DNA of 64,000 nt from the NCBI GenBank assembly GCA_038025085.1, contig CM076151.1, positions 8,499,001 through 8,563,000 of the forward strand, read 5' to 3'. The stretch is from Tetragonia tetragonoides (lineage: Eukaryota; Streptophyta; Magnoliopsida; Caryophyllales; Aizoaceae). Every line of letters starts with the position of its first letter. The stretch's first letter is position 1. Below, one piece after another: positions 1-64,000 of the stretch. A program made the position numbers and the translations under genes. The notes beneath the pieces were generated by a model. The model did not search any database and was not told where the DNA came from. It saw only the letters and a list, made by a program, of their open reading frames with translations.

Positions 1-1069
1 ATCAATAAACATTTCATCACATAGTTCTCTTTTTAAGTAACTGGGTAAGGAGTTAGGCCTCCACTTGGTACAAGTGGGTTAATGGATTTGGGGTAGAGCA
101 AGGCACTAGACGTGTGCTTAGGATATCCAAAATATATCCACTTGCTACTTGGGTTGTTGGATTGCTTATTACCGGATTAATTCATCTTCCGTTTGTATTT
201 CGAAGATCAGATTTCACAAGATGGGAATGTAAATCTAGGAGGGAAAATGGTTTTCAATTTCCATTGATATTGAAGACATCTTGTGTTGCAAGCACCTTTG
301 TTAAACATTGACTGTAATTTGAACTGTGTGTGCTAGTTTGTACTAAGTTTTTAAAGGAGTATGTACAGTTGCCCAGGCAATGATATCTCATTCATTGCTA
401 ATGTGCTTGATTAATGAGTACCTGGATGCATCCCTTCAACTCTTATCATTACCTAGCAGCTCATGAGTCATGACTCAAGATTTGTTAAGAATATTTTGTT
501 TTTTACTCTTATAAGTTTGCAAGTTTGTTTGCAAGTAAAAGCAGCCTTCGAATCCTGATCTGTCAGTTGTAGAATAGATGTAGGGGCTGAAACTGTTGGT
601 TATGGAGCATCTTTTCTGCATTTTGGTCTTGAAAGTGGAGGTTCTCAATTTACTACTACATTTCTTAGTGCAGTTGGTTTCCACCAAGCCAACATTTTGA
701 TGTTGGAGCTGCGTCATTGACATCCATCTATTCCTACCATTGTTGTAATCCTTTTGATTGAATGAAACGAGTGCCATAGTGAGCTTCATGCTGTGTAGTG
801 TTCTGTTACCTGATGTTGCTTAAATTGTTTAGTTTGTCATCTTTATCTTGGTGTAAGCTGATGTCGCATGTTGGCTTAATTATCAAGTTTTTACTTTTAA
901 CTACTTCTCCCTAACTCTACTTTAACTACTTTTCCTTTTTATTAGATTTTCTATTAGACTTGGCTATTACAGGGTAAGGCTGTGTATGTTGTCTTGTGAC
1001 CTTGGCTGCAATATCTTAGCTTATGCGGTCTTTTGCTAATATTTAACATCTGTGTTTCCATGATTTAAG
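1..1069. other. No gene recognised
   Basis: I see no coding feature that I can support here. The stretch is AT-rich with short open frames and none shows family similarity. Because a CNGC-like exon begins at about 1070 after a plausible 'tttaag' splice acceptor, upstream exons or intron of that broken gene may lie here in decayed form, but I could not recognise them. Confidence 0.4.
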
Positions 1070-1604
1070 GTTCCAGTTTTTTACCAAATGGTTCAGTTGA
1101 CAATAGACGTGATATGTGTATATAACCTGCAATTTACACTAAAGGCACATTCTTTGTCCGCGAAGGTGATCCAGTCAGTGAAATATGTTTCGTCATTCTT
1201 GGTAACCTTGATTCCTGTACCACAGATGGTGGTCATCCTGGCTTCTTCAATTCAATTCAAATCAGGGCTGGTAAATTCTGCGGTGAGGAATTACTGGTAT
1301 GGGTCCTTGATCTATATCCAGGGGACTGCCATCATCAACTCGAACAGTCAAGGTCATGTCTGATGTTGAGATATTTAGTCTTGGTGCTGAAGATCTGCAG
1401 TTGGTGGCGTTGCAGTTTCTACTCACAGCAGTGGTGGATGGGCAGCATGCTACATAAAAGCAGCCTGGTAGCGTTACAAGAAGCCACAGGCATGACGAAG
1501 GATCATGAGATGGCCATATTTGCTCCACATCAGATGCTGGAATCGAAGTTTATGCAGCTAGGTTGACATATGAGAAGGGAAAAGAGCGGGCGATACATAA
1601 CAGA
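1070..1604 (+). pseudogene. Cyclic nucleotide-gated channel (CNGC) fragment, broken
   Basis: Translation in one frame from about 1070 gives a stretch like the cyclic-nucleotide-binding domain of plant CNGCs: a VPVF..M start, then GTFFVREGDPVSE, an ..ILGNLDSCTTDGG.. segment, and AGKFCGEELL. At about 1325 the match moves to another frame (LPSSTRTVKVMSDVEIFSLGAEDLQ), and near 1425 it moves again (FYSQQW, then WAACYIKAAW interrupted by TAG, the IQ/calmodulin-binding zone). It ends in a YAARL.. stretch and TGA at about 1604. In the family this domain gates a plasma-membrane cation channel. Two frame changes plus an in-frame stop and the absence of the transmembrane region make this a dead 3' fragment. 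Confidence 0.82.
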
Positions 1605-1851
1605 TTCTGATGGCGGCGTCCTCATCACTTATTTCTATGGGTTCCCATGATTTACTCGATTGTGAAGGTCATTCTGGTTAAAATCCTCATGTCACATGTT
1701 TACATCCATATTCTGGGCAAATTGAGGCTGTTGACGAATATGATAGCTTTTGGTGTATGTACATATCTTAGGGACTTATAAACCACCTTACTCGAAACAT
1801 ATACTATGCATAATTTTGGAAAAAGCCCTGATTAGATATGGTAATTTTAAT

Positions 1852-2157
1852 TGCACTTGGTAGGTAGTTTTCTTTGAATCTTAAAGCAATGCTAAGGAAA
1901 GCACGTTAAAGAGCATATTCTTTGGTTTACTAATCAAAAGTTCTTTGTAGAGGGTTACTCTTGCTTTTCCAGTGGCTTTTAGGGTCAAGTCATCTTCCAT
2001 TACATGCACTTGGTAGGTAGTTTTCTTTGAATCTTAAAGCAATGCTAAGGAAAGCACGTTAAAGAGCATATTCTTTGGTTTACTAATCAAAAGTTCTTTG
2101 TAGAGGGTTACTCTTGCTTTTCCAGTGGCTTTTAGGGTCAAGTCATCTTCCATTACA
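1852..2157. repeat. 153-bp perfect tandem duplication
   Basis: The segment 1852-2004 is followed directly by a second copy at 2005-2157. I found no difference between the copies on reading, so the duplication is recent or is an assembly artefact. It lies in non-coding DNA between the CNGC remnant and the DUF716 gene. Confidence 0.9.
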
Positions 2158-2718
2158 TGCAGGTGATTTCAATTTGTCCATTGTAAACCTATCCATTTAT
2201 TAGGGGTGAAAACGGGGAGGGTAATTATAATTGATAAATACCCATATGACTACAACAATATTCTTATCAACTTACTCATTGCTTCTTATCTGCTCAACTC
2301 CATAATTATGGCACAAATCCTACCATGAAGGCATGAACGATAATGTGTGACAGTACAACTCCTTAGTGTCACCGCAGGGCGCAGGTCTAGAGAATAAGTT
2401 CCCTATTAAAAGTGATACAAATACTCACACTAAAAGGGCTACAAATTCTCACAAGCGATAAAATGATTGAACTTACTGATCATATTTCTTTTGGTTCAAA
2501 AAAATTTGGTCATGACAATGACTACAATGAGTATTCTGATTTAATTCTTTCTTCAATAAGTCTATGTAAATTTTGCTGTATCACTGTATGGAGCACTTGG
2601 AAAAAGTCATTATCTAATGGGACGGCACTTTTATTACATATTATGCAAAATCTATGCACCATGCACTAACAGCTTTCGTATGCATATAAAAGATTTAGGA
2701 AAGCTCCTTTATTGTGGT
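2158..2718. other. 5' flank of the DUF716 gene, no gene seen
   Basis: AT-rich non-coding DNA. The portion from about 2645 (aaaatctatgcaccatgca) is similar to the DNA just right of the MULE at 16958, upstream of the second DUF716 copy. This shows the duplication that made the second copy included promoter sequence. Confidence 0.5.
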
Positions 2719-2727
2719 TATATATAA
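2719..2727 (+). promoter_or_regulatory. TATA box of DUF716 gene
   Basis: A 'tatatataa' motif lies about 60-70 bp upstream of the DUF716 start codon, a normal spacing for a plant Pol II core promoter with a short leader. Confidence 0.5.
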
Positions 2728-2787
2728 GATCATGATTCATGAAGATTGTAGCATAACCTCTTAAAACTGTAAAAAGACTCCATTAAA

Positions 2788-3681
2788 ATGGGAACTTTTC
2801 TGGGGCATTTTGTGCCTGGGATAGCCTTGTCCCTTCTTGGTCTTTGGCACATTATCAACACCATCAGTTCTTACCTGAAAGACCCTACCAAATTTGCTTC
2901 AAGATTTTGGTACCCTTTCAACAGTCGTCTCCTGAAACCCAAGGAGCTAGAGCTCATCCTCATCCTGAGTTTCTCTGTCCTAGCAACCGTACTCCAAGTT
3001 CTCGACTTTCCCTTCCTCCGTGTCACCTTCATTCTCATCAACTTCGAGCATGCAACCATGTTCCTCCACCTTGCGATATTTGCAGGTTTCGCCCTGTTTG
3101 CAGAGTTAGCTCAGATATCTAAGTATGTATCTAGTCTTGTTGGAATAATGGCTGCATCAGTTTTCGGTCAGGAGCTTTTCCTGCTCCACTTTCACTCGGC
3201 TGATCATGTTGGTCTTGAAGGCCAATACCATGGGCTTCTGCAGCTGATCGTGTCAATCTCTTTCCTTGCAGCTATAGCCACCACTGTCTTCCCTTCCAGT
3301 TTTGCAGCAGCACTTGTTCTTTCCATTTCTGTTGTCTTTCAAGGTTGTTGGTTTGTCAACATGGGATTCATGCTGTGGGCTCCTAAGTTTGTTGCAGAAG
3401 GTTGCTCTCTGCAGCTTGACGAAGCTAGCAGTGGTGGGATGATGCATGGAGCTGTCTCTTGCGGGTCTCCTGAAGCTGATTTCAGAGCGAGAGCACTGGC
3501 TAATTTGCAGTTCAGTTGGATACTTGCTGGAATTTTGATGTTTACTGGATTTTCTTGCCTGATCCTCGCCAGGAAAGGGACTCCAAGAGTCCAGAGATCG
3601 ACAGCTTATGAGCAGCTTCAGAGTAGGACATCTGATTTGCCGGTAGCTATTGAATGCATCAAGCAGCTTCCTGATCTGTGA
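2788..3681 (+). CDS. DUF716 / TMEM45-like membrane protein
   Basis: Single-exon gene of 297 codons. The N-terminus MGTFLGHFVPGIALSLLGLWH is the signature start of the plant DUF716 (TMEM45) family, and the length is usual for it. About seven hydrophobic segments are visible, with acidic, His and aromatic residues in the middle (LHFHSADHVGLEGQYHGLLQL, around residues 130-150) that are typical of the family. The biochemical role of plant members is not settled; relatives have been linked to pathogen response. The ATG follows a TATA box and is the first in frame. A broken second copy lies at 17.1 kb. Confidence 0.92.
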   Translation: MGTFLGHFVPGIALSLLGLWHIINTISSYLKDPTKFASRFWYPFNSRLLKPKELELILILSFSVLATVLQVLDFPFLRVTFILINFEHATMFLHLAIFAGFALFAELAQISKYVSSLVGIMAASVFGQELFLLHFHSADHVGLEGQYHGLLQLIVSISFLAAIATTVFPSSFAAALVLSISVVFQGCWFVNMGFMLWAPKFVAEGCSLQLDEASSGGMMHGAVSCGSPEADFRARALANLQFSWILAGILMFTGFSCLILARKGTPRVQRSTAYEQLQSRTSDLPVAIECIKQLPDL

Positions 3682-4317
3682 AAATTTCGATCTTAAACGC
3701 AGTATTATTTCTGCGATCAACATTTGCTTTTTCCACACTTGGATTTGTAAGACGTTTCATTGCTACTGAGCAATGAAGTGTTGGCTTATCTCTCTTACTT
3801 AAGAGTCGACTTTTGTTCCTTTTCTTCTTTCTATAAGGGATATGGGATATTTTGTATATCGGTAACAGGTTACAAGTAAGACCGTCAGAATCAGCACTGT
3901 AAAAATCAAAACATTGAAGGGGTAAGTGGGTGGTTACAAATTACATGTACCTGTGTGTTTATGTTGAATACTTCATACACTACAAGTCCCCAGACTTCCA
4001 AAATAACAAAGTTTTTCTGTTTCTTCGCTCTAAGTGAAGAATTAAAACTAGCAGAAATACTATCTGATAATTACTGGATGCTAAAATTACGATCTCAAGC
4101 TGCTGCTGCGGCTGAATATGATCTCTTATATGATTCTCCTGCAATCTTCTTTGACAACTTCAATGAGACTGGATGCACCCTCGGGAATTCATACTACTCA
4201 GACAAGTTCCTAAATCAGCTGAACAGACAATAGGATGTCAGACTGTCAGCCGATTAGGGCCTATATGATTTTGAGCTTCGGAGTGAGCAATTTCCTCAAA
4301 TAAGCACCTCTAGACCT
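3682..4317. other. Intergenic, no supported gene
   Basis: 3' flank of the DUF716 gene. A 92-codon open frame at 3955-4233 (…AAAAAEYDLLYDSPAIF…) has no family resemblance that I know and no clear promoter, so I do not call it a gene. Confidence 0.4.
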
Positions 4318-4320
4318 TTA

Positions 4321-4612
4321 GGTGGTGTTTACTACCTTGCAATCAATTGCAATGCAATCATTTTATAGAGTAAATGTGTGGTGAAAAAGGAAAAAGGGGG
4401 TGAAAAGATATAGAAAAAGTGAGTTTGATTACACCATCCAAAGTAATCACTATTACATTGGAAAAATTGAGCAATTGTGATTACATTAGATAATGCAATC
4501 AACCCCACTTTTTCCATCCCTCTCCTCCCACTCCTTCACTTTTCACCCCACATATACTTTATAACTTGATTGCATTGCATTGCATTTTGATTGCAAGGTA
4601 GTAAACGAGCCC
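4321..4612. mobile_element. Tourist-like MITE (PIF/Harbinger type)
   Basis: A 292-bp element with terminal inverted repeats containing gtttactaccttgcaatca at the left end and its reverse complement at the right. It is flanked by the trinucleotide TTA on both sides (4318-4320 and 4613-4615), the usual target duplication of PIF/Harbinger-type MITEs. It has no coding capacity. It sits between the 3' ends of the DUF716 and PPR genes, where insertions are tolerated. Confidence 0.85.
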
Positions 4613-4814
4613 TTAGTTCTTTGGCTCATATAAGACCACTACAGGAGAGCTTTGCAAGCCATACAAGAATTCACAGTCCGTCCGATCATATCATTTATAC
4701 AAGAATGCGGAAGGCATGGGGTGTTTCTGCCATGCCCTTAAATTCCCCCAACAGGAGTACCCAAGCGATCTGGCAACAGCTCAGGCGTGCTGTTTGATTC
4801 CTTAAAGCTGCTTG

Positions 4815-6642
4815 TTATGCAACCGTTTGGTTTGGCTTGGACTGATTTTCAAGGTCACCCATCCCCTCAATCAATGATATATAGGTGCTGTCATCTGGAG
4901 TAATTCCTTTACTGACCATTTCCTTTAGGAGCTCTTCTGCAAGGGCACCTTCCTTGTTTTTGCACAACCCTTGAATTAAGGCATTGTAGGTAAGAAGAGT
5001 TGGATTAAACCCAATATTGAACATTTCGTCTCGAATCTTGAAGGCATCTTTCATATCACCTCTCTTACTATATCCACTGATAAGAGTGTTGTAACTAATA
5101 TGATCAGGTGAAATACCTCTTTCCTTCATCTCACCAAGAACTTTACGAGCTTCTTCAACCTTACCCTCCCTGCAAAGGCCCTGCATCAACGTATTGTACG
5201 TGATTTCATCAGGGCATAGTTTTCTTCTATCCATCTCCCTCAAGATTGAGAAACCACGCTCAACATTCCCATTGGCACAATAACCATTAATCAGGGCATC
5301 GAACATCACAAGGTCCGGAGTTACACCCTTTTTCTCTGCCTTCTCAAATAGACCAGCTGCCTCATTCATTCTCTTTGATTTGCTCAAGACATGGATAAGA
5401 GACGTGTAAGTAACCCTTGTAGGCTGAATTCCATTGACTGACATCTCATCAAGAAGCTCAAAAGCCTTATTTGCATTTCCACTTTGACAGTACCCATTTA
5501 TCAGAATGTTATATGTAATATGATCAAGCTTCAAACCCTTCTCTCCCATCTCCCTTATCAAGCTATCGGCCATAGCTTCCTTACCCTCCATAAACAGCGC
5601 ATGTACCAGCATATTATACGTCGACAAAGTTGGTTCCAAGCCCTTCTTAACCATCTCATCCCTACAACTAAACGCCTTCTCTAAATCCCCCTTATTGCAA
5701 TACCCATCAATCAAGGCATTGTAAGTCACAGCAGTAGGTACCAATCCAGTTTCCACCATTTTATCAAAAAAACCCACAGCTTCGTCAAACCTCCCCTCTT
5801 TACTTAACCCACTTATGATCGAACCATATGTGTATGAATCAGGATAAATCCCCTTAACCTTCATGTCACTCATCATCCTTTTCGCGCTCTCAAATTTACT
5901 TTTAGAGCAATACCCATGAATTATGGTATTATATGTCACAACATTAGGCTTAAACCCTTCAGCCTCCATAAACCCTACAAACTCCATTGCACTCTTAAAC
6001 TTCCCTTCCTTACACAGCACATTAATCATGATATTAAAAGTATGAGAATTTGAACTAATCCTTAATTTAAACATCTCAGCATACAAAACCCAAGCCAACT
6101 CAGTAGAATTTAATTTAAGAAACAAACTCAACATATCATTACAAGTTTCAACCTTTGGCAATATACCCATATTTTTCATCATCTTAACACTTATAAGCCT
6201 CTTCAGCTTTCTTCAATTGACACAAACCCCTAATCAAATAATCAAATGAAATGCTACTTTCAACACCCAATTTCTCACGGGCTTGACCCAATTTGCCAAA
6301 AATCTCAGAACTAGTTCCTACCTCATTGCTAATTATCCTTTTAGCAAGCTGTAAAGCAGGTTTTGGTGATGTGATACGCGAAACTATAACAAGGGCAAGA
6401 CAATTAGAGTCACAATCAAGACGCTTAAGCTCAATTTGGTCACAAAATTTGGACACAAGATCAGGTTTTGTTTGGAGATTAATAAGGGTTTTAGAAATTA
6501 ATGCAGGTGAGAGAGTGTCTGCTACCTGTTTGATGAAATGCCACTGCGAATTCAAGATTGAAGCTTGCAACTCTTGTTGGGTAACTGCAGTTGTGGAGAG
6601 AGATGAGAATTTGTAGTGTTGTAGGAACTTGTGAAGCTTCAT
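4815..6642 (-). CDS. P-class PPR protein (At2g15630-like), one frameshift
   Basis: Translation of the minus strand gives an organelle-type leader (MKLHKFLQHYKFSSLST..) and then about eleven tandem 35-residue P-type pentatricopeptide repeats (…VTYNTLIDGYCNKGDLEKAF… pattern) ending in TPDDSTYISLIEGMG. I recognise strong similarity to Arabidopsis At2g15630, annotated as mitochondrial. Such proteins bind one base per repeat in organelle transcripts. The reading frame breaks at about 6183: ...EEAYKC ends in TAA and the match resumes one frame over at MMKNMG. A net loss of two bases (probably TT in TGTTTTAAG) would explain it. Everything else is open, so this is either a very young pseudogene or a consensus error. 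Single exon, about 607 residues in all. Confidence 0.88.
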
Positions 6643-6644
6643 GG

Positions 6645-6647
<3 letters not shown>

Positions 6648-6693
<46 letters not shown>

Positions 6694-6700
6694 TGTGTGT

Positions 6701-6747
<47 letters not shown>
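6648..6747. repeat. Compound microsatellite (GA)n-(GT)n
   Basis: A long GA run followed by a GT run sits just upstream of the PPR start codon on the minus strand. The mRNA leader would therefore be rich in AC and CT. Such runs are length-polymorphic and could affect leader length or promoter spacing. Confidence 0.95.
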
Positions 6748-6748
<1 letters not shown>

Positions 6749-6921
6749 GGACCTGAAGGTAGAACTATGGGTTTGGTCTCTTCTTTGCTCGGAAACCTGA
6801 TTAAGGTTGTGGCAAAAGACGGTAATTAGGATTTATAACTATAAGGGTTCTATATTTCTATCCCACATCGGACATATCATAGTAATCAAATATGTTTAAA
6901 TATGAGCTTGTTGTGATCGTA

Positions 6922-7025
6922 GGATACCCACCTTGTGGGTAATTATTAAAATGGAAATTTAAGTTTTATCTTACAAAATTTATCATTTTGCCATCTATTA
7001 AGAATGGACTAGTCTTTTTTTTTTT
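6922..7025 (+). ncRNA. Putative Pol III-type small RNA, copy A
   Basis: Promoter elements: ATCCCACATCG at 6860-6870 matches the plant snRNA USE (RTCCCACATCG) at 11 of 11, then exactly 24 bp, then TTTAAATA at 6895-6902. In dicots this three-turn spacing marks Pol III (U6/U3 type) rather than Pol II snRNA genes. Twenty-seven bases from the TATA start the conserved GGATACCCAC begins. The predicted RNA opens with a perfect 7-bp hairpin (TACCCAC-CTT-GTGGGTA, 6925-6941) and closes with CCATCTATTAAGAATGG, then CTAGTC and T11. I do not recognise the RNA as any known snRNA, snoRNA, 7SL, MRP or telomerase RNA. Confidence 0.55.
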
Positions 7026-7076
7026 CACGGAACGACCGAGCACATCTTTTACACGGTCAGGCACGACACGAGCACG

Positions 7077-7820
7077 TTGCCATCTATTAAGGATGGACTA
7101 GTCTTTTTTTTTCACTGAACGACTGAGCACGACTTTTACCCACCTTGTGGGTAGCTATTAAAATGGAAATTTAAGTTCTATCTTACAAAATTTATCATCT
7201 TGCCATCTATTAAGAATGGACTAGTCTTTTTTTTTTCACGGAACGACCGAGCACGTCTTTTACACGGTCAGGCACGACACGAGCACGTTGCCATCTATTA
7301 AGGATGGACTAGTCTCTTTTTTTCACGGAACGACTGAGCACGACTTTTACACGGTCGACGACACGAGCACGGGCACGACCTGTGCCTACCTTTTGGAAAA
7401 TAAGGCACGACACGGCACGACACGACACGGCGCAGCACGACACGAGCACGTTGCCATCTATTAAGGATGGACTAGTCTTTTTTTTCACTGAACGACTGAG
7501 CACGACTTTTACCCACCTTGTGGGTAGCTATTAAAATGGAAATTTAAGTTCTATCTTACAAAATTTATCATCTTGCCATCTATTAAGAATGGACTAGTCT
7601 TTTTTTTTTTCACGGAACGACCGAGCACGTCTTTTACACGGTTAGGCACGACACGAGCACGTTGCCATCTATTAAGGATGGACTAGTCTTTTTTTTTTCA
7701 CGGAACGACTGAGCACGACTTTTACACGGTCGAGCACGACACGAGCACGGGCACGACCTGTGCCTACCTTTTGGAAAATAAGGCACGGCACGGCACGACA
7801 CGACACGGCGCAGCACGAAG
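7077..7820. repeat. 373-bp tandem duplication with promoterless RNA-gene pieces and GCACGACACG repeats
   Basis: The segment starting gttgccatctattaaggatgg at 7077 recurs at 7450 (period about 373). Each copy carries the 3' hairpin and T run, then a promoterless piece beginning acccaccttgtgggtagc (7138, 7510), then a second 3' hairpin and a stretch of CACGAGCACGACACG-like simple repeats. The latter resemble the low-complexity ends of non-autonomous plant DNA transposons. Arginine- or serine/cysteine-rich open frames here are products of the repeat and are not genes. Confidence 0.75.
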
Positions 7821-8240
7821 CACGACAACTATAAGCACGGCACGACACGACACGACACGAAGCACGAAGGCATGACACGAGCACGACCCGAGCATGGCAC
7901 GAAGCCATCTTTAGTTATAATGTGTCAGGGTCATTTTTGGGTCAGATACGGCTTAAGAAAGGCTTGAACCTGATCCATAATCTTCGGGTTCGGACCGACC
8001 CAGCAGGTCACTTGTGTGATCCAAGGGTTCATTTTGATTAAATTGTCTTGCTAATTTTGCTGGAAGATTCACTTGTGTAATCCAAGGAGAGAAATTTTTT
8101 TCACTGAAGTGTACCTACCTATTGTTTAAATAGAGACATAGTTAATTATTTACTAATATTTTCTCATGAGAAGGATTAATCCCACATCAGATAATCCATA
8201 CTAAACTAATATGTTTAAATATGACCTTGTTGTGGTTGTA

Positions 8241-8354
8241 GGATACCCACTTACTACAAATGGGTAGCTATTTAAAACTTTGTTGAAATCTGCTGATGAC
8301 TTTATTGTTAGAGAAATTATTATCTTGCCATCTATCAAGGATGGACTAGTTTTT
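8241..8354 (+). ncRNA. Putative Pol III-type small RNA, copy B
   Basis: USE-like ATCCCACATCA at 8179-8189 (10 of 11), 24 bp, TTTAAATA at 8214-8221, and conserved GGATACCCAC 27 bases from the TATA start. The 5' hairpin is ACCCACTT-ACTAC-AAATGGGT with one mismatch. The middle contains TGCTGATGA. The 3' hairpin CCATC-TATCAAG-GATGG is followed by ACTAG and T5. Its promoter is intact, so this copy could be active. Confidence 0.55.
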
Positions 8355-8665
8355 CATTTTCGGGTCGGGTACGGGTTGAAAAAGGCATGAACCTGATCCA
8401 GAGTTTTCGGGTTCGAACCGACCCAGGTCACTTGTGTAATCCAAGGTGTCATTTTGATTAAATTGTCTTGCTAATTTTGCTGGAAGATTCACTTGTGTAA
8501 TCCAAGGGGAGAAAATTTTTTCACTAAAATGTACCTACCTATTGCTTAAATAGAGACACGGTACAGTCAACCCTTCACTAATCTTTTCTCATAAGAAGGA
8601 TTAATCCCACATCAGATAATCCATACTAAACTAATATGTTTAAATATAACCTTGTTGTGGTTGTA

Positions 8666-8786
8666 GGATACCCACTTACTATAAGTGGGTAGTTATTTAA
8701 AACTTTGTTGAAATTCGCTGATGACTTCATTCTTAGAGAAATTATCATCTTGCCATCTATTAAGGATGGACTAGTTTTTTTTTTTT
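8666..8786 (+). ncRNA. Putative Pol III-type small RNA, copy C
   Basis: USE-like ATCCCACATCA at 8604-8614, 24 bp, TTTAAATA at 8639-8646, and GGATACCCAC at 8666. The 5' hairpin ACCCACTT-ACTAT-AAGTGGGT pairs perfectly, and the 3' hairpin CCATC-TATTAAG-GATGG is intact. It ends in CTAG plus T12, a strong Pol III stop. This is the best-preserved copy. Confidence 0.6.
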
Positions 8787-9061
8787 CATATCAAATACGA
8801 AGCAGTTTACAAGTTCATTGATTGCAAAAAGCCTCAAATAAATAAAATTTTTGATTAAATTGTCTTGCTAATTTTGCTAGAAGATTCACTTGTATAATTC
8901 AATGGGATAAATCTTTTTCACTAAAGTGTACCTACCTATTGTTTAAATAGAGACATATTCAACCCTTCACTAATCTTTTCTCATAAGAAGGATTAATACT
9001 ATATCAGATAATTCATACTAAACTAATATATTTAAATATGATCTTGTTGATTGTGGTTGTA

Positions 9062-9175
9062 GGATACCCACTTACTACAAGTGGGTAGCTATTTAAAACT
9101 TTGTTGAAATCTACTGATGACTTTATTCTTAGAGAAAGTATCATCTTGCCATCTATTAAGGATGGACTAGTTTTT
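9062..9175 (+). ncRNA. Putative small RNA, copy D (USE degraded)
   Basis: The USE position reads TACTATATCA, four changes from the consensus, so promoter activity is doubtful. TTTAAATA is kept at 9031-9038. The conserved start is 31 rather than 27 bases from the TATA box because of a 4-base insertion (ttgattgtgg). Both hairpins are perfect (ACCCACTT-ACTAC-AAGTGGGT; CCATC-TATTAAG-GATGG), followed by CTAG and T5. Structure has outlived the promoter, which fits a recently silenced copy. Confidence 0.45.
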
Positions 9176-9363
9176 CTTTTCTTTTTTCTTTTTCACATCA
9201 AATACGAAGCAACGGGAGAAATTTTTTTCACCAAAGTGTACCTGCCTATTGTCTGAATATAGACTCAACCCTTCACTAATCTTTTCTCATAAAAAGGATT
9301 AATCCCACATCAAATAATTTATACTAAACTAATACGTCTAAATATGATCTTGTTGTGGTTGTA

Positions 9364-9478
9364 GAACACCCTCTTACTAAGAGTGGGTAGCTATTTAAAA
9401 TTTTGTTGAAATTTGTTGATGACTTATTTCTTAAAAAAATTATCATCTTGTCAATTATCAAGGATGGACTAGTTTTTT
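9364..9478 (+). ncRNA. Putative Pol III-type small RNA, copy E (diverged)
   Basis: USE-like ATCCCACATCA at 9302-9312, 24 bp, TCTAAATA at 9337-9344. The body is more diverged: GAACACCCTCTTACTAAGAGTGGGTAGC keeps much of the first stem with a bulge, while the 3' stem is damaged (CAATTATCAAGGATGG). It ends CTAG, T7, G, T9. Confidence 0.45.
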
Positions 9479-9930
9479 TGTTTTTTTTTCCATACCAAAT
9501 ACGAATCAGTTTACCAAGTTCATTGATTGCAAGAGCCTCAAATAGACGAAATTTTTTGTGACAAATACACAAGGTTTTGGTCAGTTTGTGATTTAATGCT
9601 AATATCGTCCATTGATGGGGCTCGACTTTTTCTTATTTATTCTCTGCATTCAGTTGGTCTTTCTCTGCATACAGTGATTCTTTTTTCACTTGTCATCTAC
9701 ACTACAAATGTGTTCCATTTGATTATTTATTTATTTTTTTTTATTTTTTTATTTTTTTTTACCAAATGTTGGTGTTGTAGACAAATATTAATTCATGTCA
9801 CATTAACAGCACGGAATATGGCCCAAATAGGAAAATTTAACTTCACTAGCTTTTCTAATTAAGATTATATCCCACATCGAATAATTCATACTAAAGTAAT
9901 ATGATTAAATATGAGTTCGTTATGATTATA

Positions 9931-10037
9931 AGATACCCACCTACTAAAGATGGGGAGCTTTCAATTAATTGGATTAAGCTTATGACTTTCACTTTGCAAA
10001 AGTTATTGTCTAGCCATTTGTCAAGGATGGACTAGTT
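9931..10037 (+). ncRNA. Putative Pol III-type small RNA, copy F (most diverged)
   Basis: USE ATCCCACATCG at 9869-9879 (11 of 11), 24 bp, ATTAAATA at 9904-9911, and the conserved start 27 bases from the TATA start. The 5' stem CCCACCT-ACTAA-AGATGGG holds with one mismatch. The 3' hairpin is CCATT-TGTCAAG-GATGG. The T run is short (T4 G T6). Promoter geometry is preserved although the transcript body has changed most. Confidence 0.45.
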
Positions 10038-10759
10038 TTGTTTTTTATTTTATTTTTTAATATTTAAATATGCTATTTCTTATTCTAATTACTTTATCAA
10101 AAACAAAAAAAATTCTAATTACAAGGATGGGCTACAAATATATGGCAGAACACAAAAAAACTTCTATAAGACGGTCTTTCCGTAATTATTGGTGTAATAT
10201 ATATGACTACTCTTTATTTCTCTTTTCTTTTGCTCAAAAGTTATTAGTGGCATTTCATCTTCCACTACATCAGTCATCAGGTGGGGTGTTGTCATGGCTT
10301 TAACCATCCTATTAGTCTATTATTACTCCATTATAAATCTTACCTTGAAAACACTTGGGTGGTTCTGGTTATCAATTTGATTGATTTGGCAAGAGCCTCA
10401 AGTGAATGTAGTTTTCTGATCCTAGTTCTTTTTTTCTTTTTCTTTTGACAAGATCCTAAAGTTTTCTTGTTAGTGTTTTTCCTTTTGCTGAAAGTTGCAC
10501 TTGTGTGTTTGTGCAATCCAAAGGGAGTAATCTTTTTTACTTGTGGAAAATCTAGTGAATTGCTAAATACCGCCCCTTTTTACTAGCTACCGTCCCCCCC
10601 TTTCCAATTTTACCCTCACCCACCCCTCTTCCTCACTCACTCTCACTCTTCCACTCTCACTCATCCTCTCTTCCTCACTCACTCTCACTCATCCTCTCTT
10701 CCTCACTCATCCTCACCACCACACCGGCAACCACCACCACCACCACCACCACCACGACC

Positions 10760-10940
10760 ATGTCAAGTGCTAGCGGCAGCGGCGGCAGAGGTTTCGACGG
10801 CGAGGGAGGCGGCGACCGACGGCGCGGGGGGGTAACTTTTCGAATTTTTTTTTTTGTTGTTGTTTGAATTGAATTTTTTTTGCCTTGAATTGAATATTTT
10901 TTGCCTTGAATTGAATCGTGAAGTTATGAATTGAAGTTGT

Positions 10941-10980
<40 letters not shown>

Positions 10981-11251
10981 GTCGATCGTCTGCCGATCTC
11001 GACTCACCCTTGGGTGAGTCGCCTGAGACCGGCGACTCACCCAAGGGTGAGTCGTCTGCCGATCTCGACTCGCCCAAGGGTAGTCGTCGGTCGCAGACGA
11101 CTCACCCTTGGGTGAGTCGAGATAGGCAGACGACTCACCCTTGGGTGAGTCGCCGGTCTGAGGCGACTCACCCAAGGGTGAGTCGAGATCGGCCGACGAC
11201 TCACCCTTGGGTGAGTCGTCTGAGACCAGACGACCGACACAAAAAAAAAAA

Positions 11252-11283
<32 letters not shown>

Positions 11284-11307
11284 TATTGTTATTATTATTA
11301 TTATTTA

Positions 11308-11351
<44 letters not shown>

Positions 11352-11360
11352 TATTGTTTA

Positions 11361-11398
<38 letters not shown>

Positions 11399-13416
11399 TA
11401 TTATTATTATTATTATTATTATTTATCGTTATTATTATTATTATTATTATTATTGATTATTGTTTAATTAATTAAAAATGTGAAATGATAGATGGGAGGA
11501 GCCGGTAAATCGGTGCCTCGGTTATTTAGTGAACTAGCTGGTTCAGGACCGCGTCACACGAGGACGCGCGGGATTGATGCCTCTGTACGGAGACAGAGAG
11601 AGGCAGTTCGGATGAGGGAGATGACTGCTGAGCAAGACGATTACGCAACTAGCGAGTTCTACTCCGGTGAGCAAGACGATGATCAGATTGGCGTCGAATT
11701 ATCCTCAGATTGGCGCGTGGTGAAGGGCAGAGGCGGTAGGTTTGTTAGTACTGGGTCGTCCAGTACTGGCAAACGATCTAGAGCGGAGGACGACACTACG
11801 TGGCTTGTTACAGAGCCTGTGCCCGGTGGGCCGGCGGATGATAGCGTCATACCGAGCTTCCTGGGCCACGTAGCGTCTCGTATGTGGAATGGAGAGATGA
11901 GGGGTCTCTTGAAGTGTCATAACCGATGGAATGTCTGTCAGCGGCTGAGTCAGTGGCGAGCGGAGATGTCGGCCGAGATGAGGGCCCAGATCGAGGGGAT
12001 TGGGTTATCACACCTGACAGACATTATGTTCAGACATATTGACTTCCCCCTGATATCTGCATTCGTGGAAAGGTGGCAGCCGGATACGAACTCGTTCCAC
12101 ATGCCGTTCGGAGAGATGACGATCATGTTGCACGATGTATGGCATATTCTTCGGATTCCTGTAGACGGAGAGCTCATTTCCAATGAGGGACGGGATGGGC
12201 AGCTGCAGACGGCGGCCATGGAGGTTCTCGGGGTCAGCCCAGAAGAAATGATGTGTAGCCACTGGCAGGGCGGTGCGGTCCTCACGGAGTCGGTTTTTGA
12301 GCTTTGCCGTGAGCAAATAGATGACATCCAGGCGACAGCTTGGATGTGGTTACTTATTGGATCCACCTTGTTTGTCGACAAGAGTGGTAACCGTATTAGA
12401 CCCTCCTGCGTGATGGAGGTGATGGACGACGGTGTCGATACGGTGCATGACTTCTCTTGGGGATCTGCTGCCCTCGCCTTCCTATATCGTCAGCTCGGTA
12501 TAGCTAGTCGCGGGGATTCTCAGGGCATCTGCGGATGCCTAACTCTCCTGCAGGCATGGATATACGAGTACTTTCCCTGCTTCCGACCTCATCGGGAGCG
12601 GATGGTTGTCGGGGACGACGAGGCTCCCCGTGCGTCCGTATGGAGTGCCCTGGCTGAGGGCAAGGACATGGGTCGACTGGACTCCTTACGTAGACGCTTG
12701 GATCATCTGCGAGCGACAGAGGTACGTCATTTAGTTATCGGTGTTCATGATTTATTTCGTCGTTTGCTATGTTTTTTTACTTCACCGTAACTTTCAACAT
12801 TTCTACGTAGGTGGTGTGGCTGCCGTACGGTTCTAACCCGGCAGTATCTGTACCGAGGACTGTATTCATGGGGTGGCTACAGTATCGGGATATTATCGAA
12901 CCGTACATGCCTGGTCGTTGTTTACGACAAATCGGGTACGTACAGAGTATCCCAACCCCGATCTTTAGGCCAGTCAAAGCGATCAGGTCATGGAGCAGTC
13001 GTTCGTACAAGGTTGTCTTCCCCGAACGGATGTCATCTGATGCTTGGCGTATGTTCCCGGGATTTTACATTCTTGGTCTCCATGGGTTTCAGGCATCCAC
13101 GTCAGATCCCACAGCATGTACGGATGACTACCTCGCATGGTACTACCTTCACTCCCACCCTCGGCTGATACGTGACGCTGCAGCACCTGTGATTCCTCCA
13201 CGATTCAACAGCGATTATGTAAGTGATTAACTAAAATATATATTTTTTTACGTATTACATATCTCTGAACTCACACTCATTGTTACTTTTTTGCAGTGGG
13301 TGAATCGTCTAGCCGTCGGATTTGAGTCTTCCATTACTTTGATTCCTCCGGAGCAAGCGGAAGGTCCTCGATCATTTATGGACGAGTTTATGAGAGATTG
13401 GCGGGCTGCCAAATGA
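10760..13416 (+). CDS. Plant mobile domain (PMD) protein encoded by the MULE
   Basis: Four exons with phase-0 GT-AG introns join into 609 codons: 10760-10831, 11492-12721, 12811-13218, 13297-13416. The first encodes a short Ser/Gly/Arg leader (MSSASGSGG..). The body shows the plant mobile domain (aminotransferase-like PMD, as in MAIN/MAIL1): LSHLTDIMFRHIDFPLISAFVERW, FHMPFGEMTIMLHDVWHILRIPVDG, …LTLLQAWIYEYFPCFRP. PMD is shared by transposons and by host silencing proteins; its activity is unknown. The gene reads inward from the left TIR, in the place mudrB has in MuDR. It seems intact, which is notable beside a frameshifted transposase. Intron 1 holds the quasi-palindrome array and a (TTA)n run. 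Confidence 0.88.
11001..11218. repeat. Left quasi-palindrome array (7 units) in PMD intron 1
   Basis: Seven copies of a 20-bp unit with perfect 9-base arms, gactcaccc/gggtgagtc, around a TT or AA centre that marks orientation. One copy is degenerate (gactcgcccaagggtagtc). Spacing is about 31-34 bp, with spacers such as gtctgccgatct and gcctgagaccgg. A poly-T run precedes and (TTA)n follows. Confidence 0.95.
11252..11462. repeat. (TTA)n microsatellite
   Basis: About 210 bp of ATT/TTA repeats with a few ATTTATTG interruptions, at the 3' part of PMD intron 1. It is mirrored by (TAA)n at 16385-16461 inside the transposase intron 1, so both are part of the element's symmetric sub-terminal structure. 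Tyr/Ile/Leu-rich open frames here are artefacts. Confidence 0.95.
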
Positions 13417-16384
13417 TGTATTGACCCTAGATGAATTTGTTATTATAAGAGTTTCATTGTTATTGTTATTATTTATTTGTGTTATTGTAATTTGTTGTTT
13501 CTTATTTACATTTTTTGTTTTATTGTAATTTGTTGTTTTATTTACCTCCAATAATCACGACCACTCTCCACATGCAAAATATAACAATCACACAAAAATG
13601 TGACAATGATATAAGTATAACAATCACGCAAAACATTCAATTACATCGACCTCGCTAAACGATCCCAATGTGCTCTTCGCGTAACATACATTTGCTCCCA
13701 ACCAGCGACACTATCAGAACGGAAAGTAAACCATGCTTCGCATATCGGAGGAACAGGGAAATCTGAGGCTAAATCCAGACGGATATAATGGGAATACGAA
13801 TCACCTAAATGACACATGACAATTTCCCTACTTGGACGTGTAGCAGTCGAAGGTGCTTGGAACGGTAGCACTGTGTAACAAGAATATAACCCCCTTCCGC
13901 TGCCGTATCCGAATAACATAATCGCTGCATTGAAGAGGTTGGCAATCGGGAACAAATCCTCAATTACTGTCATCCAGTGATCATCGTTACACGCACCTCC
14001 GTCCCACATAATACGGCGGTAACCAGCGTCGACCCCTTCAACGTATAAGTTTTCGTACAATGCTCGGTTAGCTAAGAGTTCGTGTGCAATGCAAACTCTC
14101 GCCACTCGCCATTGCTCTTGGTCTCCGAAAATGTAGTCCGCAATGACACGGAAACCGCAATTACCATCCCCAAGCACATCGAGATATCCTTCAATGAAAG
14201 GTACGATGATTCCCGGAATTTTGTTAACATGATAGAATTCAGTGATATCTATTGCGTGTCCAGCTGCAAGACAATATAATAGAAAGTCAATAATAATACT
14301 TATCAAAAAGTAACAACATTATGTACATGTTAATAAATTATGGGTTTTCATACCAGTACTGTTTACGAAGTTACTCGATGAGGATGAGGTACGACCACGC
14401 CCGCGGCTCGAACTGGATGACCTAGGGCGACCACGACCCCTCTGGGAGTACTCCCATGAACTAGGATCACGTCTGGTAGAGGAACTCCCTCTCGGTCGAC
14501 CTCTGACTGTCGTGTTCGCTTCCGGCTCGACGTAACTCGCTTCCTCAGGATGAAGCTGCTCATTCATAAGGACAGATATGTTGCGCACAACTGTCGGGTC
14601 GCTTGAGTTAACCTCGTCGACCAGAGACCGAAAGTATCGATGGTCCTCAGATGGATGCTCAGTCATGTCAAGCGTAGCTATCTCCACTGCATCACTAATA
14701 ACGAGTGTTCGCCAAAATTTGTGGACACTATTCAAGCTAATTGGCGTGCCCGTATCCGTGGCCGTTTTCAACTCACACGCACACGGGATCTGATGAGTGG
14801 ATCTCAATACACAACCGCAACGATCAAATACTTGGTGACTCAATTCTCTCATCCTGTTTAGCTCAGCCAATAATATTTGTAAGCAGTAATGGGAAACATA
14901 CCCGGTCAGATAGTTGAATGGGAAACCCGAGTACACCACACTTCTTCGTCTTCTGCACTCTTCAAGTGTGTACTTGATCTCAGTTATTTGTGACTCGATT
15001 GACTTGTTGACCTTGTTCCAAACATTGTCCAAAGCTCCAGTTGAGGAGTTCAACCACTGTTTTAGCGCGGCATGTGCACTCTCCACCCTGCAAGTCGTAG
15101 TGTTGCCAAGGTGTAGCACCTTATTCGTCCACGCAGCCACAAACATCTCTTTGTGTCTCAGCCAGGTCTCCTCTACATAGGATATCACGTGAGAGTAAGT
15201 CCTCCAACTAACCTTCATCGTACGCACTGCTCTATCGTACGCAGCTTCTGTGGAAGCTTCCATGATAATTTTCCACCTCCCATTCTTGAACCTCTGCGCG
15301 ACGGCCTTATCTTTTCCACAAAGTCTGTACACTTTGTCTTCAACGACTTTGTTAATGTGCCATGTACAGAGCAAATGGGCACTCTCGGGAAATATCTCTC
15401 TAATAGGTGTCATCAACCCTAGCTCACGATCGGTCACAATTGCTGTTGGGTGTACATCATTTCCAATAAGCATCCTCAACTTATCTAAGACCCACGCATA
15501 GCTTGCCTGAGTCTCATCCTTCATAATGGCATAAGCTATGAGGAAGTTCTTATTGGTTGGAGTCATCCCCACTATCTCAAGAAACGGCATCTTATACTTG
15601 TTTGTTTTGTACGTGGAATCTAAGCCAATCAACCAACGAAAAGACCGAAGTAACTGAATTGATGTAGGGTGTGCCATGAACACGTGAGTTACCTCATTAG
15701 TAGCTCGGTCGGCTCTTGTCCAATGTACGTACTTATTCGCCACAGCTAAATTATGAAACTGACCAATGACATCTCTCTCTCTTCAAAATCAAGTTTCCTT
15801 ATACGATCTCTGTGGTTGTACACATGCCGTCTAGTTGCATTGTCCTCGGGAAATTTTTCCTTAATCGCGGCCAAGATAGCACATGGCTTTGTTTGTGCCG
15901 AAGTCATGTCACGAACGAGTTTCTTTGACCCAGGACTAAGACCACTCATCTGACGATATCCCTCAGGATACACAGCAAAGTCATGGTTGTGCGTACCCCT
16001 AGTCCCAGGCAATGTGACAATCATCCAACTACTGGACCCATACACTTGCCGAGCTCTCAACTGGAACGTACATTTACAAGCCTTTGTTTTCGATTTCTTC
16101 CGAGCAGCAGTATCTAAGTCTCTTAATTCCCCTCTGTAGCGTTCACCTCGATTGCATTTTAACAATTTTACGCTTCCACTCTTCTTGTGTGACGAAATTA
16201 TCAACTCAAACCCGATAGTAAGTGCAATTTGTTTTGCCCAATTAATTGCATCTGTATCACTATCAAATAACTCATCAGTGACGAAATGCGTACTGTAATC
16301 AACACCATCACCATCGAACCGCTCCAAAGGAATCTAACGAAAACAACGAAAACAATGTTAGCTTAATCTTAAATTCAAACAATA

Positions 16385-16461
<77 letters not shown>
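16385..16461. repeat. (TAA)n microsatellite
   Basis: About 25 TAA units in intron 1 of the transposase gene, next to the right quasi-palindrome array. It mirrors the (TTA)n of the left side. Confidence 0.95.
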
Positions 16462-16463
<2 letters not shown>

Positions 16464-16494
16464 TTTTTTTTTGTGTCTGTCGGTCGTCGATCTC

Positions 16495-16678
16495 GACTCA
16501 CCCTTGGGTGAGTCGTCTGCTACAGGCGACCAACCCAAGGGTGAGTCGTCTATTGATCTCGACTCACCCAAGGGTGAGTCGCCTGTAGCGGACGACTCAC
16601 CCAAGGTTGAGTCGCGATCGACAGACGACTCCCCTTGGGTGGGTCGCCTGTAGCAGACGACTCACCCAAGGGTGAGTC
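16495..16678. repeat. Right quasi-palindrome array (6 units) in transposase intron 1
   Basis: Six copies of the gactcaccc-NN-gggtgagtc unit, three of them slightly degenerate (gaccaaccc, aaggttgagtc, gactcccc), at about 31-34-bp spacing. Read inward from the right end the order is the same as at the left: TIR, first exon, array, (TTA)n, second exon. Confidence 0.95.
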
Positions 16679-17087
16679 AAAAATCTCAGACGACTGTGCA
16701 AAAAAAATGCGCAAAAAAAATTAATTTTACCTCCGCCACCGTCGACGGCACTTCTTCATCGCCGGCAGACATCCGCGGGTTGCTTGAGTGAATGTTGATG
16801 AAGGTTGGGTATGAGAGTGGGTGGTAGAGTGGGAGAGAAGTGGTGTGAGAGTTAGAGAGGGAGAGAGGGAGAGGATGAGTGAAAAATTAAAAAAGGGCAA
16901 AATTGGAATTTTGGGGGGCGGTACCTAGTAATTTAGGGGCGGCATTTAGTAACACCCAAAATCTATGCACCATGCATCAATTGCTCGGCTTTCGTGTGTA
17001 TCTACAAGAAGAAAGCTTGCTTTTTGTGTGATGTAACTCATGTAAGTAAAGGATGTCAAATTTAATAGTAACTCCAAAGAGGATTCA

Positions 17088-17600
17088 ATGGGAACTTCTG
17101 TTGGACATTTTGTGCCTGGCATTGTTCCTGACCCTTTTTCACCTTTGGTACACTGAGGTGTAGCCAAGAATTTGCTGGTACGCGGTACCCTTCCAACACC
17201 ATCAGGTCCTAGTGTCTTACTAATCAAAACCCATATCCAGCGTATCTGAAAAGAGTGATTATTACCATCGCGGCTTAATTGGTTAGAGTGGTTATGTAAG
17301 TTATAACACACCAGATTTTGTACACCAGACGCATGTTTGAATCTGACCAGCATTTAGTCTCTTGTGCTTCCCTGGCTGATTTCAGGGCAAGAGCCGAGAA
17401 CACTGGCTAATACGCAGTTCAAGTTGGATACTTGCTGGGATTTTGATGTTCACTGGTGTTTGTTGCCTGATTCTCTTGCCAGGAAAGCCGTTCCAACTTC
17501 CAAGAGTCTCCGATAATTGACAGCATATAAGCAGCTTTAGAGCAAGAAATGTGATTCACCAATTGCTGTTTATCGCTTTTTAAGCAGCATCTTCATCTGT
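17088..17600 (+). pseudogene. Second, broken copy of the DUF716 gene
   Basis: ATG GGA ACT at 17088 starts MGTSVGHFVPG.., matching the intact gene's start, but similarity soon breaks with indels. It resumes at about 17368 (gatttcagggcaagagcc..actggctaatacgcagttcaagttggatacttgctgg), corresponding to the last quarter of the gene, and includes the 3' UTR side. Most of the middle is missing and has partly been replaced by a tRNA-like segment. The MULE lies about 130 bp upstream of the ATG. It is clearly non-functional. Confidence 0.88.
17270..17345 (+). other. tRNA-like segment (SINE head or tRNA relic)
   Basis: Within the broken DUF716 copy, 'ggcttaattggttagagtgg' looks like a Pol III A box and 'tgtttgaatctgacc' like a B box, about 50 bases apart. 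I cannot close a tRNA cloverleaf and see no poly-A tail, so it is most likely the 5' part of a tRNA-derived SINE or a dead tRNA. Confidence 0.4.
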
Positions 17601-18039
17601 AGGAGTTCTGATCGATGAGTGAAAGTTTTCCTCGCAATTACTGATTAAGAACCTAAGGTGTTTGCTTCCCTTGCTTATGTGAAAGTTTGATTTTGTTTCT
17701 CATTTCAGTAACAACAGTCTTGCCCAAGATTAGTATTCGAATCAGTAAAAGTATGTGTCATCATATTATATCAGATCATGACCTGAGAGTCAACAGTAAT
17801 CAGCTTACTTTAAACGAACAGTCAGGTGAAAATTGGCTCCTGTGTTCATGTTCAAGCATTGATTTAACACAAATCACCAGATTTTCTAAACCTACAGCAG
17901 TTTAAAAGAATCTGAAAAAAAAATATTGAGCCAGCTGCGGACATGAATAGGAGATCAGGCAGATGAATACAGTCATACAGCTGTGGCAAGCCCCTTCAAG
18001 CTTTGAGTTCAGATAATTTTGGATGCCAAAATCAAGGTT

Positions 18040-21000
18040 TTATACAGCTGCTGCTCCAAAAGAATAAGACCTTCGATTTGATTCTTGAGCGATCTCCTTG
18101 ACAACTTGAATTAATCTTCGGCGACATGTTGGTAGTCTTGAGAGAGACAAACAGAAACCCTGCAACCTGAGAGAAGCAATATGACTTCAGTATCAAGATT
18201 AGCTTGTTTAAAGCCGAAAACATGACTAATCAGATCATCACCTTCTACCAATACCCTCCAATTGAGCTTTCCTGATCTCTTCATGTGGAGGGGCACCACC
18301 ATTGTCCCAAGCTTCCATCCTAATTGTATCATTGCTATAAAGACACAATTTCTGGAGATACAATTCTTCAGACTCTACCAATTTAAGGCTTCTAAGCTGT
18401 TCTTTCATGATGCTCAGGGGCTCGAACAACCAATCGAACACCCTTCCCTCAGGCCTGTTCACACTTGTTAACTCGACATTGTTACCTGAACATAAGGAGA
18501 GATGTAATTTCTTTTTCCATCATCAACAGTAACAGAGACACAGAGATAGGGAGAGTGAAACAGTAGCAGTAAATGTCTTACTCAAAAGAAATCCTCTGGA
18601 ACCATTCTTAATAGAGCGGAGGAAGCAATCGAGGAAAACGTAGGCAGGTAGTCCTACGTTGACTATTTTGTTGTTCTTAGACTGTTGCCATGCACTAAGG
18701 TCTTCAGTTCTGATAGCACCTTTTCTAAGAAGCTCATTCCCATCATGCTCATACCCTTTGAAAAAACTGTCCCATACCTAATTAACACATCCGCGGCATA
18801 ACATAAATCTTACTGTCATTAAAGAGTAAATGCAGCTCACTGAAATGGTATACCAAGTACCTACCACCATTGCATCGAGCGCTCTCTTCCTTTCTGAAGG
18901 TGTCCTCAGAAGAGGCTCCTTATTGAAATTTCCATCTAGTTGTTCATGCAATCCTTTCACAGGAAGCAAAGATGAAGTGGAACTAACTCCCTCTCGATAC
19001 TTAGGCCTGGCTGCCCACATGATTAAAGGTCATAATTTTGCGCACTTAAATCTACACATATACTAAAGTTTAGAGCAGCATTAATATTGCAAACAGCACC
19101 TGAAATATGCTAAAAGTTGAAAGAGAATTGTACGAGAAGTCTGTTTTAGAAGTAAAATATACCTTGGAAAGCAAGAACCTTCTCTCAAATAGAGAAGGTC
19201 GTTTGTGTACTCATCGAATATGGAAACTGATGCTATGACATAGAGTAACCCTTTCTTTGTAGACTCTTCCTATATGTCGTTTGAACCCCGGAAAGAAAAT
19301 TCAATTAGCACCAGTAACAGAAAAGCATTTGAGTGTAAATTATGCAATAATCATTGATTACTAACTACTCAGAGGAAAGGGAAGGATTTTGGACCCTTCC
19401 ATGCCTTTGTTCATGGACCTTACTTTAGCATCGAAAATGGAAAAATGGGGTCCCTCCCTTTCCCTTTAATTCACTCGATCGAAAGGGTAACTGGATAAGT
19501 GCAAAAAGGTTACCTGATATGCAACAACAGCAGCATAACACCCAAATCCAATGCTTGACAGTATTCCACCTACGACAGCAAAAAGGACAGCGACTGGCCA
19601 CAGCACAACTAGAAGCCCAGCAAAGGGGACACAAACAGTTTCAAGGAAGGGTCCTTCCCTCCCAACAAGATCGTGTACCAGGCGCTTCCATCCTTTGAAT
19701 AGTAAAATCGGGGCTTTGTACAGTGTTATCAGAGGAATAAAAATCACATCAACCAGAATCCCAAGAATAGCGCACAAAATGCACCCTGGAATTTGCAGAA
19801 CCCTGCAGGTGCAAAAAAGGTTCCAGATAAAAAAGGTTCAATGAGGTTAACAACTTAATAAGTTAGTTAATGTAAATGGCTTCTGACTAGGAAATGGTGA
19901 ATCTTTTTTTTTTTGCTCGCCAGGAAATGGTGAATCTAGAGTTACATATCATTATCTTGTTTGCATAACAATTATCACATCTTGGTACAACATATGTTTA
20001 CATGATCTCAAAGAGACCAATTAGACTGCAGGCTGGATCCTACATTTGTATACACACTTGATTTCTTGTGTGGAATTAGACAGATTCGAGGCTCTTTTCT
20101 ACACAACTGTAATGCTCCCGAAATCCACAAAGCTTTAAAACAAAAGGCTTTAATAATTCTCATATCTAGGACTAATTCACTGGTTTGTCCATACGCTCAA
20201 ATTCTACCAACCGTGTCACCATGCATACAAAAGTAGTTAGAGCTAGACTAAGACTAATAGCCTTCTTTCTGTGGTCACATACTAACAACAGTTGTCACAC
20301 TTGTGCATATTCAGGGCAAGCAGGAGACTATTTAGAAGTGAGGAGGATTCATCGCCTCTAATAACAATCATACATACTTCTTTGCCTCTTTGGTGACCAG
20401 CTTCACAACTACTCTAAACTAAACATCGATGATTTGCAATTATGTTTCTGTTAGACTGTTACTTAGAAACGGCGACTAAAGCTATGGAGAACTTAACACT
20501 GCGGGAGTCTAAATGAGAAGAACATACTTGAGTTCGATGGGCTTCTCTCCCTGTGACTCGAGCAATCCATCCATCACCGAGAAATACGAATGGAAGGAGA
20601 AATCTGCAAAATCCCGCACAATAGTGCAAGCCCCCCACACGTTGCTCCATGTACCTTCCTAAATCAAATAAGCTCACAATCACATGGAAATTGACAAGCC
20701 ACAAACTAAAGCTATAAAGCACATACTACTTGGTTATTATGCATATATACTAAAAAAAGATGTCATATGTTCATATGTGAGCTTAAATTGGTACAATGGT
20801 AACAATACCGTGAAGCATTTGAGCAACTTCTTGGGAGCTGACAAGCCTTCCTGGCTAACGGCCTTGAAAGTTTCCATAACTGGACAAACGAAAGCATACC
20901 CAATTGCCATAATCACACTACCCACCACCCCAACTATTGTCCATACTGCAATTGGTATTGGAGACAATAGAATCAATAGGCACTTCATTAATGGCCCAAA

Positions 21001-21423
21001 TTTCTTGGTCCTGCAAAAAACACCCATTTGCCAAAAAAGTAGATTCAAAAACAGATCCACTAAAAAAGTTTGGGTCTTGCTCACTTAAATTAGTCACATT
21101 TATAAGAGATTAGGACAGAAAAAAATACCTGATTATGCAATAAATACTGTAGAAAAGATGGCAAGGCCATAGCCCAATGACAATACCAGTATCTCCAAAT
21201 GCTATCACTAGAAACACAAAAGGGCAGAATATTGCACCTGCAAAAGTTGGCACATTTCATGTATCAGACAAACCACATTGACAGGACACAGAGAGAGAGA
21301 ATGACAGGAGAGAGAGTCCAAAAACTTACTCTTGACAACACCAAGCAGAAAGAGAAAGAGAAACACAGGGAGGAAGAAAATGGAATAAGCAGTGTACTTG
21401 AGGATATCCTTAGCTTCTGCCAT
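18040..21423 (-). CDS. Multi-pass membrane protein, At3g27390/At4g12680-like
   Basis: Ten exons close into 546 codons: 21423-21330, 21237-21129, 21010-20809, 20658-20528, 19802-19514, 19269-19163, 19006-18865, 18777-18582, 18485-18242, 18166-18040. The protein starts MAEAKDILKYTAYSIFFLPVFLFLF and has several hydrophobic segments in the first ~300 residues, with family landmarks GTWSNVWGACTIVRDFADFSFHSYFSVMD, LVGREGPFLETVCVPFAGL and INVGLPAY-like VNVGLPAYVFLDCFLRSIK. The second half is soluble (NRPEGRVFDWLFEPLSIMKEQ…). I recognise it as the family of Arabidopsis 'uncharacterized membrane protein At3g27390'. No biochemical role is established. All frames and splice sites are intact. Confidence 0.9.
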
Positions 21424-22716
21424 TTTCCACCTAAATTTTATTGCTTTGCTTTCATTAACTCAAGAAAAATCAAATTTTTTGCTTCAAAAAGCATTTAGTA
21501 CACCCACAAACACTAATCTTGAACCACATAAAAGAGATTAATGATTAATGGAAGCACCAATATAAATAATAATATAATAAACCATATTATAAGCTTCTAT
21601 GGACATCCAAATGCTCCATTAAAGATCTGTGAAGAAGAGCTGTCTATGATTTAGTGGGTCCCCTTATGGTGCGCGAAAGCCCCACGCTATGGACCTACCT
21701 TATTTTCTCATATTGAAAAGTCATAACTACCCTTGTATGAAGTATAAGCATGTACAGTTTGCATGGGTATTCATGACATTTTTTTCATGTTTGATCTCAT
21801 TTTTTGGAACTTGGGAGTTGTCAACCTGGATGGAGTAAAAAAATATAGCAAGTGGTTTCTAATTGGACAATATTTTTACTGGCAATGTGGTTTAACGTGA
21901 TCTCCCAATTTAAGGGGTGATTACCCAGAAAAGGGTAAGAGAAAAGGACAATGGAAACCATGTTCATGATTAGTGCCAGGGGGGAGTTTGAAGTTGAAGT
22001 CTTTGAAAATTGTTAAATACTATCGATGCCCCTCTACTTAGCTCATACAAAGGGAAAGGGTTGTATTTGGCTGTTCACGACTAACATAAATCAGAAGCAA
22101 AGATAGACAATGGCGATTTTATGGATAACATTTCCTAATCTGATGATATACGGGCCGATCTATGGCACCCATCCATCTGGCTCGGAAGATGGGTGGGCAC
22201 GGACGTAGAGGTGGATGCAGGCATAGCCGGACTCACTTAAAATGATATTTTTAACAATTTTTTTAAGAAAATGTCCTACATATTATAAGAGAGTGCACCC
22301 ACTTAAATTGATTTCTAGATCCGACACTATATAAACAAACTATTTGTGCAAAATTATAAGGACCCGGCCTAAACCCGCTTGTTAGCCTTGTCCATGGGTT
22401 GAAAAATACTTTACGCTCAACCCACGTCCGACCAAGCCCGTTTTCTATCCGCTCCGACTTCATATGTGAGAGGTACGACTCCCCTTAGTTTTCTTCCAAG
22501 GTAAACCTAATAATGCACCCCATTAGATTAAAGAAAAGAAGGAGTTTGAACATACAACCGCAAATCAAACACCAAGAAAGCAAAAGATTCCTTAATACAA
22601 GCTAGAACTTAAAAAGGTTCCTTTACATCCATCCCAACTTTACTTTAAAAGCATGATTCCATACATGAAAATCTGTATTGCCTACGGGAAATGATACCCA
22701 TATACTTGATGTACAA
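21424..22716. other. Intergenic, promoter side of the membrane protein gene
   Basis: No gene seen. A CT/GA-rich stretch precedes the start codon on the minus strand. The rest is AT-rich single-copy-looking DNA without recognised elements. Confidence 0.4.
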
Positions 22717-22890
22717 GTACAACACACCACTTTTTCCATGTGTCTATCTCTCTCTTTTGACTTTTACAAAATTACCAAACTACCCCCAAAATTACTAAAC
22801 TACCCCCTGATTTCAAAAAGAGCATGTGTTCCCTTACCCCATTTCCTTACGTGTCAATTCCTAATTGGCTAAAAAAATAGTGTGTTGTAC
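22717..22890. mobile_element. Small TIR element (MITE-like)
   Basis: A 174-bp stretch bounded by inverted repeats gtacaacacaccacttttt on the left and aaaaaatagtgtgttgtac on the right. I do not see a convincing target duplication, and the family is unknown. Confidence 0.5.
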
Positions 22891-23439
22891 ACCATATGTT
22901 TCGGTAGCAAGGTCCTTACATCACATAATTTGACCATACACCTTATCACTAGCAAGGAAACTAGTTTCTCCCCAGAAAATATTCTCACTAAAAGTTCAAA
23001 TCTCTGCTCAAAAGGGTATTTGATCAGGGTGGTCTTCCACCTGAAGTCTTTAATTCTGTTATGAAAAATCAAACAGTTATCTGATCTGAAAAGTGAAAAT
23101 CCACCACTTGCAGAATCTTCATTATCCACTCATTAAATAAACAAGGTTATACTCTATATTAATTATTATACAGATTTCAGAACTATTTGACTTTGCTACC
23201 CAAATCCAGAGCAGCAAATCAAAATCCAGGACATAATATTGGTGTATTGTCCAATCCACTTCTGATGGAAGTCTCTGCAGCTAACTTGTAAACTTCTTTA
23301 TCTCTATTATCTCAGCAGCTAGATTCTAAGTTCTACAGCTAATTTTTGCACTACTAATGGTCACTAGTTGAAATAACACCACAAGATTGACTAATATATC
23401 TGAACAAGTGTACAACAGATGAGCCCTATTTGCTCCGAA

Positions 23440-25065
23440 TCACATGAACCTTGATAGTTTTACAAGTCCCTTTTTTTCTAATAAGAATTCAAGGATAATG
23501 GTGTCGCCTTCCCGAATCTTGTTCTTTCGACACAAGTATTTCCACCCTTCGACAACCCAAACCTTGTCCTGTTGATATTTGCGTTTGCGCATTTCCCCCC
23601 ACCACTTTCTACCTTTCACATCTTCAAGGACAATGTTGTTGCTGAATTTGAGATCATACTCCTCTATCACATGCTTTGGAATCACCTGCACTTGGGTGAA
23701 GTAACTAGTGTTATTTCCATTACCCATGTAGGAATAATCAAAACACTTTTAGCTGCACACCAACAAAATGAGCATTCAGGAATCACTAACCACGCTACCA
23801 AACTTTCCTTGTGTCACTTTCCTGACAAAGGATGGGTTCCCATGAGTAACAAACCTTGTTGTGTCTATCCTTTCTCCATTTTCCTCGCCATTTTCGGACA
23901 CTGGAGTTAAGAGAAAGGGAAAACAAAAACAAGAAAACAATACCTCATATGAGATTCGGATTCAAAACCTATTTTCATTGGCCTTTCAAACGAAAAGAAT
24001 CATCAGTATTTATCAAATAAGTTAGCAGCTTACAGTTTTTTTTCATAGCAAAATTTTCAGCCCCATCATTCGTGGAGTCCTTGCTTGATACTGTCCTGGA
24101 TTTTCCATTGTCCTCCTCCTCTTCTCGTTCTTCAGTCACTTCTCCTTCCTCCTCTCGTTCTTCTGTCACTTCTCCTTCCTCCTCTCGTTCTTCTGTTTCT
24201 TCCTCCTCCGGAACTGGATTCCGCTCACATCCATTGATCCCAAGTAATGTAACATCGAAAACATGGTGGCCATTATACTTAAAAGTCATGAATTCACCCA
24301 CACTCAACGAATTACCCGAAACAAACCCAGGCCAACCCCCCTGGAAATATAAGCCATCCCCAATTTCAGCCACATTTACTGGCCAAAGCTTGCCCTTACG
24401 ATTCTTTAAGATGACTTTGTCAGGTATTTTTTCAGTTATGCGACGTAAAAACTCATCTGGGATCCGCTACAAAATCCAATTACACAAATTAACCTGATCT
24501 CCATATACATTACTATAGAAATAGCTTTTAAGCAGAGATTACACATACACAAGTAACACAACAAATAATTGATTTGGAAAAACCTTGTTATTTTGTACAT
24601 TGATTAAACTAACCCACGAATATGCTACCAAGCTAGGTGACATTTATCATAAGTTCAAGCGGAATTGTTAACTGATAATGCTATTGTGAACAGTGCAAGA
24701 AATAAGCAGGAACTATGGTGAACAGTACAAATTTTCAGCAGGAAAACTGCTGTGAACAGTACAGAAAATCAGCATGAATCAGAACTTTTTAGGCAAATAA
24801 ATTGATGGAAATTATCGCCATGATTATCAAACAAGAAACAGAGTATCAAGGTTCTCCCACAAAATTGGAAACCATGAAAAATAAAATCAATACTAAAAAA
24901 AACGAGCTCCTAAGAAAAACAAAAACACAAGCCAGTAAAAAGTTTAAAAAGATAGTAACTTGTTGAATTACATACCATAGTTTGAGAACAATGCTCAGGT
25001 AAAAACACTTTAAAGAACTGTGGCCTTTGGGGATTATACCCATAGTCTGAAGAAGAAAATCCCAT
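23440..25065 (-). CDS. REM/B3 DNA-binding protein (gene 1)
   Basis: Exons 25065-24976, 24466-24034, 23900-23791 and 23685-23440 give 292 codons. Two B3 domains: the first spans exons 1-2 (RPQFFKVFLPEHCSQTM…RIPDEF…VILKNRKGKLWPV…GLYFQGGWPGFV…LSVGEFMTFKYNG), the second exons 3-4 (NPSFVRKVTQGKFGSVVIPKHVIEEYDLKF…). An acidic linker carries three copies of a ten-residue EEREEEGEVT-type repeat. B3 domains of the REM class bind DNA; members act in reproductive development, often redundantly. The donor of the third intron is the weak GTTAGT. Compared with the paralogue at 30 kb, the last eight residues are in a shifted frame after a run of seven A, so the native C-terminus may have been lost. Confidence 0.82.
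24115..24200 (-). repeat. 30-bp coding tandem repeat
   Basis: Three units of tcctcctctcgttcttctgtcacttctcct-like sequence encode the EEREEEGEVT repeats in the linker of REM gene 1. The paralogue at 30.7 kb lacks the expansion. Confidence 0.85.
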
Positions 25066-25638
25066 CTTCAAAAGGCTTCAACTTTGATAAGGCTTTCAAG
25101 AACCCTCCTTGAATTTATTCTCTTTCCTATTTCTTCAATGGGGAGAGAGTACCATAAGTCACAATCAAGGCTTTTGTAGTTCGTTTCAGAAAAAATAGAC
25201 AAACAGAGAGAGTGAGAGAGAGAGATGAAAAAACCAAAGAATGTGCAAAGACCCAGGGGAAAAGATTCAAAGAGTACTGAAAAAGAGACTACTGAAATAA
25301 GTTATTTCAACATCAACAATCAGATAGAGATTTCCGAGATTTCTTAAAAAAAAAAAAGAAAAGAAAAGAAAGATAGAGATAAATAGATAATCCAGAGATG
25401 CAAAATTGTTTTTGTTTTTTTATAGAAAGTTTTTGTTCTGTATGATATTCAATCATTCATTGTACACTACGGAGTATGTTACAATAAAATCTCTTAATTA
25501 TACTCCATGTGTTATGGGTTTGGCCTTAATTTATTTCTTGATTCTCTTTACTGAATGGTCAAATTGTATGCCAATATCACAGATTCACAGCAGGTTTTTA
25601 GTCTTTACAGCAAGCAATCTCAAATGCAGAGCACTAGA

Positions 25639-25737
25639 TTTTTTTTTTTCTTTTCAACAAGGGTATCCACTAGGCCACCGACACCGTCGACACTATTTCC
25701 CCGCGCTAGCTTATAGGCACCTCAAAGGAAGGGACAC
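25639..25737 (-). mobile_element. 5'-truncated SINE with 14-bp target duplication
   Basis: Reads on the minus strand gaggtgcctataagctagcgcgggg…gatacccttgttg and then an A-rich tail, matching the 3' half of the full SINE at 42430-42627. It lies between perfect direct repeats tgcagagcactaga (25625-25638 and 25738-25751). Confidence 0.85.
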
Positions 25738-26271
25738 TGCAGAGCACTAGAATTTAATCATCTCTGTAACTCAAAATTTGCTATGGTTGTCAACCGACCT
25801 TCACACTAGCGCAACTGTTCAATAAAACTCTTGCAAACCAATCCGGCATGTATTTTAAAGTTTGTTGAGTTTATATTTTTCTTTTATGTATTATTTACTG
25901 TATTTCTTTTGGAACATCATCCCCTTGATGTGTTATGCTATACAGCAGTAGACATCAAGTCATCAAATGTCGTCCTACCGATGTATAAACCGCGAACAAG
26001 GCTAAAATAGCAAAGTTTTGATTGAGATAAGCATAACCCCAACTTTGAACAACAGAAATTGAATACACACTTCAGATTTTGCTATGTCAGATTCATTACA
26101 AACTGAGTACTATAAGTCAAGAGTTGGCGAAGCCAGTGTGTGATACCTGGTAGCACAACATCATTCGACTAAATGCAAACAAACACCTGCACCAAAATTC
26201 TATGTAACGCCATAAAGGATGATGAGTTTGATTTATACAAGTGCAGTTTGCTTCAAAAGTTTTAGCCTTGA

Positions 26272-29128
26272 TTAGTGATGAAGTAATCTCCTTGCAGCAT
26301 GAACTTTCAGCACGTGATTTTTAGCATCAGTCAGCTCAAAAGCACAGACATCCCCTACCTTTAAATTGTTATCCCGCGCAAAAACAAGCCATCCGCTACC
26401 TAATCTGCAAACAGCTGTTTTAACACATCGCACTAGCCATTGCCTCCCATCAGACGCCTCAACTTTGAAAAATTCCCCAGCCTCACACCTGATAAACTTT
26501 CGAGCAAAATCAGCAGGAACGTTCTGCATAATTTGTAGTGATAATAACTAATAAGTGCTAGGTCTTGAGAAGTTTAAGCCAATAATCAATTATTACTAAT
26601 AGTTTAGTGACTCAAGTCACTAAGAATCATAAAAACGCTCATACATTGCAAGCTAATATAGACGAGGAATAGACTAACCACAAAGTTTCCACCCTGCAAA
26701 TTATAATTCTTGATGGTCATGATCCAAAAAGGATTTGCAGGCCTGGAGATACCAGCTGAAGCCAGAGCTTTAATTAGTTCCTCATGCTGGTACCAGACTT
26801 GGTCCTCTGCAACTGAACCAAGTTAAGCAATCAAAAGCCGTTTTAAGAGCACCTTTCTAGACCAAATAAAAACCAGTTACTCGAAGATAAATAACCTACC
26901 AGATGGAGTCCCTTGCTTACCACCATTTGTTTCAGTACTAGACTTGCTCCCTTCAAATTGATTTAGCTCCTCCTCGTCGTCGCTTGCCAGTGAGCTACTA
27001 GAGAATCCACCACTAATAACATCTTGACAATCATCATCCATTTTTTCTTCATGCCCATGCAAAGAAGACTCGTCTTCACTATCTATCTGTATTACTTCTA
27101 CTGGTAAAACATTTGATGCATCGAGGACTCCAGTACTTTTTAGCGGGAACCTTACTGAGTTGTTGCGATTGTTGTACGAAGCTCCTCCATCTCGGTCATC
27201 ACAATGAAATTCCTTTTGTTCTTGAGGTATAATGTGAGCATTACATGGGTAAGGAATCTCACAAGTTTTTTGATCGAAGATATGAACTTCAAATTTTGAA
27301 TTCCCTTCAAAGGTGAACAGCAGAAAATAAGCAAAGCCTATGGAGAAGTAGTCCACAAATTCTTGCCATCCTTCTTTGAAGAATAGCTGACTGTCCTCTT
27401 TAACTAGTGCCACTTTCCAGGATTCACCTGTAGGAACAGTAAGGATGGCAGAAGTAGAAAGTTCGCCACCAAATGTAGTTGCAAATGCCTCTGGTATCCT
27501 CTGTTAAACACAAAATAAAGAGAAAAAAAAAAGAAAAAAGAAAAGAAGAGCTAATGTTCCATTTGCCAATAGGTTTATGAGATTAAGTAAAATGGGGGAA
27601 GAAACGGATGGCCAATATTTTTACTCTCCAAATTGACCTTGACAGTTAACATTCAGCAAGATAATCTAATTTTTTCCATTCAATTAGTACGAGATGCTAT
27701 TCCTTGCAATACAATTTAAGAGCCTAGAGTACTGAATGTATACTTGGCATGATCTAAGCTAGGCTTATCTGCTTTTTCTTGAAGTTTAACTTGGGGGGAT
27801 TAACAGTCACATTTGCCACTCTTGGGCCAGCAATTATAGTTGTATAGCCAGACGCTGCCAAACCCATATAAAGTCCTTGTCACCACAACCTCAAGATTTA
27901 TGTTGGGTTATGGTTGTAATCAAGGGCTAGGAAACCAGGTGATCTCGTGGTTTGGACATGGAGGATTTGATCAGAAAAGACTCCAATGGCACCATGCTAG
28001 GCTTTCAGTAAATGGGCTTGCTTGGAGCTGAGACGAGCAGAGAAGCCATGAAAGACAGTTCTTTAAACATGAAGCAAAACATTAGTATTTCTTTCTCCGT
28101 CTTGGTTTACATTGAAACTGACACTGCCTAAAGTGGACCTGTACCACTCATCAATGTCACAAAATGTAGAGGGCTTAAGGTCATATTGGATTCTAACAAT
28201 GAAAGTTTCCTTCCCCAGTTTATCAGCATTCCCTCCTCCCCCCACTGCAGAGAAAGCCAGAAAGGCGACGAGGGACAAAGAAGATGAACAAAAGGGTACC
28301 GGGGAAAGTCATGGTTTAACTTTGAAATCGAGAGAAGAAGAAGTAAAAAACGAAACATGAATGTACATGGACTGTATCAGAATGGTGGTACACATAGATG
28401 TGTAGTATCAAAAGCAACAATGGTGGAGGCAAAAAGGTTCAAACTTTTAGGGAGGCAAAAGTTGAATGATAAGCTGGTTCAGTGTTTGGGACTTTTCAAG
28501 GGTGGGAGATGGATGAGCAAATCAGCCAAAATAAGAGTAAAAGTTGCCTATTTTGACAATGTATCTTTAATCTTTCACAAAATCAAACATCAACTCCCTA
28601 GATTCATTGCAAAGGAGACTTTGCACTAAATATCCCAAATTCTTTGACAAAAGATAAATCTTTGACAACAGAAACATATCACACTGGATGTTTCACGTAT
28701 CAATGTCTAATAAATGCCCAATTTTGCTTCCCAAACAAAATAAAATTCACTTAGATACTGTATGTTATCACTTTCTGATTCACAGCAAACAGTCTATTTG
28801 TCTAGGGCTCTTCAGTTCAAGTCATCAAGTTATACATATCACATTATTTAAAAAACTAATAACAAGAACAAAAAAAGGAGGGAATAGAACTGCAATTGTT
28901 ACTAAAAGCAAAAACCATGATCAATTATTCATTTACAGACCAAAAAAATCAATAAAAGATCAAATGCAAAATGAAAAGGGCAAGGAAAAGATGAAAAGTT
29001 ACCAGCTTTTTGGATTGTAAGGTTGGAGAGAGCATTAACTTGAAGAAGCAACACGGTGGGTTTCTCTCTCCAGAAGTAGAGAGAGAGTGGTTGTCATGGT
29101 TTCTCCTCTTTGGTCTCTCTCTGTTCAT
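26272..29128 (-). CDS. REM/B3 DNA-binding protein (gene 3), subtilase relic in intron 1
   Basis: Exons 29128-29003, 27500-26900, 26812-26679 and 26523-26272 close into 370 codons. The first B3 domain spans exons 1-2 (CCFFKLMLSPTLQSKKL | RIPEAFATTFGG…SWKVALVKEDSQLFFKEGWQEFVDYFSIGFAYFLLFTFEG). An acidic, Ser-rich linker follows, and a second B3 domain is in exons 3-4 (ANPFWIMTIKNYNLQGGNFV | NVPADFARKF…GWLVFARDNNLKVGDVCAFEL). It is the sister of the gene at 35954-41345, with the same exon layout and intron phases. The long intron 1 contains a collapsed subtilase on the same strand, plus simple AT-rich DNA. Confidence 0.85.
27775..28312 (-). pseudogene. Collapsed subtilase copy inside REM gene 3 intron
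   Basis: From the ATG at 28312, the minus strand gives a signal-like start, then TFIVRIQYDLKPSTFCDIDEWYRSTL, the I9-propeptide region of the subtilase at 38-40 kb. It continues to about 27890 and then jumps to sequence matching the extreme 3' end of that gene (aagtttaacttggggggattaacagtcacatttgcc in the plus orientation, at about 27783). The catalytic domain is absent: an internal deletion removed roughly 1.7 kb. It shows that the nested arrangement predates the duplication of this block. Confidence 0.88.
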
Positions 29129-29339
29129 AGTTCCCCAGTGAAGAAGTGATGTGATTTTGGAGCTTCTTTTGGCCTTTTGCTAACTAAATTGCCTTGGGGT
29201 TATTTTGCACATATCCCCAGATTCCTAATCCCATCTTGGTGTATTGATTCGTTTGATCGTCTCTACGTTCCTCTTGTCATTCAATTACATAGGGAAGACA
29301 AGTAAACCGGAAGAGCTTGGGTGTGTAGGTGTGTACTGA

Positions 29340-29480
29340 GTAGGTGTGTACTGTGTAATATGATCGTCTCACTATTTAGACCAACTTACAATAAACGGGA
29401 TCACTATTTAGAAATATTGAAGTCGCTTGTTATGAGCAGTGACTTTTAATTCACTAAAAAAAATTATCATCATCTTACCA
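29340..29480. repeat. Dispersed repeat family, copy 1
   Basis: Contains gtctcactatttagaccaactt…ctatttagaaatat…gagcagtgacttttaattcact, shared with stretches at 45853-45995 and 57838-57990. The family seems to be a small non-autonomous element; I cannot define its ends here. Confidence 0.55.
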
Positions 29481-29988
29481 AACATTACAATACGAGTATA
29501 CGACCGTGTCAAACAAGTTTTTGGGTTAAAGTATTGTTATCTAATAGTATTTGAGAAAAAGAGAAAAGTAAGCTTTCTCAAAATTTCTTTTCTTCTATGG
29601 GAAAATATATGTCGTCCAACACCCATTTGGGTATATTGTAGATTTGTAGGCATGCTTTTGGGCCTAGGCTACTCAAGTGAGCCAATATACTTTAAAACCA
29701 TTGTTTCCCTATAGTTAAGGCCTGATATGAAAATCCACCACTTACAGAATTTTCCATATTGTTACACAACATGACAACATATAAGTTTACTGTCAGTGTC
29801 CAAACCATTTCTGATGGGAATCAAGAAATTGTAACTTTCCTTCATAAACCTCAGAAGTCAGAACATTAGAGACATACTCCTACAATGTTAGCAAACTTCT
29901 CTCTTTTCACAACAGTTAGCTTCTGCGGTTCTAACTCTACAGCTAATTTCGATCACTGACTCGATGTTGCACTACTAAGTCATGGTCA

Positions 29989-31822
29989 CTAGTTGAAATA
30001 AAGCCACGACATCAACAAATGTATCTGACCAAGTGTATACAGCAGATGAGCCTCTTTGCTCCGAATTATACGAACCTTGATGGTTTTACAAGTCCCCTTT
30101 TTTCCTAACAAAAATTCATGGATAATGGTGTAGCCTTCTCTAACTTTGTTCTTTTGACACAAGTATTTCCACCCTTTGACGACCCCATCCTTGCCCTGTT
30201 GATCTTTGCAAATCCCCCCCCCCCCCGCCACTTTCTGCCCTTCAAATCTTCAAGGACGATGTTGTTACTGAATTTGAGATTATAATCCTCTATCACATGC
30301 TTTGGAATGACCTGCACAAGGGTGAAGTAACTAGGATTAGTTCCATTACCCATGTATTATAAAAAAAACTTAGCTACAGACCAAGAAAATATGCATTCAA
30401 GAAACACATACCAAGCTACCAAATTTTCCTTGTGTCACTTTCCTGATGAAAGACGGGTTCACATGAGGGACAACCTTTGTTGTGTCTATTTCTTCTTGAT
30501 TCTCTTCTTCACCATTTCCGCACACTGAAGTGAGAATAATAAGAGAAAAGGAAAAAACAGAATAAGACCACATTTGAGACTCGGATTCAAAACCTATTTC
30601 ATTGGCTTTTCAGTATTGATCAAATGAGTAAGCAGCTTACAGTCTTTCCCATAGCAAAATTTTCAGCCCCATCATTCGTCAAGTTCTTGCTTGATACTGT
30701 CCTGGATTTTCCATTGTCCTCCTCCTCCTTCGCAACTGGATTCCTCTCACTTCCATTGACCCCGAGTGGTGAAACATCGAAAACATGGTAGCCATTATAC
30801 TCAAAAGTCATAAATTCACCTACACTCAAGGAATTACCCAAAACAAACCTAGGCCAACCCCCCTGGAAATACAAGCCATCCCCAATTTCAGCCACATCTA
30901 CTACCCAAAGCTTGCCATGGCGATTTTTCAATATAACTTTGTTAGGTAGTTTTTGAGCTATGCGATTTAGAACTATCCGCTGCAAAATCCAATTCAACAA
31001 ATTACCCTCTCCATATCAATTTCTCCATAGTGGTAGCTTCAATACAGAGATTACACATACACAACAGATCAAGATTTGGCCGTGGATGTTAGTTGATATA
31101 CATTAATTAAACATTTTTCATATTTGGTACGGTACAACCCACGATTTTGCCACTCCATTAGGTGACATTTATAATGTCATCAAAGGTTCAAACGAAATTA
31201 TCACCGAGAATACCATGGTGAACAACTGAATAGTACACGAAATCAGCAGGAATATGGTGATCAGTACAAAAATTCAACAGGAATACCATGGTGAACCACT
31301 GACTAATACAAAAAATCAACAAGAACTATGGCGATCAGTACCAAAATTCAACACGAATACTACTGTAACAGTACAGAAAATCAGCAGGAATCAGAACTCT
31401 TTACCCAAATAAATTGATGAGGATTATTATCAAACAGAAGCAGAATATGTATATATTATTCTCCCTGAAAACTTGACCTCATGAAAATAAGATTAATGCT
31501 AAAAAAAAAAAAAAAAAAAGAGGAAACTTCAAGCCAACAGCAATTCAGCACATCATGTCAATAAAATGAGAAAGACCAAAACAAACTATAGTGTGTCAAT
31601 CAAACATTCAAACTCCTTAAACAGTACTAGAAAGTTAATTCTTCAAAAAAAAATCAAATATTCAAACTGCTTAAACAGAAACAAAAAGTTAAATTCTTCA
31701 AGTAAAATTGACGAGTTTTTGGAGTTACATACCATAGTGATTGAACAATGCTCAGGTAGGAACACTTTAAAAAACCATGGCCTCTGTGGGTTATACCCAT
31801 TTTCTGAAGAAGAAGAACTCAT
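29989..31822 (-). pseudogene. REM/B3 gene 2, frameshifted paralogue of gene 1
   Basis: Exon 1 31822-31733 (MSSSSSENGYNPQRPWFFKVFLPEHC..), exon 2 30979-30641, exon 3 about 30523-30416, exon 4 from about 30311. The layout is that of gene 1. Two lesions are visible. The junction of exons 2 and 3 is out of phase because the A-tract before the donor is a base shorter than in gene 1 (…ATGGGAAAGACT|gt against …ATGAAAAAAAACT|gt), which leads to an early stop. In exon 4 a run of 14 C (plus strand, about 30212-30226) shifts GRKW…GG away from the frame of KGWKYLCQKNKVREG. The C run is prone to slippage or sequencing error; the first lesion is more telling. Confidence 0.78.
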
Positions 31823-32565
31823 CTTCAAAAGACTTCAACTTTACAAATCTTTCAAGAACTTCCTTAGATGAATTCTCTCTCTTATTCTTCTTCTTTCCTC
31901 TCTCTCTCTTTGATAAATGGTGTATGTATGGGCCACTAATACTATGGAGAGCCAGAACCATAACACAAGCTGGGGTTTGTTTTAGTTTGTTTCAGAAATA
32001 GACAAAGAAAAGGAGAGAGAAAGAGAGTTACAGAAGGAAAAGGCATAAAGAATGTGCAAAGACCAGAGGTCTATGGGAAAAGAGTACTGAAAAAGGAACT
32101 AATAGCAGGTCTTGAATGACTTGGGAGAATCTATGAACAAAAGAAACATCTACATCATCAACACAGTTACAGAGATAGAGATATTCCACAGATTTTTTTT
32201 TTTAAAACAAAAAAACCCAGCTTTTGTTCAATATTTCGAAATTTGTACATTCCTTATTTGAATTGATAACACTATGAAATATAGGAAATTTCCCACCTAA
32301 GTTAACAGTTATAATAGTAATTTGTAACAGCAGAAAATTAATTGACCATAAAGCATTTTTTCAGTAGCTAGAAAGAAATCAGATTAGACTTAAGAAATAA
32401 AGTTGCCACATCCAAAATGGCTAAACAAGAAACTACAGATTCAGGATGAATTAGTACACATAGATGGCATAATGTTTGATGAATTTTGAGTCTATGTACT
32501 ACTTCATAGTCTAACTAGCTACATTATTAACAATTTGTTCAATTGATCACGGTTGCTACCTCCAT
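31823..32565. other. Intergenic between REM genes
   Basis: No gene seen. GA-rich leader sequence of REM gene 2 near 31900-32050, then AT-rich DNA to the 3' end of the next gene. Confidence 0.4.
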
Positions 32566-34916
32566 CTAAGCGCGGAAAATATGCACCTTAATAACATGGC
32601 AGGTGCATCCCTTGTCGCGTTTGCACTCACAAATGCAGGTGTTCTTGTCAGATACCATGTTGTATCTGCAGAGTGGCTTCCATCCTTTGGTAAGCCATGT
32701 TCGACCATCCTTCCATTTTATGACTCGTGCTTCAAACTTCTGGCCTTTTGGGTCTTCGAGTGATAGGGTAGCACCAAAGTTGACTGCGAAATTGTTTATA
32801 AAATTTGAAGGGATAAGCTAAATGCCATAGGGGAAAAAACAGTTAGCTGCATGAATATATGCGGACAAATTATGATATCAATAAAAGGGTAAATACAAGA
32901 ACAGAATCGTGGGTTAAAGTTCATATAGTATAGGGTTACTTGATCATGATAATGATCAAAACCCTAGGGTGATGTTCACATAGGATGGAGGAGGAAGTAT
33001 TACCAGGTCACTTCGCCTAGATGATCTAATCTTTGTAAGAAAGAAAGGATGTTTCAAAGATAACAAAAAGCTCTCGAGTTTGCTCCCTTCTTCCTCACAA
33101 GTGACATTTTCCTTGGTTGAATCTGGAAATAGATTAAACACATCAACAACTACTATGAAGGAATTTAGAGAAACCAAAAGTTAATACAAAAGAAAAGTTA
33201 CACTGTATGGGAATGCATCTTATTACCCCTTGGGAAGCTTTTTCTCCTGATTCCCGGTTTCATTTTCGACTCATCATCTTTCTCGTCTCCCTCCTGTTCA
33301 TCATCTCCCTCCTCTTCCTCTTCCTCTTCCTCTTCCTCTTCCTCTTCCTCTTCTTTCTCCTCCACTGTTATGTATGAGGTACCTTCTTGCTTGTTCACAT
33401 TACAAGAACCAGTTCTCCTTGAGCAGCGTATTTCGGAGCCAGTGGGGTCAAATATATGGACATGGAAGTCACAATTTCCTTTGTATTTGAATATTACCAT
33501 ACACCCATCATCTAAGGAATTATCTCCCACAAATTTCTCCCACCCAGTACAGAGCTTGAGTTTGTTTTTCATCTTAGAAATTTTCACAGTCCACGAATGA
33601 TTATGATTTGGAACAGTAAGTGAAGCAAGTGTAGATGGTTCAGAGCTGAACTTGCTAGCGAACTCATCAGGAATCCCCTGCAAGCCATAGGAAAATTTTG
33701 CAAAATTTCTAGCAATTGCAATTACAATTACAATAAAGCAGTACTTACATTCTTGCAAGACTACACCAAATAAACTAGAAGCCATTGTCTACACCAAAGA
33801 TGGGACATAAATCTAGTGAAATCTTTAGGATGTTTGAAGACATTTTGTGAATCCAAGGACGCGGCTGCTATCCTACAGTTTTACTCGAAGATCATGGTAG
33901 CTTTGATCGAATTGATATATTTTCAGAACTTTTTCGCCAAATAGAAGGGGGAGGGGTGGCAAGTAGCCAAGTATGACAACTGAAACAAATACCAAGATAT
34001 TCAAGCTTGATAAGAAAATACGATCAAACTTCCTTGTATCGACTATCCGAGATCCTACTGAGGTAACTGACTGAGGTCCTTAAGAACAGAAAAAAAGAAA
34101 AAAAAAAAAGAAAGAGCAAGATATAGAAAAGAAAAAGCTGATGCTGGATGTTAATAATGCATAAAAGGTTGAGGACCAAAAGCTGGTATATCTCCATAGG
34201 GGTTTATCCTGATGCTGTATGCCCCCTATGCGGCTCTTGTGATGAGACTTTGCCCCACCTGTTCTTTGAACGCCAATTCAGTTGCAAATGTTATGATCTC
34301 TTATGTGATTGGTTGTAGGTTAGGAAGAGACTTCAGTATGGAAAGTTTTGGCTATGGATTCATAGGAGATACAATGGAAGTAAATTCAGGAAACAAGTCA
34401 TTTTGACAAGTTTTGCTGCACTTGTTTACTCAGTTTGGAACAGCAGGAACAAAGCCTTCTGGGAGCATACAGTGGCATGCCCTTCTACATTTATAAAGGA
34501 GTTGCAGCATACAACGAGGACTCGAATTTACAGTATTTTGCCTAAGAAGCCTTCTACTGCTGATAGAACAGTTGAAAAAACAGGGAAGGCTTTGTCTAGA
34601 TATTTTTGAGTTTTTGTTAGGTTAGTTGAAGTAGTTGTCAGTACCGTATTTCTTTGCGCCAAGGGAAACCCTTCGTAGAAGGTATGCCCAAAGCTCACTT
34701 GAGAAAAGAAACCAGGGTATGCTCTGAGTATTTTTGTAATCTGCTTGCTTTTTGGTAATGGAAATCTGCTAATCATTTACCCAAAAAGAATAATTAAGTG
34801 GCCATGATTTCATTTACCTGCATGTTATCCTGGAGGATACAAGTTGGCATGACCCTCACAAATCTCCATGATTGTTTTAGCTTCAGTTCGCATTCCCTCC
34901 TTTGCTGCGGCTTCAT
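32566..34916 (-). CDS. REM/B3 DNA-binding protein (gene 5)
   Basis: Exons 34916-34818, 33677-33227, 33122-33004 and 32817-32566 close into 306 codons. First B3: MKPQQRRECELKLKQSWRFV.. | GIPDEFASKFSSE…SWTVKISKMKNKLKLCTGWEKFVGDNSLDDGCMVIFKYKG. A poly-Glu tract (about 19 E from repeated TTCCTC in the plus strand, 33309-33360) and an acidic linker follow. Second B3: HPFFLTKIRSSRRSDL | LIPSNFINNFAVNFGATLSLEDPKGQKFEARVIKW…LTKGWKPLC, ending in a Cys-rich tail. Intron 1 carries a LINE fragment. This member has no partner in the 23-29 kb block, so it was either lost there or inserted here. Confidence 0.83.
34141..34790 (+). mobile_element. Degraded LINE 3' fragment in REM gene 5 intron
   Basis: The plus strand reads CPLCGSCDETLPHLFFE, the zinc-binding reverse-transcriptase tail (zf-RVT) of plant LINE ORF2, then after a stop SFAALVYSVWNSRNKAFWEH and a gctttttggtaat…-type 3' end with a short A-rich tail. 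Stops interrupt it and the 5' part is missing. It lies opposite to the host gene strand. I could not find target duplications. Confidence 0.75.
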
Positions 34917-35953
34917 TCTTGTTTTTGCTTCAGCTCACAGATCGATCGCTCTGAAGACTGAGGAGCAAGATAATTGACAAAGCAGTCAATTGTTATCTTA
35001 AGCAAATAAAGACTCCATATAACTTAAAAACAGCAGAAACTGATCAGAAAGGAAACAAGAGAGATTCTCAGGGGTTTAGTTACCACTTACCAGTTATTAT
35101 GAGATATCAGGATGATTCTTCTTAGAAAACTTTGCTCTAGCTGTCACACACTACAGCCTGTACCATTCTTCACTGGAAAAAACCAGAGATAATGGCAAAC
35201 ATAAATGTCCTTTTGTAACAGTTCATCATTTGATAACAATGGAAAATTTTCCCAGTAAGTGAACTGATAGTAGTTGAGTTTCTGTATTGTGAGAGGGAAA
35301 AAGTGAACAAAACCACTCTTATTAAAGACCAGATTATTCCTGGAAAACTTTAAAGAGTTTCATATCAATTTTAAAGGGATGCACATGCACTGTGATAAAG
35401 TCTGTATTTCTATAACTAAGGGTATGCTTGAATTTTAGGCTTAGTGGGCATCAATTACTTTTTACTAATTTCAGTAAATTCTCAATATACTGGTCCAAGA
35501 TAAACATATATAGAAATTTAGATAAGGGGACCATAGTGAAAATTTATTTCATTTTCAAAGCAATAAGCATTTTAGATACCTCAACATTGTTTTCACTTTT
35601 CAGTTCTTCACCACCTAATTAAATACTCTACTATAATTAATTCTTCATGCTTTTTTCTCCCTTTTTCCCTCCTTCAAGATGAAACATGTTTCCTTGATGA
35701 TCAACTGGAAAAATTAATGCATGAACCTCGAGAGAGAGAGAGAGAGAGGAAACTAAATAAGATTCATTACAGATTAGATTATAAGATGAGTTGGCAGGGC
35801 CAGTGTGTGATACAGGTTAACATCATCCGACACAAAAACACAACAAAAGAACACCTAAAAAACTATTCAATATTCTAAGTAGTGCCAAAACGAGGGATGA
35901 ATTTGATTTTAAAAAGTGCAGTTTGCCTCAAAAGATAACCTCAGCTTCTTGAA
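34917..35953. other. Intergenic between REM genes
   Basis: No gene seen. AT-rich, with a short (GA)n run at about 35732-35749. Confidence 0.4.
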
Positions 35954-38900
35954 TTATGACTTCTTTGCAATATGAACTTTTAGCACTTGATTCTGTGCAT
36001 CAGTGAGCTCAAAAGCACAGACATCCCCTACCCTCAAATCATTATCCCGTGCAAAAGCAACCCACCCTCCACATAATCTGCAAGATCTACCCTGATCTGC
36101 AACTGGTCGAATACATCGTACTAGCCATTGCCTTCCATCAGACACCTCAAGTGTCACATATTCCCCAGTCTCGCACCGGATACACTGTTGAGTAAAATCA
36201 GCGGGAAGAAACTGCGTGAATCAGAGCGCCACTAGGTAAGTGTTTGGTCTTGAGAGACATAAGTCATAAGTCATGCGTTTGATGCATTCTCACTTAAGCC
36301 AATAATCAATTATTTCCAAATAGATTAGTGACTCAAGTCACGCAGAACTATAACAACGCCCATATATTGAAAGCTAATACAAAAAATGGACTAACCACAT
36401 AATTTCCTTTCTGCACATTATGCTTCTTGATGGCCAAGGCAAAAAAAGGATTTTCAGGCCTAGAGATTCCAGCTGAAGCCAGAGTCTTCACCAGTTCCTC
36501 ATCTATGTACGAGGCTTGTTCTTGTGCAACTGGAAAAATTAGGTGACCGAAACACAATTAAGAGAACCTTAGACCAAGGAAAAAAAGTTACTCAAAATTA
36601 GAGAGCCTACCAGATGGATTCTCTTGCTTATCACCACTTGTCTCAGTACTATACTTGCTCCCTTCATAACGGTTAAGCTCCTTCTCGTTGCTTGCCTGTG
36701 AGCCGCTTGAGAATCCACCACTCACAATATCATTACCATGGTCATCCATTAGTTCTTGATGCCCATGCAAAAAAGACTCATCTTCACTAGCTATTTGTAC
36801 TACTTCTACACGTACACCATTTGATGCATCCAAGGCTCCAGTACGAGCATTGCCATCTAGGACCCGCTTTCTTAGCGAGAACCTTACTGAATTGTCGTGA
36901 TTGTTGTAGGGAGCTCCTGCCCCTGGATCCGCATAATGGGATTTCTTTTGTTCTTGAGGACTATTGGGAGCATTACATGGATAAGTTATCTCACAAGCTG
37001 TTAGATTGAATATACGAACTTCAAACTTTGAATTCCCTTCATAGATGAACACCAGAAAATATGCATAACCTATTGAAAAATAGTCCACAAATTCTTGCCA
37101 TCCTTCTTGGAACCATAGCTGATTGTCCTCTTTGACTATTGCCACTTTCCAGGACTCACCTGTAGGAACAGTCAGGGTAGCAGAAGTAGAAAATTCGCCA
37201 CCAAATGTGCTTGTAAAACTCTCTGGGATCCTCTATCAAAACACACACAAAAAAATTAGATAAAGCTTTTAAAACACAAAATAAATAAAGGAAAAAAGAT
37301 AAGCTAATGTCCCATTCAGCTTAGGACAATAAATACAATGGGGGGATAAGGCAAATAGTTTTAGTTGAAGCATGCCTATTTACCCTCTCCATGTTGAATC
37401 TTAACAGTTAACATACAACAACATCATCTAAGTTGATTAGTACAATTTGCAAACAAAAGATCATTTTAATTTGCAAGGCTGCATAAACAAACAAAAGATC
37501 AATGTAAATCACCAAATGGCGCAATTCTTTGGGGAAAGTTGTTTGCAAATTGCAATGGTCGGGGAGTTATGGGTGTCCACTGACTGTGCTGGAGTTTTAG
37601 CAGGTTCAGTTTGTGGGCTTTACAAGGCAAAAGGAGAAGAGGAATTGGGGCGGAATGCGCTTCTGGCGATTTTATGGGTTTTATGGCTTGAAAGGAATGC
37701 AAGGGATTTTTCCCGATTAAAGCTATCACCGGAGTGTCTTTGAGATCAAGTTACTTTTTCAGCATCTTTGTGGGCGAAGGCAGTAGGGGCATTTAGGAGT
37801 TACTCGCTTTTGGAGGTCCAAGCAATTGCGCTCATTTGTAAAAGAACCCTATAAAGAGGACAACTTGTCCTCTTATGCTTGTATTATTTTACATAATTAT
37901 TAATAAATACTTTTTCTTATCTAAAAAATCACCAAATTGAATATGAATATTGCAAGTGCAGAATCATTCACTATCTTGCACAAATACTTTGCAAAACTAC
38001 ACAAGAGACTATTCCTTACAATACAATGTAAGAGCAAAGAGTACTAAATGTAGATTTGCATGGTCCAAGCTAGACTTCTGCTTTTGCCTAAATTATTTTA
38101 AGTTTTAATGACAATCAAAGGTACAGTCACATTGTGCTGGCCATCAGTCCAAGTGAGCGAACCCGCCTCATCATCACTTGAGGAATTTCCAAATACCGAT
38201 ACATTAACTGTGAAGCTCTGCTTCTCTGCTTTCTTCTTAAAATTTAACTTGGGGGGATTAACAGTCACATTAGCCCCTCTTGGGCTAGCCACTACAGATG
38301 AATAGGCAGATGGTGTCGAACCCACACTGGTCAAAGTCCTTTTCACCACAACGCCGGCCTTATTAGAGTGTCTAATTTCTGTGGAAGACACGATAATAGC
38401 CGGATAATTCAGGTCCCACGGCTTAACAGTGCTCTTTTTGCAGCTGGCATCCCTCCTAGTTATATTCCTTACTTCAAACTCATAGAAATTCGAGGCGCAA
38501 AGATAATCAACATAATCATTCACCTGAATGTCAAAGGCCAAACCCGGATCATTAGCTTTTTCAGGATTTACATGGCCCGCGCCTGTATCCCAGACAGAAG
38601 CTTTGGCATAGGATATTTCGTCTACCAAAGGCTTACCATCAGAGTAATGATTATAAGAAGTGGTCATTAATGCTGATCGAATCACGGCTGGGGACCACTC
38701 AGGATGGGCCCCCTTGATAAGAGCAGCAATACCTGACACGTGTGGGCAAGACATGGAGGTACCAGATAAGATATTAAACCCTGACCTCCTAAGGTCCTCA
38801 GGTAATTTAGTTAGCGGGATATCATCAGGCCAGGCGGCTAGGATGCCAACCCCTGGTGCAATGATGTCAGGCTTAAGCAAGTAACACTGATTTGACATAA

Positions 38901-41345
38901 AACTTGGACCCCGAGAGGAAAACCCTGCCACAGCTGGGGCGGGGCCACTGCCAATCTTAGTCCCACGAAACACAATGGTAGCCTTTGGGTCCTTAGTAGA
39001 GTGTATGTAGCTGAAGAGAGTGTCATTGGCAGACTTGGAAATGGCTAGTCCAGGGATTATATGAGCATCGCTAGTTAAACTCTCCCCATATTCTCCATTA
39101 TTGGCAATTACAACACCAACTCCTCCAGCCTTTTTCACATTAAAACCCTCCACGAGCCGGTTATTGTTAGCCTCCCGACTACGAGCACAGATTACAATTT
39201 TTCCCTTGACAAGGTTAGGGTCTAATAAATTTCCTGAACATTTTGAATCCCCAACATCCTCTCCATATACTATAGGGTAAATTTTCTCCCTCAATGGCTC
39301 GCCAGTATATATAGAAGTTCCTGTCAAAATGACCCCATTTCCTAGTATAAGGTCTGCAACGAAGGTCCGGTCAATTGTACTTGCCCCAACAGTGGTGAGC
39401 CATGGGGCTGCATTTAACACAGTATCTCAGAAAGGGCCATAGTTACCTGCCGCAGCTGAGACAAAGATCCCTCGTTCAACAGCACCAAATGACGCTATTG
39501 CGACCGGATCACTCATGTACCACTGTTTAGACCCACCAACTGAGAGCGAGAGAATGTCAACACCATCCTGGACCGCCTTGTCAACTCCGGCCAGTATGTC
39601 CGAAATTGCACACCCAATCATCCAGCATACCTTGTAAATGGCCAATCTTGCCTTGGGAGCAATCCCAATGGCTTCCCCTTTAGCATAGCCGAAGAAAGAG
39701 GCGTTTCGAGCTCTCCCTGCAGCCGTTGAGGCTGTGTGGGTCCCGTGCCCAATGTGGTCCCTAGCTGACTGTTTTTTTTTATCCTGAGTAGTGTTCATCA
39801 TTGCTGCTATCCCATCGGGGAAGTATCTAGCCCCAACTAGTTTCCTGTTGCATAGGGAGGCTGGGAAGCCTTCCCCTCCATCACACTTCCCCTTAAAGTG
39901 GGTTGGGACAGGACCAAGTCCCTCATCATTGAAGCTTGGGCTCTCGGGCCAAATCCCAGTATCAAGGACACCAATCACAACGTTGGAGCCTAAGTCAGAT
40001 TCCTTCAATAGGCCAGTTGGGTTATGGTACGAATTAAGACCTAAAAAACCAGGTGATCTTGTGGTTTGGACATGGACGATTTCATCAGGAAATAATCCAA
40101 TGACACCACGTTGGGCGTTCAGTAACTGGGCTTGCTCGGAGGTGAGACGAGCAGAGAAGCCATGAAAGACAGTTGTATAGACATGAAGGACATCACTAGT
40201 ACTTCTTTCTCCCTCTTGGTTTGCACTGAAACTGACACTGCTAAGAGTGGACCTGTACCACTCATCAATGTCGAAAAATGCAGAGGGCTTAAGTTCATTT
40301 TGGATTCTAACTATGAAAGTTTGTCTCCCCTGATTATCAGGATTTCCCCTAGCTGGAGAGAACAGCGATGAGGCAACGAAGAGGATCATAAAAAGGGCAC
40401 AAAGGAAAGTCATGTTTTAACTTTGAAATTGAGAGAGGAACAAAGAGAATAAATGAATGTAAATGGATCGTATGGTGGTGTATATATGTGTAGCCTGGAG
40501 AGAAACAATGGGGAATTCAGAAAGGTTCTAACTTTTAGAGGGGCAAGATTAGGAGATGAATGAACTAACCCCTGTTATCTTTGATCTTTGTTTTCAAACT
40601 CAAAGAGCAACTCCCCAGAAACTTACTTCAAAGGTAAGTGCATTGCAAAAAATGAAACTTTCAACTATATATCGCAAATTCCCTGAAGGGGAAAGAGTTT
40701 TCCGGCAAAATTCATGCACTGTCTTGGACCATAAATCCTTGACAAAAGAAACATATCCATATCCTTGACAAAAGAAACATATCCATATCCTTGACAAAAG
40801 AAACATATCCATATCCTTGACAGTGGGATGTTTCAAGTATCCATGTCTAATAAATGGCCAATTTCACTTCCTAGACAAAATAAATTTTGCATAAAGAAGG
40901 CGAAATTTATAAATCACTACACTGTAAGTGATCAATCAGATACTCATACTCAACAACAACAACAAAAAAAACAAAAAATAAACAAAAGGGCATCACTTTT
41001 TGAGTCACATCAAGCAATTTGTACACTCAGTATTCATTGTCTAGGGCTCTTCAGTTCAATAACACATCACATCATTTAAACAAATTAAGAAAACAGAAAT
41101 TTATAGAAATGCAATCTCTACAAAAAAGCATAACCCATGATCATTTTGGGACCAAAAAAACCAAAAAAAAAAAATCAAATCAAATTAAAGATACAAATGC
41201 AAAAATAAAGGGCAGAAGAAAAAATATGAAAAGTTACCAGCTTTTTGGACTTTAAGGTTGGAAGGAGCATCATTTTGAAGAATTTCCACCGGGAGTTAGA
41301 GAGAGAGTGGTTGTCACCCCCAATTCCATGGCTTGTGTTCTTCAT
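35954..41345 (-). CDS. REM/B3 DNA-binding protein (gene 4) with a subtilase nested in intron 1
   Basis: Exons 41345-41238, 37232-36611, 36529-36396 and 36211-35954 close into 373 codons. First B3 domain: NSRWKFFKMMLLPTLKSKKL | RIPESFTSTFGGEF…SWKVAIVKEDNQLWFQEGWQEFVDYFSIGYAYFLVFIYEG. Acidic linker. Second B3 domain: ENPFFALAIKKHNVQKGNYV | FLPADFTQQCIRCETGEYVTLEV…GGWVAFARDNDLRVGDVCAFEL. Sister of gene 3. Intron 1 is 4.0 kb and contains, on the same strand, a full-length subtilase and, on the other strand, a truncated LINE. Splicing across it is inferred from the conserved exon split of the first B3 domain in all intact cluster members. An upstream in-frame extension of the start is open, so the true ATG is uncertain. 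Confidence 0.82.
37518..37925 (+). mobile_element. 5'-truncated LINE with 12-bp target duplication
   Basis: Reads …LLAILWVLWLERNARDFSRLKLSPECL* and, after it, …WAKAVGAFRSYSLLEV.., the C-terminal tail of plant LINE ORF2, with a TATTATTTTAC..AATAAATA 3' end. It is bounded by perfect direct repeats aaatcaccaaat (37506-37517 and 37926-37937). It sits in intron 1 of REM gene 4 and is absent from the matching intron of gene 3, so it is younger than the duplication or was lost there. Confidence 0.85.
38098..40413 (-). pseudogene. Subtilisin-like serine protease (S8), full length with one in-frame stop
   Basis: Single exon, about 770 codons. Signal-like start MTFLCALFMILFVASSLF, I9 propeptide (TFIVRIQNELKPSAF…VIGLFPDE), then the S8 catalytic domain with Asp in VIGVLDTGIWPES (about residue 151), His in GHGTHTASTAAG (about 226) and Ser in LSGTSMSCPHVSGIAALIKG, a PA insert and a C-terminal fibronectin-III-like domain. 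Plant subtilases are secreted and process extracellular proteins. A TGA at 39424-39426 interrupts the same frame just after AAGNYGPF, before DTVLNAAPWLTTVGAS. It is a base substitution and not an indel. No other lesion is seen, so the gene died recently or the base is wrong. It lies in the REM gene 4 intron, same strand. Confidence 0.88.
40736..40822. repeat. 26-bp tandem repeat, 3.3 copies
   Basis: Unit tccttgacaaaagaaacata followed by tccata, repeated at 40736, 40762 and 40788 with a partial fourth. It lies upstream of the subtilase start, within the REM intron. Confidence 0.93.
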
Positions 41346-42429
41346 AGTTCCCGTGAAGAAAATAAATCTGATGTATGTGGGAGAGTTTGAGTTTCCTTTG
41401 GCCTTTTGCACAACCAGAACCCAGATTAATTGTTGTCTTGGGTTCATTGGGCACAAATCCCCAAAATTCCATCTTTGTTTTACTCGTTTGTCCGTTTCCT
41501 TTTGCCATTGCAATTACAGGGTTTAACAGTGTACTTATGTTGGTCATTAACCATTTCAAACCATTTCCTTTGCTTCTCTCTTTTCCATGAATATCTCTAA
41601 TCCTCCCAATTTTATGGTTCTTGATCGGAAATAGGTATAGTGAAATTTGGATTTGTTTGCTCATTCCTTCTACTTCTAAGCGGTATTCTATTCCTAGAAC
41701 AATCACATAACAAGATGCTCATCACTTGACCTACAATGCACTAGGCTAATTCTAGCTCCGTTATTAGGCAAAGACTTGGACAAGACTGCATGTGAATGAA
41801 GAGGGGTGAGAAAGGGGCTTAGTAAAGGTGGATTTGGATCCTCTCCCTTACTCTATATCCCGCATTTATAGGCATTTCACTTGTAGATGCTTATCACACA
41901 TGTAAAGATTTTAACTTTACATTTTTTTATTTGTATTCAATTTAACACGTGACAAACATACACAGTACAATGCATAAATGTGGAAAATGGGGTATTGAAC
42001 AGAATCTAAATTCCCTTTTTTTTTTGAGTGGGAGGATCCAAATTCTTAGTATATTGGGGTATTACCTAGAGCTGGCAAACTAGGATTACACACCTAGGTT
42101 AGGGTTGGACATGAGTCAATTTCGGGTTTATGTGGATAGGGAATCACTTTTCTAGCGTGTTCTAAAAACATGGTTGGGTTCGGGTCAAATTTAGTTCCTA
42201 TTGGGTCAAATTCAGGCGTACATTGTTGCACTCCCAGTTTTGTAGGGTCAATCCTCTAATGTTTGGTAGATAAACTTATTTGATCAATCTGTTCACCCCC
42301 AATATGCTACTTTGCAAAAAGTTTTTTTTTCTATTGGAATGTGCAAGCTATTAGGGTAGCTGCTTGAGATATACAATACTCCATTTGTTTCAAACCATAG
42401 TTTTCTGTAGAACAAATGTGAAGCTGAAA

Positions 42430-42627
42430 CCAAGGAGGTGTGGTTGAGTGGTAAGGACTCATCTATCCTTAACCAAGGTTGAGGGTTCGAATCTCGCCTT
42501 GGGTATAGAGCAGCTTTAAAATTCTTTGGTCAGCTGTCCCACCCTTTGAGGTGCCTACAAGTCAGCGCGGGGGATAGTCACTGTGGTCAACGGTGGATTC
42601 CCTTGGTCGTGAACCAAAAAAAAAAAG
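42430..42627 (+). mobile_element. Full-length tRNA-derived SINE with 16-bp target duplication
   Basis: A-box-like gtggttgagtggtaagg and B-box-like gggttcgaatctc lie about 45 bp apart, followed by a non-tRNA body (gaggtgcctacaagtcagcgcggggga…) and an A-rich tail. Perfect direct repeats aaatgtgaagctgaaa flank it (42414-42429 and 42629-42644). Perfect repeats suggest a young insertion. The truncated copy at 25.6 kb belongs to the same family. Confidence 0.92.
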
Positions 42628-42990
42628 AAAATGTGAAGCTGAAATTTTCAAATATTGTAAACAAAAACCTAATGAAGTAAAAGTTCCAACTTCCAATCAA
42701 TGACATTAACCAAATATTCACAATGAGGACTGTAAGAAGCCATCTGGGACAAACAATTTGATAGTAGTAGTTTACATACTGAACAATCTGGAAAATGTTT
42801 GGAGCAAATTACATAAAATGGTACAATGAGTCTCAAATGCCAACAAAGCTCACATAATAATACATTTGTTAGAAAGTGAACATACATACTTCAAGGAACT
42901 TCAAAGACTACAAACAGATGAGTGAGTGTGAGGCCAACCAGGCCTAGATAGTTATTGCTACTAGCTAGCTGAAAAACGATCAAACCAACT

Positions 42991-44978
42991 CTAATTTTTG
43001 ATAACTTTTAGAGTAATGATGTTACGCTTCCTACACACAAACTCAAAGGTAACCACATTCCCTACAGTCAAATTGTTCTCTTTCATGAAGTTCTTCCACC
43101 CAGGTCCATTCAGAAGCTCAACCCTCCTGTTAATTTGTTTCAACTTCAAGTAGTGGCATCCTAAACGCCATTCTCTTCCATCAACCGCTTGTACCTTAAC
43201 ATATGTCTTCGAGGCTCCTGCTTTCAAGTACTTATTCGCGAAGCTGCTGGGAACGTACTAGATTTACAGGTATAAATTGTTAGTGTATATCAATAATATG
43301 ACAAATATCAAGCATATATAAAATTAGTTGATCTAGTGTTATTGTGTACTGTGTACTTCATTATCAAGCATAATATTTGATCTAAGCTAGTAACACTCAC
43401 CACACCATTCCTTTTGAAGTAAGATTTCTGTACCATAATGGTAAAGGAGGGATTCTCACATTTGGTCTTAGACATGCCGAGGCATTGAGTTGGCTTTTCC
43501 TCTTCCTCTTTCTCTTCCTCTACCTCTTCCTTTACTTGAACGGGATCCTCGTTCTTGCAAGAGTTCTTAGGGTACTCTATCTCGGCACAGGATAAGTTGA
43601 ATATAAGAACGCGGAAATGATGCTTTCCTTCATAGTCAAATCGCAGGAAGTACCCAAATCTAAGAGAAGTATGCTTCACAAATTCCTCCCACCCTTCAGT
43701 GAAGTAAAGCTTATCATCACTTAATTTGCTAATTGCTACCTTCCAGGTAACACCTGTTGGCACACTTAGTGTACAAACTGTCCCAATTTCAGAGTTTATT
43801 CTTGGAGCAAATCTCTCTGGTATCCTCTGTCCCCAATCCATAGTGCAAAAATTTTAGCCAGAAAACAATTCAAGAACCAAAAAAAAAAAAACAACACACA
43901 AAGTCCCTTACAAATTACAATTCTTGTGATTAACTGATAATATCATGATTCATGCAGTAGTAAGCTGATTCAAATTGCTCTTGTCCCTTTTCTACATTTT
44001 CTTTCTCATTCTACCATCAATAGATCTATAAGAACATAACTTACCCCAAAAGCAGAATTTGAAATTTACATGATGACATCCCACAAAATTTGGTTGTCTT
44101 TCCTGAAATTGAGATTAGTTTCCTCTAATTCTCACATTGAAAGTAAAAGATATGTCCAATGACTATTTTAGTAGCCTTTTCACTGTCTTATGCAACTTTG
44201 TATAAATTTTTTAAAGCTAATTTTAACTTTATTTCATTCAAAATATATAAATATTTATACAAGTTTGGCCTAATTTCTACATGAATTACTCTTAGACAAT
44301 AAATGAACAAACATATGTCAGGGCATCTATTTCTTCATGCAAATCATTAGATATCTTTAATCATTTATAAAATCCCTTCATCCATAATCAGTTATTAGTT
44401 ATCAGTTGTCAGACAGTGATTCCCCTTAAAAGTTTAAACTTAGCATTTGTTTTATTTGATGAATTAGTCCATAATACCCTTAATATATAATAGTAATCCA
44501 CATTGTGTGTTTTCTATAGAAACTTTTAGTAAGGATAGTCTTCAACACACACCCAAAATTAAAAGTATTCAAAAAAAAAAAAAGTTGACTATCTTTAATC
44601 AAAACTTGGAGACCCTATAATTATGTTACTGCATGCACACAAATAAAAGACATAACAAAAGAACATTAAAGAAAAAAGAATCCATCAATTAATCTAATAA
44701 ATCTTTAAAATATGGTGTAGATCTGAGCTAAAAAAATTAAAGAACTAGTGGGAAACAGAGGAAAAAGCTTCCATTGTAGCTAATGTTAATTAACTAATGA
44801 AATGTGAGTAGTAGTAGATAAAAATTACCAGCCTATTTTGTTCAAGTATGAAAGGCAGGATGATCTTGAAGAATCTGGAGTCCCTTGATGGCTTTCTCTC
44901 TCCTCCATTAGTCTTAGCCTTGGCAGGTCTCCCTCTCCCTCTCCCTCTCCCTCTCCCTCTCCTTCTCTTCATCATCAC
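42991..44978 (-). CDS. REM/B3 protein with AT-hook-like basic N-terminus (gene 6)
   Basis: Exons 44978-44829, 43826-43401 and 43257-42991 give 280 codons. The N-terminus KRRRGRGRGRGRGRPAKAK encodes repeated RGR ending in GRP, coded by a (CTCCCT)n run on the plus strand (44929-44960). Then the first B3 (SRFFKIILPFILEQNRL | RIPERFAPRINSE…SWKVAIS-like VTWKVAISKLSDDKLYFTEGWEEFVKHTSLRFGYFLRFDYEG), a Glu-rich linker, and a second B3 (NPSFTIMVQKSYFKRNGV | YVPSSFANKY…GPGWKNFMKENNLTVGNVVTFEF). Exon 2 has exactly the same length (426) as that of gene 7. AT-hooks bind the minor groove of AT-rich DNA and could add affinity to the B3 domains. Confidence 0.85.
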
Positions 44979-45072
44979 TACTATCTCTATCTCCTTTCCA
45001 GTCTTAACTTTTTCCTTTTTCTGTTTGGGTCAGATCTTGTGTAGTAACATAAACAAGTGAAAAATAACAAGT

Positions 45073-45587
45073 GCAGGGCCGGCTAAGAGCGACCGCTCAG
45101 GGCCCCCCAATTATAAGGGCCCCACAATCAGAAAAATCTATGCTACTCAATTGTGTGTTGTTTAGTCTGTGGGAGAAAGTGTGTGGGCGGTGGGCCTAAG
45201 TAGGTAACTAGCCAATTTGTGATAATTTGCTACTTTTGGCCTGAAGGGTATTTGTTTTATTTTGAGACTTAATTCTAACTTCCAAGGCATTATTGTTGTC
45301 TGTATTGCATACACAAGTTAGAACTATCAATCTGGTTTTGGTACAATCTACAAAGGATTAAGCTAATGTGATGCCTTTATAATTTAAATCCAAATTACTA
45401 ACTGACTGCCATTCGTATGAGATCTTAATTAGAAGTTTTTGATAAGTTTTTTTTTCTAAATAAGATCTAACTTTAAGTTCACTAATGGAAGTATAAGTTT
45501 TTTGTGCATTTTCTAAATTTTTTAGGAGAGAAGGGCCCAATTTTTATTTTTCGCACAGGGCCTCCAAAATGCTTGAGACGGCCCTGC
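45073..45587. mobile_element. TIR element, hAT-like (no clear target duplication)
   Basis: Left end gtgcagggccggctaagagcgaccgctcagggcccccc and right end, reversed, tgcagggccgtctcaagcattttggaggccctgtgcg form imperfect inverted repeats over about 35 bp around 500 bp of AT-rich, non-coding DNA. The CAGGGCCG start resembles some plant hAT non-autonomous elements. I find no matching flanking duplication. Confidence 0.65.
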
Positions 45588-45852
45588 ATGCATGCAGATA
45601 AATTTTCATAAGCTATTACATACCCCATGCATTTTAGCAGCTTGACAAATGTTGTAGGTTATACAGTATGATTTCCTGCACCTCATTGGTGCAAATAAAT
45701 AAAAAATTTGAAGAATTAATATAAAAATTGTTGATAAGAAATTTATAAAATTGTTCACATGACTAAGCTGGAATAGAAAGGTCTAAGGAGCTTTTAGCAG
45801 ATTATATGTTCCTTTTTCTTTTTTTAAGGAAAACAAATATTTGATTCAGCAA

Positions 45853-45995
45853 GTCGTGTGTGAGACCAACTTGCAGAAAATTGGCATTGCTATTTAGAAA
45901 TATAGGGGTCACTTATAGTGAGCAGTGACTCTTATTTCATTGAAAAGTGACCATCGTCTCACCAAAAGTTAAAAAAAGACCGTCTTATTGATAAA
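45853..45995. repeat. Dispersed repeat family, copy 2
   Basis: Contains gtgtgagaccaacttgcagaaa…ctatttagaaatataggggtcacttatagtgagcagtgactcttatttcattgaaaagtgaccatcgtctcac…aagaccgtctta. The ends gtgtgagacc and aagaccgtctta suggest a small transposon. The family matches 29.35 kb and 57.84 kb. Confidence 0.6.
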
Positions 45996-46449
45996 CCTAT
46001 GATCTGCTAATTGTTGGATAGTATGGGTAGTATCATTAGCAAAGACAGAAAACAAAGCTCTACCATGGTTGTTAAACTCTTAAACCATTGCCTTAAAAAA
46101 CAAAATTTCGCCTCCATCACGGTGCAAATCGACTAAATGGTGGTTCGCTTCCCAAGGTTAGCACAACGTCCCTTTACATTACTTCCATAGCTCCATGAGT
46201 ACATCACTAAATTACTTACAGAGAGTTGCTGAAACTGAAAGTCCAACAGTTTCTTCAATCATAAGAGTCTCAATGCTAACTAAAAGTGTTACATTATGTG
46301 CCCTAGCTTGAAATGTGAACATATACTCAACACAGACACATGTACAAACAGTTTATGAAACTTCCAAGGACAACAGGAACATCAAACACAGTGAGAGTGT
46401 GAGACCAACAACAAGACTAGCACCAGAAAAGATCAAATTTATACCAACA

Positions 46450-48176
46450 CTATTTTCTGAAAAATTTCAGTGTAACAATGTTATGATTCTCACTCACTAA
46501 CTCAAAGGTGATCACCTCCCCTGCCTTTAAATTGTTCTCTTGAATGAATTTCTTCCATCCAGCTCCATTCAGACACTCAACCCACTTCCGTCTTTTCGAG
46601 CGGTAGCATGATAAATGCCATTCTCTTCCATCATCCGCTTGTAACTTGACGGATTTTTTCTTCCTGTTGCTTAAGTACTTCTTCGCAAAGCTGCTGACAA
46701 CATACTAGCAGATTTACATGCATAGTATTAGTGTATAATAATGTCCATATGAAATTTTGAAATGAACTAAAGTCACTTGACACTCACCACATAATTCCTC
46801 CTGAAGTTACATTCTTGCAATACACAAGTAAAGGAAGGCTTTTCACATTTGGTCTCAGACATGCCAAGATGTTGAGTTGCCTCTTCATCTTCACCTTCCT
46901 CTTCCTTCATTTGAATTTTATCCTCTAATTTCCTGCCATGGTTGTGAAGATCGAGTGGGTACTCAATCTCGTAACAAGATAAGTCGTATATATAAACTCT
47001 GAAATTATGGTTCCCTTTGTACTCAAAAACAAGGAAATACCCATATCTTATAGAATTCTGCTTCATAAATTCCTCCCACCCTTGAGTGAAGTAAATCTGA
47101 TTGTCATCACTTTTGCTAATTGTTACCTTCCAGGCATGGCCTGTAGGCAGTCTGAGTGTAGCAACGGTTTCGGATTCGCAGTTGTATCCCCTTGCAAATT
47201 TCTTTGGTATCCTCTGCACCCCAACCACAAACACATTTGCCAAACAGTTGCAATTAAAAGGAATTTGCACATTTCCAAGGCACTTACAACAACAATAGTA
47301 TTGGCAGTATATATCCCGCCTAAGGCGGGGTCTAGGGAGGTCCACATGTACGCAACCTTACCCCTAACTAGTCGCCTAGTAGAGAGACGGTTTCCGAAAG
47401 ACCCACAAGTTCTTTTTTGAAAAACATGATATGCACATTTCCAAGGTCTTTTAATTAATTTCATTCACAACCTGCTAATAATATGGACTGTAAACTCTTC
47501 AAAGACAACTAACAAAGCATTTTTTGAAGGTACTAGCTAGCAAAACTAAACATGCAATCACCTTCTACAATCTTCAACATGCAACTTTAATTGATATGTT
47601 CTCCAACACAATGTTCAGTTTAGTCTTTTTCTGTAACACATGAGTTTACACACTTAATTGCAGATAATTAAGGGTTTTGGAAATTATTAGAGAAACTTCA
47701 ATTTATCAAACAATCCACTTATATTTCAAATTCACTATGATATGCTAGCAACTTATGTTACTGCAACCCATAAAAAAAAAACAAACATAATTCATCAATT
47801 AGAAACTCAGAGCAAGCATGCAATTCAATTGAGTCATTCCACATAAAATTTTCAACCTTGTTTTTGATCTTTTAGTATGAACTTGACCAAGAAATGGGGG
47901 AAAATTAAACAAAATCTACTAAATTATTTCTGTATAATAAGAGCAAGTAAAATGTTGAAAGAAAGAGCAAGTAAAATAATGTTGAAACTCCATAAGAAAA
48001 TAAGAGCAAGTAAAATGTTGAAAGAGATAGAATACCAGCTTATTCTGTTGAAGAACAATTTGAAGGATGATCTTGACGAATCTGGATGGGCCTGAGCCTG
48101 ATGTTAGCTTTCTCTCTCCTCGATCAGGCTTGGCCTTGGGAGGTCGCCCTCTGCCTCTCTTCACTGGCTCCATCAC
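46450..48176 (-). CDS. REM/B3 protein with AT-hook N-terminus (gene 7)
   Basis: Exons 48176-48036, 47213-46788 and 46704-46450 give 273 codons. The N-terminus MMEPVKRGRGRPPKAKP contains a canonical AT-hook core (KRGRGRPPK). First B3: SRFVKIILQIVLQQNKL | RIPKKFARGYNCESETVATLRLPTGHAWKVTISKSDDNQIYFTQGWEEFMKQNSIRYGYFLVFEYKG. Acidic linker. Second B3: KPSFTCVLQECNFRRNYV | YVVSSFAKKYLSNRKKKSVKL…GAGWKKFIQENNLKAGEVITFEL. Closest to gene 6. A 151-bp retroposon sits in intron 1. Confidence 0.86.
47281..47431. mobile_element. SINE-like retroposon with 15-bp target duplication
   Basis: Contains cccgcctaaggcggggtctagggagg…tgtacgcaaccttacccct…gagagacggtttccgaaagaccc, a motif set common in plant SINEs. Perfect direct repeats tgcacatttccaagg flank it (47266-47280 and 47432-47446). 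It lies in intron 1 of REM gene 7. Orientation is not certain. Confidence 0.82.
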
Positions 48177-48892
48177 TCCATCTTCTGTTTACTCTGTTAG
48201 TACTAACTTAGTACTGTTGGCCTGTTGGGTCTTTTTCTCACCCACCATTTTTTTTTTCTTTATTTTACTGTTTAGACTTTGGCAGTGTAGTAAACAAGAA
48301 AACCAGGAGTAACTACAAGTGACAAATGTTGGATTCTTTCTTCATGCATCATTTGTGCAAACAGGAGTATAGTCCCCTCAAAAGAAGTAGTTAAGGTATA
48401 GAGAAAATATTATTTTTTTTTTGTTTCACAACGAAGATTATTCACAGTCTACCGTAGTGACTATTTTTCCGATTTGGCTTATAGGCATGTTTTTTTTTTT
48501 TAATTACCTCATTTCAGGTATTTACACCTTACATCAACACCCCAGAGGCTCTACCGAGGGCTAATTGTATCTTTATATGCAAACTTACCCTTATGAAAAA
48601 CAAACATGCAGTATTTAATAACCATTGATCCGAGTTAAACTAAAACAATAATTTACTATTAAGCTTTTGCTATAAAATTAAATCTTCAACAAGTGAAACT
48701 TTTGAATTGATATCTCTACTAACATTAGCTCAATGCTAATTTAGATTATATAATGTGCTCATACTTGAATGTGAACACATACTTAAACAGATTACAGTTA
48801 TGAAACTTCAAAGACAACAGAAACAACAAACAAAATAAGAGTGTGAGACCAATTAGCCTAGCTCAGAAAAGATCACAAATCATAAACCAATC
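48177..48892. other. Intergenic, 5' flank of REM gene 7
   Basis: No gene seen. AT-rich with several T runs. The part near 48765-48890 resembles the 3' flank of gene 7 (about 46300-46440), as expected for the tail of another duplicated REM copy. Confidence 0.4.
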
Positions 48893-48997
48893 TTATTTTC
48901 TGAAGAATTTCAGCGTAACTTCGTTAAGATTCTCACCCACCAACTCAAAGGTAATCACCTGATTCACCTCCCCTATCTCCAAATTGTTCTGTTCTAA
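48893..48997 (-). pseudogene. 3' remnant of a REM/B3 gene
   Basis: The minus strand reads EQNNLEIGEVNQVITFELVGENLNEVTLKFFRK and a stop, matching the last 35 residues of gene 7 with a small insertion. Nothing upstream of it is recognisable; the similarity ends at about 48998, just before the satellite block. It marks where an extra REM copy was cut off. Confidence 0.85.
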
Positions 48998-49119
48998 ATT
49001 AACAAATTGTAGCTATTTAATTTAATTTTAATTAAACAAATACGATGAAAAATAGAAAAAAAAAATCAAAAAAATTGGAAATCACTTCAAAAAAATTGGA
49101 AAATTTATAAGAGCTCAAT

Positions 49120-50460
49120 ATAATAGTAGAGAAGGTTTGGGGGTATGTTTGGCCATACTGAGGTGGTCTGTAGCCATGCTCGGTACCCAAAAACTGTGGA
49201 TTAGCCTCCGATATCCAGTAAGAGGCCCTTCAAGCCTACCAAGGACCCGATAACCTACACCGAGGGGCTCCTATGTCCCATAGAGGTGTCCTGTGCGACG
49301 TGGTGCAAAAATATCCACCCTCATTCCGGGGCCTCCCGGAAGCTCAAAACATGGATTATATAGCCTTTGTTTTCAGCTTCCCGGGGGCTCGGGTGTCATT
49401 TTTGCCCAAACTTTTGCGGGGGGTCTATCATGACCCTAGAGGACCCTCGGTGCCCGGCAGGATCATCTGAATCCCCGAACTTCGATATTACCCATGTTTG
49501 ATGTTCCAACTCTTACACAAATGTCGCGTACGTAAACCGTCCTTCCAAGTCTATCAGGGACCGAATAAGTGACCCCAAGGGTCTCCCATGTCCCCTAGGG
49601 TTGTCCCGTGCGATGTGGTGCGAAAATATCCATCTTTATTCCGGGGCCTCCCAGAAGCCCAAAAAACGTTGATTATATCCTTCGTTTTCGGCTTCCCAGG
49701 ACTCAGGTGTCATTTTTGCCCAATCTTTTCCGGGGGGTCTATAATGACTCTAGAGGACGCTCGGTGCCCTGAGAGGGTCATACGGATCCCTGAAATTTGA
49801 TATCACCCATGCCTTTGGTGTTCCAACTCTTACACCAATGTCATGTAAAACGCCCTTCCAAGCCTATCGAGGACCAGATAAACGACCTCGAGGGCCTTCC
49901 ATGTCCCTTAGGGATGTTCCGTGGGATGTGGTGCGAAAATATCGACCTTCGTTTCAGAGCTTCCGGGAAGCCCAAAAAACGTGGATTATAGCTTTCATTT
50001 TCGGCTTTCGAGGGCCCAGTGTCATTTTTGCCCAAACTTTTTCGGGGGGTTTATCATGGCCCTAATAGACCCTTGGTGTCCCCGGAAGGGTCATTCAGAT
50101 CCCCGAACTTCGATATCACCCATGGCTTCGATGTTCCGGCCCTTACATTAGTGTCCTGTAAAAGCGCCCGTACAAGCCTATCATGTACTCGATAATGGTC
50201 CCCGGGGGCCTCTTATGTTCTCTAAAGGTGTCCCGTGCAATTTGGTGCAAAAATATCCACCTTTGTTTCGGGGCCTCCCGGAAGCCCAAAAACCGTGGAT
50301 TATAGCCTTTGATTTTCGGCTTTCCGGTGCCCGGTTTCCGTTTTTGCCCAAACTTTTCTGGGAGGTCTATCATCACCCTAGAGCACCTTCGGTACCACGG
50401 GATAGTCATTCGGGTGCCCGAACTCCGATTTCACCAATGGGACTTGGGACATGGGAAACG
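49120..50460. repeat. ~314-bp satellite, four monomers
   Basis: Tandem monomers are recognised by the motif atgtcccntagrggtgtcccgtgc…gtggtgc at 49273, 49588, 49901 and 50215 (periods 315, 313, 314). Further shared blocks are ccggggcctcccggaagc, tcatttttgcccaaactttt and ggggggtctatcatgaccct. Monomers differ by roughly 10-20 percent. Open frames here are shared by the repeat and are not genes. GC is higher than in the flanks. Confidence 0.92.
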
Positions 50461-50730
50461 GGCGCTGGGACATGGGATATGGGCCACCTAGATTTTAATT
50501 AAAATTTTGATGTAATTAGTTCATTTCGATCCGTTGTCTACTACGATAATCTTTGGTAGAAGAACTTTATAACAAAATATTCTCAAGTTTGTTAATAAAA
50601 GGTTAATAATCGTTTCCTAGAAGTCGGTCAAATATAAATCTAAATTTACAGTATAACTTATCATAAGTTTACAAGGCCGACCAAGGCAATTCATTGAGCA
50701 TCGAGCCAACCTCACTTCGATCTATCATCT

Positions 50731-51110
50731 TAGGGTGTAATTGAGCCGACTCGAGCCTGAGTCAGTTAACTTCGTTTGTTTTAACTTGGCTCGAGCTCAG
50801 CTCGTGACTTGATTCGACCCAGTTTAGCTCGGCTCAAATTCAAACTTGCCATTACAAGCGTTAAAAAAATAGATCGGTTTAAAACATTTGCAATGATTTC
50901 GACTACAAGGGATATTTATAACTTATAAAATGAGAAAACCGTTAAAAATATATGAAATTCTATTTATATTTAATGGTATTATTCAATTTAAAATAGAGGA
51001 AAAAATCAAATCAACCAAACCAAGAGAGTCGAGCCGTAGTAGGCTCGGGCTCAGCTTTAATCGGACTGCACTCAAAAACTCACCGAATCGCCTCAATCAG
51101 TTACACCCTA
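50731..51110. mobile_element. TIR element with GCTCGAGCTC-rich body
   Basis: Left tagggtgtaattgagccga and right, reversed, tagggtgtaactgattgagg form inverted ends of about 20 bp with mismatches. The body has gactcgagcctgagtcag…gctcgagctcagctcg low-complexity near one end and gtaggctcgggctcag near the other, as in many plant hAT-derived non-autonomous elements. I find no target duplication. Confidence 0.65.
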
Positions 51111-51359
51111 GGACCTAGGTCATCCAGGTGGCACGATTAAGCAACATCCCTTCCCTAGTCCATTGATCAACAAGTGATGGTTCATGGAGTCTCATGGTCA
51201 CTAAAGGGTTAAAGAAAAAAAATTCCATAAAAAAAAGGAAAGAAAAACAAAAAGGAAAGGAAATATAAAACAGGAAAAAACGAAAAGAAAGGAAAAAGAA
51301 AAGCCGCCTCTAATGAGAAAAATAAAGGATTCCGGGGGGCTAAAAGAGCGGAATAAATT

Positions 51360-51404
51360 ACCACCTTATGTTTCGCCGGAGAAGACACTCTTCTGCTTCT
51401 GGTA

Positions 51405-51456
<52 letters not shown>

Positions 51457-51897
51457 CTCTCTCTTACCAAACAAAACCCTCTTTTTAAATTTCCTATTTT
51501 TATTATCGGCCCTTATCTTTTTCAATTGATACTCCCAATTTGCAGATCTAGGGTTTTACGGTGCAAACCCTAGATCCAATTTCGAGCCGTATCTCGTGTC
51601 AAATTAACTGACCCTTGGAAAATCAGTTATTTCTTATCAAACTAAGAAGCGATTACTTGTGAATTACAAATTTAATACAAGTATAACAATTGGACTCAAG
51701 GGATTTGCTGGTTGATAGGCTTAATAGCATAGAAGGTTGAATTAGGGCTTGCTTAGCTGAATTTGGTTGCTGCTTTGTATTGTGTTTTGTTTAAAGTATG
51801 TGCTTATTGATTTGTTTATACTGTGCAGCTTATACGTTGATTTGCTGGGCCTCCTGTCTTTAAACTGTGATTTTGTTCTTTGCAAAGGCATATATAC
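51360..51897 (+). promoter_or_regulatory. Likely 5' leader of eIF3j with a (CT)n-bearing intron
   Basis: Sequence ccggagaagacactcttctgcttctg is followed by gtacgttct and a (CT)n run at about 51409-51450. This looks like a non-coding first exon and the start of a leader intron that could end at ttctttgcaaag (51888) or an earlier acceptor. The arrangement is inferred only from splice consensus. Confidence 0.4.
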
Positions 51898-54800
51898 ATG
51901 GAGGACTGGGGTAAATTTTCGATCTTTTTTGTTATTCTCCTTCGAATTCGATTGTATATACACTTTCGTTCTGGGCTGTATGCTGCAGACAGTGCTTTTA
52001 AGTTATCTCAAGAACTATCAATATAAGAAATTGAGTGATTTAATTACATGCTCCTTATGACCTTATCTTGGAAGGTTGTAAGGATTACTGAAAATTGCAA
52101 ACTAGAACAATTATTTAGCAGAGCATCTTTATTCCATTTTGATAATACCTTGTGGCATGACTTGACTTTAACTTCATTGTCATAATTCTATGATTTTGAT
52201 TCTGTCCAACTGTAGTAATCTTTGTTCGTTTGTTAAATAGAACAAAGTTTAAATCTTTTAGCGTGATGAAAGTTATATAACTTCTGATGTCAAATTTCAG
52301 AAAGTATAGTATTAGTATTAAACTTTATAAGGGAAATACTGGAATATTCTAAGTGATTCCCATAACAAGATCAAAACTTTATTATTCTCGACTTGTAAGA
52401 ATGGGAATCCAACCCAAGTATGACATCCACAAACTTAAATTTAAGCAGTGATTTGTGTTTAAATAAAATTCAGAAATTATGGCAAAGATGATGGCATTAA
52501 TTGGTACATCAGTACATTAAATTGTTTCGTAATGGCTGGGTTGGGTTAGAACTAAGAAGTAAAGGAGGGATGGAAGGGTCAGGTGTTTCTCATGTTGCCT
52601 TAAGTCTCTTCACCTTTTCTTTTGCTTTAGTGTAATGGACTCTTCTTCCCACCCCTTCTTTATATAAGAAGGCTGAGATAATTTGATCATGTTATGAGGA
52701 CAAATGTGATGCTCTGTAGAGAGGTGTGATAGAATCATATTAATGGAGTCTAACAGAGGTAGAGGAAGGCCTGAACTTGTGGCAGGTGATTAGGCATAAT
52801 TTTGCTCATCATTTGGAATGACGATGGACAGGATATTGTGGCGTTCTAGGATTAGTGTTGTAGGATCTGCATAGGCATCCTTTAATACAACCACTTTACA
52901 ATTTCACAGTGTAAATCGTACAACCTTTTTTTTAGTTCTATTAGGTTGTGTCTTTTTCGCCTTTCCTTTCTAAGGTCTAGTTTTGGTATTAGCTAACTTA
53001 TGCGTTAAAACTTGCCTGAGGCTAGGAATTTTAAAGCTTGTTTCTTATTTTATGAAGATTGAAACTCTTTTGTGTTTTTTTTTTATGTGGTGTCTTTATG
53101 TTATGCTATTAGCTTATTATAGTTCAATGTCTTCTTATTCAGAGGATGAGCCGGCGCCCGCAATTTTAAAGAAGGTTCAGCCTAAAAGTAATTGGGATGA
53201 TGAAGATGTTGATGATGATGATGTGAAGGAATCGTGGGAAGATGACGAGGAGCCTGCACCGGTATGGTTTTGAACATGTTATTACTTTCTAATGCCGAAC
53301 ATGATGTCCTATTCTTTTTTGGGCCAAACCTGAACTGTGCTTGGCTTAAAAAATGTTAATATGTTTTGTGAGTTTTTGTCCATAGGTTTTTGTAAGTTGC
53401 TGGCTTCATTTTTTTAATGCGGGAATTTAATATCTGACTTTAGATTTGTAAATTGTGGCACATTTAGTCATTTTATGTCCATGCATGTCGTTTGATAATA
53501 TTTTACAATATTTTGCAGTATTCTACTCTAAATGTCAAATATCATTAGGCAACGTATTTTTGTGCCCTTCAGCTATGAAATGAATTATTAAATAGAGTCA
53601 TCAAGTTGTACTCATGCTTCTGTTTCCTTTTTTCTGCATAACGATGTTTTTAGGCACCTGCTCCGGCTCCTGAGAAGCCTGCCAAGAAAGCTGGAACAAA
53701 AGAAGCTGATAAAAAAGGTAAAAAAGTGGAAGTAGCATCTGAAACTCCACTGGATCCAGTGGCAGAGAAGCTTCGGCAGCAAAGGTTAGTCTTGCAATCA
53801 TACATGAAGTTCTAATGTGTCAAGAACGCACTAGTGATATCAAACTAGTCTTTTGCTTGTAGACTATATGCTCTCTTTGAAGCATTTGTAGTTCTGTTAT
53901 TCACTTTTAAGGATGTTCAATATCTGCTACATTCTTAAACATCCCTTTAATGAAAAAACAACAAATCCAGAGTAAGTGTTGGTCAATATTTCCTACTTAT
54001 CATTAGTACTTTAGGTTTAAATTAGGGTTACGAAGTCCCAAGGACTTACTGCTTGGACTCAAAGGTATGCTGTCAGTATATGAATTCTGTTTGCTGTATG
54101 AACTTGTCCATTGTTGCTCATAAACTACTGAATATGTTGCTCAGTCTAAAGACGGGTGGTTTTTCATTCAGAAAATAGAGCTCCCAATTGGTGTATGTTC
54201 TTATATGTCAATAAAGATTGTGATAAATATGCCTTCAAGCCTATGCCTTAGTTTTAGGTTTTTGTTGGGAACACTGCCACTTTTCTCTTTTTTTTTCGGT
54301 AAGAAGCTCAGCCCATTGCGGATTGGACCGGACCAGTTGGTTAAAGGGAAAGTGTGCCCAATCCTTCCCACTCTGCCCCCATTCCAAACCAGCTGGGCGA
54401 AGGCCTAATTGTTGCCACTTCGGATATTTCTATCCACCAAAACAAAATATATGAGTACCAAGGCATGATCTTGGGACCTCAAAGCTGGAAGGTGGCTTGA
54501 TAACCGGGGAGGCACTTGGCTTTTTGTTTGGAATATTTCCACTTATCCACTATGATTTGTTGACTTATTGCTGCAAAATCAATTTTGCCTCTATGAAATA
54601 GAGGAAGAGGTAATAGATTGGGGTAAGTGGATGTGCAAAACTTAATTATTGACGTGAAATGACATAAAAAAGCTGGTAAACATTCCACCAGCAGGGCCCA
54701 TTACTCTTCAGAGAGACAGAGAGAGAGGTTTGGGAGCAAGGTCGGGATGGAGGTTGTTAAGTTTCTTCTATGATGTTTGCTCTTATTTATGCATGTGTAT

Positions 54801-56457
54801 CATATTTGTGGATACTTATAGTTAAAACCATGGGTTTCATACAAAATGGTCTCCCTGGTTTTTGATTGTCACTCTCCTCTTCTACTTCTGTCTCTCGGTA
54901 GTTCATAGCATCTGAGTAAAAAAATTATTTTTGATTGGAGACTACAAAATATTTTGGCTCTGTTGCAGCTAAGATTGTGATTTTGTTAGGCTTTTATTGG
55001 TGATTATTGTTGCATCTAGCTCAATATATATTCTGGCTTGCAGGCTTGTGGAGGAGGCAGATTACAAGTCCACCACAGAGCTGTTTGGTAAAAAGGGTGA
55101 TGACAAGAACCTTGAGACATTCATACCTAAATCTGAAAGCGACTTTGTGGAATATGCTGAACTTATTTCTCATAAACTTCGGCCGTATGAGGTGTGTAGA
55201 CACGGGATCCCCCTCCCTGACCTTTTTATATTTATTCTTTGGGTTTTTACTGATGGTCCGGCTGAAGCCAAAATCACCATTGATCGTTATCTCAATGTAG
55301 AAAAGTTACCACTATATTGGGTTACTGAAGGCAGTGATGCAGCTATCAATGGCTTCTTTGAAAGCTTCAGATGCAAAGGAAGTTGCCTCTTCGGTTACGG
55401 CAATTGCAAATGAAAAGCTTAAGGCAGAGAAGGAAGCCAATGCTGGTAAAAAGAAAACAGGTATGCGTCAGTACAAGTGCTGGTCTAATTTAAATTGTTG
55501 CTTGTTGCTCGAACATTTACTTGTTAATGAGCTTGCATAAGTGAAATGAAAACTTAAATAATAAAATGAATCTAGACAGTGATGGATACATCTGTGAGTA
55601 TCATTCTGAGTAGTACATGGCCTTCGATGGCTAGATGAACATTTAGTGATGGATGCTTGAATAGATCCACCAAAGTTATAGGATCTTAACTTTCGAGTCT
55701 GTTTTAATTTTTTGATGGTATTCCTGTTAAAAAGAGTGATGAATGCAGTGCTGGCGACGAACTTGCCCTAAGTTTTGAAGTCACTAGGTGTTTGAAAGAG
55801 CTGTTGCCCATCGTATTTCTGATTAGTTTGAAGCCAAGAAATTATCAAATTAGCTGTCTTCTTTTTCTAAGATCGTGATTTACCTTTTATTTTTACCGTA
55901 CTGTCCTTGATTTGTTTTGTAAATGCATATATGCTTCTTTCTGTACATCCTCATGTTTTTTAGATGAAATGTCTTATCCTGTAGCAGAACCGTACTGAAA
56001 GTCTGAAACCAATGCTAGTAGTTGCTGCATATTGCAGTTTGGACAATTGTACTAGAGTGTGATAATTGTTCACCTAAGTTGAAGACATGCCTAGATGTCT
56101 AATGAACATAGCTTCAAACATTCATTGTCCTTGGTAGTATGGACCTTTAGAATGGCAAAAGATCATAGTTCTTATTGTTGTTTCTAGATATTGTGGTGAT
56201 TGTGTTGTGCTTTATGTCATTGAGAGTCGTTTGCCTTCCGTCTTCCTGGGTAGGAAATGGAATGAGCATGTAACTACTAGCCTTTGCAGTTGCAGGTGCC
56301 TTTTTGTGGATTTATTATTTATGTTTTACTTATGTTTTTTTTTTTCTTTTCTTTTCTGGTTGCAGCTGTAAAGAAGAAACAGCTTCATGTTGGTAAGCCC
56401 GACGAGGATGTAGGCCTTGGTACCTATGACGACATGGATGACTATGATTTTATGTGA
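51898..56457 (+). CDS. Translation initiation factor eIF3 subunit J
   Basis: Six exons close into 220 codons: 51898-51910 (MEDW), 53143-53261, 53654-53784, 55044-55191, 55301-55460 and 56366-56457. The protein reads MEDWEDEPAPAILKKVQPKSNWDDEDVDDDDVKESWEDDEEPAP, a Pro/Ala/Lys linker, then PLDPVAEKLRQQRLVEEADYKSTTELFGKK…TFIPKSESDFVEYAELISHKLRPYEKSYHYIGLLKAVMQLSMASLKASDAKEVASSVTAIANEKLKAEKEA and ends DDMDDYDFM. This is eIF3j throughout, of the usual plant length. eIF3j binds the 40S decoding centre and assists eIF3 and start-site selection. Only 13 coding bases are in the first exon, with 1.2 kb of intron behind it. Confidence 0.95.
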
Positions 56458-57050
56458 ACACATCGACTTATTCACACCAGAACAGACATCTGGTTTAACG
56501 TTATGAGAAAGAAAGGATCCGTTTCCCGTCTCTGCAAGCCCCTTGGGGTATAATTTTTGTTCATGGCTGGGTAGGAGACAGGATTTAGAACAGGGTCGCA
56601 TACATTTGCGCCAGTTAAGTTTAGTTGGTGTCTAGTCTACCATTGAAAAGTAAATTTTTGTATGCCTGGACTCTTTCTTACAGAATTCTGAGTTTTTTGA
56701 GATTGCATTGGGAGTCACCATTTGACAGATTTTGAGAAGTTGATTGGAAATATTTATAAATTTTTCGACATTTCTAGATTTGATTGAGCTTAAGCTCAGA
56801 ATGATATAAGCTGGTTATTATCTGTGCGCCATAACAGGATCATAAATTCATTGGAGTAATTGTTATTGCACTTGTTTTTTCCACTGACTTATTAGATTGA
56901 AATATACGGATGTGGGTTGTGTTTATTGGTGTTCGTGAAAAGATTTACTGATCGAGAGTGTTCAATCTATAGATTCTATACCGAAGCTGATTAATAGACA
57001 ACTTGAAAAGAAATTTAACACTAACCCAATCTGCATTTTATCAGCCTGTT
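56458..57050. other. 3' flank of eIF3j
   Basis: No gene seen. The eIF3j 3' UTR probably extends to about 56660 (gtaaatttttgtatgcc). Confidence 0.4.
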
Positions 57051-57062
57051 AAAAGTTCAGGA

Positions 57063-57148
57063 GCCCCTTCGGGGACATCTGATAAAATTGAAACGATACA
57101 GAGAAGACTAGCATGGCCCCTGCGCAAGAATGACACGCACAAATCGAG
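57063..57148 (+). pseudogene. Retroposed U6 snRNA copy
   Basis: The sequence gccccttcggggacatctgataaaattg…cgatacagagaaga-tagcatggcccctgcgcaa…tgacacgcacaaatcgaga matches plant U6 snRNA with a few substitutions. It lacks the 3' end and has no USE or properly placed TATA box. It is bounded by perfect 12-bp direct repeats aaaagttcagga (57051-57062 and 57149-57160), the mark of LINE-type retroposition. It is therefore a dead copy and not a U6 gene. Confidence 0.9.
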
Positions 57149-57837
57149 AAAAGTTCAGGAATGAGGGATGACAAGCAATCCCCCCTAGACATATAATACG
57201 AGAGACACATTTCACTAAGGGAAGGTTTTTCTTTTTTAACCCACAATCATTACTCTTAGAATGTGTTGGTAAATCTGGAATACATGTAATAGCAATGTAG
57301 CATGTAAAAGACATACAAGTTAACAAGATAAACTTACAGAAATGTTTAACAAACAAAACTTTTGTGGGAAGTATACTTGCACTCATGACTTTTTAGCATG
57401 AAATTCAACCCCGCAACCAACTATAACTATGCTATATTTCTATTTATGACATTTGCCATGAAATCCAACCTCACTAAATTAAGTTAGTTACCAATACGTT
57501 ATTGAGTAGAAGTGTGGGCATTGGGACCGAGTTCGTTTGGATCATGAACCGGTCTTGACTAAAATCCACTCCTATTCCAAAAACCAACCTAGTTGGATCT
57601 GGCTTTAGTTTTGGGTTTCATATTTCACTGGTTCGTCCTATGGGTGCACGATAAGCTTGGATATATCTGACCCGATAACTCAACCTGAAGTTACTGAGAG
57701 AAACTCACACCCGACCCAAACATGACCTATTTTAAAAGTTTGGTATAAAAGTGATCTCCTATCAGTTTTACCCATGCTTCGAAATTGAGGTGAAATTCAC
57801 TTTGACTCCCATCCCATTAACCCAAATACAAAAACTT

Positions 57838-57990
57838 GTATAAGAGGGTCTTGTTGTAATTTTTAGTGAGATGATAGTCATTTTTTAGTGAAACAATGGT
57901 AACTACTCTAATAAGTGACTCCTACATTTCTAAGTAAATAATGACCCCCAACATTTATGTAAGTTGGTTTCACACAAGACTTACCCAAAT
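57838..57990. repeat. Dispersed repeat family, copy 3 (opposite orientation)
   Basis: Reads gtataagagggtcttgttg…agtgagatgatagtcattttttagtgaaacaatggtaactactctaataagtgactcctacatttctaagtaaataatgac…gtaagttggtttcacacaagact, the reverse complement layout of the copy at 45.85 kb. Confidence 0.6.
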
Positions 57991-58689
57991 TGTCAGGCCT
58001 AGTATTCTATCCGGCGAATCCGGTTTCATGAATCGGATCGGTGAAACCGGATTCAATAACCGAGTACACGGTTCCGGGTGCCATATATTGGACCCGCCAC
58101 CCTCTCTAGTCTCTCAGACACACCTCCTGTCCACGCTCCATCCCAAAAATCAAATCAAAATTAGCAGCTGCTCCAAGAGCCGAAGACCTGCTGTTCAAAT
58201 CGAAACATTTGCTCAGTTACTCGTCTGTACTAACACTTGCTCTTTAATCCAAGGTATCATCTCCTCTCTTTCTCTCTGTCAATTTATGTATTTCATTTAT
58301 TGTCACTTACTATTTGTTTTGGTGTTAAGACCTAAGAAATGAGAAGTGGGATAAGGGTTTTATAGGGTTTATGATTTTGTTAAAATTTGGATTTTGGGTT
58401 GCATGAATTTTTTATTGCACAAGAGTGTAAGAGTTTCTGAGATTGTGACGATGTTTGGGTGAAAATGATAATTCGTAAAATAAAAATGCTTGCTTTGGTG
58501 ATTGCTTTGCCTGGTTGTCTTCTTATTTGGTTTAATAAATTTCTTGCTTTGATGAAATCTGCTCAGTGGCCTTAAGCAGTGACAATCGTTATTTAGTCAG
58601 AACCAAATTTTGATGCTTGAAATAGAATTGATTTCAGAAATGGTGGGCTGACTGATAGATTGTACTTTGTTCCGTCTTAACAATTTTTT

Positions 58690-58800
58690 TAGATAACATG
58701 GGTGTCCATGACTAATCCCATGGGCCCTGAAATTAACGACCAGGAAAATCTCCAGTGGCCCTGAGGGGGACTCGAACCTGAGTTCCTTCTTATTAACATT
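58690..58800 (-). mobile_element. SINE-like fragment
   Basis: The minus strand has aggttcgagtccccctcagg (B-box-like), then ccactggagattttcctggtcgttaatttcagggcccatgggattagtcatggac, and an A-rich tail (ttttttt at 58684-58690 in plus). No 5' A-box part and no target duplication were found, so it is truncated or decayed. It lies within the proposed leader intron of bL33. Confidence 0.6.
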
Positions 58801-60244
58801 AGATGACTAGTATTACTTATAATGGATGGATGATGATCATGGCTTGGATTGAGTGTTGTCAAGGGCTTGTTTGTACTGGCAGTAGGCAATTTGTTATCAA
58901 AAGCTAATTGTTCTATGGATACACTGATGGTGTGTGGTTAAACTTCGGAGATATCTAATTTGACTTGTCTCCAATGGCTCTATCAATTAATGGCTGCGTA
59001 ACTTGAAACCTATTACTGATTATTTCTCAAGATCAGTTAAGTTTCGATGGAAGTTAGCATTCCTTGCCCTAAAATTGGTTTTCAACAAGGTCTCTATGTA
59101 TGACTATTTTGACCTTTTTTCCCTGGTATGCTTTGTATGAGTCTTTCCTTTAAGAAAACTCAATCTCTGCTTTATGGGTTTTCAGTAAAATCTTAGGTTA
59201 TAACATTTCCGTTTCATCTCAGATTCCAAGTTTTGAACATTGTCAAGCCTTTGTTTTCTTTAATTTTGATCTGAAAACACCCCAACCAAATAGAACTGAA
59301 AACGACGGACAATTGATCTACTGGTTAACCACAACATATTTCTATTTCGAGGTTAGTTTTTGGCTGACCAAAAAATTAGGGTAGCCAAATGTGAAATGGC
59401 CATTTGAGCCCAACTTTGCACACCATTAGTTTCAGCAGGTCCCCTCCCAGCAGAAAATTGTCTATGATAGATACTTTAACACCGCTAACGTGCTGTTATC
59501 ATGTTCTAGGTAGGTTTTAAGTTTTCACCCCCCACCGCTCCACCCTAAAGAAAAATCATCATCCTCGTCACCGTTTGATATAAAGAAAGATGTACACCGA
59601 AATTGAGAGACCAATCAAAATTGGATTAGAACAAAAAATAGTAGAAGATGTAAGATTTTTATGTCCCCTCAAAGAAAATAAAAAATGTAAGACTTTTATG
59701 TTTAGTGATGGACATTTCTCATATTAGAAAGTAATCATGTCTCTGAAGACTTTGGCCTCCAAGTTACTGCATGTACTTAATGAACCATCCAATGTCACAG
59801 GAAACTGGAACGGCTTGTAATGATTGACTTTGCAAACCAAAAATAAACGTTCAGGAACATTAAAATGACCCTTTCAATGGTCTTGAAGTGCTTGTATTGC
59901 ACACATTTCTGTCCATCACCAATCTGTTGAAAGCTGTTGAAAGCTCAAATTGAATGTCTGTTTGGTTTCTGGAAGTGATCCGGGACTACTACATCTATAT
60001 TATGGACTTCAACTTCGAAGTTGGCTGGCTTCTTCTCTAGTATTTGATTCTGTTTGTTGTAATTTTCCTTAAATTACTCAGATCTCATTTCCAGTAATTA
60101 CCTAAATTTGAGGTTGATTATGCCTAATTCTTTGGCGTTGTGAGTTTGACATGAGCAGAGTTTTGTAACTTTGACTAGAGAACAATTATTGACTCTGGCA
60201 TTATTCCTCTTCAGGGTATTGACTGCTTCTGTCTAGTTTGAAGA

Positions 60245-60421
60245 ATGGGGAATAAGAAGAAGGCTGCTTCAATATTTATCAGGCTTGTCTCTTCTGCTGG
60301 TACTGGTTTTTTCTACGTGACGAAGAAGAACCCGAAAAAGCTGACGGAGAAGCTTGAGTTCCGAAAATACGATCCTCGAGTTAACCGCCATGTTCTATTT
60401 ACAGAAGCCAAGATGAAATAG
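60245..60421 (+). CDS. Ribosomal protein bL33, mitochondrial type
   Basis: A 58-codon gene, [20 protein letters not shown].. to ..[12 protein letters not shown], that matches bacterial-type large-subunit protein L33 over its full length ([26 protein letters not shown]). Arabidopsis has nuclear L33 proteins of this size assigned to mitochondria. It is a small protein of the 50S E-site region. There is no separate leader peptide, so import must use internal signals. A consistent leader exon ends at tctttaatccaag (about 58250) and its intron runs to a ttattcctcttcag acceptor about 30 bp upstream of the ATG, which would give a ~2-kb 5' UTR intron. Confidence 0.93.
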
Positions 60422-61097
60422 TGCAAATTTGTTGGCATGCGAAATGCATCTTCTATTCTATGCTTCATTGACACTAGGAGCTGTGGCCTGATAGATCATT
60501 TGACATTGATGGATTGAATTGCACTACAGGTTGCCATGCTTTAGGAGATACTCTTCTCATTTCAAGGTTTTGTGATAGTAACAATGCAGTAATGTTTGAT
60601 ATTAACTAGTTTTTGTATTACAATTACATCAGTGTATCAATGAAAACAGTCTGAATTTCGTTCCAAACTGTTCGTTTGTATGGTTCAAAATCCACAAGTG
60701 GAAGAAAGATTCTCTGCTTGCCTTTTCTTCGCATCAATCCATAATTCCTCCCAAACACAGGGTTAGTCTTTACTGTTAACCCCCCTCCCCCCCCAGGATA
60801 CGGTGGTTGCTACAGATTTGCAAGTGTATTCCCCTCAGAGTACAGGTATCGGTGAAGTATCTGTAGCAGCTCCTCGTGGGCCCACCACTGGATATACCTA
60901 GCTAGCTGCCCGTTCTAGTGGAGATGGGGTAGCTCTAATTTTGGTCTGATCCTGTTCCGTAATGGCTGGTGCCGAGTATTGTTGGTCATATTGCTCGAAG
61001 TAGTAGTTAGCAGATAAAAATAGCGCTTTTAGAATTGCACAAATGACACTGCCACAATTTCTGATTGGGAGCTTGATCAGAAAATTCAAAGCATGCA
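60422..61097. other. 3' flank of bL33
   Basis: No gene seen. A pyrimidine run (ccccccctcccccccc) lies near 60782. Confidence 0.4.
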
Positions 61098-61215
61098 TTT
61101 TTTTTAGAAGGTAAGAACGGGTCTCTACCTAACAATCCTATCTCGAACCGGGATAGAGTTGAGCGTACCAATGAACCCCACGGTCCACGACCAAACCCCC
61201 AAACCACTTAGACAA
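61098..61215 (-). mobile_element. SINE-like fragment, second type
   Basis: The minus strand reads gtccattgtctaagtggtttggggg (A-box-like), then tcccggttcgagatagg (B-box-like) and an A-rich tail (T8 at about 61098 in plus). No clear target duplication. The short length suggests little more than the tRNA-related head. Confidence 0.5.
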
Positions 61216-61389
61216 TGGACCCACAAAAAAAGAACTTAAACGGCCTTCTCCTCGGACATATAATTCGCATTTGCATGACCAAAACACACAGTTTTAGTAC
61301 CCAGATCATGAATTAGCAGTTCAGCACAGTTGCAGCACCTGTTATGATTCTCTACTGTCACAGGACACAAATATGTTGAAGAGGCAAAA

Positions 61390-63155
61390 ATGATCCAAGT
61401 CCAGCAGTTAACGGTTATCAACCGTTGGGTTTCCCGCCAAATAACAGCACCATTTTCAGGTCTCAAAAAATTCAATCTTGTTCGTTTCAATTGCACCCAA
61501 AAATCTCATCAGCAATTTTCACCATACTTTGCAATCTTCAAATCTGTAAAAATTCATACCACTCTCTATCAAGTCCATGCCCAAATCATTGCTTCTGGTG
61601 CCGCCCACAATGTTTCTCTCTCCAACAATTTGATGAATTCTTATTCTTTCTTTGGTATGACCTCTGATGCCCAGAAATATTTGGTCAAATCCCACAAAAG
61701 AATATATTTACTTGGACAATTTTGTTATCTGGGCTCACAAAAAATGACCTTTTTGATGAAGCTGTGGCTTTTTTTGGTGAAATGGTGGAAAATGGCTTGT
61801 TACCCAATGAGGTAACTATCTCAAGTATTTTACCTGCTTTTGCTAAATTGGGTCTGAAAAAGACTGGGAAATCAGTGCATTGTTTCTGGGTTCGTCAAGG
61901 TTTTGGGCATAATGTAGTGGTTGAGACATCTTTAGTTGATATGTATTCACATTTTGGATGTATGTATATTGCACGGTCTCTGTTCGATAAAATGCCTGTG
62001 AGAAATCTTGTATCTTGGAATGTCATCATTTCAGGCTATGCCAACAATAGGATGGGTAGTGATGCCATAGAGATTTTTAATTGTATGCAGAGAAATGAGG
62101 TTTCTGCTGATTGTTTTACCATAATGAGCTTGATATCGGCTTCTTCAGGTGTTAATTGGGGAAGAACAAGTACTGCAGTTCATGGTCTTATTATGAGAAT
62201 CGGATATAATAACGAGCAGCAAATCCAAACCGCTCTTATCAATATGTATACAAGTGGTAACTTTGTCAGTGAGGCTTATGGTGTCTTTGATGAAATGTGT
62301 GTTAAAGACGTGGTTGCTTGGACACTGATGTTAGAAAGCTTGTCATCTGGTCAATACTGGAACAAGGCAATTGAACTTTTCCATGAGATGATCAGGGTAA
62401 ATAATGTGGCTCTTGATTCCACTGCCATTGTGAGCATCCTTTCAATATGTAGCTGCTCAGGAGCATTGCAGCAAGGAAGACAAGTTCAGGCATTGGTAGA
62501 AAAACAAGGGTTTAGCAATGATATTTTTGAGGGATCTGCACTGATAGACATGTATTCAAAGTTTGGTGAGTTAGATAACGCAAAAAAGTACTTTGATAAA
62601 ATGAAGGAAAACGATGTTACCTGTTGGAATGCCATGATTGGAGCTATGGGAGCAAATGGAAATGCAAACGATGCAATTGATCTCCTATTGAGAATGAAAG
62701 GGGTGGGAGTTAAGCCAAATGAATCTACTCTTGTATCTGTCTTGTCTGCATGTAGTCATGCTAGTAAGGTTGGTGAAGGGCTTCAGATCTTCTATAACAT
62801 GGTTGAGAAATGGGGCATTGTTCCTAATTTGCAACACTATGCTTGTATCATTGACCTTCTTGGTCGTTCAGGACGACTCGATGAGGCCAATTTTGTGATA
62901 GCTAAGATGCCTTTGCAGCCATATTCTGGGATTTATGGTACTTTATTAGGTGCATGTAAAGTCTATGGCAACACAAGGATGGGAGCTGAGATTTTCCAGC
63001 AACTACGCAAATTAGACCTTATAGATGCTGGGCACTTGTGCTCTGTCTCAAACATGTATGCCTCTGTAGGAAATTGGGATGGTGCAGAGATGTCTCGTGT
63101 GGTTCTAAAAACTAGAGGAATGAAGAAAGATCCTGGGTACAGTTTAATTGAGTAA
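61390..63155 (+). CDS. PLS-class PPR protein with E-type tail, one frameshift
   Basis: Starts MIQVQQLTVINRWVSRQ, then VHAQIIASGAAHNVSLSNNLMNSYSFFGMTSDAQK and, from 61722 in another frame, about 430 residues of P-L-S repeats (…MPVRNLVSWNVIISGYANNRMGSDAIEIF…, …MKENDVTCWNAMIGAMGANGNANDAIDLLLRM…) ending in an E-type region (GTLLGACKVYGN…NMYASVGNWDGAEMSRVVLKTRGMKKDPGYSLIE). No DYW domain. PLS PPRs of the E group usually guide C-to-U editing in organelles. At about 61677 one A is missing from cagaaa-tattt: the expected …DAQKIFGQIP-like frame is lost for ~45 bases before the downstream ATG. It is a young pseudogene or a consensus error. Confidence 0.85.
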
Positions 63156-64000
63156 ACCAGCAAGTATATGTTTCCAGGTCAAATATACCGAGTTTGATAA
63201 GGTACTGCTGGGCGTGGTGCTAACTAATGAAGGAGCAGATTTGCATCAGATAGCTGATTCTAAGAACTAAGTTCTAATTAATGAAGAATCAAATTTTCTA
63301 TCTTCATGTTGAAGGATAATGCTTTGGTATTCGTATGTGCTAATACTTATGCTTGAGTCCCCTTGATATGTCCAGTTATTTAGATACTTCTAAATGCGGC
63401 GAATCAGTTGCTTATGGAAAAAAGCCTTAAGACTTGAGAGTGCAATTTCTTTGGCTTTGGAAGTTTGATCCAGAAAATCTCATGTAAATCAGGAGTAGGG
63501 AAGCACTGCCTGATGACTGTCAGTGTTGAATGCTTGCTTCTAGTATTTTCAGAAAAAGCCAACACAGACACTCAATATCTGATCCTACTAATCTACTTCC
63601 AGGACCATAGCCTGAGAAGTACACACATAAACAAGGTACATACATACTGAATCTTGTTAGTTTATTCTATGATTTTTTAGCCAAAAAATTAGCTTCCATT
63701 TTTCCAAAAAACAGGAACCAAGGAAAATCAAACATATCCTGCCAATCTGAATCGAGTGATGACAAATAGAGGTTTCTACAAAGGCCTACCCATAAAATGT
63801 CTTTCTCCATAGCTAGCTTTTATAATAAGTAGATAAAAATATTTGCTGTTAGTTAGTAATAGTAGTATGGAAGGCCACGCTCAGTGTGAGATAGTCATGA
63901 CATCAATGTTGAAGAACTAACCCCTCTTCCCTTCCATGCCTTGACATTAAATCTTTGCTCTCTGTTTATTCTTGGCTGCTTAGATTTATGAATTTCTTAT
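63156..64000. other. 3' flank of the PPR gene, no gene seen
   Basis: AT-rich DNA without supported coding or repeat features up to the window edge. Confidence 0.4.

Follow-up and report, generated by a model that had tools for sequence, protein, structure and literature searches.

A tandem array of putative Pol III type-3 small-RNA genes, partly decayed, with the promoter geometry of dicot U6 and U3 genes

The array described here is probably a multigene family, confined to this locality, whose members are small-RNA genes of the Pol III type-3 (USE + TATA) kind and were multiplied by tandem DNA duplication. On the best reading the family is partly decayed, and its RNA would be a candidate only as far as function is concerned. 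The array spans positions 6860-10046 of the window, which is the whole 64-kb stretch of DNA that was analysed, and comprises six units, A to F, arranged head-to-tail on the + strand (Table 1). All units follow the same plan, in which a USE-like 11-mer is followed by a TATA-like 8-mer, a body that runs to a CTAG and a terminal T run; the initial annotation had described six units with these boxes and a T run, and all six were located. Element order, spacing, T runs, copy structure and the duplication of B-E at the DNA level can be read directly from the array. Unit C is the most intact copy, with every expected element present, and unit F is the divergent one. The RNA gene family envisaged in the initial annotation stands as the best reading, but the SINE-like alternative that it offered is disfavoured by the external promoter present in every full unit.

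Table 1. Positions in the window of the array units, their further copies and the flanks duplicated with them.
Feature	Position	Strand	USE (match)	TATA	Start	Hairpins and body	T run
Unit A	6860-7025	+	6860-6870 (11/11)	6895-6902	~6922	5' hairpin 6925-6941; 3' hairpin 6987-7012; TTTT twice inside body	7015-7025
Unit B	8179-8354	+	8179-8189 (10/11)	8214-8221	~8241	3' hairpin 8324-8349; body without TTTT	8350-8354
Unit C	8604-8786	+	8604-8614 (10/11)	8639-8646	~8666	5' hairpin of 10 bp; 3' hairpin 8749-8774; body without TTTT	8775-8786
Unit D	8996-9175	+	8996-9006 (7/11, degraded)	9031-9038	~9062	hairpins retained; 4-bp insertion ahead of start	9171-9175
Unit E	9302-9479	+	9302-9312 (10/11)	9337-9344 (TCTAAATA)	~9364	mismatches in both hairpins; internal TTTT	9473-9479
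Unit F	9869-10046	+	9869-9879 (11/11)	9904-9911 (ATTAAATA)	~9931	3' hairpin 10010-10035, paired CTAG/CTAG base	10036-10039, 10041-10046
Promoterless near-full copy (nhmmer E 3.3e-18)	7137-7228	+				A-type body	
Second promoterless near-full copy (nhmmer E 3.3e-18)	7510-7601	+				A-type body	
Isolated 3' fragment	7074-7105	+				3' hairpin plus T run	
Isolated 3' fragment	7285-7315	+				3' hairpin plus T run	
Isolated 3' fragment	7448-7479	+				3' hairpin plus T run	
Isolated 3' fragment	7659-7690	+				3' hairpin plus T run	
Co-duplicated upstream flank of B	8083-8178	+					
Co-duplicated upstream flank of C	8503-8603	+					
Co-duplicated upstream flank of D	8900-8995	+					
Co-duplicated upstream flank of E	9210-9301	+					

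The USE-like boxes match the consensus RTCCCACATCG at 11 of 11 positions in A (6860) and F (9869), which are the two perfect copies already annotated, at 10 of 11 in B, C and E, and at 7 of 11 in the degraded box of D. The end of the USE is separated from the start of the TATA by 24 bp, the gap found in U6 itself; this spacing had been noted for A, B, C, E and F and was confirmed there, and D can now be added to make six of six. The distance from the TATA start to the start motif is 27 bases in A, B, C, E and F and 31 in D because of its 4-bp insertion. The conserved start of the initial annotation thus holds as a distance in five units but not as a fixed motif, as the exact GGATACCCAC occurs only in A, B, C and D, while E reads GAACACCCTC and F reads AGATACCCAC. 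On both strands of the window there are five sites within one mismatch of the USE, all five of them inside the array and each with a TATA-like box exactly 24 bp further on. Shuffled sequences contain such USE sites at a mean of 0.96 and a maximum of 4, and the shuffle expectation for a perfect USE is 0.01 per 64 kb. The combination of a USE (up to one mismatch), 22-26 bp and a TATA was observed five times, whereas 100 dinucleotide shuffles gave 0.01 such pairs per 64 kb, although the shared geometry amounts to about one event and not five independent ones because the units are paralogues.

According to the available excerpts of PMC9845283, the plant USE has the consensus RTCCCACATCG, the plant TATA lies at -28 to -30, and the USE-TATA spacing of Pol III genes is one helical turn shorter than that of Pol II genes. 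This distance is a determinant of polymerase choice (PMC9845283, PMC11961915, both in excerpt). Given a plant TATA at -28 to -30, the start is predicted at the G or A of GGATA. Dicot U6 and U3 genes share with the array the USE RTCCCACATCG, the T-run terminator, a TATA that lies nearer the USE, by one helical turn, than that of Pol II snRNA genes and a start about 28-30 bases past the TATA, as far as the accessible text of PMC9845283 and PMC4448504 describes them. They differ from it in the TATA core, which is TTTAAATA in the array and GTTTATA in soybean U6 (same excerpts), and in the RNA body, for which Rfam gives no match to U6, to U3 or to a further family. The assignment to the Pol III type-3 promoter geometry of dicots, as claimed for U6/U3-type genes in the initial annotation, is well supported by sequence.

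Measured from the start to the CTAG, the body is 109 bases long in B-E and 105 in F. The RNA of about 105-120 nt that had been annotated agrees with these five units but not with A, whose body is shorter (91 bases). The terminators consist of 4-12 T and begin at CTAGT or one base later in all six units. Bodies B, C, D and F are free of internal TTTT, which is present in A and E. Freedom from TTTT was dropped as evidence for a gene because it is common by chance: when the bodies of B, C, D and F are shuffled, 12-38% of the products also lack TTTT, as do 260 of 677 110-mers of like GC content from the window.

A profile of the unit gave 12 matches at E<=1.6e-5, all within 6860-10040, namely the six full units, two promoterless near-full copies and four 3' fragments. 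Further matches in the 64-kb window have E values of 3.1 and above, the best of them outside the array at 4.5. BLAST of the units gave one match outside the array, between unit E and 50496-50524 (29 bases, 83%, E 0.009), which is taken for chance. The copy at 7137-7228 has no USE within one mismatch ahead of its body, and both promoterless copies, at 7137 and 7510, are embedded in longer DNA repeats (family D6). The 3' fragments are carried by local duplications with GC-rich repeats of the GCACGACACG type. Units B-E are tandem DNA duplicates, because all four have in common about 100 bp of sequence in front of the USE. Nothing clearly equivalent to this flank of B precedes F, where the best match is 21 bases (E 0.095), or A (8 bases); a 59-base piece of it, at 73% identity, is found downstream of F at 10483-10541.

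Transcription, the polymerase, the RNA ends and any RNP may be inferred from this arrangement. It is proposed that SNAPc would bind the USE and TFIIIB with TBP the TTTAAATA 24 bp downstream of it, and that Pol III would start at a purine in GGATA, 27-30 bases past the TATA start, and stop in the T run directly after the 3' hairpin. The predicted product would be an RNA of about 90-115 nt in which an AU-rich middle separates a 5' hairpin from a 3' hairpin followed by a U tail, and this tail could be open to binding by a La-type protein. To judge by their elements, C, B and F look the most transcribable and A possibly so, D is probably promoter-dead with its broken USE, and E is probably decaying, with changes in its TATA and hairpins.

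The initial annotation held that the RNA matches no known class, and the Rfam check bears this out, with no credible match at the gathering score or at E<=10. Rfam 15 gave no match in the array at the gathering score, and the five matches found in 6800-10100 at E<=10 are all far below it, the best (E 5.6) being to snoZ155 on the opposite strand. ARAGORN found no tRNA in the 64-kb window. A reading as U6 was rejected on the absence of the ACAGAGA motif from the six bodies, which also lack an Sm motif. Box C/D and H/ACA snoRNAs were likewise set aside, there being neither RTGATGA nor a terminal ACA in any of the six bodies, and a tRNA/7SL-type SINE was rejected for want of an internal A or B box match in all six. 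A TGATGA core does lie mid-body in B-E, away from the ends, where it overlaps the lone CTGA in B, C and D. Plant telomerase RNA was also rejected, as the template CTAAACCCT and CCCTAA are absent from six of six bodies. Words from the unit occur in the full text of 129 papers, and among the 20 matches listed there are unrelated titles only, none with AAGGATGGACTAG. In searches for a comparable plant RNA with a Pol III type-3 promoter, none of the matches listed, chiefly from open-access and partly excerpted literature, fits. Scanning public contigs of prokaryotes and viruses for exact patterns gave no match, these collections not being plant and hence uninformative on plants.

The hairpins are less secure than the promoter. 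Over seven distinct rows, 88.5% of the cells are paired in the 5' hairpin and 87.1% in the 3' hairpin; overall pairing is 87.8%, compared with 86.9% after shuffling the 3' letters and 29-54% with the pairing partners shifted out of register. Units A, C and D have an uninterrupted 5' stem, of 7, 10 and 9 bp respectively, whereas that of B, E and F is mismatched. The stem length within the first 32 bases is equalled by 5 of 1000 shuffles for C and 12 for D, as against 146 for A, 537 for B, 347 for E and 880 for F, so that only the stems of C and D exceed the shuffles. The covariation check suggested by the initial annotation gave a score of 0.075, which is at the level of the shuffles (0.074). 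There is only one two-sided pair change, C-G in F versus U-A in B-E at the seventh pair from ACCC, and 367 of 500 shuffles reach as much. The mean folding z is -1.34 for the sense strand, -2.00 for the antisense strand, -0.20 for the upstream flank and -0.12 for the background. Sense folding is not better than antisense on average, and is the better of the two in A only, the antisense strand being better by z in five of the six units. Like the covariation score, this counts against a functional RNA.

Conservation was compared between three lineages, A, F and B-E, with gap columns counted as changes and B-E collapsed to its majority sequence for the Fisher tests. The 3' hairpin has 6 of 26 columns changed versus 34 of 55 for the central part of the body (p=0.0017, in a set of six post-hoc comparisons), while the 5' hairpin does not differ significantly from the middle (13 of 28, p=0.24). 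The other comparisons are not significant either: USE versus spacer (p=0.12), TATA versus spacer (p=0.38), spacer versus middle (p=0.054) and TATA-to-start versus middle (p=0.32). The annotated persistence of the hairpins amid drift is thus weak, upheld by the 3' hairpin but neither by the 5' hairpin nor by covariation.

A and F form the most divergent pair, with 109 of 172 columns identical in the unit against 58 of 161 and 44 of 170 in the flanks; the flank alignment is forced, and flank figures of 26-36% for A represent background and not homology. The similarity between A and F sets in at the USE, shows a 20% dip mid-body and ends at the T run; both USEs are 11/11 and 16 of the 24 spacer bases are identical. 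Among the tandem duplicates, the pooled B-E body changes as fast as the co-duplicated flank (75 of 660 substituted cells in the body versus 69 of 564 in the linked flank over six pairs), which speaks against a constrained RNA. Variable columns among B-E number 34 of 172 in the unit versus 21 of 92 in the flank. Two pairs, C-E and D-E, show a body that outpaces its flank, though not significantly; in B-C, one of the six B-E pairs, the unit changes more slowly than the flank (p=0.04, uncorrected), and for B-D the comparison of flank and body gives p=0.055. Gap cells among B-E number 27 in the flank, 12 before the start and none in the body.

Such equal rates are what would be expected of a relic, in which an ancestral Pol III type-3 RNA gene left copies that are by now all drifting pseudogenes carried along by tandem duplication. 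The loss of the USE in D, the TATA and hairpin changes in E, the internal TTTT and shortened body of A, and the existence of two promoterless and four fragmentary copies would all fit. Against it, A and F retain a perfect USE and the 24-bp spacing despite divergence to 63%, and C retains every expected element. A wholly dead array seems unlikely, though the evidence for choosing between a working family and a decaying one is thin. At the other extreme, the array might encode an undescribed, lineage-specific plant small nuclear RNA, made from a Pol III type-3 promoter by a tandem family beside a PPR gene and performing a job for the host as an RNP of 5' hairpin, AU-rich linker and 3' hairpin with U tail; this is offered tentatively, as a possibility rather than an expectation. 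That the boxes arose by chance on an ordinary, transcriptionally meaningless tandem satellite is very improbable. The copies are related, so that their geometry counts about once, and the exact USE, for all its rarity in shuffles, was selected from the whole window; but the USE, the 24-bp gap, the TATA, the distance to the start and the T run all occur together, and the similarity between A and F has the USE and the T run as its limits.

Many plant LTRs have motifs resembling TCCCACATYG close to where they begin, and the units could conceivably be a piece of a transposable element, such as an LTR or a non-autonomous element, that brought its own USE-like and TATA-like boxes and was then tandem-duplicated. 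The repeat-rich surroundings and the presence downstream of a MULE transposase and a plant-mobile-domain ORF would suit this, but the 64 kb hold no credible profile copy elsewhere, the 29-base stretch matching unit E is the sole BLAST match outside the array, and the array region lacks an ORF of 120 or more aa. Nor is there an exact direct repeat of 7 or more bases near the edges of A-E, although the test is a weak one as the same edge-only scan misses the repeat around the U6 copy described below; in F a 9-base direct repeat lies away from the edges. Such an origin is therefore considered rather improbable. A retroposon of SINE type that relies on an external Pol III promoter would likewise be a short repeated unit with a Pol III-type promoter and a T run, and no promoter precedes the bodies copied at 7137 and 7510, albeit inside longer DNA repeats. 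Such a retroposon is nevertheless highly doubtful, as in all six full copies the homology reaches back some 60 bp from the start to the USE, a stretch that would be missing from an RNA intermediate; the A and B boxes are missing from all six bodies, and B-E lie head-to-tail with a common flank.

What retroposition leaves behind may be illustrated by a U6 copy in the same window, matched by Rfam at 57063-57165. The 213 bases upstream of it contain no USE, the best site there matching at 7/11, and it is flanked on either side by a direct repeat of 12 bases (57051-57062 and 57149-57160). If this repeat is a target-site duplication, the U6 body would end at 57148, short of the end of the Rfam match. 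Apart from the two promoterless copies, the array units appear to be the opposite of this U6 copy, since retroposition of a Pol III RNA would leave the external promoter behind.

To our knowledge, USE/TATA Pol III promoters have been described for few plant RNAs. A tandem family with intact promoters, if the array is indeed a family of Pol III type-3 genes, would offer a good candidate for a plant RNA not yet recognised; alternatively, it would clearly illustrate the multiplication and loss of genes of this type. A precedent is AtR8, which was found via its USE/TATA Pol III promoter and proved to be the telomerase RNA, now AtTR (PMC6765143, in excerpt). AtTR resembles the array in its plant USE, TATA and terminator and is made by Pol III, but it is about 260 nt long and carries the CTAAACCCT template, in contrast to units of about 90-115 nt with neither that template nor CCCTAA. 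Orphan snRNA-like Pol III type-3 transcripts of animals are likewise small RNAs with snRNA-type promoters in the available text of PMC3472747 and PMC3509611; these promoters are of the PSE kind, and the units of PMC3509611 are intronic and spread across the human genome, unlike the tandem array here. An Arabidopsis screen selected by Telo-box/Site II promoters and not by USE/TATA, as described in the excerpts of PMC4660826, has no bearing on the array unit.

To the left of the array lies a PPR-type gene on the - strand, comprising an ORF at 4815-6182 assigned to PPR by Pfam and an adjoining ORF at 6184-6642 without a Pfam match; no ORF of 120 or more aa was found between 6643 and 10976. Further left, a TMEM45-like ORF (2788-3681) has its first named matches, within the best 120 of 364, in Chenopodium quinoa (76% identity) and Opuntia (74%), the next named matches in that set being to Amaranthus, Gypsophila and Saponaria. 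All five genera belong to the Caryophyllales. The host is probably a Caryophyllales dicot, and dicot promoter rules should apply. The region is repeat-rich, and downstream of the array lie the MULE transposase and the plant-mobile-domain ORF.

The U6-like copy at 57051-57165 is probably a retropseudogene of the U6 snRNA, judging from its match to U6 in Rfam, the lack of an upstream sequence element (USE) ahead of it, where the top score is 7 of the 11 consensus bases, and a flanking 12-bp direct repeat, AAAAGTTCAGGA, with copies at 57051-57062 and 57149-57160.

The tandem array of putative small-RNA units A to F is adjoined by a PPR gene in divergent orientation (see table below), whose two neighbouring ORFs may represent one gene that has been split; the Pfam PPR match is confined to the larger ORF. 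Within the array, imperfect GC-rich repeats of the GCACGACACG type are interspersed with isolated fragments comprising the 3' hairpin and T run. Downstream of unit F, a diverged piece of the upstream flank common to units B to E (10483-10541; 59 bases, 73%, E 1.2e-6) is perhaps the remnant of one more unit. The plant mobile domain and MULE transposase ORFs nearby are perhaps parts of a Mutator-like element.

The similar-looking ORFs further along may constitute a tandem run of B3/REM-type genes; two were scanned against Pfam; 43308-43841 gave a B3 match and 26877-27413 gave none.

Features in and around the array and elsewhere in the window
Feature	Position	Strand	Basis or location
PPR gene	4815-6642	-	two adjoining ORFs, Pfam match in the larger
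Imperfect GC-rich repeats	7019-7900		among the array's 3'-hairpin fragments
Plant mobile domain ORF	11492-12790	+	near array
MULE transposase ORF	14319-15743	-	near array
Several similar-looking ORFs	23975-47345	-	likeness judged by eye
Subtilase gene	38098-40413	-	two neighbouring ORFs, Peptidase_S8 matches in both
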